A stretch of 64,000 nt of DNA from Undibacterium sp. CCC3.4 (GTDB lineage Bacteria > Pseudomonadota > Gammaproteobacteria > Burkholderiales > Burkholderiaceae_D): the NCBI RefSeq assembly GCF_034347425.1, contig NZ_CP133779.1, positions 2,666,001-2,730,000 on the forward strand, read 5' to 3'. How positions within the stretch are numbered: the first letter of the stretch is position 1; each line of letters opens with the position of its first letter. The notes beneath the pieces are model-generated. The model saw only the letters and a list, made by a program, of their open reading frames with translations. It was not told where the DNA came from and did not search any database. The position numbers and the translations under genes are program-made. Positions 1-64,000 of this stretch are shown one piece after another.

Positions 1-1052
1 GTATCGGTGACACTGCTTACTTCGGTCCAGAACCAGAATTCTTCATTTTCGACGGCGTCCGTTGGAAAGTCGATATGTCTGGCTGTTTCGTCAAGATTGA
101 TTCCAATGAAGCATCGTGGAGCAGTGGCGAAAAAATCGAAGGCGGCAACACCGGTCATCGTCCGGTGGTCAAAGGCGGTTACTTCCCAGTTCCACCAGTC
201 GACAGCTTCCAAGACATGCGTTCGGAAATGTGCCTGATCCTCGAATCGCTCGGCATCCCTGTCGAAGTGCATCACCATGAAGTCGCTGGTGCCGGTCAAA
301 ATGAAATCGGTACTAAATTTTCGACCCTGGTAGAACGCGCCGACTGGACACAAAATCTGAAATATGTAGTCTGGAATGTCGCTCACACCTATGGTAAAAC
401 AGCGACGTTCATGCCTAAGCCTATCGTTGGCGACAACGGTTCGGGTATGCATGTGCATCAATCGATCTGGAAAGACGGTAAAAATCTGTTCGCTGGCGAC
501 GGCTATGCCGGTCTGTCCGACTTCGCACTGTATTACATCGGCGGCATCATCAAGCATGCCAAAGCACTCAATGCGATCACCAATCCAGGTACCAACTCGT
601 ACAAACGTTTGGTTCCAGGCTATGAAGCACCGGTTAAATTGGCTTACTCGGCACGTAACCGTTCGGCTTCCATCCGTATTCCTTACGTTGCCAACCCTAA
701 AGGTCGTCGCGTCGAAGCGCGCTTCCCAGATCCACTGGCTAACCCATACCTGTGCTTCTCCGCACTGATGATGGCGGGTCTTGACGGTGTTCAAAACAAG
801 ATCCATCCAGGCGAAGCTGCCACGAAAGATCTTTACCATTTGCCACCAGAAGAAGACGCCTTGATCCCGACCGTGTGTTCTTCCCTCGAAGAAGCGCTCG
901 AATCGCTCAACAATGACCGCGAATTCTTGACGCGTGGTGGTGTTTTCAGCGACAGCATGATCGATGCTTACATCGAATTGAAAATGCAAGACGTACAACG
1001 CATGCGCATGACAACCCATCCGGTTGAATTCGACATGTACTACTCTCTGTAA
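1..1052 (+). CDS. glnA: Glutamine synthetase type I, 3' part (5' end outside window)
   Basis: Makes glutamine from glutamate, ammonia and ATP in the cytoplasm; entry point of ammonia assimilation. The frame is open from the first complete codon at position 3 ([21 protein letters not shown]), so the true start lies upstream. Visible family motifs are the ammonia/glutamate region [18 protein letters not shown], the ATP-binding segment [17 protein letters not shown] and the adenylylation loop [10 protein letters not shown], whose Tyr codon is at 834-836; that Tyr is the target of GlnE in the GlnA1-beta subtype. The C-terminus (VEFDMYYSL) is normal for the family. A strong terminator follows at once, so it is probably transcribed apart from ntrBC. 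Confidence 0.97.
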
Positions 1053-1063
1053 GAGTAGGAAAT

Positions 1064-1095
1064 TAAAAAAAGCGGGGGCAACCCCGCTTTTTTTA
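1064..1095 (+). terminator. Intrinsic terminator after glnA
   Basis: GC-rich stem AGCGGGG/CCCCGCT with a short loop, preceded by an A run and followed by seven or more T. It begins 12 bases after the glnA stop codon. Confidence 0.92.
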
Positions 1096-1195
1096 CGTCT
1101 ACACACCCCGGCAATTGTTACCGCTGGTAAGCTTGAATTGTGTGCGGACGCCGCTTGACATACACTAGCAGTCTGTTTCTGACTATTGATTGAAT

Positions 1196-1675
1196 ATGAA
1201 GCGATTATTGACCGGCATTATTGTTTTGCTCACCATGGAAGGCATCGCACATGCGCAGACCGAAGTGTTTCTGTGCGTAGACGATACGGGTAAGAAAGAA
1301 TATAAAAACACCGGTACCACTAAAGGCTGTCGTCGTATCGATCTGCCTGGCATTACCGTCGTGCCGGCACCGCCGCCAATTAAAAAGAGTCAGGCCAAAT
1401 CGGCTTCCAGCCCGGCTGACTTCCCTAAAGTGGATGAAGGCACGCAAAAAGCCCGCGACTCAGACCGTAAACAGATACTGCAAGACGAGCTTAAAGCTGA
1501 ACAGCTCAAGCTGACAGGGCTCAAAAAAGACTACAACAATGGCGAACCCGAGCGTCTCGGCAGTGAACGTAACTTCGCCAAATACCAAGAACGCACCATT
1601 ATGATGAAAGATAATGTCAGTCGCACCGAAAAGAACGTCGAAGCGCTGCAGCGTGAATTGAATAATTTAAAATAG
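1196..1675 (+). CDS. Exported DUF4124-like protein with C-terminal coiled coil
   Basis: About 159 residues. The N-terminus MKRLLTGIIVLLTMEGIAHA followed by QTEVF is a signal peptide with an AHA-type cleavage site. Residues 22-50 (EVFLCVDDTGKKEYKNTGTTKGC) resemble the DUF4124 domain found in many beta- and gammaproteobacterial envelope proteins: a short beta segment ending in a conserved Cys. A Pro-rich linker follows, then a charged Lys/Glu-rich helix likely to form a coiled coil. Function unknown. ATG at 1196 is chosen over the in-frame TTG at 1190 because a normal signal peptide starts there; neither has a good ribosome site. It lies between glnA and ntrB and has its own terminator. Confidence 0.75.
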   Translation: MKRLLTGIIVLLTMEGIAHAQTEVFLCVDDTGKKEYKNTGTTKGCRRIDLPGITVVPAPPPIKKSQAKSASSPADFPKVDEGTQKARDSDRKQILQDELKAEQLKLTGLKKDYNNGEPERLGSERNFAKYQERTIMMKDNVSRTEKNVEALQRELNNLK

Positions 1676-1746
1676 TACTGAGGTAGTAAGGAAATACCAG
1701 TCCCGCGCGCATAGCCATGCGCTGTTAGTGGGCATGATGTTTGCGT

Positions 1747-1771
1747 AAGGTCGCTGTATGCGGCCTTTTTT
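1747..1771 (+). terminator. Intrinsic terminator upstream of ntrB
   Basis: Stem AGGTCGC (1748-1754), five-base loop, GCGGCCT (1760-1766), then a T run. The ATG at 1758 lies in the loop, which argues against that codon as the ntrB start and supports ATG 1797. Confidence 0.75.
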
Positions 1772-1796
1772 CATAGGCGGTTCCTTTTTTTTTGTG

Positions 1797-2876
1797 ATGA
1801 CATTGAAAAATCTTGATTCCTCCTTCAGTGGTCTCGACCTGCTGACCTCCGCCGTCCTCGTGCTCAATGCCGAAGGCGGAATAGTCTTTGCCAACGCCGC
1901 TGCCGAAAGCTTGCTCGACAGCTCGCTCAAAGCCCTGAGCCAACAAAAATTGACTGACTTATTCCCCAATTGTGAAGAGTTCTTGCAAGTGTTTCAGCAA
2001 GCTCGTGAACACCAATTTGCCGATAAACGCCAAGATCTGACGCTCGAGCGTCCCGGTCGCGATGCCTTACACGTGCACAGCATCGTCACCGCGCTCGACA
2101 GCGAAGAAGTGCCAGTACTCATAGAGTTACGCGAAAATGTACAGCAATTGAAGCTTGATCGTGAAGAACGCATGCTCGATCAAAGCAAGGCCAATAAAGA
2201 ATTGATCCGTAATCTCGCGCATGAAATCAAAAACCCACTCGGTGGCATACGCGGTGCGGCGCAATTGTTGGAAATGGAATTGCCTGAGCGGCAGCTCAAA
2301 GAGTTACGCGAATATACCCAAGTCATCATCAAAGAAGCCGATCGCCTGCAAACCTTGGTCGACCGTTTGTTGGCACCGCACCGGCGCCCGCACATCGTTG
2401 GTGATGTCAATATCCATGAAGTATGCGAGCGGGTGCGCAGCTTGATCGTGGCAGAATTCCCGCAGGGCCTGAGAATCGAACGCGATTACGACTTATCGAT
2501 TCCGGAATTTCGCGGCGATAAAGAGCAATTGATCCAATCCGTACTCAATATCGCCCACAATGCGGCGCAAGCCTTGGCTGAGCGTATCCGCGACGGCGAC
2601 GCCACGCTCACCTTCAAGACGCGCGTGCTGCGCCAGATCACGCTGGCCAAGGTGCGTTACAGGCTGGCATTAGACTTGCATATCATTGATAACGGACCTG
2701 GAATTCCGCCTGAGATTCGCAACCGCATTTTTTATCCTTTAGTTTCGGGGCGCGATGGTGGCAGTGGACTGGGCCTCACTTTGGCGCAGACCTTTGTTGA
2801 CCAGCATATGGGTGTGATCGAATGCGAAAGCCGGCCCGGCTTGACCGATTTCAGAATCCTGATCCCGCTGCCTTAA
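1797..2876 (+). CDS. glnL: Nitrogen regulation sensor kinase NtrB
   Basis: Histidine kinase/phosphatase that controls NtrC phosphorylation in response to PII. 359 residues from ATG 1797 (MTLKNLDSSFSGLDLLTSAV, a typical NtrB beginning). Order: N-terminal PAS-like sensor (about 10-110); dimerisation/phosphoacceptor helix with the H box NLAHEIKNPLGGIRGAAQLL; ATP-binding lobe with N box NIAHNAAQAL, G1 box DNGPGIP and G2 box GGSGLGL. A longer reading from 1758 adds only low-complexity Phe-rich residues encoded by the upstream terminator. ntrC follows after 76 bp on the same strand, the usual ntrBC pair. No membrane segment is visible, consistent with a cytoplasmic enzyme. Confidence 0.95.
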   Translation: MTLKNLDSSFSGLDLLTSAVLVLNAEGGIVFANAAAESLLDSSLKALSQQKLTDLFPNCEEFLQVFQQAREHQFADKRQDLTLERPGRDALHVHSIVTALDSEEVPVLIELRENVQQLKLDREERMLDQSKANKELIRNLAHEIKNPLGGIRGAAQLLEMELPERQLKELREYTQVIIKEADRLQTLVDRLLAPHRRPHIVGDVNIHEVCERVRSLIVAEFPQGLRIERDYDLSIPEFRGDKEQLIQSVLNIAHNAAQALAERIRDGDATLTFKTRVLRQITLAKVRYRLALDLHIIDNGPGIPPEIRNRIFYPLVSGRDGGSGLGLTLAQTFVDQHMGVIECESRPGLTDFRILIPLP

Positions 2877-2952
2877 AAGAAGCGTGGGAAAGTGGAGGGT
2901 GCCACAAGCGCCGTCATTGAATGAATGATGTAAAAACAGAAGATAAGACACT

Positions 2953-4434
2953 ATGAAACCAATCTGGATAGTCGACGACGATGATTCAATACGCTGGGTA
3001 ATTGAAAAAGCCTTGGCGCGTGAAAACCTCGTCACCAAAAGCTTTACCAATGCACGCGACGCCATGAATGCCTTGCAAACCGATACGCCGCAAGTCTTGG
3101 TTTCCGATATACGCATGCATGGTGCTTCCGGTTTGGAATTGCTACAGACCGTCAAAGCCAAGCATCCTGGCCTGCCGGTCATCATCATGACCGCATTTTC
3201 CGATCTCGATTCGGCAGTTGCTGCATTTCAGGGCGGTGCCTTCGAATACTTGGCCAAACCCTTTGATCTCGATAAAGCGGTCGAACTGATACGGCGTGCG
3301 CTCGATGAAAGCTTGCGCGAATCGAGTGTCGAGCAAACCATTTCCGAAACCCCCGAAATACTCGGTCAGGCCCCGGCGATGCAGGATGTGTTTCGCGCCA
3401 TCGGCCGCTTGTCGCAATCGAATGTCACCGTACTCATCACCGGCGAATCCGGCAGTGGTAAAGAATTGGTTGCCCGTGCCCTGCATAAGCACAGTCCGCG
3501 CACGGCACAACCGTTCATCGCGCTGAATACCGCGGCGATTCCGAAAGACTTGCTCGAATCCGAACTGTTCGGTCACGAGCGTGGTGCCTTTACCGGTGCC
3601 CAGACCACCCGACGTGGCCGCTTTGAGCAAGCCGAAGGCGGTACTCTGTTTCTCGATGAAATCGGCGATATGCCGTTTGACTTACAAACCCGCTTACTGC
3701 GCGTGCTGTCGGACGGACACTTCTACCGCGTCGGCGGTCACCAGCCGATGAAAGCCAATGTCCGTGTCATCGCGGCCACCCACCAAAACCTCGAATCGCG
3801 TGTGCGCGAAGGCTTGTTCCGCGAAGATTTGTATCACCGTCTCAATGTCATTCGCCTGCGTTTGCCCAGCTTGCGTGAGCGGCGCGAAGATATTCCTTTA
3901 CTGGCGAAATTTTTCCTGGCGCAAAGTGCCAAGCAACTCGGTGTCGATGCCAAGCGCCTGTCGGAATCGGCCCTGCAGTTTTTGGCCGGGCTGGATTTTC
4001 CCGGCAATGTCAGGCAGCTCGAAAACCTGTGTAACTGGATTACCGTCATGGCACCCGGTCAAACCGTCGAAATTCTCGATTTACCGCCCGACTTGCTGCC
4101 GGTGGCCGTGTCCGGCAACGCTTACGCCGAAATCAGAAGCAGCGTTGGCGCGCCTGAGCAGGTGCTGGCACCAGCCCAAGCCGTGCAAAGCAAGCTGCCA
4201 GCTGCCGCTAACTGGCTCGCGCTCTTAGAAGAAACCGCCAGTGCCATGTTGGTTGATGGACAAGCCGATGTCATTGTCCAACTGGAGCGCAGTTTCGAAG
4301 CTGTCGTGATCAAGGCGGCGCTGAAATTCACGCATGGCCGTAAAAATGATGCGGCGATCCGTCTGGGAATCGGGCGCAATACCATCACGAGAAAAATTCA
4401 AGAGCTGGGTATAGACGGCGTCAAAGACGATTGA
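2953..4434 (+). CDS. glnG: Nitrogen regulator NtrC, sigma-54 activator
   Basis: Phosphorylated by NtrB; binds enhancers and drives sigma-54 transcription of glnA and other nitrogen genes. 493 residues. Receiver domain (1-120) with acidic pocket DDDD, phosphoacceptor Asp in [11 protein letters not shown] and the conserved Lys in LAKPFD. AAA+ domain (about 140-380) with Walker A GESGSGKE, sigma-54 contact loop GAFTGA, Walker [11 protein letters not shown] and an arginine-finger region. C-terminal Fis-type helix-turn-helix ([19 protein letters not shown]). All catalytic elements are present. A repeat element (R1) begins six bases after the stop, so there is no obvious dedicated terminator. Confidence 0.97.
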
Positions 4435-4439
4435 ACGTA

Positions 4440-4723
4440 TCATCAAAAATCTGACTAGGGCTTGAAACCCCGGCCTTCAGAGGCTGTCGCAAAAGGGTAT
4501 TGAGTCGGTATCATTACCCCAACTGGTGGCCACGTCATTCCTGCGCGCTTTTGGCAGGAACCCAGCGGCGTTCGTGCTTAACTGAAAATGCCAGAAATGA
4601 TGATGTTTTCAGTGTTAAAAACGACACTGGGTTCCCGCCAAAAGCATGCGGGAAAGACGCGGTATGCGGTGTTTTAGGTGTAAATAGCGTCTGCCAGGCT
4701 TTTGCGACGATCCATTTAGTTGT
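4440..4723. repeat. R1 repeat element, copy 1 (right flank truncated)
   Basis: Shares a flank (called A: ATCAAAAATCTGACTAGGG...CCCCGGCC), the inverted ends AGGCTGTCGCAAAAG/CTTTTGCGACA and a hairpin core (CGTCATTCCTGCGCGC... paired with ...CATGCGGGAAAGACG) with copies at 17142-17925 and 35080-35500. In this copy most of the right flank (B) is missing: only the terminal GACGATCCATTTA remains. It has no extra full 24-bp tandem units. No protein-coding capacity is likely; short frames through it are repeat artefacts. Confidence 0.85.
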
Positions 4724-4733
4724 TGAACCAGCC

Positions 4734-4763
4734 AACTGTGCGGAGCTTGCGCTCCGCACAGTT
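4734..4763. other. Perfect 13-bp inverted repeat
   Basis: Arms AACTGTGCGGAGC (4734-4746) and its exact complement (4751-4763) around a TTGC loop, between R1 copy 1 and the HDOD gene. There is no T run directly after it, so it may be a hairpin terminator of another type or a protein site. Confidence 0.6.
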
Positions 4764-4932
4764 GCGTATAAATCAAATTTTAACGATTTTTTGCAGAAAA
4801 AAGCTGGCGCGTAGTCGTAACAGAGTATCATCATTAACAGCAGGTATGCCTGTGATTCCGGAGCAGCTTGGCGCCGGATGTGCTTCTATCATATCCATTT
4901 TTGCTGTCCCCTTCCTATCGGAGATGCTTCCC

Positions 4933-5760
4933 ATGAAGATAGATACTTTGTTTCAGCAGCAAAATGCTTTGCCATCGATACCCAAAGTGGTTCAAGAAGT
5001 CATTGATAGCTTTAATAATGACAGCGTCTCGATTGACGAAGTCGCACGTAAGCTCTCGGCCGATTTAGTCTTGAGCGCCAAACTGCTGCGACTGGCAAAC
5101 TCCTCCTATTATCACGCTTCACGCAGTATCGGCACGGTCGATGATGCGGTGCTCATGCTCGGTTTTATGACCGTACGCACGCTGGTCATCAGCAGCGGTT
5201 TAACTGGTGGTTTTAAATCCATGCCCGGGGTCGATTTGAAACGGTTCTGGCGTTACAGCTTATACACTGCGGTCGTCTCCAAATGGCTGGCCAAACAAGT
5301 GCGCGGCAATTCAGATTTTGCCTTTACCGTTGGTCTGATGCATGCGATTGGCCAACTCGTCATGCATGCCGGAATGCCGGAGCAGATGCTGCAGATAGAT
5401 AAAATCGCCGGGCCGCTCGATGCCCGCCGCAGTGATGTGGAAAAAACTTCCTTCGGATACGATTTCTACGATGTCGGTGCCGAGCTGGCCAAGCGCTGGC
5501 GTTTTCCGGAAGCGTTTTCGGTTGCCATCGAAGCCTGCGCCGAACCTTTGCAGCATGCCAGTCTGGATATTCCCGCTGCCATCGTCCATTTGGCAGCTTG
5601 GCGTGCCCGTGCCGAAGAAAGTGCTTACACCCCGGAAGAATGCGCCGCAACCTTTCCGACCGAAGTCGCGCAAAAAATAGGTATCAAACCTGAATTGATG
5701 CTGGAACAGATGCCTCCCTTGAGTGAACTCAGCGCCGGTTTGGAAGACTTGCTTAACTGA
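4933..5760 (+). CDS. HDOD domain protein
   Basis: About 275 residues, essentially one HDOD domain (an HD-related fold without confirmed catalytic activity, common in signalling proteins of proteobacteria). Characteristic segments are LPSIPKVVQEVIDSFNNDS near the start, LSAKLLRLANSSYYH and DAVLMLGFMTVRTLVIS. The start is ATG 4933, preceded by GGAG about ten bases upstream; an open frame continues upstream into non-coding DNA but has no ribosome site. No second domain is attached, so a role as a partner in motility, c-di-GMP or stress signalling is only a guess from the family. A bidirectional terminator separates it from the convergent dehydrogenase gene. Confidence 0.85.
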   Translation: MKIDTLFQQQNALPSIPKVVQEVIDSFNNDSVSIDEVARKLSADLVLSAKLLRLANSSYYHASRSIGTVDDAVLMLGFMTVRTLVISSGLTGGFKSMPGVDLKRFWRYSLYTAVVSKWLAKQVRGNSDFAFTVGLMHAIGQLVMHAGMPEQMLQIDKIAGPLDARRSDVEKTSFGYDFYDVGAELAKRWRFPEAFSVAIEACAEPLQHASLDIPAAIVHLAAWRARAEESAYTPEECAATFPTEVAQKIGIKPELMLEQMPPLSELSAGLEDLLN

Positions 5761-5772
5761 GACTGCCGGCGC

Positions 5773-5807
5773 AAAAAAAGCCGCGATCTGCATCGCGGCT
5801 TTTTTTA
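5773..5807. terminator. Bidirectional intrinsic terminator
   Basis: AAAAAAAGCCGCGAT, loop CTGC, then the exact complement ending in a T run. The A run on one side and T run on the other serve both the HDOD gene (+) and the dehydrogenase gene (-). Confidence 0.93.
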
Positions 5808-5835
5808 AACCTGCTGCGCCAACGACGGCGCAGTC

Positions 5836-7440
5836 TTACGCGCGCGCCAGATCGAGCGCCACCGCTTCGGCCACCCGAATGCCATCCACGCCGGCTGACA
5901 AAATCCCACCGGCATACCCGGCGCCTTCGCCGGCAGGGTAGAGGCCTTTGGTATTGAGGCTTTGCAGGTCATCGTCCTTGCGTTTGATACGTATCGGTGA
6001 AGACGTGCGCGTTTCCACGCCAGTCAACATCCCATCGTTCATCGAAAAGCCTTTGATTTTTCTATCGAAAGCCACGATGGCTTCGCGAATCGCGGCAATC
6101 GCAAAATCGGGCAAGGCCGCCGCCAAGTCGACCAGCGTCACGCCCGGCTGATACGAAGGAGTCACCGCGCCGAGCTCGGTCGATGTGCGCCCTTTGAGGA
6201 AGTCGCCAATCAACTGTCCCGGCGCATTGTAATTTTCACCGCCCATCGCATACGCGCGTTCTTCCAGCGCACGTTGAAACGCGATACCAGCCAGCGGATG
6301 GCCAGGATAATCCTCGGGCGTGATACCGACCACAATCGCACTGTTTGCATTGCGCTCATTGCGCGAATACTGACTCATGCCATTCGTGACCAGGCGACCG
6401 GGCTCCGAGGCTGCCGCCACCACCGTACCGCCCGGGCACATACAAAAACTGTAAACCGAACGACCATTGCTGGCATGATGTACCAGCTTATAGTCTGCCG
6501 CACCAAGTAAAGCATTGCCGGCATTGGGGCCGAAACGCGCCTGATCAATCACCGATTGCGGGTGCTCGATGCGAAAGCCCACCGAAAATGGCTTCGCTTC
6601 TATATACACGCCACGCGCATGCAGCATTTCGAAGGTATCGCGTGCACTGTGGCCGATCGCCAGCACGACATGGCGGCTGGCGATGTACTCGCCCTCATTG
6701 ACATGCAAACCGTGTACCTGTCCATGGCGAATATCGATGTCATTTACTTTTTGTTCAAAGCGAATTTCACCACCCAAGGCTTCGATCTGATGGCGCATCT
6801 GTTCGATCATTTTAACCAGACGGAAAGTGCCGATATGTGGTTTATTGACATACAGAATTTCTTCCGGCGCGCCAGCCTTCACAAACTCAGTCAATACCTT
6901 GCGGCCGTAATGCTTGGGATCTTTAATTTGGCTGTATAACTTACCGTCGGAAAAAGTGCCGGCACCACCTTCACCGAATTGCACATTCGATTCCGGCTTG
7001 AGGGCGCGATTACGCCACAGGCCCCAGGTATCCTTAGTCCGCTCCCGTACATTCTTACCGCGCTCAAGCACGATAGGGCAATAGCCCATTTCTGCCAGCA
7101 GCAGGGCAGCGAACAGACCGCAAGGTCCGAAGCCGACCACCACCGGACGTTCGAAGGCGCGGCTATCGGCGTGGGCGACAAAGTGATAGCTGGTATCGGG
7201 CGTCACCGTCAGATTGGCTCTGTCTTTGAAGCGGGTCAGGAATTTTTCATCATCGGTCGTACTTAAATCGACGGTATAAATCATCACGATTGCGGTTTTC
7301 TTGCGCGCATCATAGCTGCGGCGAAAAACAGAAAAGCTCACCAGCTCCTGTGCGTCCATCGACAACTGTGAAAGGATGGCGTCTTGAATCGCCGACTCAG
7401 AGTGATTAAGTGGTAACTGTAAATCAGTAATGCGTAACAT
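5836..7440 (-). CDS. FAD-dependent dehydrogenase, COG2509-like
   Basis: 534 residues. A short N-terminal domain (about 1-95, MLRITDLQLPLNHSE...) precedes a dinucleotide-binding motif VVVGFGPCGLFAALLLAEMG (GxGxxG) with the acidic residue LERG at the end of the second strand. FGEGGAGTFSDGKLYSQIKD is typical of the uncharacterised FAD-dependent dehydrogenase family, and the C-terminus has a second FAD contact (GLYPAGEGAGYAGGI). Family members are predicted soluble flavoproteins; substrate unknown. It is monocistronic and reads away from the rRNA promoters. Length and domain order are normal for the family, with no sign of damage. Confidence 0.85.
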   Translation of the reverse strand: MLRITDLQLPLNHSESAIQDAILSQLSMDAQELVSFSVFRRSYDARKKTAIVMIYTVDLSTTDDEKFLTRFKDRANLTVTPDTSYHFVAHADSRAFERPVVVGFGPCGLFAALLLAEMGYCPIVLERGKNVRERTKDTWGLWRNRALKPESNVQFGEGGAGTFSDGKLYSQIKDPKHYGRKVLTEFVKAGAPEEILYVNKPHIGTFRLVKMIEQMRHQIEALGGEIRFEQKVNDIDIRHGQVHGLHVNEGEYIASRHVVLAIGHSARDTFEMLHARGVYIEAKPFSVGFRIEHPQSVIDQARFGPNAGNALLGAADYKLVHHASNGRSVYSFCMCPGGTVVAAASEPGRLVTNGMSQYSRNERNANSAIVVGITPEDYPGHPLAGIAFQRALEERAYAMGGENYNAPGQLIGDFLKGRTSTELGAVTPSYQPGVTLVDLAAALPDFAIAAIREAIVAFDRKIKGFSMNDGMLTGVETRTSSPIRIKRKDDDLQSLNTKGLYPAGEGAGYAGGILSAGVDGIRVAEAVALDLARA

Positions 7441-7549
7441 ATATATAGGTCTATCCGAAAAGCCGCTGCTTGCTGCGTAAATAGCGTATTTTACCCGTTA
7501 AGCACGCACTCCCACGATAGGCCGAGGATAAATTATTTACATCACCCCC

Positions 7550-7578
7550 TTGCGCTGCCCGCCTGCGCTTGCTATAGT
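7550..7578 (+). promoter_or_regulatory. rRNA operon promoter P1 (candidate)
   Basis: TTGCGC (7550-7555), 17-base spacer, TATAGT (7573-7578). The GC-rich stretch after the -10 (CCGACTCCCGC) resembles a stringent-type discriminator. Prediction from sequence only. Confidence 0.65.
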
Positions 7579-7672
7579 CCGACTCCCGCTGACGAGTGCA
7601 GCGAGATAGCAACAAGGCAAGCGTCTTACCCCGGCAATGTTTGAATAAAACGGCGTCAAGTAAAACAGGGTA

Positions 7673-7701
7673 TTGACAGCAGCCGGTAAGTACTGCATAA
7701 T
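7673..7701 (+). promoter_or_regulatory. rRNA operon promoter P2 (candidate)
   Basis: Perfect -35 TTGACA (7673-7678), 17-base spacer and CATAAT (7696-7701), followed by the leader with boxA (about 7772-7788, TTCTTTAACAATTAACAG) and the 16S gene. The interval 7441-7986 otherwise holds only the rRNA leader and no gene. Confidence 0.75.
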
Positions 7702-7771
7702 CTCGTTTCTCTGCTGCTAACGAACACAACGCTTCGTAGCAAACCTCGCAAGAGGAAGCGGAAAAGAATAC

Positions 7772-7790
7772 GGTTCTTTAACAATTAACA
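7772..7790 (+). promoter_or_regulatory. boxA antitermination site in rRNA leader
   Basis: GTTCTTTAACAATTAACAG matches the rrn boxA (TGCTCTTTAACAATT) that loads NusB/S10 for rRNA antitermination. A second copy, GTTCTTTAACAATTTAGAAG, stands at about 10008-10028 ahead of 23S. Confidence 0.8.
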
Positions 7791-7986
7791 GTCAATAAAT
7801 GTGAGCACTTGATGAAAGCGCACCGACTAAATTTATTTAGTCGGCATGCTTAAAAAATATCAAATGCTTCACAAGAAATAAATAATAGGAAAGTCGCTCA
7901 GCAATGAGTGACGGAACTGTCAGTATTTTGAGTGAGCGATCTGTCGGCAACGACAGAGTTCAGAAATGAACACAAAAACAGAGATT

Positions 7987-9533
<1,547 letters not shown>

Positions 9534-9740
9534 GAGTAGCGCCGTAGTTGAGTGTTCACTTTTATTGACTGTTAAATTAAATAACGAGAAAAGCTTGGTA
9601 GTGATACCAGGGAAGCCAGTTATTCCTCAGTAAGCGTCGCGAGCGCTTCAAGGTTCAATCCAGAAGCGCAGTCGTACTTCGGTACGACGAGCATCGGAGA
9701 TTGAAGATTGAAGTGCGCAGTAGCTTAATGAGGTATAAGA

Positions 9741-9816
9741 GGGGGATTAGCTCAGCTGGGAGAGCACCTGCTTTGCAAGCAGGGGGTCGTCGGTTCGATC
9801 CCGTCATCCTCCACCA
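9741..9816 (+). tRNA. tRNA-Ala (TGC)
   Basis: 76 nt, acceptor stem GGGGGAT/ATCCTCC with encoded CCA, anticodon loop CTTTGCAAG with anticodon TGC, T loop GGTTCGATC. It is the first of two spacer tRNAs between 16S and 23S. Confidence 0.97.
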
Positions 9817-9838
9817 GTATTAGTCAATGCAGATAAGC

Positions 9839-9915
9839 GGGTCTGTAGCTCAGTTGGTTAGAGCACCGTGTTGATAACGCGGGGGTCGTTGGTTCGAGCC
9901 CAACCAGACCCACCA
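9839..9915 (+). tRNA. tRNA-Ile (GAT)
   Basis: 77 nt, acceptor stem GGGTCTG/CAGACCC with encoded CCA, anticodon loop TTGATAA with anticodon GAT, T loop GGTTCGAGC. It follows tRNA-Ala by 22 bp; the commoner spacer order in proteobacteria is Ile then Ala. Confidence 0.97.
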
Positions 9916-10327
9916 AGAAATAGCAAACCTAAGTCAGCGAATGAGTAAGACGCAGAGATTTAGGTTTGATCTTTCAAAGCGAAAGTCAGAGTAATAAGTA
10001 GTATCTCGTTCTTTAACAATTTAGAAGAAGTAAAGTAGAAATAATCAAATTATTTCTGTAAAGGATAACATCGGAAGATGTTGTCGTTCGGTATGACGAC
10101 AGTCATGCTGGATAATTTATGGAAGGGTTATGATTGTATCGAAACAAACAATGTATTAAAAAGAGTTTGATCAAAAGCAGCCGAAAGGCAGTTTTAGAAA
10201 AAAATAAATTCTTGAGATACGGCAAACGCTAAAGTAATACTCATAAGTAGTAAAGAACTATAACCGCTTTCTGGCGATGAACCTGGTTTCAGCAATGAAA
10301 CGAGACGCCAGAAGCTAAAGTTATAGG

Positions 10328-13202
<2,875 letters not shown>

Positions 13203-13372
13203 ATAACCTTAGCAGGTATAGGCTACGAGTGAGTTAATGAAGTGTTTGCCGAAAATGTTCGGTACAAATCATAACCAAAAAAAAATAACAAGATTATTAA
13301 GACTTTACTTCTTCTGAATTGGATTGATTGCGTGCCTCAGAGTAAGGAGGTACACAATGAATCAACAAGTTA

Positions 13373-13488
13373 TGCCTGATGACCATAGCTAGTCGGCCCC
13401 ACCCCTTCCCATCCCGAACAGGACCGTGAAACGACTACGCGCCAATGATAGTGCTGCAACCAGTGTGAAAGTAGGTTATCGTCAGGCT
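13373..13488 (+). rRNA. 5S ribosomal RNA
   Basis: About 116 nt, TGCCTGATGACCATAGC... ending ...GTTATCGTCAGGCT, the two ends pairing as helix I. The inner segment CCCATCCCGAAC matches the conserved loop. Exact ends are by pairing only. Confidence 0.93.
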
Positions 13489-13500
13489 TCTATTCTGCAT

Positions 13501-13540
13501 GCCCCCGTTCTCTTGTGAGAGCGGGGGTTTTGCTTTTGCG
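13501..13540 (+). terminator. rRNA operon terminator
   Basis: Stem CCCCCGTTCTC/GAGAGCGGGGG (one G-T pair) with loop TTGT, then TTTTGCTTTT, 13 bases after 5S. Confidence 0.9.
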
Positions 13541-13854
13541 CAAACGGTTTGTGGCGTGCTCAAGCGCTCAATTCGGCATTTAAGAAATTGCCCTTGTTCG
13601 ACGTTTCCACCCTGAAGGCACTGACGTGCCACTGGATTCCTGCCTACGCAGGAACGACGAGGCGAGAGCATGCCAGGTCGATTACGCGTCCACCCAGCCG
13701 CCCAATTTTACGCGCACATCTGATAAACGACAGCTGATACCAGGAAAACTTGTATATTTCGCCCATCGACCAAGCAGATCTGACGAACGGTCTTTCACGC
13801 GCTGGCGCGATGCTTACAATAAGAACAGTTCGTTTTCCTACTGTTTGAGACATC
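13541..13854. other. Intergenic region with a degenerate R2-like repeat
   Basis: No gene supported. About 13598-13661 carries CCACCCTGAAGGCACTG, CGTGCCACTGGATT and a CCTGCCTACGCAGGAA palindrome, the right half of the R2 family seen at 40-49 kb but with a different end palindrome. The pilV promoter should lie in 13690-13850; no strong -35/-10 pair stands out. Confidence 0.55.
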
Positions 13855-14421
13855 ATGTGTCTAAACCATCAATGCGCGTTTTCATTACTGGAAGTCTTGG
13901 TTGCCGCCGCCATCTCGGCCATCGGGGTGCTCGGTGCCATGGCGCTGCAACTGGCGGCGCTTCGCAGCGTTCAAGACAGCGCCTATCACTCACTCGCCGT
14001 CGCCTTGGCCAGCGAAATGGCCGATCACATGCAGGCGAGTCAAATATTGCAGCAGATGCCGCCCGACCTGGCAGCCATCTACACAGACGTGCGACTCGAA
14101 CCCGACAGCGCTGTTCGTGGCCAAGCGTCTAATCATTGTTACGGCCTTGCTGCGCATTGTAGTGCAGCAGAATTTGTGCGTGCATTTTCTGCTCACTGGT
14201 TAGAACATGTTGATACTACTTTGCCCGGTGCACGCGTCGTCATTTGTCGTGATGCCGCCGCCGACACGAGCGCCCGCTGGAACTGCCAAGACCAAGTTGA
14301 TGCGCCTTTCGTCATCAAATTGGCGTGGCAACGCAAGCTTGCCTTGCCCGCCGCCGGTGCGGCCGCGACGTCCACACCGGAGGTGGTGGTCGCCGTATTG
14401 AGCTACGCAGGTGTACCATGA
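13855..14421 (+). CDS. pilV: Type IV pilus minor pilin PilV
   Basis: 188 residues. Short leader then AFSLLEVLVAAAISAIGVLGAMAL: a class III (prepilin peptidase) site with Glu at +5 and the hydrophobic N-terminal helix; residue -1 is Ala rather than Gly. The phrase ALASEMADHMQ after the helix is typical of PilV (usually RNPxAYP or similar follows). Minor pilins of this set prime pilus assembly in the inner membrane. It is the first gene of a five-gene run and overlaps pilW by four bases. No good ribosome site precedes the start. Confidence 0.85.
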   Translation: MCLNHQCAFSLLEVLVAAAISAIGVLGAMALQLAALRSVQDSAYHSLAVALASEMADHMQASQILQQMPPDLAAIYTDVRLEPDSAVRGQASNHCYGLAAHCSAAEFVRAFSAHWLEHVDTTLPGARVVICRDAAADTSARWNCQDQVDAPFVIKLAWQRKLALPAAGAAATSTPEVVVAVLSYAGVP

Positions 14422-15422
14422 TGGCGCACGGCATAGGATACAGCGATCGCCGCAGCGGCAAAGCGCGGTTTGCCGTGCAGGGCTTTGGGGTAGTCGAAAC
14501 GATGTTAGCACTCAGCTTGGGCCTTGCCATCACGATGAGCTTACTGACCTTGCTCAACGCTGTGCAAGCGCAATTTCAGACGCAAACTGATTTGCAAGAC
14601 ATCGACGACACGGCCCGTTTTGTACTCGCGCATTTTTCCCAGCAATTGCGGCAAGCCGCTTATGTCGATCCATTTTCTACGGTGGCGTCAACTGTTACTG
14701 ACGACAGCGAGGGTCTGCTCGCCGTCAGTGGCCTTGATGCCGGCAGTCGTGATGATTTAGCTCCCGAGCTAAGTGTGGCTCAGGCAAAGGCCGCCAAGTT
14801 CAGCGACGTATTAGCGCTGCGATTTCATGCTGCTGCTGCGATGGCCCCCTGTAATGGCAGCGCCTCACCCAGCGGGGTAGACGCGGTGAGTATTTACTAC
14901 GTGGTCGTCAGCGCTGACCAACACCACGAGCTCATGTGTAAATATCGAACGTACTCGGCCGCAGGCGGACGCGATAATTGGCAAGTTCAGGCCATGATCT
15001 CGGGGGTAGACGCGTTCCAAATATTGTATGCGCTCGATAGCTCAGGGCGCGGCGCGGCTTGGCAATGGCTCAATGCCAGCATGGTCAATCAGCTTGACGC
15101 CGCAGCGCCAGTGCCAAGCCAAGCGCGTACGGCGCGCGGCAGTCACTGGCACGCTGTGCGCGCCGTGCGCATCGCTATGCTCATCAGCGGTAATAGTCGT
15201 GGCGACGGCGACGGCAGGCACGAAGCGGCGCGCGACTACGATTTATTCGGTAGCGACTATGCGCAATGCTGCGGTGCCGCCGATCGTGGTAGCACCGTGT
15301 CAAGCCCTGACTTGGCACCGGCACAGCGGCAGCGGCTACGCCGTATCGTATCAATCACGCTGCCCTTGCGTAATTTTTCAGCACCAGTCGAGGCGCTGGC
15401 AAGCGGCGCACTGACGCCATGA
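14418..15422 (+). CDS. pilW: Type IV pilus minor pilin PilW
   Basis: 334 residues from ATG 14418, which overlaps the pilV stop (ATGA); an upstream in-frame extension to 14325 lies inside pilV and is rejected. The N-terminus has about 22 leader residues then GFGVVETMLALSLGLAITMSLL, a prepilin cleavage site with Glu at +5. The rest is the large soluble PilW domain. It acts with PilV, PilX and other minor pilins at the pilus base or tip. Length is typical of the family. Confidence 0.85.
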   Translation: MMAHGIGYSDRRSGKARFAVQGFGVVETMLALSLGLAITMSLLTLLNAVQAQFQTQTDLQDIDDTARFVLAHFSQQLRQAAYVDPFSTVASTVTDDSEGLLAVSGLDAGSRDDLAPELSVAQAKAAKFSDVLALRFHAAAAMAPCNGSASPSGVDAVSIYYVVVSADQHHELMCKYRTYSAAGGRDNWQVQAMISGVDAFQILYALDSSGRGAAWQWLNASMVNQLDAAAPVPSQARTARGSHWHAVRAVRIAMLISGNSRGDGDGRHEAARDYDLFGSDYAQCCGAADRGSTVSSPDLAPAQRQRLRRIVSITLPLRNFSAPVEALASGALTP

Positions 15423-15437
15423 TATTGAGAGGTCTCT

Positions 15438-16157
15438 ATGCGCCGCCGCCGTCTTCGCCAGCATTTGCCTGCTTGTGAAATTGCCCAAGGGCGCACGCAC
15501 CTGCAAGGCGTGGTGCTCGTGCTTGCCTTACTTGTGTTGATCATTATTTCGCTATTGAGTTTTTCCGCTGCCACGCAAGCTTGGCATGCCCAGCAAGCGG
15601 CGCGTGCCGAACGCGATCGATATGCGGCTTTTCTCGCCGCGGATGCCGCACTCAACGACGCCGAAATCGATATCGACCCGCCGGCTGGCGGTGCCCGTGC
15701 GGCTTTGTTTCCGGTCGAAGCCGAGTTGACACCCAAGAGTGAATGCGGCCGTGGCATCGGCGCGGCTAAGCAAGGAATTTGCAGTGCCACTGCGGCGAGC
15801 GCTACAGCTTGGTTACGACTGAATTTGGCTGACGCCGGCGCTGATGGTGTCAGCGTAGAGTTCGGCCGTTTCACCGGCAAACCGCCGCTCCAGGGGGTGG
15901 CCGCTGTTTCCTCCCAAGCGCCACGTTACCTGATCGAAGCTTTGCCCGATCCGCATGCCAAACCACTCAGCACTACGCGGCGGCGCTTAGTTTATCGCGT
16001 CACGGCAATCGGTTTCGGGTTTGATCACGCCACCCGTATCGTCTTGCAAACGGTGTATCGCAAGAGTAGCCAGCGCGAGCATAGTCGCCGCTTAAGCTGG
16101 CGTACGGTTGATAATTATGAGGAGCTGCGCGATGCCATCGTACGTCGTACTTCCTGA
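15438..16157 (+). CDS. pilX: Type IV pilus assembly protein PilX
   Basis: 239 residues. Arg-rich leader, then LQGVVLVLALLVLIIISLLSFSAATQAWHAQQAARAERDRYAAFLAADAAL: the PilX arrangement of a hydrophobic helix without Glu at +5, followed by a helix rich in Ala, Arg and Glu. A GAGAGG-like ribosome site lies just before ATG 15438. Fifteen bases separate it from pilW, so it is in the same operon. In most relatives pilY1 follows; here pilE follows directly. Confidence 0.82.
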   Translation: MRRRRLRQHLPACEIAQGRTHLQGVVLVLALLVLIIISLLSFSAATQAWHAQQAARAERDRYAAFLAADAALNDAEIDIDPPAGGARAALFPVEAELTPKSECGRGIGAAKQGICSATAASATAWLRLNLADAGADGVSVEFGRFTGKPPLQGVAAVSSQAPRYLIEALPDPHAKPLSTTRRRLVYRVTAIGFGFDHATRIVLQTVYRKSSQREHSRRLSWRTVDNYEELRDAIVRRTS

Positions 16158-16599
16158 ATCGGGCAGGCTCGGCTGGACCTTGCTCGAATTGGTATTTTGC
16201 CTGTGCATCCTCGCGGTGCTGACTGTCTATGCCATGTCTGCCTACCATGAACATATCGTGGCGGTGAAACGGCATGAAGGCAAGGTGGCCTTGCTGAAAT
16301 TGATGCAGCAACAAGAGAACTATTTCACCGCACAACAAGCTTATCAGACTTGGGCCGAGGCACCGGCACCGAGCCCCTTCATTTGGTATTCCGGGCTCTC
16401 TGCTGCGCGCAGCGCTTACCAATTACAAGCCCAAGCCTGCGCCGGCGAGGCGGCGACGCGCTGCATAGAATTGCATGCGGTGCCGGGCGCAAAAAGCGTT
16501 GATCAACATTTTAGCGATCCCGTATGCGGGCAATTGCTGCTTGATAGCCGTGGCAAGCACAGCTACAGCGGCCACGGCAGCCGGCAGCAATGTTGGTAG
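16132..16599 (+). CDS. pilE: PilE-like minor pilin
   Basis: 155 residues from ATG 16132, chosen because GAGGAG stands about eight bases upstream; the frame overlaps the end of pilX. Leader ending in GRLG, then WTLLELVFCLCILAVLTVYAMSAYHEHIVAVKR: prepilin site with Glu at +5, unusual Trp at +1. The body contains LLKLMQQQENYFTAQQAY, a PilE signature (residues where N-terminal helix ends), and Cys residues that could form the C-terminal disulfide loop. Probably a minor pilin rather than the major one, by context. Confidence 0.78.
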   Translation: MPSYVVLPESGRLGWTLLELVFCLCILAVLTVYAMSAYHEHIVAVKRHEGKVALLKLMQQQENYFTAQQAYQTWAEAPAPSPFIWYSGLSAARSAYQLQAQACAGEAATRCIELHAVPGAKSVDQHFSDPVCGQLLLDSRGKHSYSGHGSRQQCW

Positions 16600-17141
16600 A
16601 TCAAGAATACGCTTCGCAGCGCGGCGGTCGTGGTCTGACCGGCGTATTGTTCGGGCTGGCCTTGGCCAGTCTGGCCCTGAGTCTGGCCGCGCCGAGTTTG
16701 ATGGAATTGCGTCAACGTTACCAACTCAACAGTGTTAGCCATCACTTTTTGCAAGCCATCCATCTGACCCGTACACTGGCTCGCCAGCGTGGCAGTAAGG
16801 TGACTTTGGCGGCGAGCGATGGGCGTAACTGGGGCACGGGTTGGCTGATATTCATCGATGAGAATCATAATGGACGCTTCGATGCTGGTGAACATATTTT
16901 TTTTCAGCAGGCGGCTAGCGAAGTGCATATCGCCAGCCGCTTTACCGATGCGAGTTCAGCGTACTTATCTTACGCTGCGAATGGTCGCAGTTGCACCCGA
17001 TTGAACACCGACCAGGCTCAGGCTGGCAGTATTTCTTTTTCCCTGGGCAAAAATGTACGGCGTATCAAACTCAATTTTCTTGGGCGTACACGTTTATGTG
17101 ACCCCGCTCGCGAGTCTCAGTGCCTTGAGCCGCTTTCTTAA
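16590..17141 (+). CDS. fimT: FimT/GspH-type pseudopilin
   Basis: 183 residues, overlapping pilE by ten bases. The segment GLTGVLFGLALASLALSLAAPSLMELRQRYQLNSVSHHFLQAIHLTRTLARQRGSKVTL matches FimT/FimU/GspH, including the helix ending in APSL and the motif ARQRG. The body has NWGTGWLIFIDENHNGRFDAGE, the conserved GW.(I/V)F.D segment of the family. The usual Glu at +5 of the mature helix is replaced (GLTGV). Members have been linked to minor pilus assembly and DNA uptake. An R1 repeat starts directly at the stop codon. Confidence 0.82.
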   Translation: MLVDQEYASQRGGRGLTGVLFGLALASLALSLAAPSLMELRQRYQLNSVSHHFLQAIHLTRTLARQRGSKVTLAASDGRNWGTGWLIFIDENHNGRFDAGEHIFFQQAASEVHIASRFTDASSAYLSYAANGRSCTRLNTDQAQAGSISFSLGKNVRRIKLNFLGRTRLCDPARESQCLEPLS

Positions 17142-17407
17142 CAAACAACTCAATGGATCGTCGCAAGCGACGATGGAAAAGCCTCTGGAAGGGGTTTGCA
17201 TCCCTTCCCATCGGGTCGCTCCTTCGTCGCTCACCGGCCAAAAGAGGCTGTCGCAAAAGGGTAGTGAGTCGGTATCATTACCCTGACTGGTGGCCACGTC
17301 ATTCCTGCGCGCTTTTGGCAGGAACCCAGCGGCGTTCGTGCTTAACTGAAAATGCCAGAAATTGTGGCATTTTCAGTGTAAAAAACGACGCTGGGTTCCC
17401 GCCAAAA

Positions 17408-17470
17408 GCATGCGGGAATGACGAGGCTGCGGCATGCGGGAATGACGAGGCTGCGGCATGCGGGAAAGAC
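17408..17470. repeat. 24-bp tandem repeat in R1 copy 2 (2 full units)
   Basis: Units beginning GCATGCGGGAATGACGAGGC at 17408 and 17432, then a diverged partial unit. The same unit recurs in copies 3 and 4. Confidence 0.85.
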
Positions 17471-17694
17471 GCGGTATGCGGTGTTTCAGGTGTAAAAAAC
17501 GTCCATCAGGCTTTTGCGACAGCCTCTGAAGAGGCTGTCGCAAAAGGGTAGTGAGTCGGTATCATTACCCTGACTGGTAGCCACGTCATTCCTGCGCGCT
17601 TTTGGCAGGAACCCAGCGGCGTTCGTGCTTAACTGAAAATGCCAGAAATGATGATGTTTTCAGTGTTAAAAACGACGCTGGGTTCCCGCCAAAA

Positions 17695-17830
17695 GCATGC
17701 GGGAATGACGAGGCTGCGGCATGCGGGAATGACGAGGCTGCGGCATGCGGGAATGACGAGGCTGCGGCATGCGGGAATGACGAGGCTGTGGCATGCAGGA
17801 ATGACGAGGCTGCGGCATGCGGGAATGACG
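17695..17830. repeat. 24-bp tandem repeat in R1 copy 3 (5 full units)
   Basis: Five units starting at 17695, 17719, 17743, 17767 and 17791, then a partial unit to 17830. Units four and five carry single substitutions. Confidence 0.9.
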
Positions 17831-18024
17831 AGGTATGCGGTGTTTCAGGTGTAAAAAACGTCCATCAGGCTTTTGCGACAGCCTCTGAAGGCCGGGGTTT
17901 CAAACCCTAGTCGGATTTTTGATGACACGCTGGTATGCGATAAGATCTGAATATGTGACAATACTTGTTTGCCGGTGCAGCCGGTAGGCACGGTGTATCG
18001 CACTTCGCGACAACAGGATTTTTC

Positions 18025-21000
18025 ATGTCTTCAGTCATTACCCCCGGATTAATTATTCTACATGGCAATCAGCTTGAACAACTTCAGGCCGCTGTGTTCG
18101 AATGGATAGGCCAGCATCCGCTGGCACCGCTGGAAAAAGAGATTTTTTTGGTGCAATCAAATGGCGTAGCCGAATGGCTTAAAATCGCACTGGCCGAACA
18201 AACCGGTATATGCGCAGCTACTCGTATTGAATTACCTGGTCGTTTTCTTTGGACCGTGTACCGAGCCATGTTAGGCCGCCATGCCATTCCAGCCAGCTCT
18301 TTTCTCGATAAAGCGCCGCTGACTTGGCGCTTGATGCGTGTGATTCCGACCTTACTGGAACAAACTGAGTTTGAACCGCTACAGCATTTTTTAGCCGATG
18401 GTCAGCCGGAACGGCGGCTGCAACTGGTCAGTCGCCTGGCCGATCTGATCGATCTTTACCAAATGTACCGCAGTGATTGGCTCAGCGATTGGCAGCATGG
18501 GCGTGATCAAATTTTGCGTGGCGATGGCAGCGCCCAGCCCTTGAGCCCGGATCAGTTGTGGCAAGCTCGATTGTGGCGCGCCATTTTGCAGGATTTGCCT
18601 GAGCAGCAGCGGCAACTCGGTCGCGTCAATGTGCATCAACGCTTTCTCGCTGCCTGCGCAGCATTGCAAACGCCGCAACAGCAATTGCCGCGCCGAGTGG
18701 TGGTCTTCGGTGTATCGGCATTGCCGCGCCAAACGCTTGAAGCGCTGGCAGCCTTGGCCGACTATACCCAAGTCATATTAGCGGTGCCGAATCCTTGTCA
18801 GTTTTATTGGGGCGACATCATCGACGGCCGCGAATTACTCAAAGCCCAATTCAAACGGCAACCGGCGCGGCATGGCCGTGACCTGGCCCACGTACCGCTG
18901 GCGGCCTTGCACAGCCACAGCCACCCCTTGTTAGCCGCGTGGGGTAAGCTGGGACGCGATTTCATCCGCATGCTCGACGAATTCGATCAGGACGAAGCGG
19001 CGCGCGGTCGCTTTAATAATCTCAAGATCGATTTGTTTTCCGAGCAGCCGGGCGCGCATCTGCTGGCCCAGATGCAGGCGGCGATTCGCGATTTGCTGCC
19101 TTTGGCAGAACATCCGCAGCAGACGATTAACGCACAAGATCAATCGGTGGAATTTCATATTGCCCACAGTGTGCAGCGCGAAGTTGAAATCCTGCACGAT
19201 CGTTTGCTCACCCTGCTGGCGGCAGCACCGGCCGCTGGTCAACTGGCATTGCAAGCGAAAGACGTGATCGTCATGGTGCCTGACATCGCCCGCTTTTCGG
19301 CCGCCATCGGTGCCGTGTTCGGTCAGTACAAGCGCAGTGATGCGCGCATGATTCCCTATGAAATCGCCGATGGTTCGGCACGCGTCAATCAACCGCTGTT
19401 GATTGCCCTCGAATGGCTGCTGCGGCTGCCGCAACAGCGCTGCCTGCAAAGTGAAATCTGCGATTTGCTCGATGTACCAGCGCTGGCCGCCCGTTTTGGG
19501 CTCGACCCCAGCGATTTATCGAAACTGAAATCTTGGATACAAGGGGCGGGCATCCGTTGGGGCCTCGATCGTGAACATCGCGCTGGCTTAGGCTTAGCTG
19601 CCGCCGGTGAACAAAATTCCTGGTTGTTCGGGATACGTCGTATTTTGCTTGGCTATGCCAGTGGCCGCAGCCCGGCTTATCAAGATATTGCACCGTATGC
19701 CGAAATCAGCGGACTCGATGCCGGCTTGGCCGGTGCCTTGGCTGAATTGGTGGCTGAACTCATGCACTGGCGCGAAGTCTTGCTCGGCACCTTGCTGCCA
19801 GCGGCTTGGGCGAGCCTGGCGCGTACCCTGCTCGAGCGCTTTTTTCTGGCCGAAAATGAAGCCGATCGGATTTTACTCGCGCGCTTGCAGCAAGCCCTGA
19901 TCAACTGGGCCGACTTATGCGCCCAGGCCGATTTCGATGAAGCCGTCCCGCTGGCAGTGTTTCGTCAAGCCTGGCTCGATGGTTTGGATGAAGCCAGTCT
20001 GAATCAACGCTTCATTTCCGGCGGCGTGACGTTTTGCACCTTCATGCCTATGCGTTCTATGCCTTACCGTGTGGTGTGTTTGGCCGGTATGAATGAAAGC
20101 GATTTCCCGCGCCGTAGCCAACAAGTCGACTTTGATTTACTCGCCGCGCCCGGCATGGCGCGTCCCGGTGACCGTTCGCGCCGCGACGATGATCGTTACC
20201 TGATGTTGGAAGCCTTGCTGTCGGCGCGGGATAAATTGCTCATCAGTTGGACCGGTCGTCATATCCGCGATAACTCCTTGCAAGCGCCTTCGGTATTGGT
20301 ATCGCAATTGCAGGATTATTTGCGGGCCGGATGGGATATCGACTTAGCTAGTCATACCACCGACTATCCACTGCAACCATTCAGTGAAAAATATTTTTTC
20401 CCCGGACCGGCGCGACCGCAGACCTATGCCTTTGAATGGGGTGCTGCACACCGTGCCGCGCCAGACGTGCCCACGCCGCTGTGCGAAGAAAGCATTCCTA
20501 AGGCGGAAATCGATGCACAATTTCGCCTCACGCTGCGGGAATTACATAGTTTCATGCGCCAGCCGGTGGCCTATTTCTTTCAAAAACGATTGGGCGTGAG
20601 CTTCGATGCCGAAGCGCTCAGTAGCGACGATGAAGAAGCCTTCGCCATTAATGGTTTGCAAGAATATGCTTTTGCCGAGCGCTTGTTGAGAAATGATGCC
20701 GACGAAGAAACACTCGACCAAGTGCGCCCGCAACTGACGCGGCAAGCCGCTGCACTGGCGCGCGAAGGGGCTTTGCCTATCAGTTGGGCTGGCTTACAGT
20801 GGCAAGAAAAATTGATCAACGATTTACTACCGGTACGGCGTGCTTACCTACTGTTACGCCAACAATTTCCGCTCGATGCAGAACGCTGCCCACTGCGTTT
20901 CGAACACCAAGGTATTATTTTTTCTGACTGGCTCAGCCCCTTGCGCAGCGATGGGCAAAGCACCGTGTGCTTGATGCAAAGTGCCGCGCGCGCACTCGAT

Positions 21001-21486
21001 GGGAAAGGTGTCGTGCGTCCGCAACAATTGATCGCTGCTTGGCTGCGCCAATTGTTCGCCTCGGCTGGCGGTTTGCAGATCACTATTCATCTGATTGCAC
21101 GTGACGCCCATATCGCTATCGCCCCGTTCGACGCCAGTGCGGCCGTAACCGCCTTAACTAATTTGCTACCCTTGTGGCGCGCCGGTTTGGATCACCTCTA
21201 CCCAGCCCCCTGCAAAACTGCATTGGCTTGGTTGGCCGGTGTCGATCCGCAGCCGGTCTATGACGGTGGCCATCAATTCAGCGGCGAAGTCGACAATCGC
21301 TATCTGGCGCGGGTTTGGCGTGACTACCAAGAACTGAGCCGACACCCGCAGTGGCAACCTGCCGCGCAAGCCTTGTATCAGGCCTTATTCGATTGCTGCG
21401 CCACGCTCGAGATCCGACCTCTCAGCGGCAGCGACGACAGCGCCGCGCCGCTGCGTGCTGCGGCTAACCAGGAAACTTTCACATGA
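18025..21486 (+). CDS. recC: Exodeoxyribonuclease V gamma subunit RecC
   Basis: 1153 residues from ATG 18025 (AGGA six bases upstream); the frame extends upstream to 17965 without support. RecC is the inactive helicase-like subunit that splits the duplex and recognises Chi in the RecBCD nuclease-helicase. Family segments: LQSNGVAEWLK-type block (LVQSNGVAEWLKIALAE, about residue 38), GRFLWTVYRAMLG, the central FGVSALP block and VTFCTFMPMRSMPYRVVCLAGMNESDFPRRSQ, one of the best conserved RecC stretches. It overlaps recB by four bases (ATGA). Length close to the E. coli protein (1122). Confidence 0.95.
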   Translation: MSSVITPGLIILHGNQLEQLQAAVFEWIGQHPLAPLEKEIFLVQSNGVAEWLKIALAEQTGICAATRIELPGRFLWTVYRAMLGRHAIPASSFLDKAPLTWRLMRVIPTLLEQTEFEPLQHFLADGQPERRLQLVSRLADLIDLYQMYRSDWLSDWQHGRDQILRGDGSAQPLSPDQLWQARLWRAILQDLPEQQRQLGRVNVHQRFLAACAALQTPQQQLPRRVVVFGVSALPRQTLEALAALADYTQVILAVPNPCQFYWGDIIDGRELLKAQFKRQPARHGRDLAHVPLAALHSHSHPLLAAWGKLGRDFIRMLDEFDQDEAARGRFNNLKIDLFSEQPGAHLLAQMQAAIRDLLPLAEHPQQTINAQDQSVEFHIAHSVQREVEILHDRLLTLLAAAPAAGQLALQAKDVIVMVPDIARFSAAIGAVFGQYKRSDARMIPYEIADGSARVNQPLLIALEWLLRLPQQRCLQSEICDLLDVPALAARFGLDPSDLSKLKSWIQGAGIRWGLDREHRAGLGLAAAGEQNSWLFGIRRILLGYASGRSPAYQDIAPYAEISGLDAGLAGALAELVAELMHWREVLLGTLLPAAWASLARTLLERFFLAENEADRILLARLQQALINWADLCAQADFDEAVPLAVFRQAWLDGLDEASLNQRFISGGVTFCTFMPMRSMPYRVVCLAGMNESDFPRRSQQVDFDLLAAPGMARPGDRSRRDDDRYLMLEALLSARDKLLISWTGRHIRDNSLQAPSVLVSQLQDYLRAGWDIDLASHTTDYPLQPFSEKYFFPGPARPQTYAFEWGAAHRAAPDVPTPLCEESIPKAEIDAQFRLTLRELHSFMRQPVAYFFQKRLGVSFDAEALSSDDEEAFAINGLQEYAFAERLLRNDADEETLDQVRPQLTRQAAALAREGALPISWAGLQWQEKLINDLLPVRRAYLLLRQQFPLDAERCPLRFEHQGIIFSDWLSPLRSDGQSTVCLMQSAARALDGKGVVRPQQLIAAWLRQLFASAGGLQITIHLIARDAHIAIAPFDASAAVTALTNLLPLWRAGLDHLYPAPCKTALAWLAGVDPQPVYDGGHQFSGEVDNRYLARVWRDYQELSRHPQWQPAAQALYQALFDCCATLEIRPLSGSDDSAAPLRAAANQETFT

Positions 21487-24400
21487 GTCATCTGCTCGAT
21501 CCTTTGTATTTCCCGCTGCATGGCTCGCGCCTCATCGAAGCCAGCGCCGGCACTGGTAAAACTTGGACCATCGCGGCGCTGTATTTGCGTCTGGTGTTAG
21601 GCCATGGCGACGCCGACAGTGGCTTTCAGCGGCCGCTGCATCCCTCAGAAATTCTGGTGATGACCTTCACCCGTGCTGCCACGCGGGAATTATCGGAGCG
21701 CATACGCCTGCGTCTGGCTGAAGCAGCCGATTTGTTTCGGCAAGCGCAGCCCTGTGCCGGCGACCCCTTCCTGCAAAATCTGTTGGCAGACTACCCCGAT
21801 GAAACGGCGCGTCAACAAGCTGCTTACCGCTTGGCCATGGCGGCCGATGCCATGGATGACGCCGCTATCTTTACCATCGATGCCTGGTGCCAGCGCATGC
21901 TGCGTGAACATGCATTCGACAGCGGCTGCCTGTTCGACGAAACCTTGCTGGCTAATGAACAAAACCTGTTCGACAATGCTGTGCGCGATTACTGGCGCGG
22001 TCACGTGTATCCACTCACTGCCGCGCACTGGCGCGCTGTCGCTGCAGTGTGGCCTGATGTCAGCGCGCTTAGTCAGACGCTGCGTCAGTTACTGCCGCAA
22101 GCAGCCTTGCTCGCCACGCCAGCGGCACAAACGCTGCAAAGTTTTCTGGCGCAAAGCTTGGCCGAACAACAGCAGGCGCTGGCAGTAATCAAACAGGGCT
22201 GGCCGGATAAGGTGGTCAGCATCGTTGCCTGGTTCGCGACCGAAGCCGAACGCGCTCCGAAACAATTCAGCGGTACTAAATTACGTCCGGCCAGCCTGCA
22301 CAAATGGCTAGATTCCCTGGCTGTCTGGGCCAGCGATGCCGAACAAGTATGGCCGCAGCTAAGCGATAAAATTTTTGAGAAACTCCACCCTTCAGCCTTA
22401 GCCGCGGCCTGTAACAAGGGCTATCAAGCGACACTCCCGCCGGTATTTTTCGAACTCGAAGGCTTGCAACTGGCGCTGGCGGCACTCGAACCCTTGGGTC
22501 ATCAGCTGTGTCGACATGCCGTTGCTCAGGTTGGCGCGCGCATGGAAGAATTGAAACAGCAGCAGCATCAGTTCGGCTTCAAAGACTTACTCGAGCGCTT
22601 AGGCTTGGCCTTGGCCGGGGCGAATCGGGTGGCGATGCGCGCACGTATTATTGAGCAATACCCAGTGGCCTTGATCGATGAATTTCAAGATACCTCACCA
22701 CAGCAATATGCAATTTTTGATGCGCTGTATCAGGTGCAAAGCAATCTGCCCGAGTTGGGCTTATTCCTGATCGGCGACCCGAAACAATCGATTTACGGCT
22801 TTCGTGGTGCCGACATCCATAGTTATTTGGCGGCGCGCCGTGCTTGCAGCGGACGGCATTATCTGCTCGGTACTAACTACCGCTCGACCCTGCCCTTGGT
22901 GGCCGCCGTTAATCAATTGTTTCTGTATGCCGAACAACAGTCCGGTTTGAGCGCTCATCAGGCCGGTGCCTTCCACTTCAAAACCGCACACGACAACCCG
23001 GTGCCGTTCGAAGCCGTGCAGGCGCAAGGCCGAGGCAGCGTGTATCGGGCCGCGACACCGGCGCAAAGCGCAGCGGCTTTACAGTTCCAAATCGCCGAGC
23101 AACGCGACGCCAATAAAGAGCAAGCGCAGTATTTTTTTGCCCAACACTGCGCCGAATATATCGCCCAGCAATTGGGTTCGACGCAGACTGGCTTTCAAAC
23201 CCAAAGCGCCTTCGTCGCGCTGCAACCGGCCGATATCGCTATTTTGGTACGCGACCGTCATGAGGCCGCCGCCATCCGGCGTGCCCTGCAAGAACGCGAT
23301 ATCGCCAGCGTCTACTTATCGGATCAAGATTCGATTTTTCGCAGCGCCGAAGCGCTCGACGTCCTGTGTTGGCTGCAAGCCTGGGCTGAACCGCTGAGTA
23401 TCGAATACGGACGCGCCGCTTTCGCTACTAAAACCGCCTTGCTGACGCTACGACAATTAAGCGAATTAGCTGCCGATGACGCCGCTTGGGAACTGCGCCT
23501 TGAGCAACTCAAGCAATGGCACTTGGTGTGGCAGCGGCAGGGCGTGTTGGCGGCGATGCGGCGCTTCATCCACGAACTCGCCTTACCAGAAAAACTGCTG
23601 GGTCAGCGCGGTGGTGAACGCAGTCTCACCAATTTGCTACACCTGGCCGAATTGCTCGAAGCCGCCAGCGCTCAACTTGATGGCGAACAAGCGCTGATCC
23701 GCTGGTTATCCGAACAAATCAGCGGCCAAGGCGAGGGCAGTGAGGAACATGTACTGCGCCTGGAAAGCGATGCCGAGCTGGTGAAAGTGATCACGATACA
23801 TAAATCCAAGGGCTTGGAATTTCCGTTGGTGTTCGTTCCCTTCGCCGCCGCTGCCCGGCAGGTAACAAAAACCAAGCAAAGCTTTTTCAAATACACCGAT
23901 GCCAGCGGCCGCAGCGTGCTCGACCTCGGGCTATCGGACGAGGCGCAACAAGCGGTGGAACGCGCCCGTCTGGAAGAAGATTTGCGCCTGCTATATGTGG
24001 CCGTCACGCGCGCCTCGCATGCGCTGTGGCTGGGCGTATCAAATTACAAGCAAAATTTACAGCACTCGGCACTCGGCTATCTGCTCAATGGTGGTGCCGC
24101 CATTGATGCACCCATCTTGCCCATCTTCGCCGCATTGCAAGGCGCGTGCGCTGCCATTCACATCACCGAGCTCAGCGATGCGGCTGGCTGTACCCCGCTG
24201 CCGCGCCGAATTCGCAGCGTCGCTGCCTTGGAATTTCCTGCCTATCGTGCCAACTTCGAACGCCACTGGCTAGTCGCCAGTTTTTCTTCCATCGCCAGGA
24301 ATCTGAGTGCCGATTTTTCGGCCAAGCGCACCGATGACAGCAAATTATTTGAAGATGAAGTGCTGCCCTTGGTCGTGACACCGAAACACCAGTCGCTGCC

Positions 24401-25148
24401 GAAGCAAGCCTGGCATCGCTTCCCACGTGGTGCCGTGCCGGGCCAGTTTCTGCACGAACAATTGGAATGGATTGCCGGAGAAGGTTTTACTGTCATCGAA
24501 GATGAACATTTCAATACCCGCTTGGCACAACGTGCTTTACGGGCCGGCTGGGACCATCATCAAGCGGATCTCAACGAGTGGCTCACTGCCATCGTCTGCG
24601 CGCAGCTGCCGCCGATACAAAGCAGTTTGCTGCAGGTGCAAGAGCGTATCGCCGAAATGGAATTTTGGTTTCCTTGCCAAGCTGCTGCCAGTCGTGCGCT
24701 GGATAACTTGTGTCGCCAGCATTTATTGGCAGGACAAGCGCGACCGCAGTTGAGCGAGCGTCGCTTGCAAGGTTTGTTGATGGGCTTTGCCGATCTGGTG
24801 TTTGAACACGAGGGTAAATACTGGGTACTCGATTACAAATCGAATGCGCTCGGTGCCGATGACGCCGCCTACCATATCGGTGCGTTGACTCTGGCCATGG
24901 CCGCGCATCGCTATGATGTGCAAGCGGCGATTTATCTGCTGGCGCTGCACCGCTTGCTGCAGCAGCGTTTGGGTGCGCACTACGATCCGGCCCAGCACTT
25001 GGGTGGCGCGATTTTCTTTTTCTTGCGCGGCTTACAGCATCCCGAGACCCATGGCTGCTACCACGTGCTACCGAGCGCAGACTTTCTGCGCGATCTCGAC
25101 TTGGTCATGCGCCAGGCCGTCTCCACTGTCACCGAGGAAACCCACTGA
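21483..25148 (+). CDS. recB: Exodeoxyribonuclease V beta subunit RecB
   Basis: 1221 residues. SF1A helicase with C-terminal nuclease, the 3'-5' motor and only nuclease site of RecBCD. Motif I IEASAGTGKTWTIAALYLRL (about residues 18-37), motif Ia LVMTFTRAATRELSERI, motif II VALIDEFQDTSPQQY, motif III GDPKQSIYGFRGADI, motif V VKVITIHKSKGLEFPLVFVP, motif VI LLYVAVTRASHALWLG. The nuclease motif GLLMGFADLVFEHEGKYWVLDYKSNALG holds the PD-(D/E)xK Asp and Lys. Everything expected for an active enzyme is present. It follows recC directly with no ptr gene between, unlike E. coli. Confidence 0.96.
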   Translation: MSHLLDPLYFPLHGSRLIEASAGTGKTWTIAALYLRLVLGHGDADSGFQRPLHPSEILVMTFTRAATRELSERIRLRLAEAADLFRQAQPCAGDPFLQNLLADYPDETARQQAAYRLAMAADAMDDAAIFTIDAWCQRMLREHAFDSGCLFDETLLANEQNLFDNAVRDYWRGHVYPLTAAHWRAVAAVWPDVSALSQTLRQLLPQAALLATPAAQTLQSFLAQSLAEQQQALAVIKQGWPDKVVSIVAWFATEAERAPKQFSGTKLRPASLHKWLDSLAVWASDAEQVWPQLSDKIFEKLHPSALAAACNKGYQATLPPVFFELEGLQLALAALEPLGHQLCRHAVAQVGARMEELKQQQHQFGFKDLLERLGLALAGANRVAMRARIIEQYPVALIDEFQDTSPQQYAIFDALYQVQSNLPELGLFLIGDPKQSIYGFRGADIHSYLAARRACSGRHYLLGTNYRSTLPLVAAVNQLFLYAEQQSGLSAHQAGAFHFKTAHDNPVPFEAVQAQGRGSVYRAATPAQSAAALQFQIAEQRDANKEQAQYFFAQHCAEYIAQQLGSTQTGFQTQSAFVALQPADIAILVRDRHEAAAIRRALQERDIASVYLSDQDSIFRSAEALDVLCWLQAWAEPLSIEYGRAAFATKTALLTLRQLSELAADDAAWELRLEQLKQWHLVWQRQGVLAAMRRFIHELALPEKLLGQRGGERSLTNLLHLAELLEAASAQLDGEQALIRWLSEQISGQGEGSEEHVLRLESDAELVKVITIHKSKGLEFPLVFVPFAAAARQVTKTKQSFFKYTDASGRSVLDLGLSDEAQQAVERARLEEDLRLLYVAVTRASHALWLGVSNYKQNLQHSALGYLLNGGAAIDAPILPIFAALQGACAAIHITELSDAAGCTPLPRRIRSVAALEFPAYRANFERHWLVASFSSIARNLSADFSAKRTDDSKLFEDEVLPLVVTPKHQSLPKQAWHRFPRGAVPGQFLHEQLEWIAGEGFTVIEDEHFNTRLAQRALRAGWDHHQADLNEWLTAIVCAQLPPIQSSLLQVQERIAEMEFWFPCQAAASRALDNLCRQHLLAGQARPQLSERRLQGLLMGFADLVFEHEGKYWVLDYKSNALGADDAAYHIGALTLAMAAHRYDVQAAIYLLALHRLLQQRLGAHYDPAQHLGGAIFFFLRGLQHPETHGCYHVLPSADFLRDLDLVMRQAVSTVTEETH

Positions 25149-25150
25149 TC

Positions 25151-27118
25151 ATGCCTGACAACGATACTGTCTTACAGAGTCTGTCTGAACTGAGCGAGCG
25201 CGGCCAAGTGCGCCGGCTGGCGCTGGCTTTTGCGCGGTTTTTACATAGCTTGGGCGTGCGCGACGCGGCCGTTTTGCTGGCCGCGGCCATGCTCACTGAA
25301 ATCGAAGCACGCGGCCATATCTGCCTGGACTTGGCAGCGCTGGCGCGCGATCCGGCGGCAGTATTGGAATGGCCGAACGAAGAATGGGAAGCGCTGCGCG
25401 CTGCGCATGAGCTGCCATCGAATCAAGCCGACTGGCATGCAGTGTTGGCCACCAGCCCTTATATTTATCACGCTGACAGCGCTGCACCTGATGCCCAGCA
25501 AGTCTTGGTATTGCAAGCACAGCGACTGTATTTACGCCGTTACTGGCAGGATGAAACGCTGATCGCCACGGCCGTGCGTGCGCGTGCCGCTGATACCATC
25601 GAGCGCGATGAAACGGTACTGACAGATTTGCTCGATGACTTGTTTCTATCCGCAATCGCAGTCGCCGAACCGGCGAGCGAGCCCAGCCCTGATTGGCAAA
25701 AAATCGCCACCGCCATCGCCTTACGCGCTCGCTTTAGCATCATTACCGGCGGCCCCGGCACCGGTAAAACCTATACCGTGGCACGCTTGTTGGCAGCCTT
25801 GCTGCTGCTCGCCCCGGCGGGCACACAGCCCAGCATCGCCTTGGCCGCACCAACCGGCAAGGCCGCCGCGCGTTTGCGGCAATCGATAGACCAAGCCTTC
25901 AGCGAACTGGCCACGCGCAGCACTGCGCTGAGCGAATTCATTGCCCACCTTGGTCCGGCACGCACCTTACACAGCCTCTTGGGGGCGCGACCTGATACCC
26001 GGAGTTTTCGTCATCATGCCGGTAATCCGCTCGACCTGGATGTGCTCATCGTCGACGAAGCCTCGATGGTGCATGTGGAAATGATGGCCGCCTTGTTGGC
26101 TGCCTTACCGCGTAAAACCATGCTGATTTTGCTCGGTGATCAAGATCAATTGGCTTCGGTTGAGGCTGGTGCGGTACTCGGCGATTTGTGTGGCGACGCC
26201 GTCAGCGGTGGCTACCATGCCAGTACCGTCGACTATCTGAAACGCTGCACACAGCAACTGGTGCCGGCCGAGCTGCGCGGTGACGGCACTGCACTGGCCC
26301 AGCAAACCGTCATGCTGCGCCACAGCCGCCGCTTTGCCGGTGCCATCGGCGAGTTGGCGCGTGCGGTGAATGCCGGCGCGGCCGCCAGCGCTGCTGCCGT
26401 ACTGCGGCGTGGTCACGACGCCAGCTTGGCCTGGCTCGATGCCACTAGCCCAGCCGCTTTGTTACGCTTGGCCGGGCAGGGTCGGGCCGGTGCCGAAGGT
26501 GCTTATCAAGCCTATCTGAGTTTGCTGGCGCAAATGCCGCGCGCTGCTACCAGCGCCGACTACTTGGCATGGGTAAAACAAGTGCTCGATGCCTTCGAAG
26601 GCTTTCGTATTTTGTGTGCGGTGCGGGAAGGCGAGTGGGGTGTGGCCGGACTCAATCTGGCGATAGAACAAAGCTTGCATGCCCAAGGCCATATCCAGCG
26701 CGAGGGCGAATGGTATAGCGGTCGACCGGTGATGGTGACGCGGAACGACTACAGTGCCGGCGTCTTCAATGGCGATATCGGTTTGGCTTTGCCAGACCCT
26801 GATCCACAAAAAAGTTTGCGCGTGTATTTTCTCGACGGTCAACAGCTACGCAGTATTCTCGCTTCGCGCTTGCGCTATGTCGAGACCGCCTATGCCATGA
26901 CGGTGCACAAATCGCAGGGTTCCGAATTCGCCCACACCGTGCTGGTGTTACCACCCGACATGTCACCGGTGATCACCCGTGAATTGATCTACACCGGCAT
27001 CACCCGCGCACGCCGCCAATTTACTTTAGTTTGCCCGGTTTTAGCGGTATGGCAGAGCGCCTTGGCACTGAAAACCGAGCGAGCCAGCGGTTTGCGCGCG
27101 GCCTTGCAAGCACCGTAG
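25151..27118 (+). CDS. recD: Exodeoxyribonuclease V alpha subunit RecD
   Basis: 655 residues, two bases after recB stops. 5'-3' SF1B helicase of RecBCD. N-terminal domain (about 1-160), then Walker A FSIITGGPGTGKTYTVARLLAAL (about 196-215), APTGKAAARLRQSI (motif Ia), LIVDEASMVHVEMMAALLAAL (motif II), LLGDQDQLASVEAGAVLGDL (motif III), and TVHKSQGSEFAHTVLVLP plus ELIYTGITRARRQF (motifs V/VI). Complete by motif and length. It ends four bases before the stop of the convergent ABC exporter gene, with no terminator in between. Confidence 0.95.
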   Translation: MPDNDTVLQSLSELSERGQVRRLALAFARFLHSLGVRDAAVLLAAAMLTEIEARGHICLDLAALARDPAAVLEWPNEEWEALRAAHELPSNQADWHAVLATSPYIYHADSAAPDAQQVLVLQAQRLYLRRYWQDETLIATAVRARAADTIERDETVLTDLLDDLFLSAIAVAEPASEPSPDWQKIATAIALRARFSIITGGPGTGKTYTVARLLAALLLLAPAGTQPSIALAAPTGKAAARLRQSIDQAFSELATRSTALSEFIAHLGPARTLHSLLGARPDTRSFRHHAGNPLDLDVLIVDEASMVHVEMMAALLAALPRKTMLILLGDQDQLASVEAGAVLGDLCGDAVSGGYHASTVDYLKRCTQQLVPAELRGDGTALAQQTVMLRHSRRFAGAIGELARAVNAGAAASAAAVLRRGHDASLAWLDATSPAALLRLAGQGRAGAEGAYQAYLSLLAQMPRAATSADYLAWVKQVLDAFEGFRILCAVREGEWGVAGLNLAIEQSLHAQGHIQREGEWYSGRPVMVTRNDYSAGVFNGDIGLALPDPDPQKSLRVYFLDGQQLRSILASRLRYVETAYAMTVHKSQGSEFAHTVLVLPPDMSPVITRELIYTGITRARRQFTLVCPVLAVWQSALALKTERASGLRAALQAP

Positions 27119-27122
27119 ACAA

Positions 27123-28925
27123 TCAACTGTCGGCGCGCGTCAGGTGTTTCGCCGCGTCGGCTGCTTGCACCTGCTGCCAAGTGCCTTGACGCACTATGCG
27201 TCCGGCTTCCATCACCACCACATGATCGGCATGCTGCAAGCTGGCCAAGCGATGGCCGATGGCCACCACCGTCAGATTGCCATGCAGATCAACGATGGCC
27301 TGACGGATCCGCTCTTCATTTTCCACATCGAGTGCACTGGTGGCTTCATCCAGCAACAGCAAGGCCGGGCGGCGTAATAAGGCACGTGCCAGGGCAATCC
27401 GCTGGCGCTCGCCGCCAGATAAACGCAAGCCCTGATCGCCGACCAGCGTCGCCAGTCCCAGTGGTAAATCACGCACAAAACCGGCGGCGGCTTTATCCAA
27501 AGCTAACCATAATGCGGTGTCGTCCGCATCCGGCAGCGCCCACAACAAATTGCTGCGTATCGTGTCATTGAACAGGACTGGTTCTTGCGGCACATAGGCC
27601 AGCGCATGACGCCATTGCACCCGCTGTGCATCATCGAGTACCTTGCCATCGATCGACATCGTGCCGTGCTCGGGGCGCAGCAAGCCCATCAGCATATCGG
27701 CCAAGCTGCTTTTTCCCGCACCCGACTCGCCGATGATGGCGGTGGTGGTATTGGCGACAATCGTCAGATCGATCGCCTTGAGCGCGGCGCGCTCGCGGCC
27801 CGGGTAATGGAAGTCTATGCCGTGTAACGTTAACTGATGCGAAAATGTCGGCGCCACCGCAGCAGTCTCTGGTTCCGCCGCTTCACGGCACTGGGCCAAG
27901 ACCCTTTCGGTGTCAGCCAGCGCTGGCAGAGTGTGCAAGCACTGCTGCAAGTGCTGTTGGCATTGCGCAGCCAGCGGCATCAAGCGAGAAAAAACCAAGA
28001 TCAAGGCGGCCAACTCCGCGAGAGGCAAATGCCAGACTTCCAGTCCGGTATACAGTAAGACGGCCAGCATCAAGCTGGCAAGCAGTTGCGCGCGTGCGCG
28101 TGAATAACTGGCGCTGCGTTGAAAGCGCATCAATTGCTGGCGGTAGCCTTGCATCGATTGCAAAAAATTTTGCAAGTGACGTGATTCATTGCCGAGAATT
28201 TTGACTAACTTGATACCTTGCAGGCTTTCTTGTACCGTGCTGTGCAGCCGCTGCGAAGTCAGACCCAAGCCCGCGCCCAAGTGTAAGGCTTCGCGCCGCA
28301 AACGGCTTTCGGTGAAAAACATCAGTATCCCGGCGCTCAATACCAGCGCCGTCATCGGTGGCGATAGCCACAGCGCCGCGATGGTATACACCAGCAGTTG
28401 CGCCATCACACTACTGAGCTGGATGAAAAAATTCAGACCGAAGCCGATGCGGTTAATATCGGTCAGCAACAGATTCGCATATTCTGCATTATTCCGTTGC
28501 GATAGCCAAGTCCACTCACTTTTCAATACCGCCATCAAGCAGCGCTCGCGTAAACGGTCAACCAGGTTGCATTGAATTTCGGTAGACAGGATTTCTCGAA
28601 AAAACTGGGCGACAGTTTTCAGCGCTTGTAAGCTGATAAAAACCAGCAAAATACTCAAGCCTTGAAAGGGCATCGATAGCGCGGAAAAACTGCGCGCCAG
28701 CATGCCGTTGAAAGCGCTCGGCCTTGGTATGCCGGTGTGGGCCGCATCCTGCAATAAAGCAAACAAGGGTACCAGCAAACTGACGCCAAAACCCTCACTG
28801 ACGCTGACGATGGCCATGCACAGCCCTAACATCAGCAGCGGGCGACGCGGCTCTTGGCGTATCAAACGAAAAAATGCCTGAGCACTCTGCCATGCCGACA
28901 GCTCGGGCATGCTCAGCGTGCCCAT
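27123..28925 (-). CDS. ABC exporter, lasso peptide D protein
   Basis: 600 residues: an N-terminal six-helix exporter membrane domain (about 1-330) and a C-terminal ATPase with Walker A GESGAGKSSL, Q-loop YVPQEPVLF, signature LSGGERQRIALARALL, Walker B LLLLDEATSALD and the H-loop GHRLAS. Such half-transporters export the mature lasso peptide and may give self-immunity. It is the last gene of the minus-strand lasso operon; its start overlaps the end of B2 by 13 bases. The assignment to lasso peptide export rests on context; by sequence alone it is a multidrug/bacteriocin-type ABC exporter. Confidence 0.85.
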   Translation of the reverse strand: MGTLSMPELSAWQSAQAFFRLIRQEPRRPLLMLGLCMAIVSVSEGFGVSLLVPLFALLQDAAHTGIPRPSAFNGMLARSFSALSMPFQGLSILLVFISLQALKTVAQFFREILSTEIQCNLVDRLRERCLMAVLKSEWTWLSQRNNAEYANLLLTDINRIGFGLNFFIQLSSVMAQLLVYTIAALWLSPPMTALVLSAGILMFFTESRLRREALHLGAGLGLTSQRLHSTVQESLQGIKLVKILGNESRHLQNFLQSMQGYRQQLMRFQRSASYSRARAQLLASLMLAVLLYTGLEVWHLPLAELAALILVFSRLMPLAAQCQQHLQQCLHTLPALADTERVLAQCREAAEPETAAVAPTFSHQLTLHGIDFHYPGRERAALKAIDLTIVANTTTAIIGESGAGKSSLADMLMGLLRPEHGTMSIDGKVLDDAQRVQWRHALAYVPQEPVLFNDTIRSNLLWALPDADDTALWLALDKAAAGFVRDLPLGLATLVGDQGLRLSGGERQRIALARALLRRPALLLLDEATSALDVENEERIRQAIVDLHGNLTVVAIGHRLASLQHADHVVVMEAGRIVRQGTWQQVQAADAAKHLTRADS

Positions 28926-29395
28926 AGCGCTGGCGAGAGAAACATGCTGACCACAGTAAATTCAGAAAAACTATTTCCACCCGTTACATACACCGGACCG
29001 GCACAGACCCAGGCATGGGCCAGCAGTTTTTGTTCGGCATCTTTTTTTAAGCCGAAATACAAGGCATAGGGAATGCCATAAACTTTGAGCCAACAGCGCG
29101 CCGTAATCGCTTGTGCAAAACAATTCGCATTCCAAGGACAATAACGGGCGCTGCCGTTGATCAGGTGGGAAATTTGACGCGCCCGAAAAATCGCCGCCGG
29201 CGTCAGCAAAGGCACGGCCGCATTGACCCCGGCATGTTGGCCCAGACGCGGCGCAATTTGACGAAACGGTACGCTGAGCACCACCATCCGCGCCAGGCCA
29301 AGCAGACACCAAGTGGGGAAAAATCCCAATTGAAAAAACCGCGGTTGACGCAAAAAATTACGCAACTTGCGAGCTGCCAAGCTCAACAGCCTCAT
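28913..29395 (-). CDS. Lasso peptide B2, transglutaminase-like leader peptidase
   Basis: 160 residues from ATG 29395, which overlaps the B1 stop (ATGA); a longer in-frame reading up to 29539 lies inside B1 and is rejected. B2 proteins cut the leader off the precursor. The catalytic Cys is in PWNANCFAQAI (Cys92) and the His in LLAHAWV (His127), with the pattern Cys...GIPY...HAWV...G typical of the family; the third (Asp) residue is not clear. The basic, hydrophobic N-terminal 70 residues are also typical. Acts with B1, which delivers the leader. Confidence 0.85.
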   Translation of the reverse strand: MRLLSLAARKLRNFLRQPRFFQLGFFPTWCLLGLARMVVLSVPFRQIAPRLGQHAGVNAAVPLLTPAAIFRARQISHLINGSARYCPWNANCFAQAITARCWLKVYGIPYALYFGLKKDAEQKLLAHAWVCAGPVYVTGGNSFSEFTVVSMFLSPALWAR

Positions 29396-29658
29396 GCGTA
29401 TTGAACGATCTGCGCATCCAACAACTGGGTGATGAAGCTTTGCACGTCGTTGGCGCAGGTTTCTGCATCGACGGCAAACTCCGCTACCACGGCTTGATAC
29501 AACTGTTCCATGGTCTGCGGTGTTTGCAAGGTTTCCCAAATGATTGCGCCGACCGGATTAATGCCGTAGTAACGTCCTTGGCTGATACTCATCATGACCA
29601 AGTCGCCATCCATAGGAACGGCCAATAAATCGGGATGACGCATGATAAACTTGGACAT
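29392..29658 (-). CDS. Lasso peptide B1, PqqD-like leader recognition protein
   Basis: 88 residues, a single PqqD-fold RiPP recognition element. Hallmarks: LMMSISQGRYYGINPVGAIIWETLQTPQTMEQL (beta strands, then N.VGA.IW), followed by two helices and a C-terminal LLDAQIV. It binds the precursor leader and presents it to B2 and C. AGGAG lies six bases before the ATG. It follows the sulfotransferase gene by 51 bp and overlaps B2 by four bases. B1 and B2 are separate genes here, as in many Gram-positive and some proteobacterial lasso clusters, rather than the fused McjB form. Confidence 0.88.
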   Translation of the reverse strand: MSKFIMRHPDLLAVPMDGDLVMMSISQGRYYGINPVGAIIWETLQTPQTMEQLYQAVVAEFAVDAETCANDVQSFITQLLDAQIVQYA

Positions 29659-29708
29659 GCTTGGCTCCTAACTGAAATAAGTGAATCAAACAGCGTAAAT
29701 ATAATTTT

Positions 29709-30584
29709 TCAAACCGAAAAAGGCGAGCCATTCGCATCAAGATAAGCGAAGCGTAACATGACTGCACCATGATCGCGCAGTACCCGATCAATTTGCGCCG
29801 TGCTCAAAACATCGCGCCAGCCGCCGGCGGTTCCGCTGCGAAAAAAACGCTCAGCTTTGGCCGAGCGCTCACGAAATCCTTTTTCCTGCTCCTGGGTTGC
29901 GAGTTTTTCAAAGCTGCTGTGGGCCATCGCTTGTTGTATCCGCGCTGGCTCGGCCGGCAGTTCCAAAAACTGGCTGGCCCGAGTAAAGCTGGCCAAGCCA
30001 TCGGCCAGCATATCCTCATAGCGCAGCACACAACAAGCTAAGTTCTCGGCATCGACCCAACTGCGTACATGTTGCGACCAGCTCAGCAAGCGCTGGGTGA
30101 CTTGCGACTGCAGGCCATGCTGGTTTTTTGAAAGAGCAAAATCAGTTTTCCCCATGCGCTCGATCGCGCCGTCTATGCTGCAGCCCCAGTGGTGCGAGGC
30201 TGAAATGGCGACATCAAGGGGATTACGTAAAATATACAAGGCACCGCGCGTGGCTTCTCGGTTGACCAGCGGTTCACCGTTTGCCAGACGCAGATAAGCG
30301 TCATGTATTTTATGGTAGGCCAAGGCCGTGTTTTCTTTTTCTACCGTCCAGCGATAAACGGCTGGGCGTAGCGCTTCAATTTCTGACGGACTTAAATCGG
30401 CACTGTCGAAACCCAATAGTTCATCGAGCCAGCTACGGCTGCTGGCAATACCGCCGGTTTCCAGCGCATTGATATCGACTTCGCCATCTTGGCCGCGCTG
30501 TAAATTGGCGATGAACGCGCGCATCCAAGTATTACCCGATTTCGGGTAAGAGGCCAGCCAGTAGATGCCGCTCGCCGTACTCAT
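29709..30584 (-). CDS. PAPS-dependent sulfotransferase in lasso cluster
   Basis: 291 residues. Transfers sulfate from 3'-phosphoadenosine-5'-phosphosulfate to a hydroxyl. The 5'-phosphosulfate loop is YPKSGNTW (residues 13-20), the 3'-phosphate segment is YILRNPLDVAISASHHWG (about 118-135) and the C-terminal RSGTAGGWRDVLS matches the RxGxxGxW(K) motif of cytosolic-type sulfotransferases. The start overlaps the kinase stop (ATGA), so the two are translationally coupled. The likely acceptor is a Ser, Thr or the C-terminal group of the lasso peptide encoded 1 kb upstream; this is inferred from the operon. A complete catalytic domain, no transmembrane segment. Confidence 0.85.
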   Translation of the reverse strand: MSTASGIYWLASYPKSGNTWMRAFIANLQRGQDGEVDINALETGGIASSRSWLDELLGFDSADLSPSEIEALRPAVYRWTVEKENTALAYHKIHDAYLRLANGEPLVNREATRGALYILRNPLDVAISASHHWGCSIDGAIERMGKTDFALSKNQHGLQSQVTQRLLSWSQHVRSWVDAENLACCVLRYEDMLADGLASFTRASQFLELPAEPARIQQAMAHSSFEKLATQEQEKGFRERSAKAERFFRSGTAGGWRDVLSTAQIDRVLRDHGAVMLRFAYLDANGSPFSV

Positions 30585-31477
30585 GCCCGTTCTGCCGCAT
30601 CGGCCAGAATGCGCTCGGCCAGTTCATCGAGCGCGAAGCGGGTGTTCGGGCGCGTCACGCGCACCAGTTTGATTTGGCTCGACAACTGGGCGCACAAGCT
30701 TAAATGATGTGCCTTCAATGCCATTCCTTCCAAGAACCGTACCCGATAAGTATTTTCTTGCAAGACCGGGAAGCGCCGCATACCGCGCACGGTTTCAAAG
30801 ACAAACTCATCTCGGTTATGATTGCTCAGAATGTACACCCAGCGTATCGGCAAAGCAGAGCTGGCCATCGCATTCAAGGTCGGCAAATTGAATTTTTCCA
30901 TGTCCGGGCGTATGCGCGCCAGTTCGCCGGTGGCGATCTGCATTTTATCGGCGCTGTCTTGCCATAACTTAATGCGGGGAAAACCTGGTAAGGCCTGGCA
31001 TTGCGCATTCACCGGCACTACATCATCGGCCAACAGCCGGTGACCGCGTTGCATCAAGGCCGCTGCCAGAGTTGATTTGCCGGCACCGGAAGGGCCGACG
31101 CAGACCAGGCAAGCATCACCGACTTGCAGCGCATTGCCATGCAAGACCAGATATCGGCGTTGAAACATCAGAATACCCATGGCCGAGCCGAGCAAAAACA
31201 CGCGCACACTGGCCTCATCAATGCCGGCTTCGGTTTCGACGATGATTTCCTGGCCATTGCGAACCAGAAATGCGGCGACACCGGGTACCTGCAAGCAAAA
31301 TTCCTGTTCGGTCGCCCATAAAAAAGGACCGAGTTGGCGCGCCGTGGCGGTGATCGTGCTCAGCACTGCGCCGTAGACAATACTGACTTCGCTGCTTTGA
31401 TCTTCTGCGGGGGCTAATTCTGGCAGGGCGATTTGGCTGGAAATACCGAATTGGTATAGCTGATAATGATATGGCAT
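30581..31477 (-). CDS. HprK-like kinase, lasso peptide kinase family
   Basis: 298 residues. Related to the C-terminal domain of HPr kinase: P-loop VCVGPSGAGKSTLAAALMQRG (motif at about 128-136) and the acidic LLADDVVPV about 20 residues later. N-terminal about 110 residues are specific to HprK-related proteins of RiPP clusters. Members in paeninodin-type lasso clusters phosphorylate the C-terminal Ser side chain of the precursor; this precursor does end in Ser. Directly downstream of the precursor gene (116 bp) and coupled to the sulfotransferase. That it phosphorylates this peptide is inference from the family and position. Confidence 0.82.
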   Translation of the reverse strand: MPYHYQLYQFGISSQIALPELAPAEDQSSEVSIVYGAVLSTITATARQLGPFLWATEQEFCLQVPGVAAFLVRNGQEIIVETEAGIDEASVRVFLLGSAMGILMFQRRYLVLHGNALQVGDACLVCVGPSGAGKSTLAAALMQRGHRLLADDVVPVNAQCQALPGFPRIKLWQDSADKMQIATGELARIRPDMEKFNLPTLNAMASSALPIRWVYILSNHNRDEFVFETVRGMRRFPVLQENTYRVRFLEGMALKAHHLSLCAQLSSQIKLVRVTRPNTRFALDELAERILADAAERA

Positions 31478-31593
31478 GACAGTTCAGTAAAGATGGGGTG
31501 GAACAATGTCGCAATCAAATGCTTGGTGCCGATGTCATCCGCTGCCTTGGCAGACTGGTAAATTAATTTTTTAAGCGGGAAGCCTGAAACTAC

Positions 31594-31737
31594 TTAAGAA
31601 TTTGAACTGCTATCCGCACCTAGAGTGGATGATTTTCCATCTGTTTTTTCATTGCCGAGCTGTACCAATATGGGGGCAGCGTAAGCGCGGCGTTCCGAAT
31701 CAATTTGCTCGGAGATATACAGCAGCGGTGTTGTCAT
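31594..31737 (-). CDS. Lasso peptide precursor (47 residues)
   Basis: Too short for the usual ORF cutoff. GGAG lies seven bases before ATG 31737. The leader has the lasso motif YxxPxLxxLG as YAAPILVQLG (Tyr19, Pro22, Leu24, Gly28) bound by B1, and a Thr at -2 (Thr32-Asp33). The predicted core starts at Gly34: GKSSTLGADSSSNS (14 residues), with Asp42 placed to form a nine-residue Gly1-Asp9 macrolactam. The tail SSSNS contains five hydroxyl/amide residues, ends in Ser (fits the adjacent kinase) and has no bulky plug residue. It sits between the synthetase (C) and the kinase on the same strand. The exact cut site is predicted, not shown. Confidence 0.87.
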   Translation of the reverse strand: MTTPLLYISEQIDSERRAYAAPILVQLGNEKTDGKSSTLGADSSSNS

Positions 31738-31840
31738 ATCTTTTCTCCATTGACAAAAAGTCACAATTTGTTGAAGCAGGTGGAGACGACTTACATGACA
31801 ATTTCACGCAATTGAGTAAATTTTTTCCGTTTCCCTGAGC

Positions 31841-31859
31841 ATATTACACGTAGTAATAT
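31841..31859. promoter_or_regulatory. Inverted repeat upstream of lasso precursor gene
   Basis: ATATTAC - ACGTA - GTAATAT, a perfect 7-5-7 dyad about 100 bases upstream of the precursor start and 28 bases downstream of the C gene stop. Could be an operator for a separate precursor promoter. The surrounding 31738-31886 stretch is AT-rich and holds no gene; no clear sigma-70 promoter was identified. Confidence 0.45.
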
Positions 31860-31886
31860 AGACTAATCGTAACATAGTTATTGCGT

Positions 31887-33671
31887 CTAGGCAAATTCAG
31901 GGAATTGCCGTAAAAATTGGATTAAATAAATTGCGCGTGGCACCATGTGCATGGCGGCGAAGTCAATTTGCGTATCGCAACGATTGCTTTGCATCTCTAT
32001 CCCGACCATCTTTTGCAAACGCGCCACATCGATGACTGCGCGTATCGGATCGTGAGCACCAATGCTGGCGAACAATTGTTCGGCCAAGTAGCGTTGGCGG
32101 TTGTAGCGCAAATGAAAATCAGGGGAAAACGGTTGCTTACTGGTACGCCACTGTATTTGCGCTGGCAATAGGCCATTCATCGCGTGGCGTATCAAACTGC
32201 GCGGATAACCATTGCTGACCTTCAGATGGGTAGGCGCAGCCAAGCAAAATTCGATGATGCGTTGATCGAGCAAAGGCAAGGAAAAATGCACCCCAAGCTC
32301 ATTCGCTCCGCGTAATCCGGCTTGTGTCTGGAATTTGGCAATACTGGACGCCTGTATCGCGCGGGGATGGCGATAGCTTTGGCTTGACTGACTTAACTGC
32401 GCCAACAAAGTGGCCGGCGCTTGCGGTAAATGCTGCGCGAGATAAGCGTGCTGAAACGGCTGCTGCTCAAGCATGTGCGTGGAACTGGCTGGCTGCGAAC
32501 GCCCAACCAGTTTGAGTAGCCAAGTTGGTGCTAAGGGTCTGAGCAATTCGCTCTTGAGTACGCGTTGCACAGGAAGGCCATAGACTCGCGCTCTCGCTTG
32601 TAATTCTTTTGCTAACAGCCACCACTGACCGGAGCGAAACAATTCAACATAAAAACCGTTGCCGTGATTGGTAGGCCCATGCTCGCCGAAACCGCCACCA
32701 AAGACCGTTTCTGCGCCGTGCGCAGTGGCGGCATGGGCAAAGGCATCAAATTGAAACTGGCGCGAATTGATGAAAGGCTTGCCTTGTGCCCGTATCGTCG
32801 ACGACACATCATCAAACGGACCGCGCTGCTGATCGCTGACCTCAAGAAAATCAATATTATCGACTTTGGAAAAGGCCGCGATGAATGCCGATTCATCTTC
32901 CATGGTGCTGCGCAAATGGGCTGGCAGCACTGCCGACATCGCCAGCAAGCGGCGATTTTGTTTTTTTAATATGCTCGCCGCCACCGCCACCAAAGACGAG
33001 GAATCCAAACCACCGCTGAGCAAAGCCGCCGGTGTGGAGTGCGCCGGCAAGCGCGCTTCGACGGCAGCAAACAGCAGCGCGCGCAAAGCTTCCGGCACTT
33101 CGCGGTCGGGGATGTCGAGACGCCGTTCCGGGTCTGGTTGCCAGTAAGACCAGCTGCGCAAACCGCTGGCATCAAGACACAATACACTGCCACCGGGCAA
33201 TGCCAGCACGCCTTCGTAAAAACTCTCTGGGCCAGGCTCCATCCAAATCAATGCGCTGCGTACCAGTTTGCCGTGGTTGAGGCGGCGGCCGATTTGCGGA
33301 TGATCGAGCAAGGGGGCGATCCGCGCGCAAGCCAGTAATTGGCTACCCTGATGGGCATAAAACAAACTGCCGATTCCCAGTGCATCGCGGGCCGCGACAA
33401 TTCTCTGCTTGGCGCTGTCGTGAAGAATCAAGCTAAATTCCCCCAGCAAGTACTCGGGCATAGCCAGATCCCAGCGCTGATAGGCCAGTGCCAGCAAATC
33501 TGTCACTGCCGGCACAGGCCCACGCAGCCCCAGACGCGCGGCCAGGGCTGGGCATTCGTCCAGTCTGCCGGCGAAGGCAATCGACAGCGTCGGCTTGGCC
33601 GTTCGGTTCAGGTCAAAGGCCACCACGCCGTTGGCTAAGTCGTGCAAAGGAAGCGCAGGGGGGGAGGGCAT
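31887..33671 (-). CDS. Lasso peptide macrolactam synthetase (C protein, asparagine synthase-like)
   Basis: 594 residues. N-terminal region (about 1-190) is a degenerate class II glutaminase-like domain without the N-terminal catalytic Cys; the C-terminal region is an asparagine-synthetase fold with PP-loop ALLSGGLDSSSLVAVAAS (about 213-230). In lasso pathways this enzyme adenylates the side-chain carboxylate (here predicted Asp9) and joins it to the new N-terminus. FGGGFGEHGPTNHG resembles the second active-site segment. It is the first gene of the minus-strand operon, divergent from the ATP-grasp gene across about 160 bp. Confidence 0.88.
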   Translation of the reverse strand: MPSPPALPLHDLANGVVAFDLNRTAKPTLSIAFAGRLDECPALAARLGLRGPVPAVTDLLALAYQRWDLAMPEYLLGEFSLILHDSAKQRIVAARDALGIGSLFYAHQGSQLLACARIAPLLDHPQIGRRLNHGKLVRSALIWMEPGPESFYEGVLALPGGSVLCLDASGLRSWSYWQPDPERRLDIPDREVPEALRALLFAAVEARLPAHSTPAALLSGGLDSSSLVAVAASILKKQNRRLLAMSAVLPAHLRSTMEDESAFIAAFSKVDNIDFLEVSDQQRGPFDDVSSTIRAQGKPFINSRQFQFDAFAHAATAHGAETVFGGGFGEHGPTNHGNGFYVELFRSGQWWLLAKELQARARVYGLPVQRVLKSELLRPLAPTWLLKLVGRSQPASSTHMLEQQPFQHAYLAQHLPQAPATLLAQLSQSSQSYRHPRAIQASSIAKFQTQAGLRGANELGVHFSLPLLDQRIIEFCLAAPTHLKVSNGYPRSLIRHAMNGLLPAQIQWRTSKQPFSPDFHLRYNRQRYLAEQLFASIGAHDPIRAVIDVARLQKMVGIEMQSNRCDTQIDFAAMHMVPRAIYLIQFLRQFPEFA

Positions 33672-33833
33672 AGTCAGGGCGAGAAAGGGAAAGATGATCG
33701 GTGATGTAACAAGGCAATATAATACGCTAGGTAGGCAATTCAGTGACGATCGCTATCCCGCTCCGATGGCTGGAGCAGATCCGCTACAATGGCGATGAAA
33801 ATTTGTCAGAACCACTATTTACGGAAGCATGAC

Positions 33834-35042
33834 ATGCCGATATCAGCCATATTACACAGCTTCATCAGGCTGGCATCTCAACAATTCATTGTGCGCCACA
33901 CCGCACATGGCTTGATCAGCTGGCGCTATCTGTTGCCGCGGCAGAATGCGTTGATACGCTTGCACCGCCAATTCTGGTGGCAAACGCCGAGCAAATTGCC
34001 GCGTGCGCTGTGGCTGTTGTTTGAACTGTTACTGTGGCTGCGTTGGATAGGCTGGTATGCTTGGCGTGACAGTTGGAAAGTCAGCCGCAGCCAACATGCG
34101 CAAATCGATCCAGCGCACCGCCTGACACAGATGCAGTTATTCTTGCGCTTACTCAGACTGAGCTTGGCGCATGGCATGGTGCCGGGGGTGTCGTGCCACC
34201 ATCAGCTGTATCTGTCAGGAAGTAAGCCTTGGGCTTACCTGTTTCCGAATGAATGCGCAGCATTCCATCGCTGGCGTGATGGTAATGTTCATCCGGCCGC
34301 CATCAAAACCTTGGCCGACAAGCATATATGCAGCCGCCAATTCGCCGAATTAGGCATCGCGGCGGCGGCGAATCTGGCACTGCTGCGCAAAGGCAGTCCC
34401 GAACCGGATTGGTCGCAGTTTCCCTTGCCAGCTTTTTTAAAGCCGCGCTATGGGTCGGCCGGCAAGCACTGTTTTTATTTACGTCGCAGCGAGGGTGCTG
34501 CCCTGTACTGGCAAGAATACGAACAGCCGCCGCACCACAGCAGGCAGGCTCGGCAGGCATGGAAAGTCGCTGCGGCAAAAAACGATTTTCTACTGCAAGC
34601 TTGCTATACCAACGCGCCAGCGCTTGACATCATTCATCCAGAACTGATCACCCTGCGCGTGTTGAGTACCTGCGCAGCCGGACAATGCCGCATCGAACTC
34701 GCTTACTTAGAAATTCCCGATGGAATAAAACACTACCAGATACAGCCCTTGGATCTGGAAACCGGGCAATTGATTGTACTGCCACAGATCAAGAGCAACC
34801 GCGCCCAACTATACTGGCAAGCAGCACAACTGCATTTACTGCCACATTGGGCCCAAGCTGCCCGCTCGGCGCTTTCTGCCCATGCCGCCTTGGCCCCCGA
34901 TTTGTACGGGGCCGCCTGGGATTTCATACTCAGCCAAGAGGGGGCCTTACTGTTGGAAGGTAATACCACCTGGGGTACTGGGGCGTGGCAAACGGTGCGT
35001 GGGCCATTGCTTGCCAAATATGCCATTGATGATTATCATTAA
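33834..35042 (+). CDS. ATP-grasp protein (sugar-transfer-associated type)
   Basis: About 402 residues from ATG 33834, favoured because CGGAAG lies just upstream; ATGs at 33789 and 33795 are possible. The N-terminal half is rich in Trp/Leu/Arg helices (about 20-90). The C-terminal half has ATP-grasp features: KPRYGSAGKHCFYL (nucleotide loop), LQACYTNAPALDIIHPELITLRVLSTC and, at the end, LYGAAWDFILSQEGALLLEGNTTWGTGAWQ, resembling metal-binding E.N of ATP-grasp ligases of the ATPgrasp_ST family. ATP-grasp enzymes form amide, ester or thioester bonds through acyl phosphates. It reads divergently from the lasso operon; participation in it is only inferred from position. Confidence 0.65.
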   Translation: MPISAILHSFIRLASQQFIVRHTAHGLISWRYLLPRQNALIRLHRQFWWQTPSKLPRALWLLFELLLWLRWIGWYAWRDSWKVSRSQHAQIDPAHRLTQMQLFLRLLRLSLAHGMVPGVSCHHQLYLSGSKPWAYLFPNECAAFHRWRDGNVHPAAIKTLADKHICSRQFAELGIAAAANLALLRKGSPEPDWSQFPLPAFLKPRYGSAGKHCFYLRRSEGAALYWQEYEQPPHHSRQARQAWKVAAAKNDFLLQACYTNAPALDIIHPELITLRVLSTCAAGQCRIELAYLEIPDGIKHYQIQPLDLETGQLIVLPQIKSNRAQLYWQAAQLHLLPHWAQAARSALSAHAALAPDLYGAAWDFILSQEGALLLEGNTTWGTGAWQTVRGPLLAKYAIDDYH

Positions 35043-35079
35043 TAATTGCTGATGAGCAAACAGTGTTTTATTTTTTCCT

Positions 35080-35500
35080 TCATCAAAAATCTGACTAGGG
35101 TTTGAAACCCCGGCCTTCAGAGGCTGTCGCAAAAGGGTAATGAGTCGGTATCATTACCCTGACTGGTGGCCACGTCATTCCTGCGCGCTTTTGGCAGGAA
35201 CCCAGCGGCGTTCGTGGTTAACTGAAAATGCCAGAAATTGTGGCATTTTCAGTGTAAAAAACGACGCTGGGTTCCCGCCAAAAGCATGCGGGAATGACGA
35301 GGCTGTGGCATGCGGGAATGACGAGGCTGTGGCATGCGGGAATGACGAGGTATGCGGTGTTTCAGGTGTAAAAAACGTCCATCAGGCTTTTGCGACAGCC
35401 TCTTGGGGCCGGTGAGCGACGAAGGAGCGACGCGATGGGAGGGGATGCAAACCCCTTCCAGAGTCTTTTCCATCGTCGCTTGCGACGATCCATTAAATTG
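35080..35500. repeat. R1 repeat element, copy 4 (most complete)
   Basis: Flank A (35080-35117), inverted end AGGCTGTCGCAAAAG (about 35120), hairpin core, 24-bp tandem units at 35284 and 35308 plus a partial one, inverted end CTTTTGCGACAGCCT, then flank B (about 35401-35500) ending GACGATCCATTAAATTG. About 420 bp. It separates the ATP-grasp gene from cysC. No coding capacity is supported. Confidence 0.87.
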
Positions 35501-35523
35501 TTTTTTTGTTATCCCCTTAGCTT

Positions 35524-36081
35524 ATGACGACTGCAAGCACACTGTGGTTTACCGGCCTTTCCGGTGCCGGCAAATCGACCTTGGCCACGGCCACCGCAAA
35601 GGCATTGAGGGCGCGTGGCCATGCCTGTACTGTGCTCGACGGCGACATCATGCGGCAAGGTTTGTGTCAAGGCCTGGGTTTCTCTCCCGCCGATCGACGC
35701 GAAAATTTGCGTCGTATTGCCGAAGTCGCGGCATTGATGAACCAAGCCGGCCTGACAGTCTTGGTGGCGACTATCTCACCCTTGCACAGTGATCGCGAGA
35801 TGGCCAGGCACATCATCGGCGCTGCGCATTGGGTGTCGGTGTATGTCTCGACCGCGCTATCAGTATGCGAGCAACGCGATGCCAAGGGTTTATATCTGCG
35901 CGCGCGGCGCGGGGAAATCAGCGACTTCACCGGTGTCAGTGCACCCTATGAAGTACCGAGTCAAGAGCAACTGCAGATCGATACTGCACAACTGACGACC
36001 GAGCAAGCGGTACACAATGTGCTGTCTACCCTGCATAGCCACATGAGCAACTCAAGCAAGCAAGAAAAGAATCGACTATGA
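35524..36081 (+). CDS. cysC: Adenylylsulfate kinase
   Basis: 185 residues. Phosphorylates adenosine 5'-phosphosulfate to PAPS, the sulfate donor of sulfotransferases. Walker A GLSGAGKST (about residues 12-20), then LDGDIMRQGLCQGLGFSPADRRENLRRIAEVA, the APS-kinase signature (D(G)D..R.GL..LGFS...R.EN.RR), and VATISPLHSDREMAR. Stand-alone kinase form, not fused to CysN. Its stop overlaps the start of the nucleotidyltransferase gene (ATGA). Its presence near a sulfotransferase gene, rather than in a cysDN operon, suggests dedicated PAPS supply for the lasso pathway. No clear ribosome site precedes the ATG. Confidence 0.9.
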   Translation: MTTASTLWFTGLSGAGKSTLATATAKALRARGHACTVLDGDIMRQGLCQGLGFSPADRRENLRRIAEVAALMNQAGLTVLVATISPLHSDREMARHIIGAAHWVSVYVSTALSVCEQRDAKGLYLRARRGEISDFTGVSAPYEVPSQEQLQIDTAQLTTEQAVHNVLSTLHSHMSNSSKQEKNRL

Positions 36082-37298
36082 CACCAAGCTACGACCGCCG
36101 CGGCGCTTGCCCGCTAGACCCGCGTGACCAAGGGCCGGAATTTGAATTGCTGCTGACGTGCTGCCGTCCCGTGGCGAAACACTGCGATGTGGAACGACAG
36201 ATTGCGCTGGCAAAACAAGCGCTCGACACCAAGAAAGTAATTGAATTAGCGCGCCGCCACAAAGTGTCGGCCCTCGTGTACTGTAATTTAAAACAACATC
36301 AAGCCGCTACCTTCGATGCGGCCTTGATCGATGAATTGGCCAGACGTTACAAAAACAATGCGCAGAAAGCGATGCGCTCGCTGCAAACGCTGCATCAAAT
36401 GGCGCAACTCAAACCGGCGTTTCCGGTGTTTGTCATGAAGGGGCTCGATGTCGCCTTGCGCGCCTACCATGATCTGGCGGCACGCGATGTCGGCGATATC
36501 GATTTGCTGGTCGAACCGGAAAATTTGCGGGCTGCGTATCAGATGTTGGCCACGCACGGCTGGACATCGAATACCAGCTCATTCGAAAAATTTTTTACTT
36601 CAAAAATCTTGCGTAATATCAGTTACGACATCGGCTTGTATCGTGCCGGTTTCCCTAAGCTGGAACTGCACTGGCGGCCCACCTACAATCCCTACGAATT
36701 TTCGATGGCGCATCTCAACAGTAGCAGCATATCGAGACTAGCCAATACCGGCTTGGCCGGCTTCAATGCCGAAGATTTACTGATCTATTTGTGCGTACAC
36801 GGAAGCAAGCACGGCTGGGGTCGGTTGAAATGGCTGTACGATTTACCGAATGTGATAGAACAAATCGAATTGGATTGGCCCTTGATTTGGCAGCGTGCCG
36901 ATCAAGTGGGTGCAAGCTTCGCGCTCCAACAAGCTTTGCTGCTGGCCGAACAATACTGCGGTGTAGCCTTGAGCGCGCCCATGCGCGCCGGCTTTCGTTA
37001 CCGTATCAGCCCTAAACAATGGCAAGCGATTCGTCAATTCCAGTCCGGCCCGGAAAGTTGGATGGAGTCGCCACCATTTCATTTATTGCTACGTTTGTAT
37101 GCGAACCGCATCAGCACCGCCATCAAACCGAAAATTTTGCTTTGGTATTGTTTATGGATGTTTAACCCGAACATCAGAGATTTCGAATTAATTCCTTTGC
37201 CGCATAAATGGGAACCCGTGTATTTTTTACTCCGGCCCTTCACCTGGAGCATACGTCGGCTGCAAATTTGGAAAGCCAGACGCAGTGCAGTCGGCTAA
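36078..37298 (+). CDS. Nucleotidyltransferase-like protein (NTP_transf_5 type)
   Basis: 406 residues. The segment FPVFVMKGLDVALRAYHDLAARDVGDIDLLVEPENLRAAYQMLATHGW (about 115-160) matches the uncharacterised nucleotidyltransferase family PF14907, with the Asp-x-Asp pair in GDIDLL as probable metal ligands. Downstream parts fit the family's helical C-terminal half (LLIYLCVHGSKHGWGRLKWLYDL). Family members recur in RiPP clusters together with HprK-like kinases. Translationally coupled to cysC. Whether it modifies the lasso peptide or another substrate cannot be told from sequence. Confidence 0.75.
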   Translation: MTPSYDRRGACPLDPRDQGPEFELLLTCCRPVAKHCDVERQIALAKQALDTKKVIELARRHKVSALVYCNLKQHQAATFDAALIDELARRYKNNAQKAMRSLQTLHQMAQLKPAFPVFVMKGLDVALRAYHDLAARDVGDIDLLVEPENLRAAYQMLATHGWTSNTSSFEKFFTSKILRNISYDIGLYRAGFPKLELHWRPTYNPYEFSMAHLNSSSISRLANTGLAGFNAEDLLIYLCVHGSKHGWGRLKWLYDLPNVIEQIELDWPLIWQRADQVGASFALQQALLLAEQYCGVALSAPMRAGFRYRISPKQWQAIRQFQSGPESWMESPPFHLLLRLYANRISTAIKPKILLWYCLWMFNPNIRDFELIPLPHKWEPVYFLLRPFTWSIRRLQIWKARRSAVG

Positions 37299-37350
37299 GC
37301 GCCGAACCTGAGCTTGTATTTATTTGTTTTAATGATATTTAAAAATCAAG

Positions 37351-37392
37351 CTGGAAAATATTAAATAAATAATTATTTATTTGCTATTCCAG
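37351..37392. terminator. AT-rich hairpin with 20-bp perfect palindrome
   Basis: AAATAAATAATTATTTATTT (37363-37382) is its own complement, extended by CTGGAA...TTCCAG arms. It lies 53 bases after the nucleotidyltransferase stop and may end that transcript or bind a protein. The rest of 37299-37554 has no gene. Confidence 0.45.
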
Positions 37393-37554
37393 TCCGATCG
37401 CGTAGGCAATTTCAGATTTTGACGTTAAAATGGGCGCGAACTTAAGCTCAAAGGGGTTTTTGCTCACTAAATCGGCGCGCTGTCAACGTTCTCGTCTGGC
37501 ACTGCGTTGTAAGCGCCGACAGTAGCACCCCATATCCTGAATAAGAAAATTGAC

Positions 37555-39042
37555 ATGATTCCTTTTAAGCTGCACGCCTGTTCCTCGTTGATCATGGCTG
37601 CCTGCACCATTGCTTGCGGCACAGCTCAAGCTGAGACCGACCTGACGGCACGCCCGGTCGAAGTCCGCTTCGGCTTTGAGCGCTTGCAATTGCCCGGCAG
37701 TGAAACCATGGGCTTAGTAGGCGGCAGCTACCTCGTGCAGATTGCGCCGGAAACCGTGCCAGGCTTGCTGTTTGGCCCGGCCGCTTACGGTGCCATCACT
37801 GGTCAGCGCGGCGGTTTTTTTACCGGCGGCGCTGAACTGGCTTGGAAAAAACCCTTGTTCGCGCGACTTTCGCTCGAGACCGGTTTGTATGTCGGCGGCG
37901 GCGGTGGCGGGGCCGCGGCAGTCGGTGGCGGCTTGATGCTGCGCCCACATATAGACTTGATGTGGAAATTCAAACAAGTCAGCGCCGGCATCTCCGCTTC
38001 GGAAGTGCGCTTTCCTAATGGTTCTATCAGCAGTAAGCAACTTGGCTTGGTCGTCGCCATTGACGATAGTTTTCTTTTCAGCAGCCCGTCCGGCATAGGC
38101 CAAGAGCTGACCATCGGCCAACGCGGCGGCATCGGTTTCGACCGCATCAGCTTGGTCGGCGGCGGCTATCAACCGAACAGCGGCGTGCATAATTTGGCTG
38201 GCGCTGCTTACAGCGGCAAGCTGGGCTATGCCGGCTTTCGTGCCGACCAATTTTTCAGCGACAATTTCTACTGGGGTTTGGAAAGCGGCGCGGCCGTGCG
38301 TGGCAGTGCCGATGGCTATGCCGAAGTGCTCGGTTTGATCGGTGCCGAATATCCGCTCGGTGCCAACAGCCGCATCGGTGCTCGCGTGGCTTTGGGTATG
38401 GGTGGCGGCGGTAAAGTACCGGTCGGTGGTGGCGCCTTGGCGAAAGCCGGTGTGTATGCCAAAACCTACCTCAGTCGCGACCTGTATGTGGCTCTGGAAG
38501 GTGGCTTGGTCGATGCCCCGAACGGCAGTTTCAAAGCCAAATACTTGAATCTGCAACTTGGCCTCGATCTCGACAGCCGCTTGGCCGCGCAACGTAACAT
38601 ACGCGGCATGGATTGGGAAGCCACCGGCCAGCATTACCTCAAGGCCGCACGCTACAGCGGTGAACGCGCCAATCTCGACACCTTGGGCTTAAAAATCAAC
38701 CGCAACATTACAGAGCACACGTATTTCAGCGCCCAAGCTCACAGCGCCTTTTCCGGTCATGCCGGCGGCTATTCAGTCGGCTTGGTCGGCCTTGGTGCCC
38801 GCACTGCCTTTGGTGGTGGTTACGGCGGCGGTGCCGAAGTACTGGCCGGTGCCGGTGGTGGTGGCGGTGTCGCCAGCAATGGTGGCGCGCTGGCGCAGGC
38901 GCTGGCGTATGCCAGTTACGATATCGGCCGCAGCGCGCGCATCAAACTCGGTTTGGGCCGAGTGCATTCATTCAAAGGTGCCTTAGACTCGAACCTGATC
39001 GACCTTTCGCTCAGCTTCCCGCTTGGCGTCCCAGGTAAATAA
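37555..39042 (+). CDS. Exported Gly-rich protein, probable outer-membrane beta-barrel
   Basis: 495 residues. Signal peptide MIPFKLHACSSLIMAACTIACGTAQA cleaved before ETDL. The mature part alternates hydrophobic and small residues with aromatic ends and many Gly-rich turns (GLYVGGGGGGAAAVGGG at about 105-121, VALGMGGGGKVPVGGGALAKAG, YGGGAEVLAGAGGGGGVASNGGALAQALAYASY), consistent with repeated transmembrane beta hairpins; two related halves (GGGGKVPVGGGALAKAGVYAKTYLSRDLYVALEGG and GGGGGVASNGGALAQALAYASYDIGRSARIKLGLG) suggest internal duplication. No family recognised. It has no obvious tie to the genes on either side. Confidence 0.6.
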   Translation: MIPFKLHACSSLIMAACTIACGTAQAETDLTARPVEVRFGFERLQLPGSETMGLVGGSYLVQIAPETVPGLLFGPAAYGAITGQRGGFFTGGAELAWKKPLFARLSLETGLYVGGGGGGAAAVGGGLMLRPHIDLMWKFKQVSAGISASEVRFPNGSISSKQLGLVVAIDDSFLFSSPSGIGQELTIGQRGGIGFDRISLVGGGYQPNSGVHNLAGAAYSGKLGYAGFRADQFFSDNFYWGLESGAAVRGSADGYAEVLGLIGAEYPLGANSRIGARVALGMGGGGKVPVGGGALAKAGVYAKTYLSRDLYVALEGGLVDAPNGSFKAKYLNLQLGLDLDSRLAAQRNIRGMDWEATGQHYLKAARYSGERANLDTLGLKINRNITEHTYFSAQAHSAFSGHAGGYSVGLVGLGARTAFGGGYGGGAEVLAGAGGGGGVASNGGALAQALAYASYDIGRSARIKLGLGRVHSFKGALDSNLIDLSLSFPLGVPGK

Positions 39043-39120
39043 ATCGCGCACCACGTACTACCGCAGCCTTTCATAATGTGATGGCGGCGGGTTTTTAAGT
39101 ATCAGTTTAAAAGTGAAATC

Positions 39121-39870
39121 ATGAGCAAACATAAAACGGACAGCGCCGCCAAACACCAACACAACGGCATGCCGCGCCATATCGCCATCATCATGGACGG
39201 TAACGGCCGCTGGGCCACCAAGCGCTTTTTACCGCGCTTTGCCGGCCACGCCAAGGGCGTGAAAACAGTGAACAAAGTGGTCGAAGCCTGCGTTAATCGC
39301 GGCATCGAATACCTGACCCTGTTTGCTTTCAGTTCAGAAAACTGGCGCCGTCCACCCGATGAAGTGTCTTTGCTCATGCAATTGTTTCGCAAAGTCTTGA
39401 TGGGTGAAATCCGTAAAATGGGCGAGAACAATATTCGTCTCAAAGTAGTTGGCGACCTGAGTAAATTCGACGCCGACCTGCAGCAACTGGTGCGCACCGC
39501 CGAAAGCGAAACCGCGGCCAACAGCGGCCTGACCCTGACCATCTGCGCCAATTACGGCGGCCGCTGGGATATCGTCAACGCCTGCAACAAACTCATCGCT
39601 GCCGGTGCCAACCAGGCCGCCATCACCGAAGAACAAATCAGCGCCAACCTGGCCATGGCCTATGCGCCGGAACCCGACATGCTGATCCGCACCGGCGGTG
39701 AAGCACGTGTATCGAACTTCTTGCTTTGGCAATTAGCGTACGCAGAATTTTATTTTACCGACACCTTCTGGCCCGACTTCGGCGTCGCCGCGCTCGATCA
39801 AGCCATCGCCTCGTTCCAGCAACGCGAACGCCGCTTTGGTCAGACCAGTGAACAAGTGCAGGTTAAGTAA
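39121..39870 (+). CDS. uppS: Cis-prenyltransferase (undecaprenyl diphosphate synthase family)
   Basis: 249 residues. Condenses isopentenyl units on farnesyl diphosphate to make the carrier lipid used in peptidoglycan and O-antigen synthesis. [19 protein letters not shown] (Asp of MDGNGRWA is the Mg2+ ligand), [32 protein letters not shown] and the C-terminal [27 protein letters not shown] are all family motifs; note GEARVSNF where GEQRISNF is usual. It stands alone rather than in frr-uppS-cdsA-dxr, so it may be an extra copy. Confidence 0.9.
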
Positions 39871-39883
39871 TTTAAAAAATACC

Positions 39884-39935
39884 AAGCGCTCAAGGTGGCT
39901 ACGTCGCCATCCCGGGCGCTTCTTTGTTTTCCCCG
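39884..39935 (+). terminator. Probable terminator after uppS
   Basis: AAGCGC...GCGCTT outer stem with an inner GGTGGC/GCCATC-like helix, then TCTTTGTTTT. Starts 14 bases after uppS. Confidence 0.5.
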
Positions 39936-39946
39936 GCCGCTTAATT

Positions 39947-40119
39947 CGTCATTGCCGCGCAGGCGGCAACCCAGAGGCGCGTAAGCGCCTTTCATATCCG
40001 TACGCTTGATGCCCAGCGAGATGTCCTCATTTTTCAGCGGAATCAATGCGCCCGTGATTGACGTACCCACCCTGAAGGCACTATCGTGCCACTGGATTGC
40101 CGCCTGCGCGGCAATGACG
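39947..40119. repeat. R2 repeat, copy a (173 bp)
   Basis: Ends CGTCATTGCCGCGCAGGCGG / CCGCCTGCGCGGCAATGACG form an inverted repeat. The middle has GGCGCGTAAGCGCC, TGATGCCCAGCGAG and CCACCCTGAAGGCACT. Copy b (42181-42353) is the same length and nearly identical. Confidence 0.88.
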
Positions 40120-40382
40120 GTGGGCCCCATCTGTCAGACTACTTGTCGTGTAACTTTTTAAATTGAACCGATCTCATTGAAGTCTGTTTGTTTGTGTTTT
40201 TCGCATTATCTATCCAGCTTTTTCCGGCGTAGGCAGTCGGGTTTTATGGGTGGAGCGCAGCGGAACCCATTCCCTCAAGACGTTAAGGTTTGCTTTTTGA
40301 TTTTGAAGTTATACGGCTAAAATGACCGGCGATCTTCAATCTGGTTGTTACCTCTCTTTTTAACTTATTGAGCGAGGCAACA

Positions 40383-40889
40383 ATGGCAACCTATTCCGCT
40401 GCATTTATTGAGCAGGCATTACAGAAGGCCTATTCCCGTGGCGACCGAACAATCATGTCAGTGGCCACTGATTTAAATTTGAATCACCACACGTTGAGAT
40501 ATTGGATGAAAAAGAAGTCAGCACTGGCGGGCAGTCCGGCGTCAGAAAAAGAAAAACGACCGAGCGACTGGACGGTAGAAGAACAACTGCAGGCACTGCA
40601 TGAGAGCCATGCGTTAGCGGGAGAGCAGCTTCAGGCATGGTGCCGTGAACGTGGTTTATTCCCGCATAATTTAACCAGTTGGAAATCTGCTTTTTGCGCC
40701 AGCGGTAAAGAGGCCGCACCCAAAGCTGGTGAAGTTAAATCGCTGAAAGATGAAAACGTCAAACTCAAGCGTGAGCTGGCCCGGAAAGACAAAGCTCTGG
40801 CGGAGGCGGCAGCACTGCTGGTTCTGCAAAAAAGTTCCGTGCGCTTTGGGAGGACGAGGAGTAATGACCCCAATCCCGGAGCGCAATAA
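40383..40889 (+). CDS. IS3-like transposase OrfA (probable frameshift near 3' end)
   Basis: About 168 residues as read, from ATG 40383 with GCGAGG upstream. Helix-turn-helix MSVATDLNLNHHTLRYWMKKK near the start and a Leu/Lys heptad-like helix (LKDENVKLKRELARKDKALAEAAALLVLQK) for multimerisation. After LVLQK the frame goes into SSVRFGRTRSNDPNPGAQ; one extra A in the C(A)6G run at 40827-40834 would instead give KKFRALWEDEE ending in TAATG at the OrfB start, the normal pattern. Either a one-base deletion or a slippage site. Confidence 0.72.
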   Translation: MATYSAAFIEQALQKAYSRGDRTIMSVATDLNLNHHTLRYWMKKKSALAGSPASEKEKRPSDWTVEEQLQALHESHALAGEQLQAWCRERGLFPHNLTSWKSAFCASGKEAAPKAGEVKSLKDENVKLKRELARKDKALAEAAALLVLQKSSVRFGRTRSNDPNPGAQ

Positions 40890-41949
40890 CGTATTGACAC
40901 TGGTAGCTGAAGCGGTGGTTTCAGGCGCACGTCAGGAACGTGCCTGCGACGTAATTGATTTAAGCGAGCGTACGCTGCAGCGCTGGAAAATTGATCAGGT
41001 GACTGAGCAAGCAGACCGGCGAACAGGGCGTGTGCAGGTACCTCAGAATCAGCTTAGTTCAGAGGAACGACAACAGGTTCTGGCCATTGCCAACTCGCCG
41101 GAATACGGCCATCTGCCGCCAAGCCAGATCGTTCCGCGATTGGCTGATGATGGAATTTATGTCGCATCGGAGTCAACGTTCTATCGCTTACTCAAGGCTA
41201 AAAATATGCTTGTGCACCGTGGCGAAGAAAAGCCAAGGCAACCCCGCAACAAACCACGTGCTTTAAAGGCAACCGGGCCCAACCAATTGTACTGTTGGGA
41301 CATCACCTATTTGCCGACAGAGATCAGAGGCATCTATTTTTATCTCTATATGTTCATCGATGTATTTAGTCGCAAAGTGGTCGGCTGGCAGGTATTTGAA
41401 ACCGAAAGCAGCGCGCTGGCCAGCGAGGTGATGAAGGACATTTGTGTGCGAGAAAAAATCGCACAAAATCAGGTCGTTCTTCATTCGGATAACGGCAGTC
41501 CGATGAAGGGCTCCACGATGCTGGCCATGCTGCAGGTGCTGGGCGTCATGCCGTCATTCAGTCGTCCTGCCGTGAGTAATGACAACCCGTTCGCCGAAAG
41601 CTTTTTTAAAACATTGAAGTACTGCCCAGTATATCCACGTCGCCCATTTAAGGATCTCCTGGCAGCCAGGAATTGGGTTACTACATTCATGCATTGGTAT
41701 AACGAAGAACACCGGCACAGTGCCATTCAGTTTGTAACGCCAGCTGAACGCCATGCCGGTCTGGATGTGGAATTATTGATTCGACGTGAGCAATTGTATG
41801 CGGCGGCAAAAGCAAGGAACTCGAATCGCTGGAGCGGTGCTACTCGTAACTGGGACCGCGCCAACGTTGTTGACTTAAATCCAGACAAAACTAACAAGGA
41901 AGCATTAAATCATGAGGACGTATATCAAGAACTGAAACTGGCGGCATAA
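40864..41949 (+). CDS. IS3-like transposase OrfB, DDE integrase core
   Basis: 361 residues from ATG 40864; the upstream open extension lies in OrfA. N-terminal helix-turn-helix (ARQERACDVIDLSERTLQRWK), then a DDE core: YCWDITYLPTEIRGIYFYLYMFIDVFSRKVVGW (first Asp), VVLHSDNGSPMKGS (second Asp), SNDNPFAESFFKTLKY (Glu), and HWYNEEHRHSAIQFVTP. The catalytic triad is intact, so the protein may be active if expressed. The exact IS group is not certain. Confidence 0.85.
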   Translation: MTPIPERNNVLTLVAEAVVSGARQERACDVIDLSERTLQRWKIDQVTEQADRRTGRVQVPQNQLSSEERQQVLAIANSPEYGHLPPSQIVPRLADDGIYVASESTFYRLLKAKNMLVHRGEEKPRQPRNKPRALKATGPNQLYCWDITYLPTEIRGIYFYLYMFIDVFSRKVVGWQVFETESSALASEVMKDICVREKIAQNQVVLHSDNGSPMKGSTMLAMLQVLGVMPSFSRPAVSNDNPFAESFFKTLKYCPVYPRRPFKDLLAARNWVTTFMHWYNEEHRHSAIQFVTPAERHAGLDVELLIRREQLYAAAKARNSNRWSGATRNWDRANVVDLNPDKTNKEALNHEDVYQELKLAA

Positions 41950-41990
41950 AAATTTACTTTTAGGCGACAACTAGCTTGAAAAACTCCGGT

Positions 41991-42180
41991 GGGTAGGGTA
42001 GCGCTGCGGGGGCGGCTTTGGTCGGGCAAGGTAGCAATACTAAGCGCGTCAGCCGCCCACTTCGGCATTTCTGCCAAGTTGCCCAAGTCGCCAAAATTCG
42101 CCCAGTTCGCCCAGTTCGCCCAGTTCGCCCAAGAAGTCACCCAATTCGCCGAATTCGTCATTTCCCCCATCCTCCCAATT
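41991..42180. repeat. Repeat block X, copy 1, with (GGGTA)2
   Basis: Two GGGTA units then GCGCTGCGGGGGCGGC... to CCTCCCAATT. Includes four 9-bp units TTCGCCCAG starting about 42097. The block recurs at 42426-42587 with two 9-bp units. No gene. Confidence 0.85.
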
Positions 42181-42353
42181 CGTCATTGCCGCGCAGGCGG
42201 CAATCCAGAGGCGCGTAAGCGCCTTTCATATCCGTACGCTTGATGCCCAGCGAGATGTCCTCATTTTTCAGCGGAATCAATGCGCCCGTGATTGACGTAC
42301 CTACCCTGAAGGCACTGCCGTGCCACTGGATTGCCGCCTGCGCGGCAATGACG
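42181..42353. repeat. R2 repeat, copy b (173 bp)
   Basis: Full-length R2 with both end palindromes, followed by GG then the GGGTA tract. Near-identical to copy a. Confidence 0.9.
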
Positions 42354-42355
42354 GT

Positions 42356-42425
42356 GGGTAGGGTAGGGTAGGGTAGGGTAGGGTAGGGTAGGGTAGGGTA
42401 GGGTAGGGTAGGGTAGGGTAGGGTA
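42356..42425. repeat. (GGGTA)14 microsatellite
   Basis: Fourteen uninterrupted GGGTA units (70 bp). The G strand could form stacked G-quadruplexes with two-base loops. The equivalent place in block copy 1 has only two units. Confidence 0.95.
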
Positions 42426-42587
42426 GCGCTGCGGGGGCGGCTTTGGTCGGGCAAGGTAGCAATACTAAGCGCGTCAGCCGCCCACTTCGGCATTTCTGCC
42501 AAGTTGCCCAAGTCGCCAAAATTCGCCCAGTTCGCCCAAGAAGTCACCCAACTCGCCGAATTCGTCATTTCCCCCATCCTCCCAATT
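42426..42587. repeat. Repeat block X, copy 2
   Basis: Same sequence as 42001-42180 apart from two fewer TTCGCCCAG units and few substitutions. Together with R2 and GGGTA it forms a tandem duplication. Confidence 0.85.
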
Positions 42588-42645
42588 CGTCATTGCCGCG
42601 CAGGCGGCAATCCAGAGGCGCGCCAGCGCCTTTTATATCCGTACG
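42588..42645. repeat. R2 repeat, copy c, left half joined to GIY-YIG gene
   Basis: CGTCATTGCCGCGCAGGCGG through ATATCCGTACG, then sequence switches to the 3' end of the GIY-YIG gene. An R2-like right end (TTACCGCATGCGCGGCAATG) lies at 43111-43130. Confidence 0.75.
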
Positions 42646-42647
42646 TC

Positions 42648-42938
42648 TCAAGCGACTATCTCGGGCCACAAATCAAGCCACTGCGGATTTTTTTCTTCTA
42701 TCAATTTTAATTTCCAGCTGCGATTCCACTTCTTCAAGGCTTTTTCACGCGTGATCGCCGTTTTCATTGTGCTGTGCAACTCGTACCAGACCAGTGTTTT
42801 TACCGCGTAACGCTGGGTGAATCCCTCAACAATGCCGTCACGATGCTGCCAGGTACGTTGGACAAGATTGGACGTGACACCGATATACAAGGTGCCATTT
42901 TGTTCGCTGGCAAGAATATAGACGGCTGGCTGTTTCAT
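42648..42938 (-). CDS. GIY-YIG nuclease domain protein, copy 1
   Basis: 96 residues from ATG 42938 (MKQPAVYILASEQNGTLYIGVTSNLVQR); an upstream in-frame extension to 43103 has no homology to copy 2 and is dropped. Small single-domain GIY-YIG protein of the YhbQ/UPF0213 type: strand VYIL and TLYIGVTSNL hold the two halves of the motif, Arg of QRTWQH and Glu in ITREKALKKW complete the predicted site. Such proteins may cut structured or damaged DNA; function mostly unknown. Its 3' end abuts an R2 half, as in copy 2 at 45819-46130 (about 80 percent alike by eye). Confidence 0.85.
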   Translation of the reverse strand: MKQPAVYILASEQNGTLYIGVTSNLVQRTWQHRDGIVEGFTQRYAVKTLVWYELHSTMKTAITREKALKKWNRSWKLKLIEEKNPQWLDLWPEIVA

Positions 42939-43147
42939 TCCGTAGTAAGTCGTAGAAAAAATGCGCCCCTGATTGCGATGAGTGCGTGTGTACACTTTAC
43001 ATATTTTCAAATCAGGATACATGCGAAAACGCAGCGCAATGCAATTCCCCGCAGCCCGCGCATCTGCCATTCCAGTCACCGAATCGTCATCCCGGCCATC
43101 CACTTTGTCATTACCGCATGCGCGGCAATGTTTCTAAGTCCGACAGA

Positions 43148-44425
43148 CTAGTTTTCAAGGTCGGGACAGTCAAAGTGAGGAGAGCAAAAAGCCGGAGCAA
43201 CGCGCTCGATATGGGGGCGACTTATCCCATTCAACATCAAACATTTCTCCCAATTTGCTTGAACAATGTCACGAAGCGAATCGATGATGTGATTTGCGGC
43301 CGCCACTGAGAGTCCGAATCGCTCGCATTCTGACAGTAGATTCTGCTTCGTTGCCGCTCCTCCTGCTGCGCCGGCACTCAGAGCTAAACGTGGTCGCGCT
43401 CCTGTGGGGCGCTGTGGAACGACATCGAACAAGGGGCTCAATTCAAATCCCTGGCCGCGATTGATCAATCCGTGATTCAAATCGTGGTCGTCCAAATTAT
43501 TTACCAGACAATTGAATACCATACGTTTGAATAACTCCAAGCGGTTCGATGCCGTTTTATTCGACCATGTTGCCAGCTCAAGCGCCAGTCTTTGATAGGA
43601 GTTGGTGATGGCGTAACGCTGCACCTCCGGCTTGGAGTAAAACACCGTCCGCGCACTCGCATAGGGATAGCGCGACCATCCACCGGCGGTGTCGCCATGA
43701 TAATGCCGGTCGAATCGTTCTACCAACAGCACATCTTTGTCAGCAACAACGATTAACTCCCTCTGCGGAACATCGAGCCCGGCAATTTCTGCTAAATCCA
43801 ATGCGGTTTTTTCCAGCCGAGGATTGCTTGGCAGGTCAACCGGATCGCTTGTGCTTGGAAATTTCGCCAGCCATTGCCTGCCTTTATGTAAGATTGTTGC
43901 CTTCGGCCTGGCACCGCCGGCCGATGTGCCGACCCTTAACAAAGTTTCATATTTTTTGGGAATCGGCAGATTTTTTTCCAGCATTTCAGAGAACTCCAAC
44001 AACTGCTCGAGTGTCGCGCAAGGGTAGCCGTTGAATTCTGCATTTGCAGGCGTTGCCGCGGCATCCTTACTGAATGCGAGTGCACCGACCTGATCGCCAG
44101 TGCCATGTAACAGATAGCCAAAATCAGTCTGCGTACCGTTTGACAACGTGATCTCGCGACGACCCCAAGAATCCGGGCCCGCATCTAATAAAACCGAAAA
44201 ATGACCATTCAGTGAAAAACTGGTGTAACGCAGTGCTTTTAACGGCAGTAATACGGGATCAAGCGCAATCGCCAAGGGTTGGTCGAGATAGGCTTTCTGG
44301 TAGACGAATTCGCACTGCGGCACGCCGCTTGTTGACACCGACCTCTTTACGCGAGCGCACAGGGTCGGTGTTACCTGATCGGCCAGATAAACCCAAACAT
44401 ACATCGTTTCGCTGTCAGAAGTCAT
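43148..44425 (-). CDS. hipA: HipA-type serine/threonine kinase toxin
   Basis: 425 residues. Type II toxin-antitoxin kinase; E. coli HipA phosphorylates GltX and causes dormancy. N-terminal HipA_N region (MYVWVYLADQVTP...), LLDAGPDSWGRR, then P-loop-like RVGTSAGGARPKATI, ATP site LLVERFDRH, catalytic VNNLDDHDLNHGLI (Asp and Asn) and LSPLFDVVP with the metal Asp. All catalytic residues visible, so probably active. Start overlaps the end of hipB by eleven bases; ATG 44404 is an alternative. Lies between R2 repeats. Confidence 0.9.
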   Translation of the reverse strand: MTSDSETMYVWVYLADQVTPTLCARVKRSVSTSGVPQCEFVYQKAYLDQPLAIALDPVLLPLKALRYTSFSLNGHFSVLLDAGPDSWGRREITLSNGTQTDFGYLLHGTGDQVGALAFSKDAAATPANAEFNGYPCATLEQLLEFSEMLEKNLPIPKKYETLLRVGTSAGGARPKATILHKGRQWLAKFPSTSDPVDLPSNPRLEKTALDLAEIAGLDVPQRELIVVADKDVLLVERFDRHYHGDTAGGWSRYPYASARTVFYSKPEVQRYAITNSYQRLALELATWSNKTASNRLELFKRMVFNCLVNNLDDHDLNHGLINRGQGFELSPLFDVVPQRPTGARPRLALSAGAAGGAATKQNLLSECERFGLSVAAANHIIDSLRDIVQANWEKCLMLNGISRPHIERVAPAFCSPHFDCPDLEN

Positions 44426-44753
44426 TATCCACTTTCTTCGCTATACGTACTCGCTTGTCGGCGACAGAAAAAGACAGCGCCAGTCCTTCCCTGTCCAAGC
44501 CTGGGTCGGCAATGAGATCGAGCTCTCGGTCCAAACCCATGATCCATAAGACATGAAAATACGAAGCAATCGAGGTGCCGGGCGCACCGCGCTCTATCGA
44601 TTCTATCGTGCTGCGCGATAAGCCTGATCGGCTGACAAGATCCTCTTGGCGCCATGTGCGACTGATCCTGGCTTGTTTGATGCGCTGGCCAAGCGAGCGA
44701 ATGCGCGCCAGCATTTCGGGTGCCATCAGGCTGTTCGTTAGCTTTTTTGTCAC
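44415..44753 (-). CDS. hipB: HipB-type antitoxin, XRE helix-turn-helix
   Basis: 112 residues with a Cro/CI helix-turn-helix at about 20-75: LGQRIKQARISRTWRQEDLVSRSGLSRSTIESIERGAPGTSIASYFHVLWIMGL. The C-terminal tail LALSFSVADKRVRIAKKVDNDF is longer than the helix-turn-helix needs and could contact HipA. It precedes and overlaps hipA, the usual order. Antitoxins of this type repress their own operon by binding inverted repeats upstream; none was located with confidence. Confidence 0.88.
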   Translation of the reverse strand: MTKKLTNSLMAPEMLARIRSLGQRIKQARISRTWRQEDLVSRSGLSRSTIESIERGAPGTSIASYFHVLWIMGLDRELDLIADPGLDREGLALSFSVADKRVRIAKKVDNDF

Positions 44754-45153
44754 TTTGTTTGTGCGGCTTTTTACAGAAGTTATTGAACGTTTTCTTGTTA
44801 TAAAAGGCAGTATGTATCTTAATGCTTGTTATTTCAAGTAAATTGAATAAGTCACTACCACCATGAAACACACTCAGCCGTCGAATTCGTCATTGCCACA
44901 CAGGCGGCAATCCAGAGGCGCGTAAGCGCCTTTTATATCCGTACGCTTGATGCCCAGCGGGATGTCCTCATTTTTCAGCGGAATCAATGCGCCCGTGATT
45001 GACGTACCTACCCTGAAGGCACTGCCGTGCCACTGGATTGCCGCCTGCGCGGCAATGACGGTGCTGGCCAACGGTGTGGGTGAACGGTAGTCATGCTGCC
45101 GAACCTGCCTTGCTATGTGAACAGTGCAATTCAATTCCCCCAGCCGCTCACCT
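44754..45153. repeat. R2 copy d and spacer repeat
   Basis: R2 copy d is 44888-45060 (173 bp, both ends). It is followed by a spacer with GGCCAACGGTGTGGGTGAAC and TAGTCATGCTGCCGAACCTG that recurs before copies f and g. 44754-44887 is the AT-rich hipB upstream region. No gene. Confidence 0.8.
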
Positions 45154-45800
45154 CGTCATTGCCGCGCAGGCGGCAACCCAGTGGCGCGTCAGCGCCTTTA
45201 TCTCTGTCCGTCTGATGCGCAACGCGGTGTTCTCATTTCGCAGCAAAAAAAAGTGCAGTTGATCGACGTACCCACCCTGAAGGCACTATCGTGCCACTGG
45301 GTTGCCGCCTGCGCGGCAATGACGGTGTGGATGAACGGTGCGGGTGAACGGTGTTGGCCAACGGTGCTGGCCAACAGTGCGGGTGAACGGTAGTCATGCT
45401 GCCGAACCTGCCTTGGTACATGAACAGTGCAATTCAATTCCCCCAGCCGCTCACCTCGTCATTGCCGCGCAGGCGGCAACCCAGTGGCGCGTAAGCGCCT
45501 TTATCTCTGTCCGTCTGATGCGCAATGCGGTGTTCTGATTTTGCAGCAAAAAAAAGTGCAGTTGATCGACGTACCTAGCCTGAAGGCACTATCGTGCCAC
45601 TGGGTTGCCGCCTGCGCGGCAATGACGGTGTGGGCCAACGGTGTGGGCCAACGGTGTGGGTGAACGGTAGTCATGCTGCCGAACCTGCCTTGCTACGTGA
45701 ACAGTGCAATTCAATTCCCCCAGCCGCTCACCTCGTCATTGCCGCGCAGGCGGCAACCCAGTGGCGCGTCAGCGCCTTTATCTCTGTGCGCCGGATGCGC
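45154..45800. repeat. R2 copies e, f and half copy g in a tandem array
   Basis: Copy e 45154-45324 and copy f 45457-45627 are 171-bp variants with a different middle (TCTCTGTCCGTCTGATGCGC, CAGCAAAAAAAAGTGCAGTTG). Copy g starts at 45734 and ends about 45800 at the 3' end of the second GIY-YIG gene. Spacing 303 and 277 bp; the spacers are near-identical (TCATGCTGCCGAACCTGCCT). Confidence 0.85.
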
Positions 45801-45818
45801 AGCACACCGCTTTTTACT

Positions 45819-46130
45819 TCATGTTCTCAAGAGCGCTACCTCGCCATGTATCTCGGGCCACAAATCAATCCACTCCGGATTTCTTTCTTCGATCAATTTT
45901 AATTTCCAGGTCCGATTCCATTTTTTCAGGGCTTTTTCACGCGTGATTGCCGTTTCCATTGTGCTATGTAACTCGTACCAGACCAGTGTTTTTACTGAAT
46001 AGCGTTGGGTGAATCCTTCAGTAAGGCCCTCTCGATGCTGCCAGATACGTTGGACAAGATCCGACGTGACACCGATATACAACGTGCCATTTCGCTTACT
46101 CGCAAGAATATAGACTGACGCTTGTTTCAT
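45819..46130 (-). CDS. GIY-YIG nuclease domain protein, copy 2
   Basis: 103 residues (MKQASVYILASKRNGTLYIGVTSDLVQRIWQHREG...). Same domain as the gene at 42648-42938, with the motif halves VYIL and LYIGVTSDL, the conserved Arg (VQRIWQHRE) and Glu (TREKALKKWNRTWKLKLIEE). Its 3' end also adjoins a left half of R2, and it diverges from a decayed DUF6088 gene starting four bases away. Likely a moved copy of the same unit; the two differ at roughly one residue in five. Confidence 0.87.
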   Translation of the reverse strand: MKQASVYILASKRNGTLYIGVTSDLVQRIWQHREGLTEGFTQRYSVKTLVWYELHSTMETAITREKALKKWNRTWKLKLIEERNPEWIDLWPEIHGEVALLRT

Positions 46131-46133
46131 GTC

Positions 46134-46577
46134 ATGTCAAAAATGAACTTAGAAGAACGAATTGAAATGAGCATTTCCCGCTCTAAGCCAAGCGTTTTTT
46201 TGCGCAAAGACTTCGATCGATTTGGCGGATATGAGCAAGTTGGCAGGGCATTACGTCCGTCATACTCAAAGGTCTTTTAATTAAGGCAGGGTACGGCATT
46301 TACGTAAAGGCAAAAAAAATCGAGCATCACTGGTAATTTTATTCCAGTGTTTCCCCTCGTGCAAGTGGGTCTCGAAGCATTGTCCAAGATGGGGGTCTAC
46401 GCGGAATTGGGAAGCTCTGCCAAAGAATACATAAAGGGCAAGTCGATGCAAATGCCGGTTGCAGCGGTGGTCAATATCGGCAAGGCGCGCGCTTCGCGGA
46501 AAATCGGCTTTGGCGGCAAACAACTGAGATATGAAAGGTTAATTCCCCCAGCCGCCCAATTCGTCATTGCCGCGTAA
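46134..46577 (+). pseudogene. Decayed DUF6088-like gene (antitoxin-type)
   Basis: Frame 1 gives MSKMNLEERIEMSISRSKPS to EQVGRALR (46134-about 46253), then the reading moves by one base to VILKGLLIKAGYGIYVKAK (about 46254-46320), then again to PLVQVGLEALSKMGVYAELG... ending RASRKIGFGGKQLRYER (about 46350-46541). Joined, these match the DUF6088 (AbiEi-like) layout: winged helix with FLRKDF.R.GGY.QVGRALR, then the GYGIY.K block. At least two frameshifts make it non-functional. The tail runs into a deleted R2 copy (from 46562). Confidence 0.78.
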
Positions 46578-46620
46578 GCGCCTTTATATCCGTGCCCTTA
46601 AGTCCAGCTCGTTTGAAAAA
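46562..46620. repeat. R2 repeat, copy h (internally deleted)
   Basis: CGTCATTGCCGCG joins directly to TAAGCGCCTTTATATCCGTG, a deletion of the palindrome and neighbouring bases. Confidence 0.65.
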
Positions 46621-46664
46621 ACCGATGTATCCTCATTGCTCACGAACGGGCACTCCACTGCTAT

Positions 46665-46970
46665 TTAATCTGCGTTTTCTAAAATTGCCTGTACTGCTAA
46701 GCGCAGTCCCATCACTTTCAAAATTGCCGAGAAATTGCTCAATGCAGGATTACCCGTCGGCGACAAGGTACGGTACAACTGGGTCGGATTCAGGTGCGCT
46801 TTCTCTGCAAGTGCCCGAACTCCGCCAAACGCTCCTGCCATTTGGCGCAATACCACCAGCAGCTCTGCTTGGTCGCCCCCTTCCAGAATACTGTTGATGA
46901 CTTGCAGGGCAAAATCAGGATCATCCCTATACAATTCAGTCATGGCATCATCGTGCGCTCTGCTTTTCAT
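46665..46970 (-). CDS. Antitoxin/transcriptional regulator, HigA-like addiction module family
   Basis: 101 residues from ATG 46970 (MKSRAHDDAM). C-terminal helix-turn-helix ALAEKAHLNPTQLYRTLSPTGNPALSNFSAILKVMGLRL is the signature of the putative addiction-module antidote family (usually ...LSRE.LYKALS..GNP.F.TILKVL.ALGL). The toxin partner would be encoded just upstream; only its C-terminus remains at 46975-47052. Orphan antitoxin or simple repressor now. Confidence 0.82.
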   Translation of the reverse strand: MKSRAHDDAMTELYRDDPDFALQVINSILEGGDQAELLVVLRQMAGAFGGVRALAEKAHLNPTQLYRTLSPTGNPALSNFSAILKVMGLRLAVQAILENAD

Positions 46971-46974
46971 GCTC

Positions 46975-47052
46975 TCATCTCCTTTGCCAATCCTGCCAAT
47001 AATCACAAGCGCGCTTGATATCGGTTTCGTCTGTGCGTTTATCGCCACCGCA
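46975..47052 (-). pseudogene. Remnant of RelE/HigB-type toxin C-terminus
   Basis: Frame reads CGGDKRTDETDIKRACDYWQ then DWQRR and stop, matching the ending CGGDKSTQ.DI..A..LW...R of addiction-module killer proteins. An in-frame TGA lies just before Cys, and the segment upstream (about 47053-47100, ALTDNALYLT) is not clearly toxin-like. The stop is four bases before the antitoxin ATG, the normal toxin-antitoxin spacing. Confidence 0.68.
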
Positions 47053-47539
47053 TCATGTCAAGTAGAGTGCATTGTCGGTTAAAGCATCACTTATCACAAA
47101 TTATCGTCACGGTCTTCTCATTCAAACGTTCAATTATCCCAATATGCTCGCGCAGATGTTTGTCTGTGAAGGCCACCGTGTCATCGATTTGGAAGCTCGT
47201 AGGCGGAACGGGACGCAGCGTTGGCGGTGCAGGCGGTGTGGCGACAAGAGTCGGATCAATAGCGATGGCAGCATAAGCTAAGTGTTATAGCCGTCGTAGC
47301 CCATCCTCTTCCAGCTTACTGCCGGTCAAATTGCAAATGGGCATGATTATTCTTCAGAAGACAGTGAAAAAAAGCCTCAGGTGCGTTTTGAACTGAAAAT
47401 CGTCTGAGCCGCGTTGTATCCGGCTGGCTGCGCCGTGTCAATCTGGCTGGCGCATAGCTTATTTGCCGAGGCTGCGCGCTGTCGTGTTCGATTATCCGCC
47501 CCAGCCACCCAAACCGCATTTTCCTCCAACCGCTGATTC
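47053..47539. other. Intergenic region without supported gene
   Basis: Short frames only. A stretch at about 47344-47408 (HDYSSEDSEKKPQVRFELKI V, stop) looks like a genuine protein C-terminus without an upstream body, perhaps a gene scrap. No repeat or RNA gene recognised. Confidence 0.4.
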
Positions 47540-47558
47540 CGTCATTGCCGCGCAGGCG
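47540..47558. repeat. R2 repeat, copy i, left fragment
   Basis: CGTCATTGCCGCGCAGGCG, cut by the IS4-family element; the rest resumes at 48867. Confidence 0.85.
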
Positions 47559-48866
47559 CACTGCTGTCCGGAATAAATTAATTGACATTTCATTAGAATA
47601 ATCCTAATTGCAAACGCGCCATTTCTTCTACTTCTCTTCGTCGCTTTCGGTATTGAGAGATTTCCAAGTCTTGTCGTTGAAATAGAGTGGCGCGAATCAC
47701 GCATAGACACTCCCAAAGGCTTTGTTTTAAGCCATGTGTCTGTTTGTAGAGCGCCACGAGTAAATAACTGATAAGTGCTGTCAATATCTGGATACGCACC
47801 GCGTTTTCGGTGCGTCCAAAAAATTGCTTGATCTTCAGGTGTTGCTTGATCCATTTGAAGAACAGTTCGATATCCCAGCGTTCTTTATAGCGCCGGGCAA
47901 TGGTCAGCGCATCGCTGTTCAAATCATTGGTTGCCAGTACTAATGGCGTAGGTTTGTCGGCTCTGGCTACCGTAATGCAGCGCAAGGGCTTCTCGTACTG
48001 ATTGATGCGTTTGCCACCAGGATGTCTGTTTTTAAAACGCACAATTTGATCTTGCAGGACGATGTCTGTGGCCTCTGCGGGAATACTGCGTTCTTCCTCA
48101 ATGCGCAAGCCTGCATTACGCTTGAAACGGGTCACGAATTGTGCTCCCGCCATATCGATCCGATGCCACCAGTTGTAATCGCAATAGCCCTTGTCAAAGA
48201 CGTAGATCACCTCTTGCTGCAGCGGGAGCTCTTTGGTTTTCTCCACGTCATTGACATTGGCTGCGCTGATACTTTGCCAAATGGGTATCTGCGCTTGTTC
48301 TGCGTACAGGATGTGGAGTTTGACACCCTGTGTATTTCGCGTTTTATTGGAGAGCGTCCAGCGATCAAACTCGCGCCCTTTGAGGGTAATGGAAGTGGAG
48401 TCCAGAAGGTAGAGCAGCTCCTTGCTTTGTTGACGCAATGGCCGTGCCACTTTTTGCATGAGCCATGTCACCGCATCGGCAAATACGGTATCGCCGCGAC
48501 GACTGTTGGCATCAGCCAGAGTGGAGCGCTTAATACGACCAGTGCCGAGATGGTAATGATGGGCGACATGACTGTTAAAGCTGGCCTCCAGAGGACGCAG
48601 GCCAGTTGTTCCGCTTAATTGAGCGTAGGTCATCACCACGAGCTGATCCCAGTGACCAAAATGCTTGCTGTATTTGTCAGCTTGATGTTTTTTGACGAGT
48701 TGATCAAAGACTCCACGCGGTAGCCCCTTCATTAACTCTTGAAAAGTGTTTATTCTGTACATGTTGCAGGTTTGGTTTTTAAGTTGGTAAACCGAGGTTA
48801 ACACTCGTAAACCAATGCCTGCAACCCCCTGCAGCTTAGTCAAGAAAATTATTCCGGACAGCAGTG
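47559..48866 (-). mobile_element. IS4-family insertion sequence (1308 bp)
   Basis: Perfect 18-bp terminal inverted repeats CACTGCTGTCCGGAATAA (47559-47576) and its complement (48849-48866). The ten bases CGCGCAGGCG are found on both sides (47549-47558 and 48867-48876), a target duplication. It splits an R2 repeat. Contains one transposase gene on the minus strand. Confidence 0.95.
47593..48762 (-). CDS. IS4-family transposase
   Basis: 389 residues from ATG 48762 (MYRINTFQELMKGLPRGVFD); an upstream extension to 48843 is within the IS end. N-terminal DUF4372-like region (FDQLVKKHQADKYSKHFGHWDQLVVMTYAQLSG), then the DDE fold: LLYLLDSTSITL (first Asp), VIYVFDKGYCDYNWW (second Asp) and the family signature YKERWDIELFFKWIKQHLKIK (Y-R-E-K with catalytic Glu). 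Uninterrupted, so probably active. IS4Sa-like group by the DUF4372 part. Confidence 0.93.
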   Translation of the reverse strand: MYRINTFQELMKGLPRGVFDQLVKKHQADKYSKHFGHWDQLVVMTYAQLSGTTGLRPLEASFNSHVAHHYHLGTGRIKRSTLADANSRRGDTVFADAVTWLMQKVARPLRQQSKELLYLLDSTSITLKGREFDRWTLSNKTRNTQGVKLHILYAEQAQIPIWQSISAANVNDVEKTKELPLQQEVIYVFDKGYCDYNWWHRIDMAGAQFVTRFKRNAGLRIEEERSIPAEATDIVLQDQIVRFKNRHPGGKRINQYEKPLRCITVARADKPTPLVLATNDLNSDALTIARRYKERWDIELFFKWIKQHLKIKQFFGRTENAVRIQILTALISYLLVALYKQTHGLKQSLWECLCVIRATLFQRQDLEISQYRKRRREVEEMARLQLGLF

Positions 48867-49118
48867 CGCGCAGGCGGCAACCCAGTGGCGCACTAGCTCC
48901 TTTATATCCATGCGCCCGATGCGCAGCACGGCGTTCTCATGTAGCAGTGAAAAAATGTAAACGATGACCGCATATCCCAGGCCCCTGTAAGACAAAATTG
49001 CCAAAAAAGTTGCACAAAAGCTTGTTAAAGAAGTATTTTAACGCTACTGTCACAAATCAATGATAAAATCCCGTTCAATCGATGAACATGCTACTTTTAA
49101 CAATAAAGCACCGCCCCC
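48867..49118. other. R2 copy i right fragment and upstream region of EPS regulator
   Basis: 48867-48960 continues the interrupted R2 (GGCGGCAACCCAGTGGCGC, CGATGCGCAGCACGGCG) but degenerates before the right palindrome. 48961-49118 is AT-rich; TTGCAC (49010-49015) with TATTTT (49034-49039) at 18 bases is a weak promoter candidate for the EPS operon. Confidence 0.5.
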
Positions 49119-49478
49119 ATGCAGCACACCCGCCCCGACGATGAAGACGCCTACCTGGCCGTACTGCGCTTGCTGGAACAGCAGCCGCAGATGAGTCAGC
49201 GCGAAATCGCTGCCGAACTCGGTGTCAGTCTTGGTAAAACCAATTATTGCCTCAAGGCTCTGCTGGAAAAGGGCTGGCTTAAGATGCAGAATTTTCACGG
49301 TAGCAGCAATAAACTGGCTTATGCCTACCTGCTAACCCCTAGTGGCATCGTAGAAAAAAGTGCTATCACCGCGCGTTTTCTCAAGCGGAAAATGCAGGAA
49401 TACGAACATTTGCAAACCCTGATCCACTCGTTGCAAGACGAGTTGAAACAAAGCCGTATAGAAAGAACACAATCATGA
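49119..49478 (+). CDS. MarR-family EPS-associated transcriptional regulator
   Basis: 119 residues. Winged helix: [51 protein letters not shown] (about 9-59), with [38 protein letters not shown] typical of the MarR-like regulators found at the start of exopolysaccharide clusters of beta- and gammaproteobacteria. The C-terminal helix may be a coiled-coil dimerisation part. Its stop overlaps the manC start (ATGA), so it is the first gene of the polysaccharide operon and likely controls it. Confidence 0.88.
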
Positions 49479-50962
49479 CCCAAGCTAGCCTAACGAACGA
49501 TACATTAGCGCGCCATCAAGTCCTGCCCGTAGTGTTATGTGGCGGCTCAGGCACGCGCCTGTGGCCCTTGTCGCGTGCCGGTTTTCCCAAGCAATTTTTG
49601 GTTTTATCGGGCACCACCAGCTTGTTTCAACAAGCGGTAGAACGTATTAATGCCATCGCCGCGGCCGATATCGTAGTCGGTGAAACATTGATCGTGACGA
49701 ACGAAGAGCACCGCTTTCTGGCACTCGACCAACTGCGCGAACTCCGTCACGTGGCCGCAACCTTGCTGCTTGAGCCGGTAGCACGCAACACCGCCCCGGC
49801 GCTGACCTTGGCTGCGCTGCATGCGTTGGAAAGCGGCCATGACCCTATTTTAGTCGTCACCCCAGCCGACCAAACCGTCACCGATGCGCCAGCCTTTCAA
49901 GCCGCGCTGCAGCAGAGCGTGCGCGCTGCTGCTACGGGTGCCGTGATCATTCTTGGTATTACCCCTGATGCTCCGGAAACCGGCTACGGCTATATTAAAC
50001 GCGAAGGCGCGGCGCAGTCATTCGGCCAGTACAGCGTGGCGCGCTTTGCCGAAAAGCCCGATGCCGCCACCGCACTGGCTTATTTGGCCAGCGGCGACTA
50101 CGCTTGGAATAGCGGTATGTTCGTACTGCGCGCCAGTACTTGGCTCAAAGCGCTTAGTACATTCCGGCCTGACATCGCCGTAGCGACAGAATTGGCTTGG
50201 GCCGGCAAAAGCGCCGACGCCCAATTCGTGCGACCAGATAAAGCCGCCTTCGCTGCCATACCAAGCGAATCGATCGATTACGCCGTCATGGAACGCTGCC
50301 CCGGTTCTGTTGTGGAAATTGCCGTGCTGCCGCTGGCTGCAGGTTGGAATGACCTCGGTGCCTGGGATGCTGTCTGGCAGGTCGGTGCTCAAGATAGTGA
50401 TGGCAATGTTATGCAGGGCGATGCCTTTCAAGCCGGCAGCACCAACACCTTGGTCTATTCCTCGGGCCGCATGGTGAGTGCCGTTGGCGTGAATAACCTC
50501 GTCATCATCGAAACCGCCGATGCCGTGTTGGTAGCCGAACGCAGCCAAAGCCAGCACGTCAAAAAAATCGTCGCCATGCTCGAGAAGCAAGGCCGTGTCG
50601 AACACACTTTGCACCGCAAAGTCCACCGTCCTTGGGGTTGGTATGACAGCATCGATGAAGAAGAGCGCTTCAAGGTAAAACGCATCAATGTGAAACCCGG
50701 TGCCAGCTTGAGCCTGCAAAAACACCACCATCGCGCTGAACACTGGATCGTTGTCAAAGGCACGGCTGAAGTGACTTGTGGTGACAAAGTGATTCTGCTG
50801 ACTGAGAACCAGTCAACCTACATTCCGCTCGGTGAAGTGCACCGTTTGAAAAATCCGGGCGCGATTGAGCTCGAAATTATCGAGGTACAGTCGGGCAGTT
50901 ATTTGGGGGAGGATGATATCGTCCGGTTCGAAGATACTTATGGCCGCACCAGCGCGTCTTGA
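49475..50962 (+). CDS. manC: Mannose-1-phosphate guanylyltransferase / mannose-6-phosphate isomerase
   Basis: 495 residues, bifunctional type II PMI-GMP. Makes GDP-mannose and interconverts mannose/fructose 6-phosphate. N-terminal nucleotidyltransferase with [24 protein letters not shown] and later [27 protein letters not shown]-terminal cupin isomerase (about 375-490) with [48 protein letters not shown] and [14 protein letters not shown] carrying the metal His and Glu residues. Supplies Gmd and Fcl downstream. It keeps the GC-rich codon use of the host, unlike the genes after it. Confidence 0.96.
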
Positions 50963-50964
50963 TC

Positions 50965-51951
50965 ATGAATAAACAAGAAAAAATTTATATCGCGGGTCAC
51001 CGCGGGATGGTCGGTTCAGCGATTGCTCGTGCCTTGCAAAAGCAGGGCTGCAGTAACATCATCACTCGTACGCATGCCGAACTCGACTTGACGAATCAAG
51101 CCCAAGTCAGAGAGTTTTTTTCGTCAGAAAAGCCTGATCAAGTATATTTGGCAGCCGCAAAAGTAGGCGGTATTTACGCCAATAATACTTTTCCTGCCGA
51201 ATTTATTTATCAAAATCTAATGATGGAAGCAAACATCATTCACGAAGCGTTTTCTGCTGGCGTGCGAAAATTGCTCTTCCTTGGCTCCAGCTGCATTTAT
51301 CCAAGATTGGCGGCGCAACCAATGGCCGAGGATGCGCTCTTGACCGGAACTTTGGAGTCTACCAATGAGCCCTATGCCATTGCCAAAATCGCGGGCATAA
51401 AATTATGTGAAAGTTATAATCGGCAATATGAAGCTAGTCATGGCGTTGACTACCGAAGTGTGATGCCAACTAATTTGTATGGCCCAGGAGATAATTATCA
51501 TCCGGAAAATAGTCACGTTATTCCAGCACTCATCAGACGTTTTCACGAGGCGAAAATCTCAAACGCTGAAGTCGTAACGATATGGGGCACCGGCACTCCT
51601 CGTCGTGAGTTTTTGTTCGTTGATGATATGGCCGCAGCGAGCATTCATGTCATGTCTGTTGATAAATCAATTTACGCTAGCCATACTTTGCCTATGCAAA
51701 GCCATATTAATGTTGGTTATGGTGAAGATGTGACTATCAGTCAGTTGGCTCATACAATTGCAAAGGTTGTTGGGTTTAACGGGCAGATAGAATTTGATGT
51801 AAGCAAGCCTGATGGCACTCCTCGAAAATGGATGGATAGTGCGCGTATCTCAAAATTAGGTTGGCGGCCAGAAATTGCGCTTGAGAGTGGATTGATAGTT
51901 GCATATCAAGACTTTGTTTTAAACCAAAATTTGCTGCGTACGCAGTCATAA
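50965..51951 (+). CDS. fcl: GDP-L-fucose synthase
   Basis: About 328 residues from ATG 50965 (a TTG two codons earlier is less likely). Epimerase-reductase turning GDP-4-keto-6-deoxymannose into GDP-L-fucose with NADPH. SDR features: [16 protein letters not shown] at the start (GxxGxxG), [10 protein letters not shown] with catalytic Ser, [19 protein letters not shown] with YxxxK, and [30 protein letters not shown], the Fcl signature. Gene order fcl-gmd is the reverse of E. coli. Start of the AT-rich part of the cluster. Confidence 0.95.
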
Positions 51952-51967
51952 ATTTACCGAATATATT

Positions 51968-53095
51968 ATGAATACTAAACAAAAAGTAGCGTTAATTACT
52001 GGTGTTACCGGCCAAGATGGTTCTTACTTGGCAGAGTTCTTGTTGGAAAAAGGTTACATCGTTCACGGTATCAAGCGCCGAGCGAGTTCATTTAATACAC
52101 AACGTGTTGATCATGTTTATCAAGATCCGCATATCGATCATCGCAATTTTGTTTTGCATTACGGTGATTTAAGTGACAGCAGTAACTTGACCCGTATTAT
52201 TCAGCAAACTCAACCTGACGAAATCTATAATTTAGGTGCCCAAAGTCATGTGGCGGTGAGCTTTGAAAGCCCTGAGTACACGGCTGATGTCGATGGTATG
52301 GGCGCGTTACGTATCCTCGAAGCGATCCGTATTTTGGGACTCGAGAAAAAAACTCGTTTTTACCAGGCGTCGACTTCCGAGTTGTATGGTTTGGTGCAAG
52401 AAACACCGCAAAAAGAAACAACACCTTTCTACCCAAGAAGCCCGTACGCCGTAGCCAAAATGTATGCATATTGGATCACGGTTAATTATCGCGAAGCGTA
52501 TGGCATGTATGCGTGTAACGGTATTTTGTTTAACCATGAAAGCCCACGTCGCGGCGAGACATTCGTTACACGCAAAATTACGCGTGGTCTTGCAAATATA
52601 GCGCAAGGTTTGGAAAAATGCCTCTACATGGGGAATATGGATGCGTTGCGCGACTGGGGACACGCCAAAGATTACGTCCGCATGCAATGGATGATGCTGC
52701 AGCAGGATACACCCGATGATTTTGTGATCGCTACGGGTGTTCAATATTCGGTGAGGCAGTTTATTCAATGGTCCGCAGAGGAGTTGGGCATTACGCTTAA
52801 ATTTGAAGGCGCTGGTATTGATGAGCACGCGATTGTCGTCGCTATTGAAGGCGATAAAGCGAGCAGCTTAAAAGTTGGTGACGTTATTGTAAAAATCGAC
52901 TCTCGGTATTTCCGGCCTACGGAAGTAGAAACCTTACTTGGTGATCCGACTAAAGCAAAATTGAAGTTGGGATGGACCCCTGAAATTACCGTTCAAGAGA
53001 TGTGCAAAGAGATGGTATTGCACGATTTTGAAGAGGCGAGAAAACACGCACTGCTTAAAGAGCATGGTTTTAAAATATCAGTTTCTGTTGAATAA
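51968..53095 (+). CDS. gmd: GDP-mannose 4,6-dehydratase
   Basis: 375 residues. Converts GDP-D-mannose to GDP-4-keto-6-deoxy-D-mannose, feeding Fcl. [30 protein letters not shown] with GxxGxxG (GVTGQDG), [39 protein letters not shown], active-site STSELYG and [16 protein letters not shown] (YxxxK), [17 protein letters not shown]. All catalytic residues present, length normal. Uses NADP+. Confidence 0.97.
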
Positions 53096-53136
53096 GCATG
53101 CGTCTAATCGTATTGCGGAGTTTTTGAGGCAAGTTT

Positions 53137-54468
53137 ATGGCGACAAATATTGTGCCTGAGGGAGGGATGCGAAAGCAACGTCGCCGGCAAATCACACGAA
53201 CAGCGATAACCGGAATTTTAGCAAAAGCGGCAATGTTTTTGCCTACCATATTAATTGCCTGGGTTGCGGTTCCGCATTTAGGCGCAGAGCGGTATGGTGT
53301 GCTCATGACGGTTTTGTCTTTGTTAGGTTTTTTAGGGCTTGCGGATCTGGGTGTAGGGGGGACGTTGATCACCGCCTTATCGCGGGAGTCTGGGAGCGAA
53401 TGTAATAAAAAGATCCGACAGTTACAGGCGAACGGCCTTGCTATAACTGCAGGTATGGCAATTTGTGTATTAATAGTGGGTGGCTTTCTTCATTATATTG
53501 GAATAGGGTCTTTTATATTTAAATCAAGCTCAACGCCGATTCAGGTTGAAGGCACAAATTCCATATTTGTCTTTTTTTTATTATTCGCTCTTTCATTGCC
53601 AATTACTTTGGTGACGAAAATACAACTAGGATTGCAGCATGGTCACATCGCAAATTATTGGCAATCAATTTCAGCAGTAGTCAATTTTGCAGGTGCTGCA
53701 ATCGCTACTTTATCTGGCGGAGGGGTGCCATTGATAATCGTCGGGATTATGAGTGGTACCACAATTTGTGGAATTTTAAATATTGTCACTTATTATAAAA
53801 AATTCCCTCTCTACAGGCCGAAATTGAATGAACTAGAAACAGGTGCTCTGAAAGATTTATTGAGCGACTCGAGTTTCTATCTTATTTTGCAAATTATTTT
53901 TACGATTAGTTACACTGCAGATACATTGATGGTCGCACGTTTTTTGGGCACTGGGCAAGCCTCAATATATTCTTTATGTGAAAGAATTTTTAGTATCGTT
54001 GCTGTGGCGATTTCGGTTGTAACGGGTCCTCTCTGGGTCGCATATGGAGAAGCTATTGGCCGAGCGGATTATAAATGGGTTAGCGAAACCTTAAAGATAA
54101 GTACAGTTAGGATTTTGGCTGCTGGTGTAGCAATGTCATTAGTTCTTTTAGTTGGGCTTGATTTTATTATGAATATTCTTTCTAGAGGCCATTTATCTGC
54201 ACCACTTGCGCTTGGAATTTGTATGGCGCTTTGGAGGATAGTCGAGGCAGTTGGAGGGGCTATTTCTGTATTTATGTTTGCAAGTAAAGCAAATCAAATA
54301 GTAATGTGGACTGGCGCAGTTACTGCCGTAATCTCCTTCAGCCTAAAAATATTTTTGATACCAAAATTTGGCTTTGTTGCGGTTCCTATAGTTTCCGCGT
54401 TCTGCTTCTCATGTTTTTCACTCGTTCCGTGTTTCCTCTACATAAAACGAAAGTTAAATTTTCAGTAA
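53137..54468 (+). CDS. Wzx-like oligosaccharide flippase
   Basis: 443 residues, strongly hydrophobic with about 12 membrane segments, beginning after a positively charged N-terminus (MRKQRRRQITRTAITGILAKAAMFLPTILIAWVAVPHLG). RYGVLMTVLSLLGFLGLADLGVGGTLITALSRES is typical of the MATE/MOP-type polysaccharide flippases. Would move the lipid-linked repeat unit across the inner membrane. Family membership is clear; the exact substrate is not. Confidence 0.82.
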   Translation: MATNIVPEGGMRKQRRRQITRTAITGILAKAAMFLPTILIAWVAVPHLGAERYGVLMTVLSLLGFLGLADLGVGGTLITALSRESGSECNKKIRQLQANGLAITAGMAICVLIVGGFLHYIGIGSFIFKSSSTPIQVEGTNSIFVFFLLFALSLPITLVTKIQLGLQHGHIANYWQSISAVVNFAGAAIATLSGGGVPLIIVGIMSGTTICGILNIVTYYKKFPLYRPKLNELETGALKDLLSDSSFYLILQIIFTISYTADTLMVARFLGTGQASIYSLCERIFSIVAVAISVVTGPLWVAYGEAIGRADYKWVSETLKISTVRILAAGVAMSLVLLVGLDFIMNILSRGHLSAPLALGICMALWRIVEAVGGAISVFMFASKANQIVMWTGAVTAVISFSLKIFLIPKFGFVAVPIVSAFCFSCFSLVPCFLYIKRKLNFQ

Positions 54469-54495
54469 ATTGGTTGATGCTTAGAAGGAAGTTTT

Positions 54496-55080
54496 ATGAG
54501 AATTATTTTAGATTTTGCCAGAAAATTATTTTTAGCTTTCCACCAGCGAAAAATGCGTAATCACTGCGTGGCAGATATTACAACTATTTTTCACCGAACT
54601 AGTCGAGTAATTAGTAACGGTAGTATTTCTCCTTCAATTCTCGTTGGTAAAAATACGGTTGTCTGTGGTGAACTAATGGTTTACTGCGACGGTGGAAAAA
54701 TATCTATTGGTGATTACTGCTTCATTGGACCAGATACACGCATCTGGTCCGGTGAAAATATTAGCATTGGGAACAGAGTACTCATTTCTCATGGAGTTAA
54801 CATTTTCGATTCTCCATCACATAGCTCTAGCGCTTCCGAGCGACACCTGCATTTTAAAAAAGCAACGATCGAAAATATACCTTCTATTGGAAATGTTTCT
54901 GGTAGTGAAGTCGTAGTTGATGATGACGCTTGGATTGGTGCTGGGGCTTTTATAATGCGAGGCGTTCATATTGGTAAAGGCGCAATTGTGGCGGCAGGGG
55001 CAATTGTAACTAAAGACGTTCCCGCATATACCGTTGTTGGAGGGGTTAGCTCCATTCAAATCGGTATCGCAAGCGAATAA
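54496..55080 (+). CDS. Hexapeptide-repeat acyltransferase (LbH fold)
   Basis: 194 residues. Left-handed beta-helix repeats: [57 protein letters not shown], then [60 protein letters not shown], the usual ending of O-acetyltransferases (NodL/LacA/WbbJ type). Likely O-acetylates a sugar of the repeat unit. A GGAAG lies just before the ATG (54487). Confidence 0.87.
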
Positions 55081-55091
55081 CAAGAAGGACT

Positions 55092-55796
55092 ATGTTGATG
55101 AGTTGGAAGCAAAAAGTACCGTTGATTTGTAGAATGAAAATCAATAAATTAAGAAAAATTAGAAAATTTTCAGATTTATTTGGACGTTATGCTGTCGGCG
55201 CAATGAGAGGATATGTTGCCTTTAGTGTTAGTTCAAATGAATGGTCACGAGTGGCTATTGGCAAAGACGTGCAAATTCACCGGGGTACTTTGCTTCATAT
55301 AAATGGATTATCTAATGCTACGCAAATTAAAATAGATAGCCGAGTTTTTATTGGTCAAAATTGTTACTTTTCTGCCGGCAAGTTAATATCTCTAGGGCAC
55401 GATAGTTTGATCGGAGCTTCCTGCAGATTTTTGGGAGCTGGTCACGTCTACTCTGACCCTCAGGTTCCTTATGCCAAGGCAAAAGTTGTTAGTTACGGAG
55501 AAATTGTATTAGAACCGAACTGTTGGGTTGGAACTGGTTCCACTTTAGTGGGTGATGTTCACATAGGGTTTGGTGCTGTTATTGCCGCTAGCAGTTTAGT
55601 TCGTGGGGTAGTGCCACCGCTGAGTTTAGTTGCTGGTTCACCATCTCAGATTCGAAAATTATTTAATTGGCATACTAAGGAATGGTGTTCGGTAAGCGAC
55701 GATCCTATTATTTTAGAAAAATCATTGCAAGATCACATTAGTAACTTACCGTCTTTAGTGACGTTCATAAACTCACTTAAATTTAATGCCACTTAA
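55092..55796 (+). CDS. Hexapeptide-repeat acyltransferase (LbH fold), second
   Basis: 234 residues with an N-terminal basic helix (MKINKLRKIRKFSDLFGRYAVGAMRGYVAF), then repeats AIGKDVQIHRGTLLHINGLSNATQIKIDSRVFIGQNCYFSAGKLISLGHDSLIGASCRFLGAGH and IVLEPNCWVGTGSTLVGDVHIGFGAVIAASSLVRGVVPPLSLVAGSPSQIRKLFN. Second acyltransferase for the polysaccharide, maybe acting on another position. Several in-frame ATGs (55092, 55098, 55134) are close; the first is used. Next gene overlaps its end by 11 bases. Confidence 0.85.
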   Translation: MLMSWKQKVPLICRMKINKLRKIRKFSDLFGRYAVGAMRGYVAFSVSSNEWSRVAIGKDVQIHRGTLLHINGLSNATQIKIDSRVFIGQNCYFSAGKLISLGHDSLIGASCRFLGAGHVYSDPQVPYAKAKVVSYGEIVLEPNCWVGTGSTLVGDVHIGFGAVIAASSLVRGVVPPLSLVAGSPSQIRKLFNWHTKEWCSVSDDPIILEKSLQDHISNLPSLVTFINSLKFNAT

Positions 55797-56748
55797 ATAT
55801 ATGGAATCTGGAAACTTAGTTTTAAACGAACGTCTTGCTGTAGTTACTGGTGCCGCTGGGTTTATTGGCCGTTATGTTTGTAGACGATTGTCGGAGCAAG
55901 GCTGGCAAGTTTTTGGACTTGGCCACGGAAATTGGACCGAGTCTGACTATTTAAAGTGGGGTATCGTTAAATGGAACGAAGGTGACGTTTCACTTGATAA
56001 CCTAAAGTTATTGACAAATGGAATATCACCTGAAATTATTGTGCATTGCGCAGGCGGAGGTTCAGTTCAAGCATCTTATGAATTACCCTGCAAAGATTTT
56101 GAGCGCACAGTTTGTAGTACATCGATGGTATTGGAATTTGTAAGAAAATACTGCTCAAGTAATACTAGATTGGTTATGGCATCAAGTGCCGCAGTATATG
56201 GCGACCATGGTCCAGTTGACTTGTCAGAATCGTTTTCATTAAACCCTATTTCTCCATACGGTTTTCACAAAGTGGCAGCCGAAAAATTGTGTGAAATGTA
56301 TAGCCAATTTTTTTCCACAAAAATAAGTATTGTCCGTTTATTTTCTGTCTACGGAGATGGTTTGCAAAAACAACTTTTATGGGACGCTTTGAATAAATTT
56401 GAGAAAGGGCAGACGCATTTTTTTGGCACTGGTGACGAGCTTCGTGATTGGATTCACGTTTCTGATGCCGCGGAACTTTTGTGTTCGGCAGCCATTGCAA
56501 AACAAGATATATATGAAATTTATAACGGTGGAAATGCTAAATCTACTACAAAAAAAGTTCTTCTTACTCTTGCAGAATTATCGAAATTAGAAGCACCTTT
56601 GCAATTCGATGGCATTGCGCATGAAGGAAACCCAAAACAATTGACTGCAAACTGTAAAAACGCGCGAGAAAAATTAAACTGGGTACCTCAAACAAATCTG
56701 ACTGACGGCTTAATGCAGTACGTTAATTGGCACAAACAACGAAAGTGA
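55786..56748 (+). CDS. NAD-dependent sugar epimerase/dehydratase (extended SDR)
   Basis: 320 residues. GxxGxxG in VVTGAAGFIGRYVCRRL, SSAAVYG with catalytic Ser, SPYGFHKVAAEKLCEMY (YxxxK) and RLFSVYGDGLQKQLLWD place it among GalE/RmlB-like extended SDRs. A second ATG at 55801 is a possible start. Sugar specificity is not readable; it may provide another nucleotide sugar for the repeat unit. Confidence 0.83.
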   Translation: MPLKYMESGNLVLNERLAVVTGAAGFIGRYVCRRLSEQGWQVFGLGHGNWTESDYLKWGIVKWNEGDVSLDNLKLLTNGISPEIIVHCAGGGSVQASYELPCKDFERTVCSTSMVLEFVRKYCSSNTRLVMASSAAVYGDHGPVDLSESFSLNPISPYGFHKVAAEKLCEMYSQFFSTKISIVRLFSVYGDGLQKQLLWDALNKFEKGQTHFFGTGDELRDWIHVSDAAELLCSAAIAKQDIYEIYNGGNAKSTTKKVLLTLAELSKLEAPLQFDGIAHEGNPKQLTANCKNAREKLNWVPQTNLTDGLMQYVNWHKQRK

Positions 56749-56750
56749 AA

Positions 56751-57929
56751 ATGAAATTAAAAGTTGCTATTGCATACACTTTCAACGACAAAGATTGGTT
56801 CGGTGGGAGGAACTATTTTGCCAGTTTGTTTGAGAGCTTACAATTACAAGACATAAGTAAAATTCAGTTCGTGTTTATTACCGGAAATAAGACTGAGACA
56901 ACTTTACCTGAAGAGTTTCCGTTTCTGGAAGTAATCAGAACCAGTATTTTGGATCGGATGAACCCAGCTTGGCTGTTACGTCAGTTCACTCTTCGTGGTT
57001 TTGATTCAGATCCAATTTTGGCGCGATTTTTGCTCCAGAAGAAAATTGACTTACTTTCTCACTCCGGCTATTTAGGTAACAAGCCTGGGATCAAAACTTT
57101 ACCTTGGCTGTTTGATTTTCAGTTTATGCATCTGCCAGAACACTGGACTGAATCACAACTTCGATGGGTGAAGCGACGTTACATGACTTCTTGCGAACAA
57201 TGTGATGGGGTAATTGTCAGTAGCGCTGACGCCTTAAAAGATTTAATGGATTTTTATCCGAAATCGAAGGTAGATAAGCATGTATTAAGATTTGTATCGA
57301 ACCCAATTGATTTTAGTAAAATAGTCTCGCTAGATCATTTGATGAATACTTATGATTTACCGGAAAAATATCTTTATCTCCCGAATCAATTTTGGACACA
57401 TAAAAATCACAAAATTGTTATTGACGCTCTTGCCATATTAAAGAAGCAAGGTGTCAATGTCACGGTAGTATGCACAGGACAGACGAAAGACCTCAGAAGG
57501 CCAAATTATTTCAGTGAATTGATGCATGCCTGTGAAGAGGCTGGCGTTTCCACTAATTTTAAAGTGTTAGGAGTTATACCCTTTCAGCATGCTCAATCGA
57601 TGATGGTGCATGCATTGGCAGTTTTGAACCCATCACGGTTTGAAGGTTGGAGCACGACTGTGGAAGAGGCTAAAACATTAAACAAACGATTACTTTTATC
57701 CGATTTAGCGGTTCATAAAGAGCAAGCGCCCACTTTTGGAAAATTTTTCTCTCCTGATAATGCTGATCAATTAGCACAGTTAATGGTAGAAATTTTTCAA
57801 GAAAAAGCGATTCCTTTAGACGAGAAATTGCTTGTACGAGATTACAAGAAACGTCAGCATGAATTTGCATTGACATACTTAAACATAATTAACCATACAT
57901 TGGAATTAGATTGCACAAGAAAGGCGTAA
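56751..57929 (+). CDS. Glycosyltransferase, GT4-like
   Basis: 392 residues from ATG 56751, two bases after the previous stop; the ORF continues upstream to 56727 only inside the epimerase gene. GT-B type: N-terminal half with LLSHSGYLGNKPGIKTLPWLFDFQFMHLPEHW, C-terminal half with YLYLPNQFWTHKNHKIVIDALAILKKQGVNVTVVCTGQ and VLNPSRFEGWSTTVEEAKTLNKRLLLSDLAVHKEQ, the EX7E-containing nucleotide site. Adds a sugar to the lipid-linked repeat unit; specificity unknown. Confidence 0.85.
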   Translation: MKLKVAIAYTFNDKDWFGGRNYFASLFESLQLQDISKIQFVFITGNKTETTLPEEFPFLEVIRTSILDRMNPAWLLRQFTLRGFDSDPILARFLLQKKIDLLSHSGYLGNKPGIKTLPWLFDFQFMHLPEHWTESQLRWVKRRYMTSCEQCDGVIVSSADALKDLMDFYPKSKVDKHVLRFVSNPIDFSKIVSLDHLMNTYDLPEKYLYLPNQFWTHKNHKIVIDALAILKKQGVNVTVVCTGQTKDLRRPNYFSELMHACEEAGVSTNFKVLGVIPFQHAQSMMVHALAVLNPSRFEGWSTTVEEAKTLNKRLLLSDLAVHKEQAPTFGKFFSPDNADQLAQLMVEIFQEKAIPLDEKLLVRDYKKRQHEFALTYLNIINHTLELDCTRKA

Positions 57930-57937
57930 CTGATGTG

Positions 57938-59119
57938 ATGAAAATAGATGCGCCAAATAAAATGGGGTACACGTTTTTTTTGGTTATGGCATTAATTTCA
58001 TCTTCTCAAATGTCTAATCCGTATGCATTTTTGGTGACTTGTTTAGCGCTCGTTTGCTTAACATTTTTGCAAAAAGAGACATTGCCTAGAAGCTATTTTC
58101 TCTTCACTATACTTGTATTTGGAATTTCGCTTTTAGGCATGATTTTTGAACTCAATGCCGAGGTGGTCACGCGTATTTTAATGACATGCGCACTAATACC
58201 TTTAGTATTTTTAATAGATTTGCGAAAACATCCCCAAGCACTCGACTTTGCTACTAAGTTCATGGGGCTGTCACTTGCACTGGCTATCATCGGGTTTCTT
58301 TATGCCCTCGCTGGCGGTGCTGACCTATTTCGCCTGATTAACCCGGATGGCCGAGAGCTCTTGCTGTTTCTATCAACTTTTTCTAATTCAAATTTTCCTA
58401 TTGGCGGCGGTCATATCATCCGTCCCAGTTTTATTTTTGATGAGCCCGGTGCATATACGTTTGCGATAGACACAATATTACTGATTAATTTAATGGTCTA
58501 TCGGAAATTGCGGGGGATAGATTGGTTCTTGATAATTGGTGGTTTAATCACTTTTTCGATCGCACATATTTTAGTTTGTTGCTTGATTGTGTTTGCGGCA
58601 CGTAAATCAAAACTCTTGTTTATTCCAGCTTGTGCAATCTCAGGCATTGATTATCTTTTGTACTTATCGAGCGGAGTTTCTCAAATAATCGATAGATTTA
58701 CTGTGGTTGACGGGGCATTGGCTGGCGACAACAGAAGTAAGCTGTTTGAGCGTGCGTTCGATTTAGTTGTTGAACATCCGTATGGGATGGGAGGTATCTG
58801 CAACTGGGATATATCTTCATGTTTTGATATATACGGTGGATTCGGAGAAAATCCTGCTTTTCCAGCAGCTTATTACGGAATTATGGCCGCTTCAGCATAT
58901 TATTTAATTTTTTTCATTATTGTATCGCTCATAGTTATTAGTGCCTTGAAGTTGAATAGATTTTGGATGTTGACATCACTTGCCATACTAGCGCTGATTG
59001 CGCAGCGCCCGTTTTTGTTCAATATTGGTTATAACTTGCAAATATTATTAATTTTTTCAATGCTATTGAAAACCATAACCTTAAAAAAAACACCTGTAGC
59101 TACAAATGACAAACATTAA
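57938..59119 (+). CDS. Wzy-like O-antigen/EPS polymerase
   Basis: About 393 residues, 10 or so membrane helices (MGYTFFLVMALISS, YAFLVTCLALVCLTFL, SYFLFTILVFGISLLGMIF, ILMTCALIPLVFLID ...) with a large hydrophilic loop around residue 190-280 (ELLLFLSTFSNSNFPIGGGHIIRPSFIFDEPGAYTF). Low sequence conservation is usual for Wzy polymerases, so the call rests on topology and place between glycosyltransferases next to a Wzx-like gene. The start is uncertain: TTG 57911 or ATG 57938. Confidence 0.68.
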   Translation: MKIDAPNKMGYTFFLVMALISSSQMSNPYAFLVTCLALVCLTFLQKETLPRSYFLFTILVFGISLLGMIFELNAEVVTRILMTCALIPLVFLIDLRKHPQALDFATKFMGLSLALAIIGFLYALAGGADLFRLINPDGRELLLFLSTFSNSNFPIGGGHIIRPSFIFDEPGAYTFAIDTILLINLMVYRKLRGIDWFLIIGGLITFSIAHILVCCLIVFAARKSKLLFIPACAISGIDYLLYLSSGVSQIIDRFTVVDGALAGDNRSKLFERAFDLVVEHPYGMGGICNWDISSCFDIYGGFGENPAFPAAYYGIMAASAYYLIFFIIVSLIVISALKLNRFWMLTSLAILALIAQRPFLFNIGYNLQILLIFSMLLKTITLKKTPVATNDKH

Positions 59120-59897
59120 ACCAGTAATTACTATTGCCGTTCCTTCATTTAATCAGGGTCAGTTTATTGACGATGCGCTCGCATCAATATTTTCTCAAAA
59201 TATTCCTGTTGAGGTATATGTTGCGGACGGCGGCTCTACGGATAACTCTGTGGAGGTGATTAAAAAGTGGGAACACAAATTGGCTGGCTGGCGCAGTGCA
59301 CCAGATAATGGGCAAACTGCTGCAATTAATGAATGTATAGCGAAAGGAAGCGCCCCATATGTCGCATGGCTCAATAGCGACGATGTCTATCTTGAGGGTG
59401 GTTTGAATGCATTGCTAGCTGCATTTACCAGTGCTCCGGACTCTCCTGTTGTTTATGGACGGGTCTGGAATACAGATAAAAATTTAAAAAAGTTAGAACG
59501 TATTAAGACTGAGCCGTTCAGTAGAGTCAGATTGGCTTCTAGATGCATTATTTCCCAGCCTGGCACTTTGATGCGGAGGGATGCATGGGAACGAGTTGAT
59601 GGAGCGGACGAGACACTGGGGATGTCGATGGATTACGATTTATGGTGGCGCCTGTCTGAGCGTATCGGCCCCTTTCGTTACATTGAGGTCGATGTTGCTA
59701 TAAATCGAGATCACGAAGAAACTAAAACCAATACAAAACGGCATCAGCACTATAGCGAATCAATGGCCATAGTGAAAAAATACTATGGATCGGTTCCATT
59801 GAGATGGTGGGCTGCTTGGCCAATATCTGTTTGGTGGCGATCTTTAAAGGGGCATGTCTCGCGTAAGTACTTCGCTAAGACTGGGAAGCAGCTATGA
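59106..59897 (+). CDS. Family 2 glycosyltransferase
   Basis: 263 residues. GT-A fold: ITIAVPSFNQGQFIDDALASIFSQNIPVEVYVADGGSTDNSVEVIKKW (nucleotide-binding with DGGSTDNS), WLNSDDVYLEGGLNALL (DxD-like SDD metal site), and ISQPGTLMRRDAW...DYDLWWRLSERIG acceptor region. Overlaps the polymerase gene by 14 bases and the next gene by four (ATGA), so translation is coupled. Confidence 0.9.
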   Translation: MTNIKPVITIAVPSFNQGQFIDDALASIFSQNIPVEVYVADGGSTDNSVEVIKKWEHKLAGWRSAPDNGQTAAINECIAKGSAPYVAWLNSDDVYLEGGLNALLAAFTSAPDSPVVYGRVWNTDKNLKKLERIKTEPFSRVRLASRCIISQPGTLMRRDAWERVDGADETLGMSMDYDLWWRLSERIGPFRYIEVDVAINRDHEETKTNTKRHQHYSESMAIVKKYYGSVPLRWWAAWPISVWWRSLKGHVSRKYFAKTGKQL

Positions 59898-61027
59898 TGA
59901 AAATTGTCCATATAGGGAAGTATTATCGCCCGGATTCCGGCGGCATTGAAAGTGTCACCGAAAGCCTTGCATCTGGTTTTGTAAAGGCGGGGCACCAACT
60001 TACTGTCGTTTGCTTTGAAAAGACACCTGCAAAACTGAAGCAAGTGATTGATGGCGTCAATGTTGTTCGTGCGCCTATTTGGAGAACGATCGCGTCTCAG
60101 CCTATAGGCTTAAAATATCTTTGGAGGTGTATCTCCGAGGGACGCTCAGCGGATATTGTTCATATACATGTCCCGAATATGTTAGGCGCATTGGGTTCTC
60201 TTTTTTTAGGAAAAAAGCCAAAGTTGGTCGTTCATTGGCATAGCGATGTAATCGGAAAAGGGATACTCGGTTCGATTTTGCGACCCCTTGAAACGGCGTT
60301 ATTAAAGAGAGCTGATTGTATTGTCGCTACATCACCGATTTATGCAGATGCCTCCCCGATTCTTAAGCGATTCTCCGAAAAAGTAAATATCATTCCAATC
60401 GGAATAGCAGATACAAGTGGAACCGGAAGCTTACTATCTGGCAGCACATTTCTGTCGGATGATTTGAACGAAAAATTAACAGGAAAGAAACTTGTTTTAG
60501 CAGTGGGGCGGCTGGTCCCATATAAAGGGTTTGAGGTCCTGATTAAAGCAGCGGAAAAGCTTAGCGATGACTCGGCTGTTGTAATCGTTGGAAGCGGTGA
60601 GTTGTATCAATCGTTGGAAAAACTTATTTCAGATCTTAAGTTAAACGGAAAAGTATTTTTGACCGGTCGCCTGGAAGACAATGCACTCGCTGAACTGTAT
60701 CGAAGGGCTGATCTGTTTTGTCTACCTTCAATTGAGCGCTCCGAAGCCTTTGGGGTAGTGTTGCTGGAGGCGATGGCTTACAGTCTGCCAATTGTAGCGT
60801 CCAACATACCGGGGTCGGGAGTGCCGTGGGTAAATCAGCACGAGGTGAGCGGCTTAAATGTGCCTGTTGGTGATGAAATAAAGCTTGCTGAGGCATGCAA
60901 TAGAATTCTGTGGTCAAAAATTGATTCGGAAAAATTCTCCACTGGTGCTCGGACTAGGTTTCTCAGTGAATTTACCGAAGATATTTCAGTGACTTTAATG
61001 TTGAATTTATATAAGAATATCCTGTAA
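59894..61027 (+). CDS. Family 4 glycosyltransferase
   Basis: 377 residues. GT-B fold: MMKIVHIGKYYRPDSGGIESVTESLASGFVKAGHQLTVV start (typical GT4 N-terminus), C-terminal KKLVLAVGRLVPYKGFEVLIKAAEKLSDDSAVVIVGSGELYQSLEKLI and LFCLPSIERSEAFGVVLLEAMAYSLPIVASNIPGSGVPWV with the E(x7)E pair. Retaining transferase adding a sugar of the repeat unit. Confidence 0.92.
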   Translation: MMKIVHIGKYYRPDSGGIESVTESLASGFVKAGHQLTVVCFEKTPAKLKQVIDGVNVVRAPIWRTIASQPIGLKYLWRCISEGRSADIVHIHVPNMLGALGSLFLGKKPKLVVHWHSDVIGKGILGSILRPLETALLKRADCIVATSPIYADASPILKRFSEKVNIIPIGIADTSGTGSLLSGSTFLSDDLNEKLTGKKLVLAVGRLVPYKGFEVLIKAAEKLSDDSAVVIVGSGELYQSLEKLISDLKLNGKVFLTGRLEDNALAELYRRADLFCLPSIERSEAFGVVLLEAMAYSLPIVASNIPGSGVPWVNQHEVSGLNVPVGDEIKLAEACNRILWSKIDSEKFSTGARTRFLSEFTEDISVTLMLNLYKNIL

Positions 61028-61138
61028 GCAAATTTTTTGAATATACCGTGAGGCGTTTGTCTTGTCGATAGCTTGTAATCGTCGTTTTCATATGTCCTAA
61101 TCCGATAGTAACTTAACTTAAAATCAGAGTATTTTTCA

Positions 61139-63178
61139 GTGATACAAACTAGTCCTGTACATCCAAAATATCGAGCCGATGTTGATGGCCTGCGTGCAAT
61201 TGCAGTCTTATCAGTAGTTGGTTTTCATGCGTTTCCTGAATTGATTCCCGGCGGATTTGTTGGAGTTGACATTTTTTTTGTCATTTCCGGATTTTTGATT
61301 TCAACTATTATTTATGGGAATTTACAGGCCCAAAGTTTTAGTTTTTTTGATTTTTACAGTAGACGAATCAAAAGAATTTTTCCTGCATTGCTACTCGTTT
61401 TATTTACAACGTATGCGATAGGTTGGTTATTTTTGTTTCCACGAGAATTTCAGCTTCTGAATAAAAATTTGGTTGGAGGGGTCGCATTTGTTTCAAATTT
61501 TGTACTTTGGAAAGATGCTGGCTACTTTGATATTTTGTCTGATACGAAACCGTTACTACATCTTTGGTCGCTCGCTATTGAAGAGCAATTTTATATTTTT
61601 TGGCCGTTCATTTTGTGGATCGCAAGTAGGAAGAAAATTAACCTCTTCTATATTTGTATCGCCGTCGGTATTTTATCGTTTACTTTAAATATTGTAGAAA
61701 TTGGTAGAGACCCCACGGGAACTTTTTACTCGCCATTAACGAGATTCTGGGAGCTATTGGTTGGTTCCGCCTTAGCAATAATTTATTTAAGTAAAAGGTC
61801 AAAAAATAAAATTATCGGTATCGACGCCGATTCCGTACTGTCCTGTATCGGGGCTTGCTTAATATTATGCGGTCTGGTTTTAACTACAAAAGAGAACGCA
61901 TTTCCAGGTTATTGGGCATTATTTCCTACAATCGGTGCTGCATTATTAATTTACTCTTCCAGTGAAACTTGGTTCAATCAAAAGGTTTTATCCAATAAAT
62001 TTTTGGTTTGGTTTGGTTTAATTAGTTTCCCTTTATATTTGTGGCATTGGCCGATACTTTCTTTTTTAAGAGTAATTTTAGGAGCAGTGCCCTCTTTGGA
62101 AATGAGAATTGCTGCGGTTGTTGCCTCTATAATTCTGGCATGGGCGACGCTGCATGTCGTCGAAAAGCCAATAAGATTTAGTCAGTGGGGGAAAACGGCA
62201 ACATTTGCGTTAGTGTTGATGATGATTTCTCTTGGTTCACTAAGCGGCTATTCTTATGTAAAAGAACGAAATTTAGCTGTTTTGTCTCACGGTAATGGCT
62301 TAAATCGGACTTTTACACGCTTGAATCCACTTTCGTTGAGTGGTGCAGATAATGGTGACTTGGGATTTAGCGTAAATGATTGAGGCGTCACTAACATGCA
62401 AGACAAACAGTTATTCGGAAACTGTCAGCAAGACTCCAGAGGCAAGGCCCGTTTTGCATTGATGGGGGATAGCAAAGCTGCTGCTCTTTTTCCCGGATTA
62501 GTTCGGACCTCACTCGATAGTGGACGGTGGTTATTCATTGGTGGGAATGGCGCTAACGGAGCACCTATTCCATTAATGTCTAGCCGAACAGATTATTCAA
62601 GTTTTCAAAAAATGACAGGCATCGCTGTAAATGCTATTCAAAGCAATCCCGATATTGAAACTGTCGTTATTGTCGCTGCGACCCGAGCATTGTTCCAGTT
62701 GAATAATGAGTATTCTATTGAGGATTTATCAAATAGTAAAAACTATGATGATGTTTTTGAGGGATTTTCTCAGGTCATTAAAATATTTTTAAAAGCTGGA
62801 AAAAATATTGTGTTGGTTGTTAATAATCCTACTTTGGCTGATCCCAGCGTCTGTTTAAATAGGATTACCGAATTTAATTTTTTAAATAAATATTTAAATG
62901 GCGAAAAAAAGTATTGCCGAATCGGAATTGAAGAGCAACTGAAGCTTTCTGAAAAATATCGGTTATTGTTGAATCAATTGCAAACTATTGATTCAAGGAA
63001 AGTAAGGGTGTTTGATACACTCAACATACTTTGTGATGAAACAAACCGTTTTTGCACACCAGAAAAGAGCGGTAGGCTTTTATACAGTTATAGCGATCAT
63101 ATTTCAGATTTTGCGGCAGGATTAATCGGTCGACAATTAAATAATTATTTGACATCGTCGTTTGTAGATGTTAAATAA
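61139..63178 (+). pseudogene. AT3-SGNH acyltransferase gene interrupted by an in-frame stop
   Basis: The OafA-like membrane acyltransferase and the SGNH domain lie in one reading frame, broken by TGA at 62381-62383. Part 1, 61139-62383 (414 residues, GTG start): MIQTSPVHPKYRADVDGLRAIAVLSVVGFHAFPELIPGGFVGVDIFFVISGFLIS, the acyltransferase-3 start with catalytic His, ten or so membrane helices. Part 2, from ATG 62396 to 63178 (260 residues): SGNH block I FALMGDSKAAAL and the C-terminal YSDHISDFAAGLIG. Read through, 679 residues fit the AT3-SGNH fusion family. Part 2 has an AGG ahead of its ATG, so two separate proteins are possible. Confidence 0.75.
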
Positions 63179-63397
63179 GTAAGTTGATTTCAGGAACATT
63201 TTCTAACGGAAAAAGTTTTGTGATTAATGATTTTTTGCTGATAGATTTTGTTGCAAGATCAATAAATATCGTCTTTGAGCAAATTTCGTTGACTAGTTGG
63301 AATGGGATTGTTTGTTAACGACGAATTTTAGATGGGTGTTCAGAGCATTTAAACCAAGCACTTTTCGATTTTCGCAGGAATTAAGGTTTTTTTTATT

Positions 63398-64000
63398 ATG
63401 ATAAAAGTGTTTTCTTTTGCCATTGCTGTTTCTTGGCTAGCATGTTTTGCTCTAATACAGTTTAAGCATGCACATCAACATTTGTCTTCAGATCATGTAG
63501 GTTCTGGGCCGCAAAAGATGCATCATGGCGCAACACCACGCATAGGTGGTTTGCCTGTATTTTTGGGTTTGTTAGCTGGCATGGCTGCAATGTACTATGA
63601 CACATACGAATTTAACAGTCTGCCCTTCATCGCAGCCATTCTTCCTGTCTGGTTGGCTGGGATGACTGAAGATTTGACTAAAAAAGTCAGCCCGCTCAAG
63701 CGTCTGCTGGCTGCTTTCGTTTCTGCCTTAATCGGCATGTGGCTGCTTAATGCCAAGTTGGTGCGGCTCGACGTGGCTTGGCTCGATGAGCTGATCACCA
63801 CGTATATCTTGGTCAATGCCTTATTGATCATGATTGCCGTCGGCGGCATTACCCATGCCATGAATATCATCGATGGCTTCAACGGTTTGGCTGGGGGCGT
63901 GGTGGTGATGATTTTATCGGCTCTGGCCTATGTCAGTTACCAAGTCAATGATTTGTTTTTGTTTGCTCAGTGCTTGGCGCTGATCGGTGCCACGATGGGC
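63398..64000 (+). CDS. WecA/MraY-type undecaprenyl-phosphate glycosyl-1-phosphate transferase, 5' part
   Basis: At least 201 residues; continues beyond the window. Starts MIKVFSFAIAVSWLACFALI with several membrane helices. Motifs of the family: HHGATPRIGGLPVFLGLL, GMTEDLTKKVSPLKRLLAAF (DD-like region), and GGITHAMNIIDGFNGLAGGVVVM with the NxxDGxNGL motif. Such enzymes load the first sugar on undecaprenyl phosphate, so it may initiate the repeat unit. GC content rises again within this gene, the right edge of the AT-rich block. The 63179-63397 interval has no gene. Confidence 0.88.
   Translation, partial: MIKVFSFAIAVSWLACFALIQFKHAHQHLSSDHVGSGPQKMHHGATPRIGGLPVFLGLLAGMAAMYYDTYEFNSLPFIAAILPVWLAGMTEDLTKKVSPLKRLLAAFVSALIGMWLLNAKLVRLDVAWLDELITTYILVNALLIMIAVGGITHAMNIIDGFNGLAGGVVVMILSALAYVSYQVNDLFLFAQCLALIGATMG

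Follow-up and report, generated by a model that had tools for sequence, protein, structure and literature searches.

The nearest known relatives of the locus analysed here include the paeninodin cluster and the clusters of the kinases ThcoK and SyanK, which, in passages of PMC8498205, PMC9266682 and PMC5067487, combine an HprK-like kinase with split B1 and B2 proteins, a cyclase C, an exporter and a Ser-ending precursor. A passage of PMC9266682 describes, for pseudomycoidin, a kinase and a nucleotidyltransferase within one lasso cluster, the two tailoring enzymes named there, and has the nucleotidyltransferase placing a hexose on the phosphate. Passages of PMC4289311, PMC8498205 and PMC11381294 already report sulfotransferases encoded in lasso clusters, in one of these papers beside an HPr kinase; the Gram-positive examples, such as that of Paenibacillus polymyxa CR1, have no product reported in those passages, and the open-licence literature searched, passages of a 2026 review included, yielded no sulfated lasso peptide. 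The Undibacterium cluster shares the full paeninodin-type gene set and, with the Gram-positive clusters, the sulfotransferase gene. It differs from the paeninodin, ThcoK and SyanK systems in that its kinase is coupled to a sulfotransferase, in its additional APS kinase and ATP-grasp ligase, and in its core of 14 residues with a 5-residue tail lacking bulky side chains; relative to the tailoring enzymes named for pseudomycoidin, it adds the sulfotransferase, the APS kinase and the ATP-grasp ligase, and its host, unlike that of pseudomycoidin, is a proteobacterium.

The ten genes of this lasso-peptide cluster were all found at 27123..37298 of the window, the 64,000-nucleotide stretch of DNA that was analysed, and every enzyme named in the preliminary description lies at the place and on the strand given there:

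27123..28925, minus strand: D, ABC exporter (PF00005 110 bits, PF00664 67.8 bits)
28913..29395, minus strand: B2, leader peptidase, Transglut_core3 (NF033537 80.8 bits, cut-off 33)
29392..29658, minus strand: B1, PqqD-like leader-binding (RRE) protein (PF05402 69.1 bits, over cut-off)
29709..30584, minus strand: ST, PAPS-dependent sulfotransferase (PF00685 81.6 bits)
30581..31477, minus strand: K, HprK-like kinase (PF07475 Hpr_kinase_C 40.4 bits, cut-off 33.3)
31594..31737, minus strand: precursor, leader MTTPLLYISEQIDSERRAYAAPILVQLGNEKTD, predicted core GKSSTLGADSSSNS
31887..33671, minus strand: C, lasso macrolactam synthetase, asparagine-synthetase-like (PF00733 Asn_synthase 107 bits, over cut-off)
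33672..33788, no strand: intergenic stretch of 117 nt from which C and the ATP-grasp gene diverge (from the coordinates)
33789..35042, plus strand: ATP-grasp ligase of a type seen at lasso loci (PF14397 35.2 bits, cut-off 31.4)
35524..36081, plus strand: CysC, APS kinase, PAPS supply (PF01583 194.7 bits)
36078..37298, plus strand: NT, nucleotidyltransferase (PF14907 165.2 bits)

The best NCBIfam model for C is the lasso cyclase NF033535 (254 bits, under the curated cut-off of 525), B1 falls narrowly under the cut-off of 80 for NF033536 with 79.2 bits, and the Cys of PWNANCFAQA and the His of HAWV in B2 are common to its relatives. The overlapping stops and starts previously attributed to the whole minus-strand run are present at K/ST, where the ST start overlaps the K stop by 4 nt, at B1/B2 (4 nt) and at B2/exporter (13 nt), and are absent between C and precursor, precursor and K, and ST and B1, which are separated by 149, 116 and 50 nt respectively. 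On the plus strand cysC and NT overlap by 4 nt. The gap between C and the ATP-grasp gene is a probable two-way promoter region; a promoter scan returned sites not above the shuffled level and none inside 33672..33788. Given that a repeat element sits in the 481 nt between the ATP-grasp gene and cysC, and that C and the precursor diverge strongly from those of the nearest relative, it might be supposed that the cluster has decayed or is silent and yields no product. This is very improbable for two reasons: first, every frame is open and the catalytic residues are conserved; second, K, ST, B1, B2 and D retain 60-72% identity to those of the G005 cluster. The same gene set is found again at related loci, which argues against a chance assembly. 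Two sub-threshold Rfam matches to microRNA models within the repeat element were taken as hairpin artefacts.

The predicted core, GKSSTLGADSSSNS, would form a ring between G1 and D9 with the tail SSSNS and a C-terminal Ser. The precursor matched no Pfam or NCBIfam family and a homologue search returned the window's own protein as sole match. Nevertheless, it carries the expected lasso features of Thr at -2, a small residue 1 and Asp/Glu at 7-9 (KTD followed by GKSSTLGAD), and its YxxP-to-Thr(-2) spacing and core layout match those of the 37 precursors with a terminal Ser found at K+ST loci, a set in which the window precursor is itself counted. Ser occupies the C-terminus in 37 of the 42 canonical precursors adjoining K and ST, against a background of 8.6%; L180, where both enzymes are present, has two canonical precursors ending in Val and Pro, and the search pattern found no canonical Ser-ending precursor in 50 of 82 K+ST loci. 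The assignment of K as a paeninodin-type kinase, proposed from the outset, agrees with its PF07475 match and with the Ser that ends the window core. Residues H113, K134, D151 and D152 of K are invariant among 23 aligned kinases and, by positions assigned in the present analysis, would constitute the His-Lys-Asp-Asp motif of HprK-like lasso kinases named in a passage of PMC9266682. Phosphorylation of the C-terminal Ser by K is predicted.

In ST, WLASYPKSGNTW, K92, H94, R120 and S128 are invariant in 23 aligned sequences. Judged from these residues its PAPS site is intact: YPKSGNTW, H94, R120 and S128, invariant in all 23, correspond to the 5' PSB loop, the catalytic His and the 3' phosphate site. 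The solved structures that match ST best, at about 70 bits and over parts of the chain only, are the glycopeptide-antibiotic sulfotransferases Teg12 and Teg14, which have the same PAPS-binding loop; their substrates are non-ribosomal glycopeptides, unlike the ribosomal lasso precursor of the window.

Comparison across genomes indicates that K and ST recur as a coupled pair. At 70 of 81 ST loci K is found on the strand of ST, upstream of it and within 1.5 kb; the 81 omit L001-L003 (short duplicates), L006 (identical to L004) and L085 and include at least one near-duplicate, since L014 and L015 appear to be one cluster. In 67 loci no more than 80 nt separate the K stop from the PAPS motif of ST, the median over the 70 being 17 nt, and the near pairs come from ten phyla, as taken from record titles. 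A survey of 78 lasso loci, made up of 77 B2 matches and L170 (a kinase match) and omitting three B2 places under the family cut-off (G738, G467 and G802), contained 8 loci with K and ST, 21 with K only, none with ST only and 49 with neither (p = 1.8e-4); ST-like frames under 200 bits were scored as no ST at L171 (70 bits, without K) and L210 (94 bits, with K). On the kinase tree, from which L015 was additionally excluded, the ST label changes 5 times, as against 20.8 when shuffled. The combination was initially thought unusual; this does not hold, given that the pair recurs and that lasso clusters containing a sulfotransferase already appear in the literature, and clusters conserving precursor, kinase and sulfotransferase together, whose absence would have spoken against the proposed pathway, are common. 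The passages of PMC8498205, PMC11381294 and PMC4289311 do not describe the pair across phyla, the exclusivity of the PAPS supply or the ATP-grasp link reported below.

The best reading of these data, and one that we hold to be fairly probable, is that the product is a small lasso peptide, phosphorylated and sulfated, made from GKSSTLGADSSSNS. Sugars and lipids are frequent acceptors of bacterial sulfotransferases, and the cores do not identify the acceptor of ST: a further Ser, Thr or Tyr occurs in 36 of 37 Ser-ending tails where about 35 are expected from composition alone, so that these 37 tails give no signal above composition for a second hydroxyl site and no specific second site is indicated. 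This raises the possibility that the peptide is phosphorylated only and that ST has as its acceptor a sugar, a lipid or some other small molecule exported or displayed with it. Such a scenario is improbable, given that in many phyla the ST gene is tightly coupled to that of the peptide kinase, that ST is nested within K clusters in the survey, and that Teg12 and Teg14 sulfate a peptide antibiotic.

The C-terminal Ser is the sole hydroxyl position common to these cores. Both enzymes could build there, with the sulfate on the phosphate or on a hexose added by NT, giving a single bulky, charged cap in place of two separate marks. In keeping with this, K and ST are a coupled pair inherited together, NT occurs alongside them in 41 of 74 loci, and the Ser phosphate is a known site of elaboration by related kinases and a nucleotidyltransferase (passage of PMC9266682); however, NT was not found near the other 33 loci, and in three loci of Bacteroidota-type MAGs (L040 and L052, which carry cysC, and L068) ST adjoins B1 with no K detected, so that ST may act without K or a divergent K has been missed. 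Furthermore, a phosphate-sulfate anhydride would be labile, and the sulfate could also sit on another Ser or Thr. A single cap is accordingly regarded as a possibility of some weight, albeit an unlikely one. The same universal acceptor position, and the same loci with ST and no detected K, would also suit K and ST acting as alternative marks on one Ser, in which case the product would be a phospho/sulfo mixture of the same nominal mass, the two additions differing by only 0.0095 Da. As this would leave the strict retention of the K-ST pair unexplained, it is considered decidedly improbable.

The early proposal that PAPS is made locally is supported by the host genome, in which the cluster's APS kinase is the only clear source. 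ST alone matches Sulfotransfer_1 in that genome and CysC (194.8 bits in the genome-wide comparison) is its only clear match to an APS kinase; two others stand barely at the cut-off of the Pfam model (21.1 and 22.4 bits), and by eye one of them was recognised as a shikimate kinase/dehydroquinate synthase, the other as an FtsY-like protein. The host CysH has the CC and CxxC cysteines typical of APS reductases, so that it looks APS-type. Together, these three observations make PAPS seem reserved for the lasso pathway in this host. More widely, cysC is present in 13 of 74 K+ST loci and in none of the 70 ST-free loci of the survey (p = 1.4e-4, the two groups being sampled differently); it lies directly upstream of K at L012 and L017, and is absent from the 8 surveyed ST loci and from the remaining 61 of the 74.

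NT places a nucleotidyltransferase inside a kinase lasso cluster, as in pseudomycoidin, whose PsmN presumably belongs to the same family, PF14907. The pseudomycoidin precedent for NT had been overlooked in the preliminary description, as had the tracking of ATP-grasp with a ring lysine.

Lys is found at core position 2 or 3 in 13/13 loci with the ATP-grasp gene and in 5/35 without it, the strongest link among 372 enzyme-feature tests; for cysC, NT, D, B2 and C, no association with core features survived correction for these 372 tests. A tree-controlled version of the ATP-grasp test left just 3 independent pairs with good support, each of them concordant or undecided, a number too small for significance (median p 0.25). 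This tracking suggests modification of a ring lysine, and in the window the ligase probably modifies Lys2. An AlphaFold2 model of the enzyme (pLDDT 87.7) resembles D-Ala-D-Ala ligases and ArgX, and its sequence gave only chance matches against the PDB. A graspetide-type role, in which one side chain is linked to another, was rejected, as it would call for a spare Asp/Glu and the core has none, its one acidic residue, D9, being taken by the lasso ring. L179 (ATP-grasp with no K or ST seen, a GK core and no Ser end) was set aside as a double dissociation because its contig has just 7480 bases, and the candidate core GKMKQRTHEQNKNVGS at L194 was left uncounted as its leader is not canonical; no precursor was found at the ATP-grasp loci L012, L025, L171 and L201. 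Passages retrieved from the literature for lasso peptides with ATP-grasp enzymes concern microviridins, graspetides or MysC instead.

In the proposed pathway, by homology, B1 would bind the leader and K would phosphorylate the linear precursor on its C-terminal Ser. ST, produced in step with K, would transfer sulfate from PAPS supplied by the local CysC, and NT would probably extend the phosphate with a hexose, as in pseudomycoidin. B2 would cleave the leader after Thr-Asp, C would link Gly1 to Asp9, presumably around a threaded tail, the ATP-grasp ligase would probably alter Lys2 of the ring, and D would export the product. It is conceivable, although unlikely, that the cluster belongs to a large class of very short, charge-capped lasso peptides spread across phyla, in which K and ST, with NT optional, put phosphate and sulfate on the C-terminal Ser, the cap is a mechanical stopper holding a threaded tail of small residues (SSSNS) in members such as that of the window, a dedicated lasso ATP-grasp enzyme acylates or cross-links Lys2, and each enzyme reads one fixed residue while the rest of the core is free.

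A gene pair expected to make sulfated lasso peptides recurs in ten phyla, as judged from record titles. If confirmed, this would reveal doubly anionic lasso peptides as a large class, would provide a portable enzyme pair that may need little beyond a C-terminal Ser, and would test the charged cap as a lasso stopper. The ATP-grasp/Lys2 link would add a new type of lasso modification whose target residue can be tested directly, and the host genome, which has a single sulfotransferase and a single clear APS kinase, offers a clean system for testing.

All ten genes listed in the preliminary description of the cluster were found with open frames, and the enzymes, the PqqD-like leader-binding protein B1 and the ABC exporter were placed as expected by Pfam and NCBIfam. 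The proposed run of overlapping genes holds for the HprK-like kinase and the PAPS sulfotransferase, B1 and the leader peptidase B2, B2 and the exporter, and cysC and the PF14907 nucleotidyltransferase, but not for the cyclase C and the precursor, which lie 149 nt apart, or for the precursor and the kinase, separated by 116 nt. The contig containing the window is single (4.59 Mb, 97.7% complete). The predicted precursor has a Tyr-x-x-Pro motif in its leader and a Thr at -2, and its core is GKSSTLGADSSSNS; given that D9 is the sole acidic residue of this core, a nine-residue ring followed by the five-residue tail Ser-Ser-Ser-Asn-Ser is predicted. Across 23 aligned sequences the catalytic residues H113, K134, D151 and D152 of the kinase are invariant, as are the PAPS loop, H94, R120 and S128 of the sulfotransferase. 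The surroundings of the cluster in the window are as follows.

7987-13487, complete rRNA operon: 16S, two tRNAs, 23S, 5S
17965-27118, recC, recB and recD-like genes, adjoining the cluster on its upstream side
35110-35412, repeat roughly 300 bases long with inverted ends of 16 bases (GAGGCTGTCGCAAAAG), separating the ATP-grasp gene and cysC; also at 17244-17885
40750-48843, downstream flank: integrase-core transposase, HipA-like protein (minus strand), DDE transposase (minus strand)

The transposases and the HipA-like gene are signs of a mobile neighbourhood. The repeat looks like a high-copy MITE-type element: its inverted end has 7 exact copies in the window, and a genome search gave at least 110 matching stretches, with about 40 long copies (40 of 192 candidates scored).

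Lasso peptides phosphorylated at the C-terminal Ser, polyphosphorylated or extended by a hexose have already been published (PMC8498205, PMC9266682), and the accessible text of three papers mentions sulfotransferase genes in lasso clusters (PMC8498205, PMC4289311, PMC11381294). No sulfated lasso peptide was found among the open-licence papers searched on lasso peptides with sulfotransferase, sulfation or HPr kinase, a 2026 review included, most subscription papers lying outside that set.

A scan of the sulfotransferase alignment against one genome per species gave at least 593 matching stretches, 561 of which encode a relative; the best 80 loci were kept and, with the window and two relatives added and duplicates removed, make a set of 81. 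At 70 of these 81 loci the kinase lies no more than 1.5 kb upstream of the sulfotransferase, both being on one strand, and at 67 its stop falls within 80 nt of the PAPS motif (median 17 nt over the 70). Eleven loci lie outside the 70 (L020, L040, L048, L051, L052, L061, L062, L066, L068, L073 and L084). Five of them, L020, L048, L051, L061 and L073, have a kinase frame nearby after all, directly upstream in L020 yet outside the distance rule, and L066 is a contig end. At L040, L052 and L068 the sulfotransferase stands beside B1 with no kinase detected, cysC being present in L040 and L052. Runs of at least eight consecutive sulfotransferase frames occupy L062 (9884-16812) and L084 (2-7997), both on proteobacterial contigs, and neither a kinase nor any other cluster gene was detected in either locus. 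Two proteins from the protein search (P0021 and P0108, one named from Celerinatantimonas yamalensis) have a GNAT acetyltransferase domain fused to a sulfotransferase of this family.

Kinase-sulfotransferase pairs by phylum (79 pairs; open frames starting within 2.5 kb on one strand; phyla by record title, which may be wrong)
Pseudomonadota, 32
Bacteroidota, 11
Chloroflexota, 9
Thermodesulfobacteriota, 5
Verrucomicrobiota, 3
Acidobacteriota, 3
Lentisphaerota, 2
Actinomycetota, Cyanobacteriota and Bacillota, 1 each
The window and loci without a phylum title, 11

The 81 loci were chosen by the sulfotransferase. A survey by B2 alone had matches in 17 of 370 class-level and 51 of 397 phylum-level genomes. 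When 90 bits was required for the kinase and 200 bits for the sulfotransferase, so that weaker sulfotransferase-like frames at L171 (no kinase) and L210 (kinase) scored as none, the 78 loci sampled (77 from B2 matches and L170, a kinase match) divide into 8 with both enzymes, 21 with the kinase only, 0 with the sulfotransferase only and 49 with neither (Fisher p 1.8e-4). In a kinase tree with 102 rows, 5 changes account for the sulfotransferase label (20.8 when shuffled), and over the 79 pairs kinase and sulfotransferase distances correlate at 0.72 (shuffled maximum 0.27), a value to which shared ancestry of the hosts contributes.

A precursor pattern blind to the last residue found 61 distinct small ORFs at loci with both enzymes, 46 of them ending in Ser; when Thr at -2 was demanded, 37 of 42 did so, against a background of 8.6% of 24,742 segments. 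The remaining five are three resembling chance ORFs and two real-looking precursors at L180. These two (13054-13575) are canonical, end in Val and Pro and lie beside a kinase-sulfotransferase pair, and are an exception. The 37 stem from 32 of 82 such loci, and at least one (L019, 15363-15566) looks like chance. Of the 7 canonical cores at kinase-only loci, 4 have a C-terminal Ser; the comparison with kinase-less clusters is weak, because few of their precursors fit the pattern and just 2 are canonical. The Ser-ending cores at loci with both enzymes are short, having 13-21 residues with tails of 5-13. As to where a sulfate would sit, the C-terminal Ser is the only hydroxyl position common to them, and additional hydroxyls occur in as many cores as composition alone would produce (one of 37 tails has none, 2.1 expected). 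The stopper idea rests on the window tail, in which Asn is the largest residue; because only 3 of the 37 tails are free of F, W, Y, R, H, K, Q, L, I, M, E and V, it may hold for few members.

Regarding PAPS supply, the cluster sulfotransferase is the sole Sulfotransfer_1 match in its genome, and CysC the sole strong APS-kinase match; two others barely reach the Pfam cut-off and are read from their sequences, one as a shikimate kinase/dehydroquinate synthase, the other as an FtsY-like protein. CysH bears the cysteines typical of APS reductases, and assimilation in this host should therefore not need PAPS. APS-kinase matches vary across the genus: each of 43 genomes has at least one, but in a number of genomes they are borderline only, and in others they are strong at places where no HprK-like kinase was found. 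cysC is within reach at 13 of 74 loci with both enzymes, at 0 of 70 survey loci lacking the sulfotransferase and at 0 of 8 survey loci having it.

Within the genus the cluster is sporadic, given that a kinase query built from the window and the relatives G005 and G003 matched in just 3 of 43 genomes. G005 shares with the window 72% identity in the kinase, 65% in the sulfotransferase, 61% in B1, 60% in B2, 61% in the exporter, 66% in CysC, 47% in the nucleotidyltransferase and 43% in the ATP-grasp protein, and its precursor ends in GKIPFTSEFSTLGNHS. The cyclase is just 27% identical (3353-5206 of the G005 cluster, L004, and 31887-33671 of the window), while the kinase, sulfotransferase, B1, B2 and exporter stand at 60-72%, as if the cyclase had been exchanged together with the core. 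In G005 the cyclase, ATP-grasp, cysC and nucleotidyltransferase genes form a run on one strand, and the kinase, sulfotransferase, B1, B2 and exporter a second run on the opposite strand; the cyclase has thus changed sides relative to the window, and its sharing a run with the other three supports a single pathway. A second cluster in G005 (L170, G005:C53:1-12000) holds two divergent kinases, B1 and a cyclase, with no sulfotransferase. In the 17 kb examined of G003 the cyclase, sulfotransferase, kinase, B1 and a precursor AGPDGANDGGTFSS are present, and B2, exporter, ATP-grasp and linked cysC were not detected.

The plus-strand ATP-grasp gene (33789-35042, PF14397) is associated with a lysine in the core. 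Among 48 loci with a Ser-ending precursor, Lys stands at core position 2 or 3 in 13 of 13 with ATP-grasp and in 5 of 35 without (p 4e-8), the 35 including near-identical cores from one genus; inside the 39 loci having both kinase and sulfotransferase the counts are 13 of 13 and 5 of 26 (p 1.1e-6), the strongest of 372 enzyme-feature tests. The tree offers 3 independent pairs when well-supported branches alone are used and 7 when every branch is, and in 200 pairings of supported branches Lys never went in the opposite direction (median p 0.25). The link is strong by count, though shared descent may contribute to it. Searches across the order (399 genomes) and the phylum (397) gave seven ATP-grasp matches above 300 bits, the window and loci already identified here as lasso clusters, five of the six outside the window being rows of the query alignment and G435 the only independent case; weaker matches scored 76-155 bits. 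The protein model (pLDDT 87.7) matched D-Ala-D-Ala ligases as well as ArgX, at TM-scores near 0.35 of the query, and this match is taken to fall in the C-terminal part because the first 187 residues are nearly all helical. This ATP-grasp fold would be compatible with a carboxylate-amine ligase whose target is a lysine amine.
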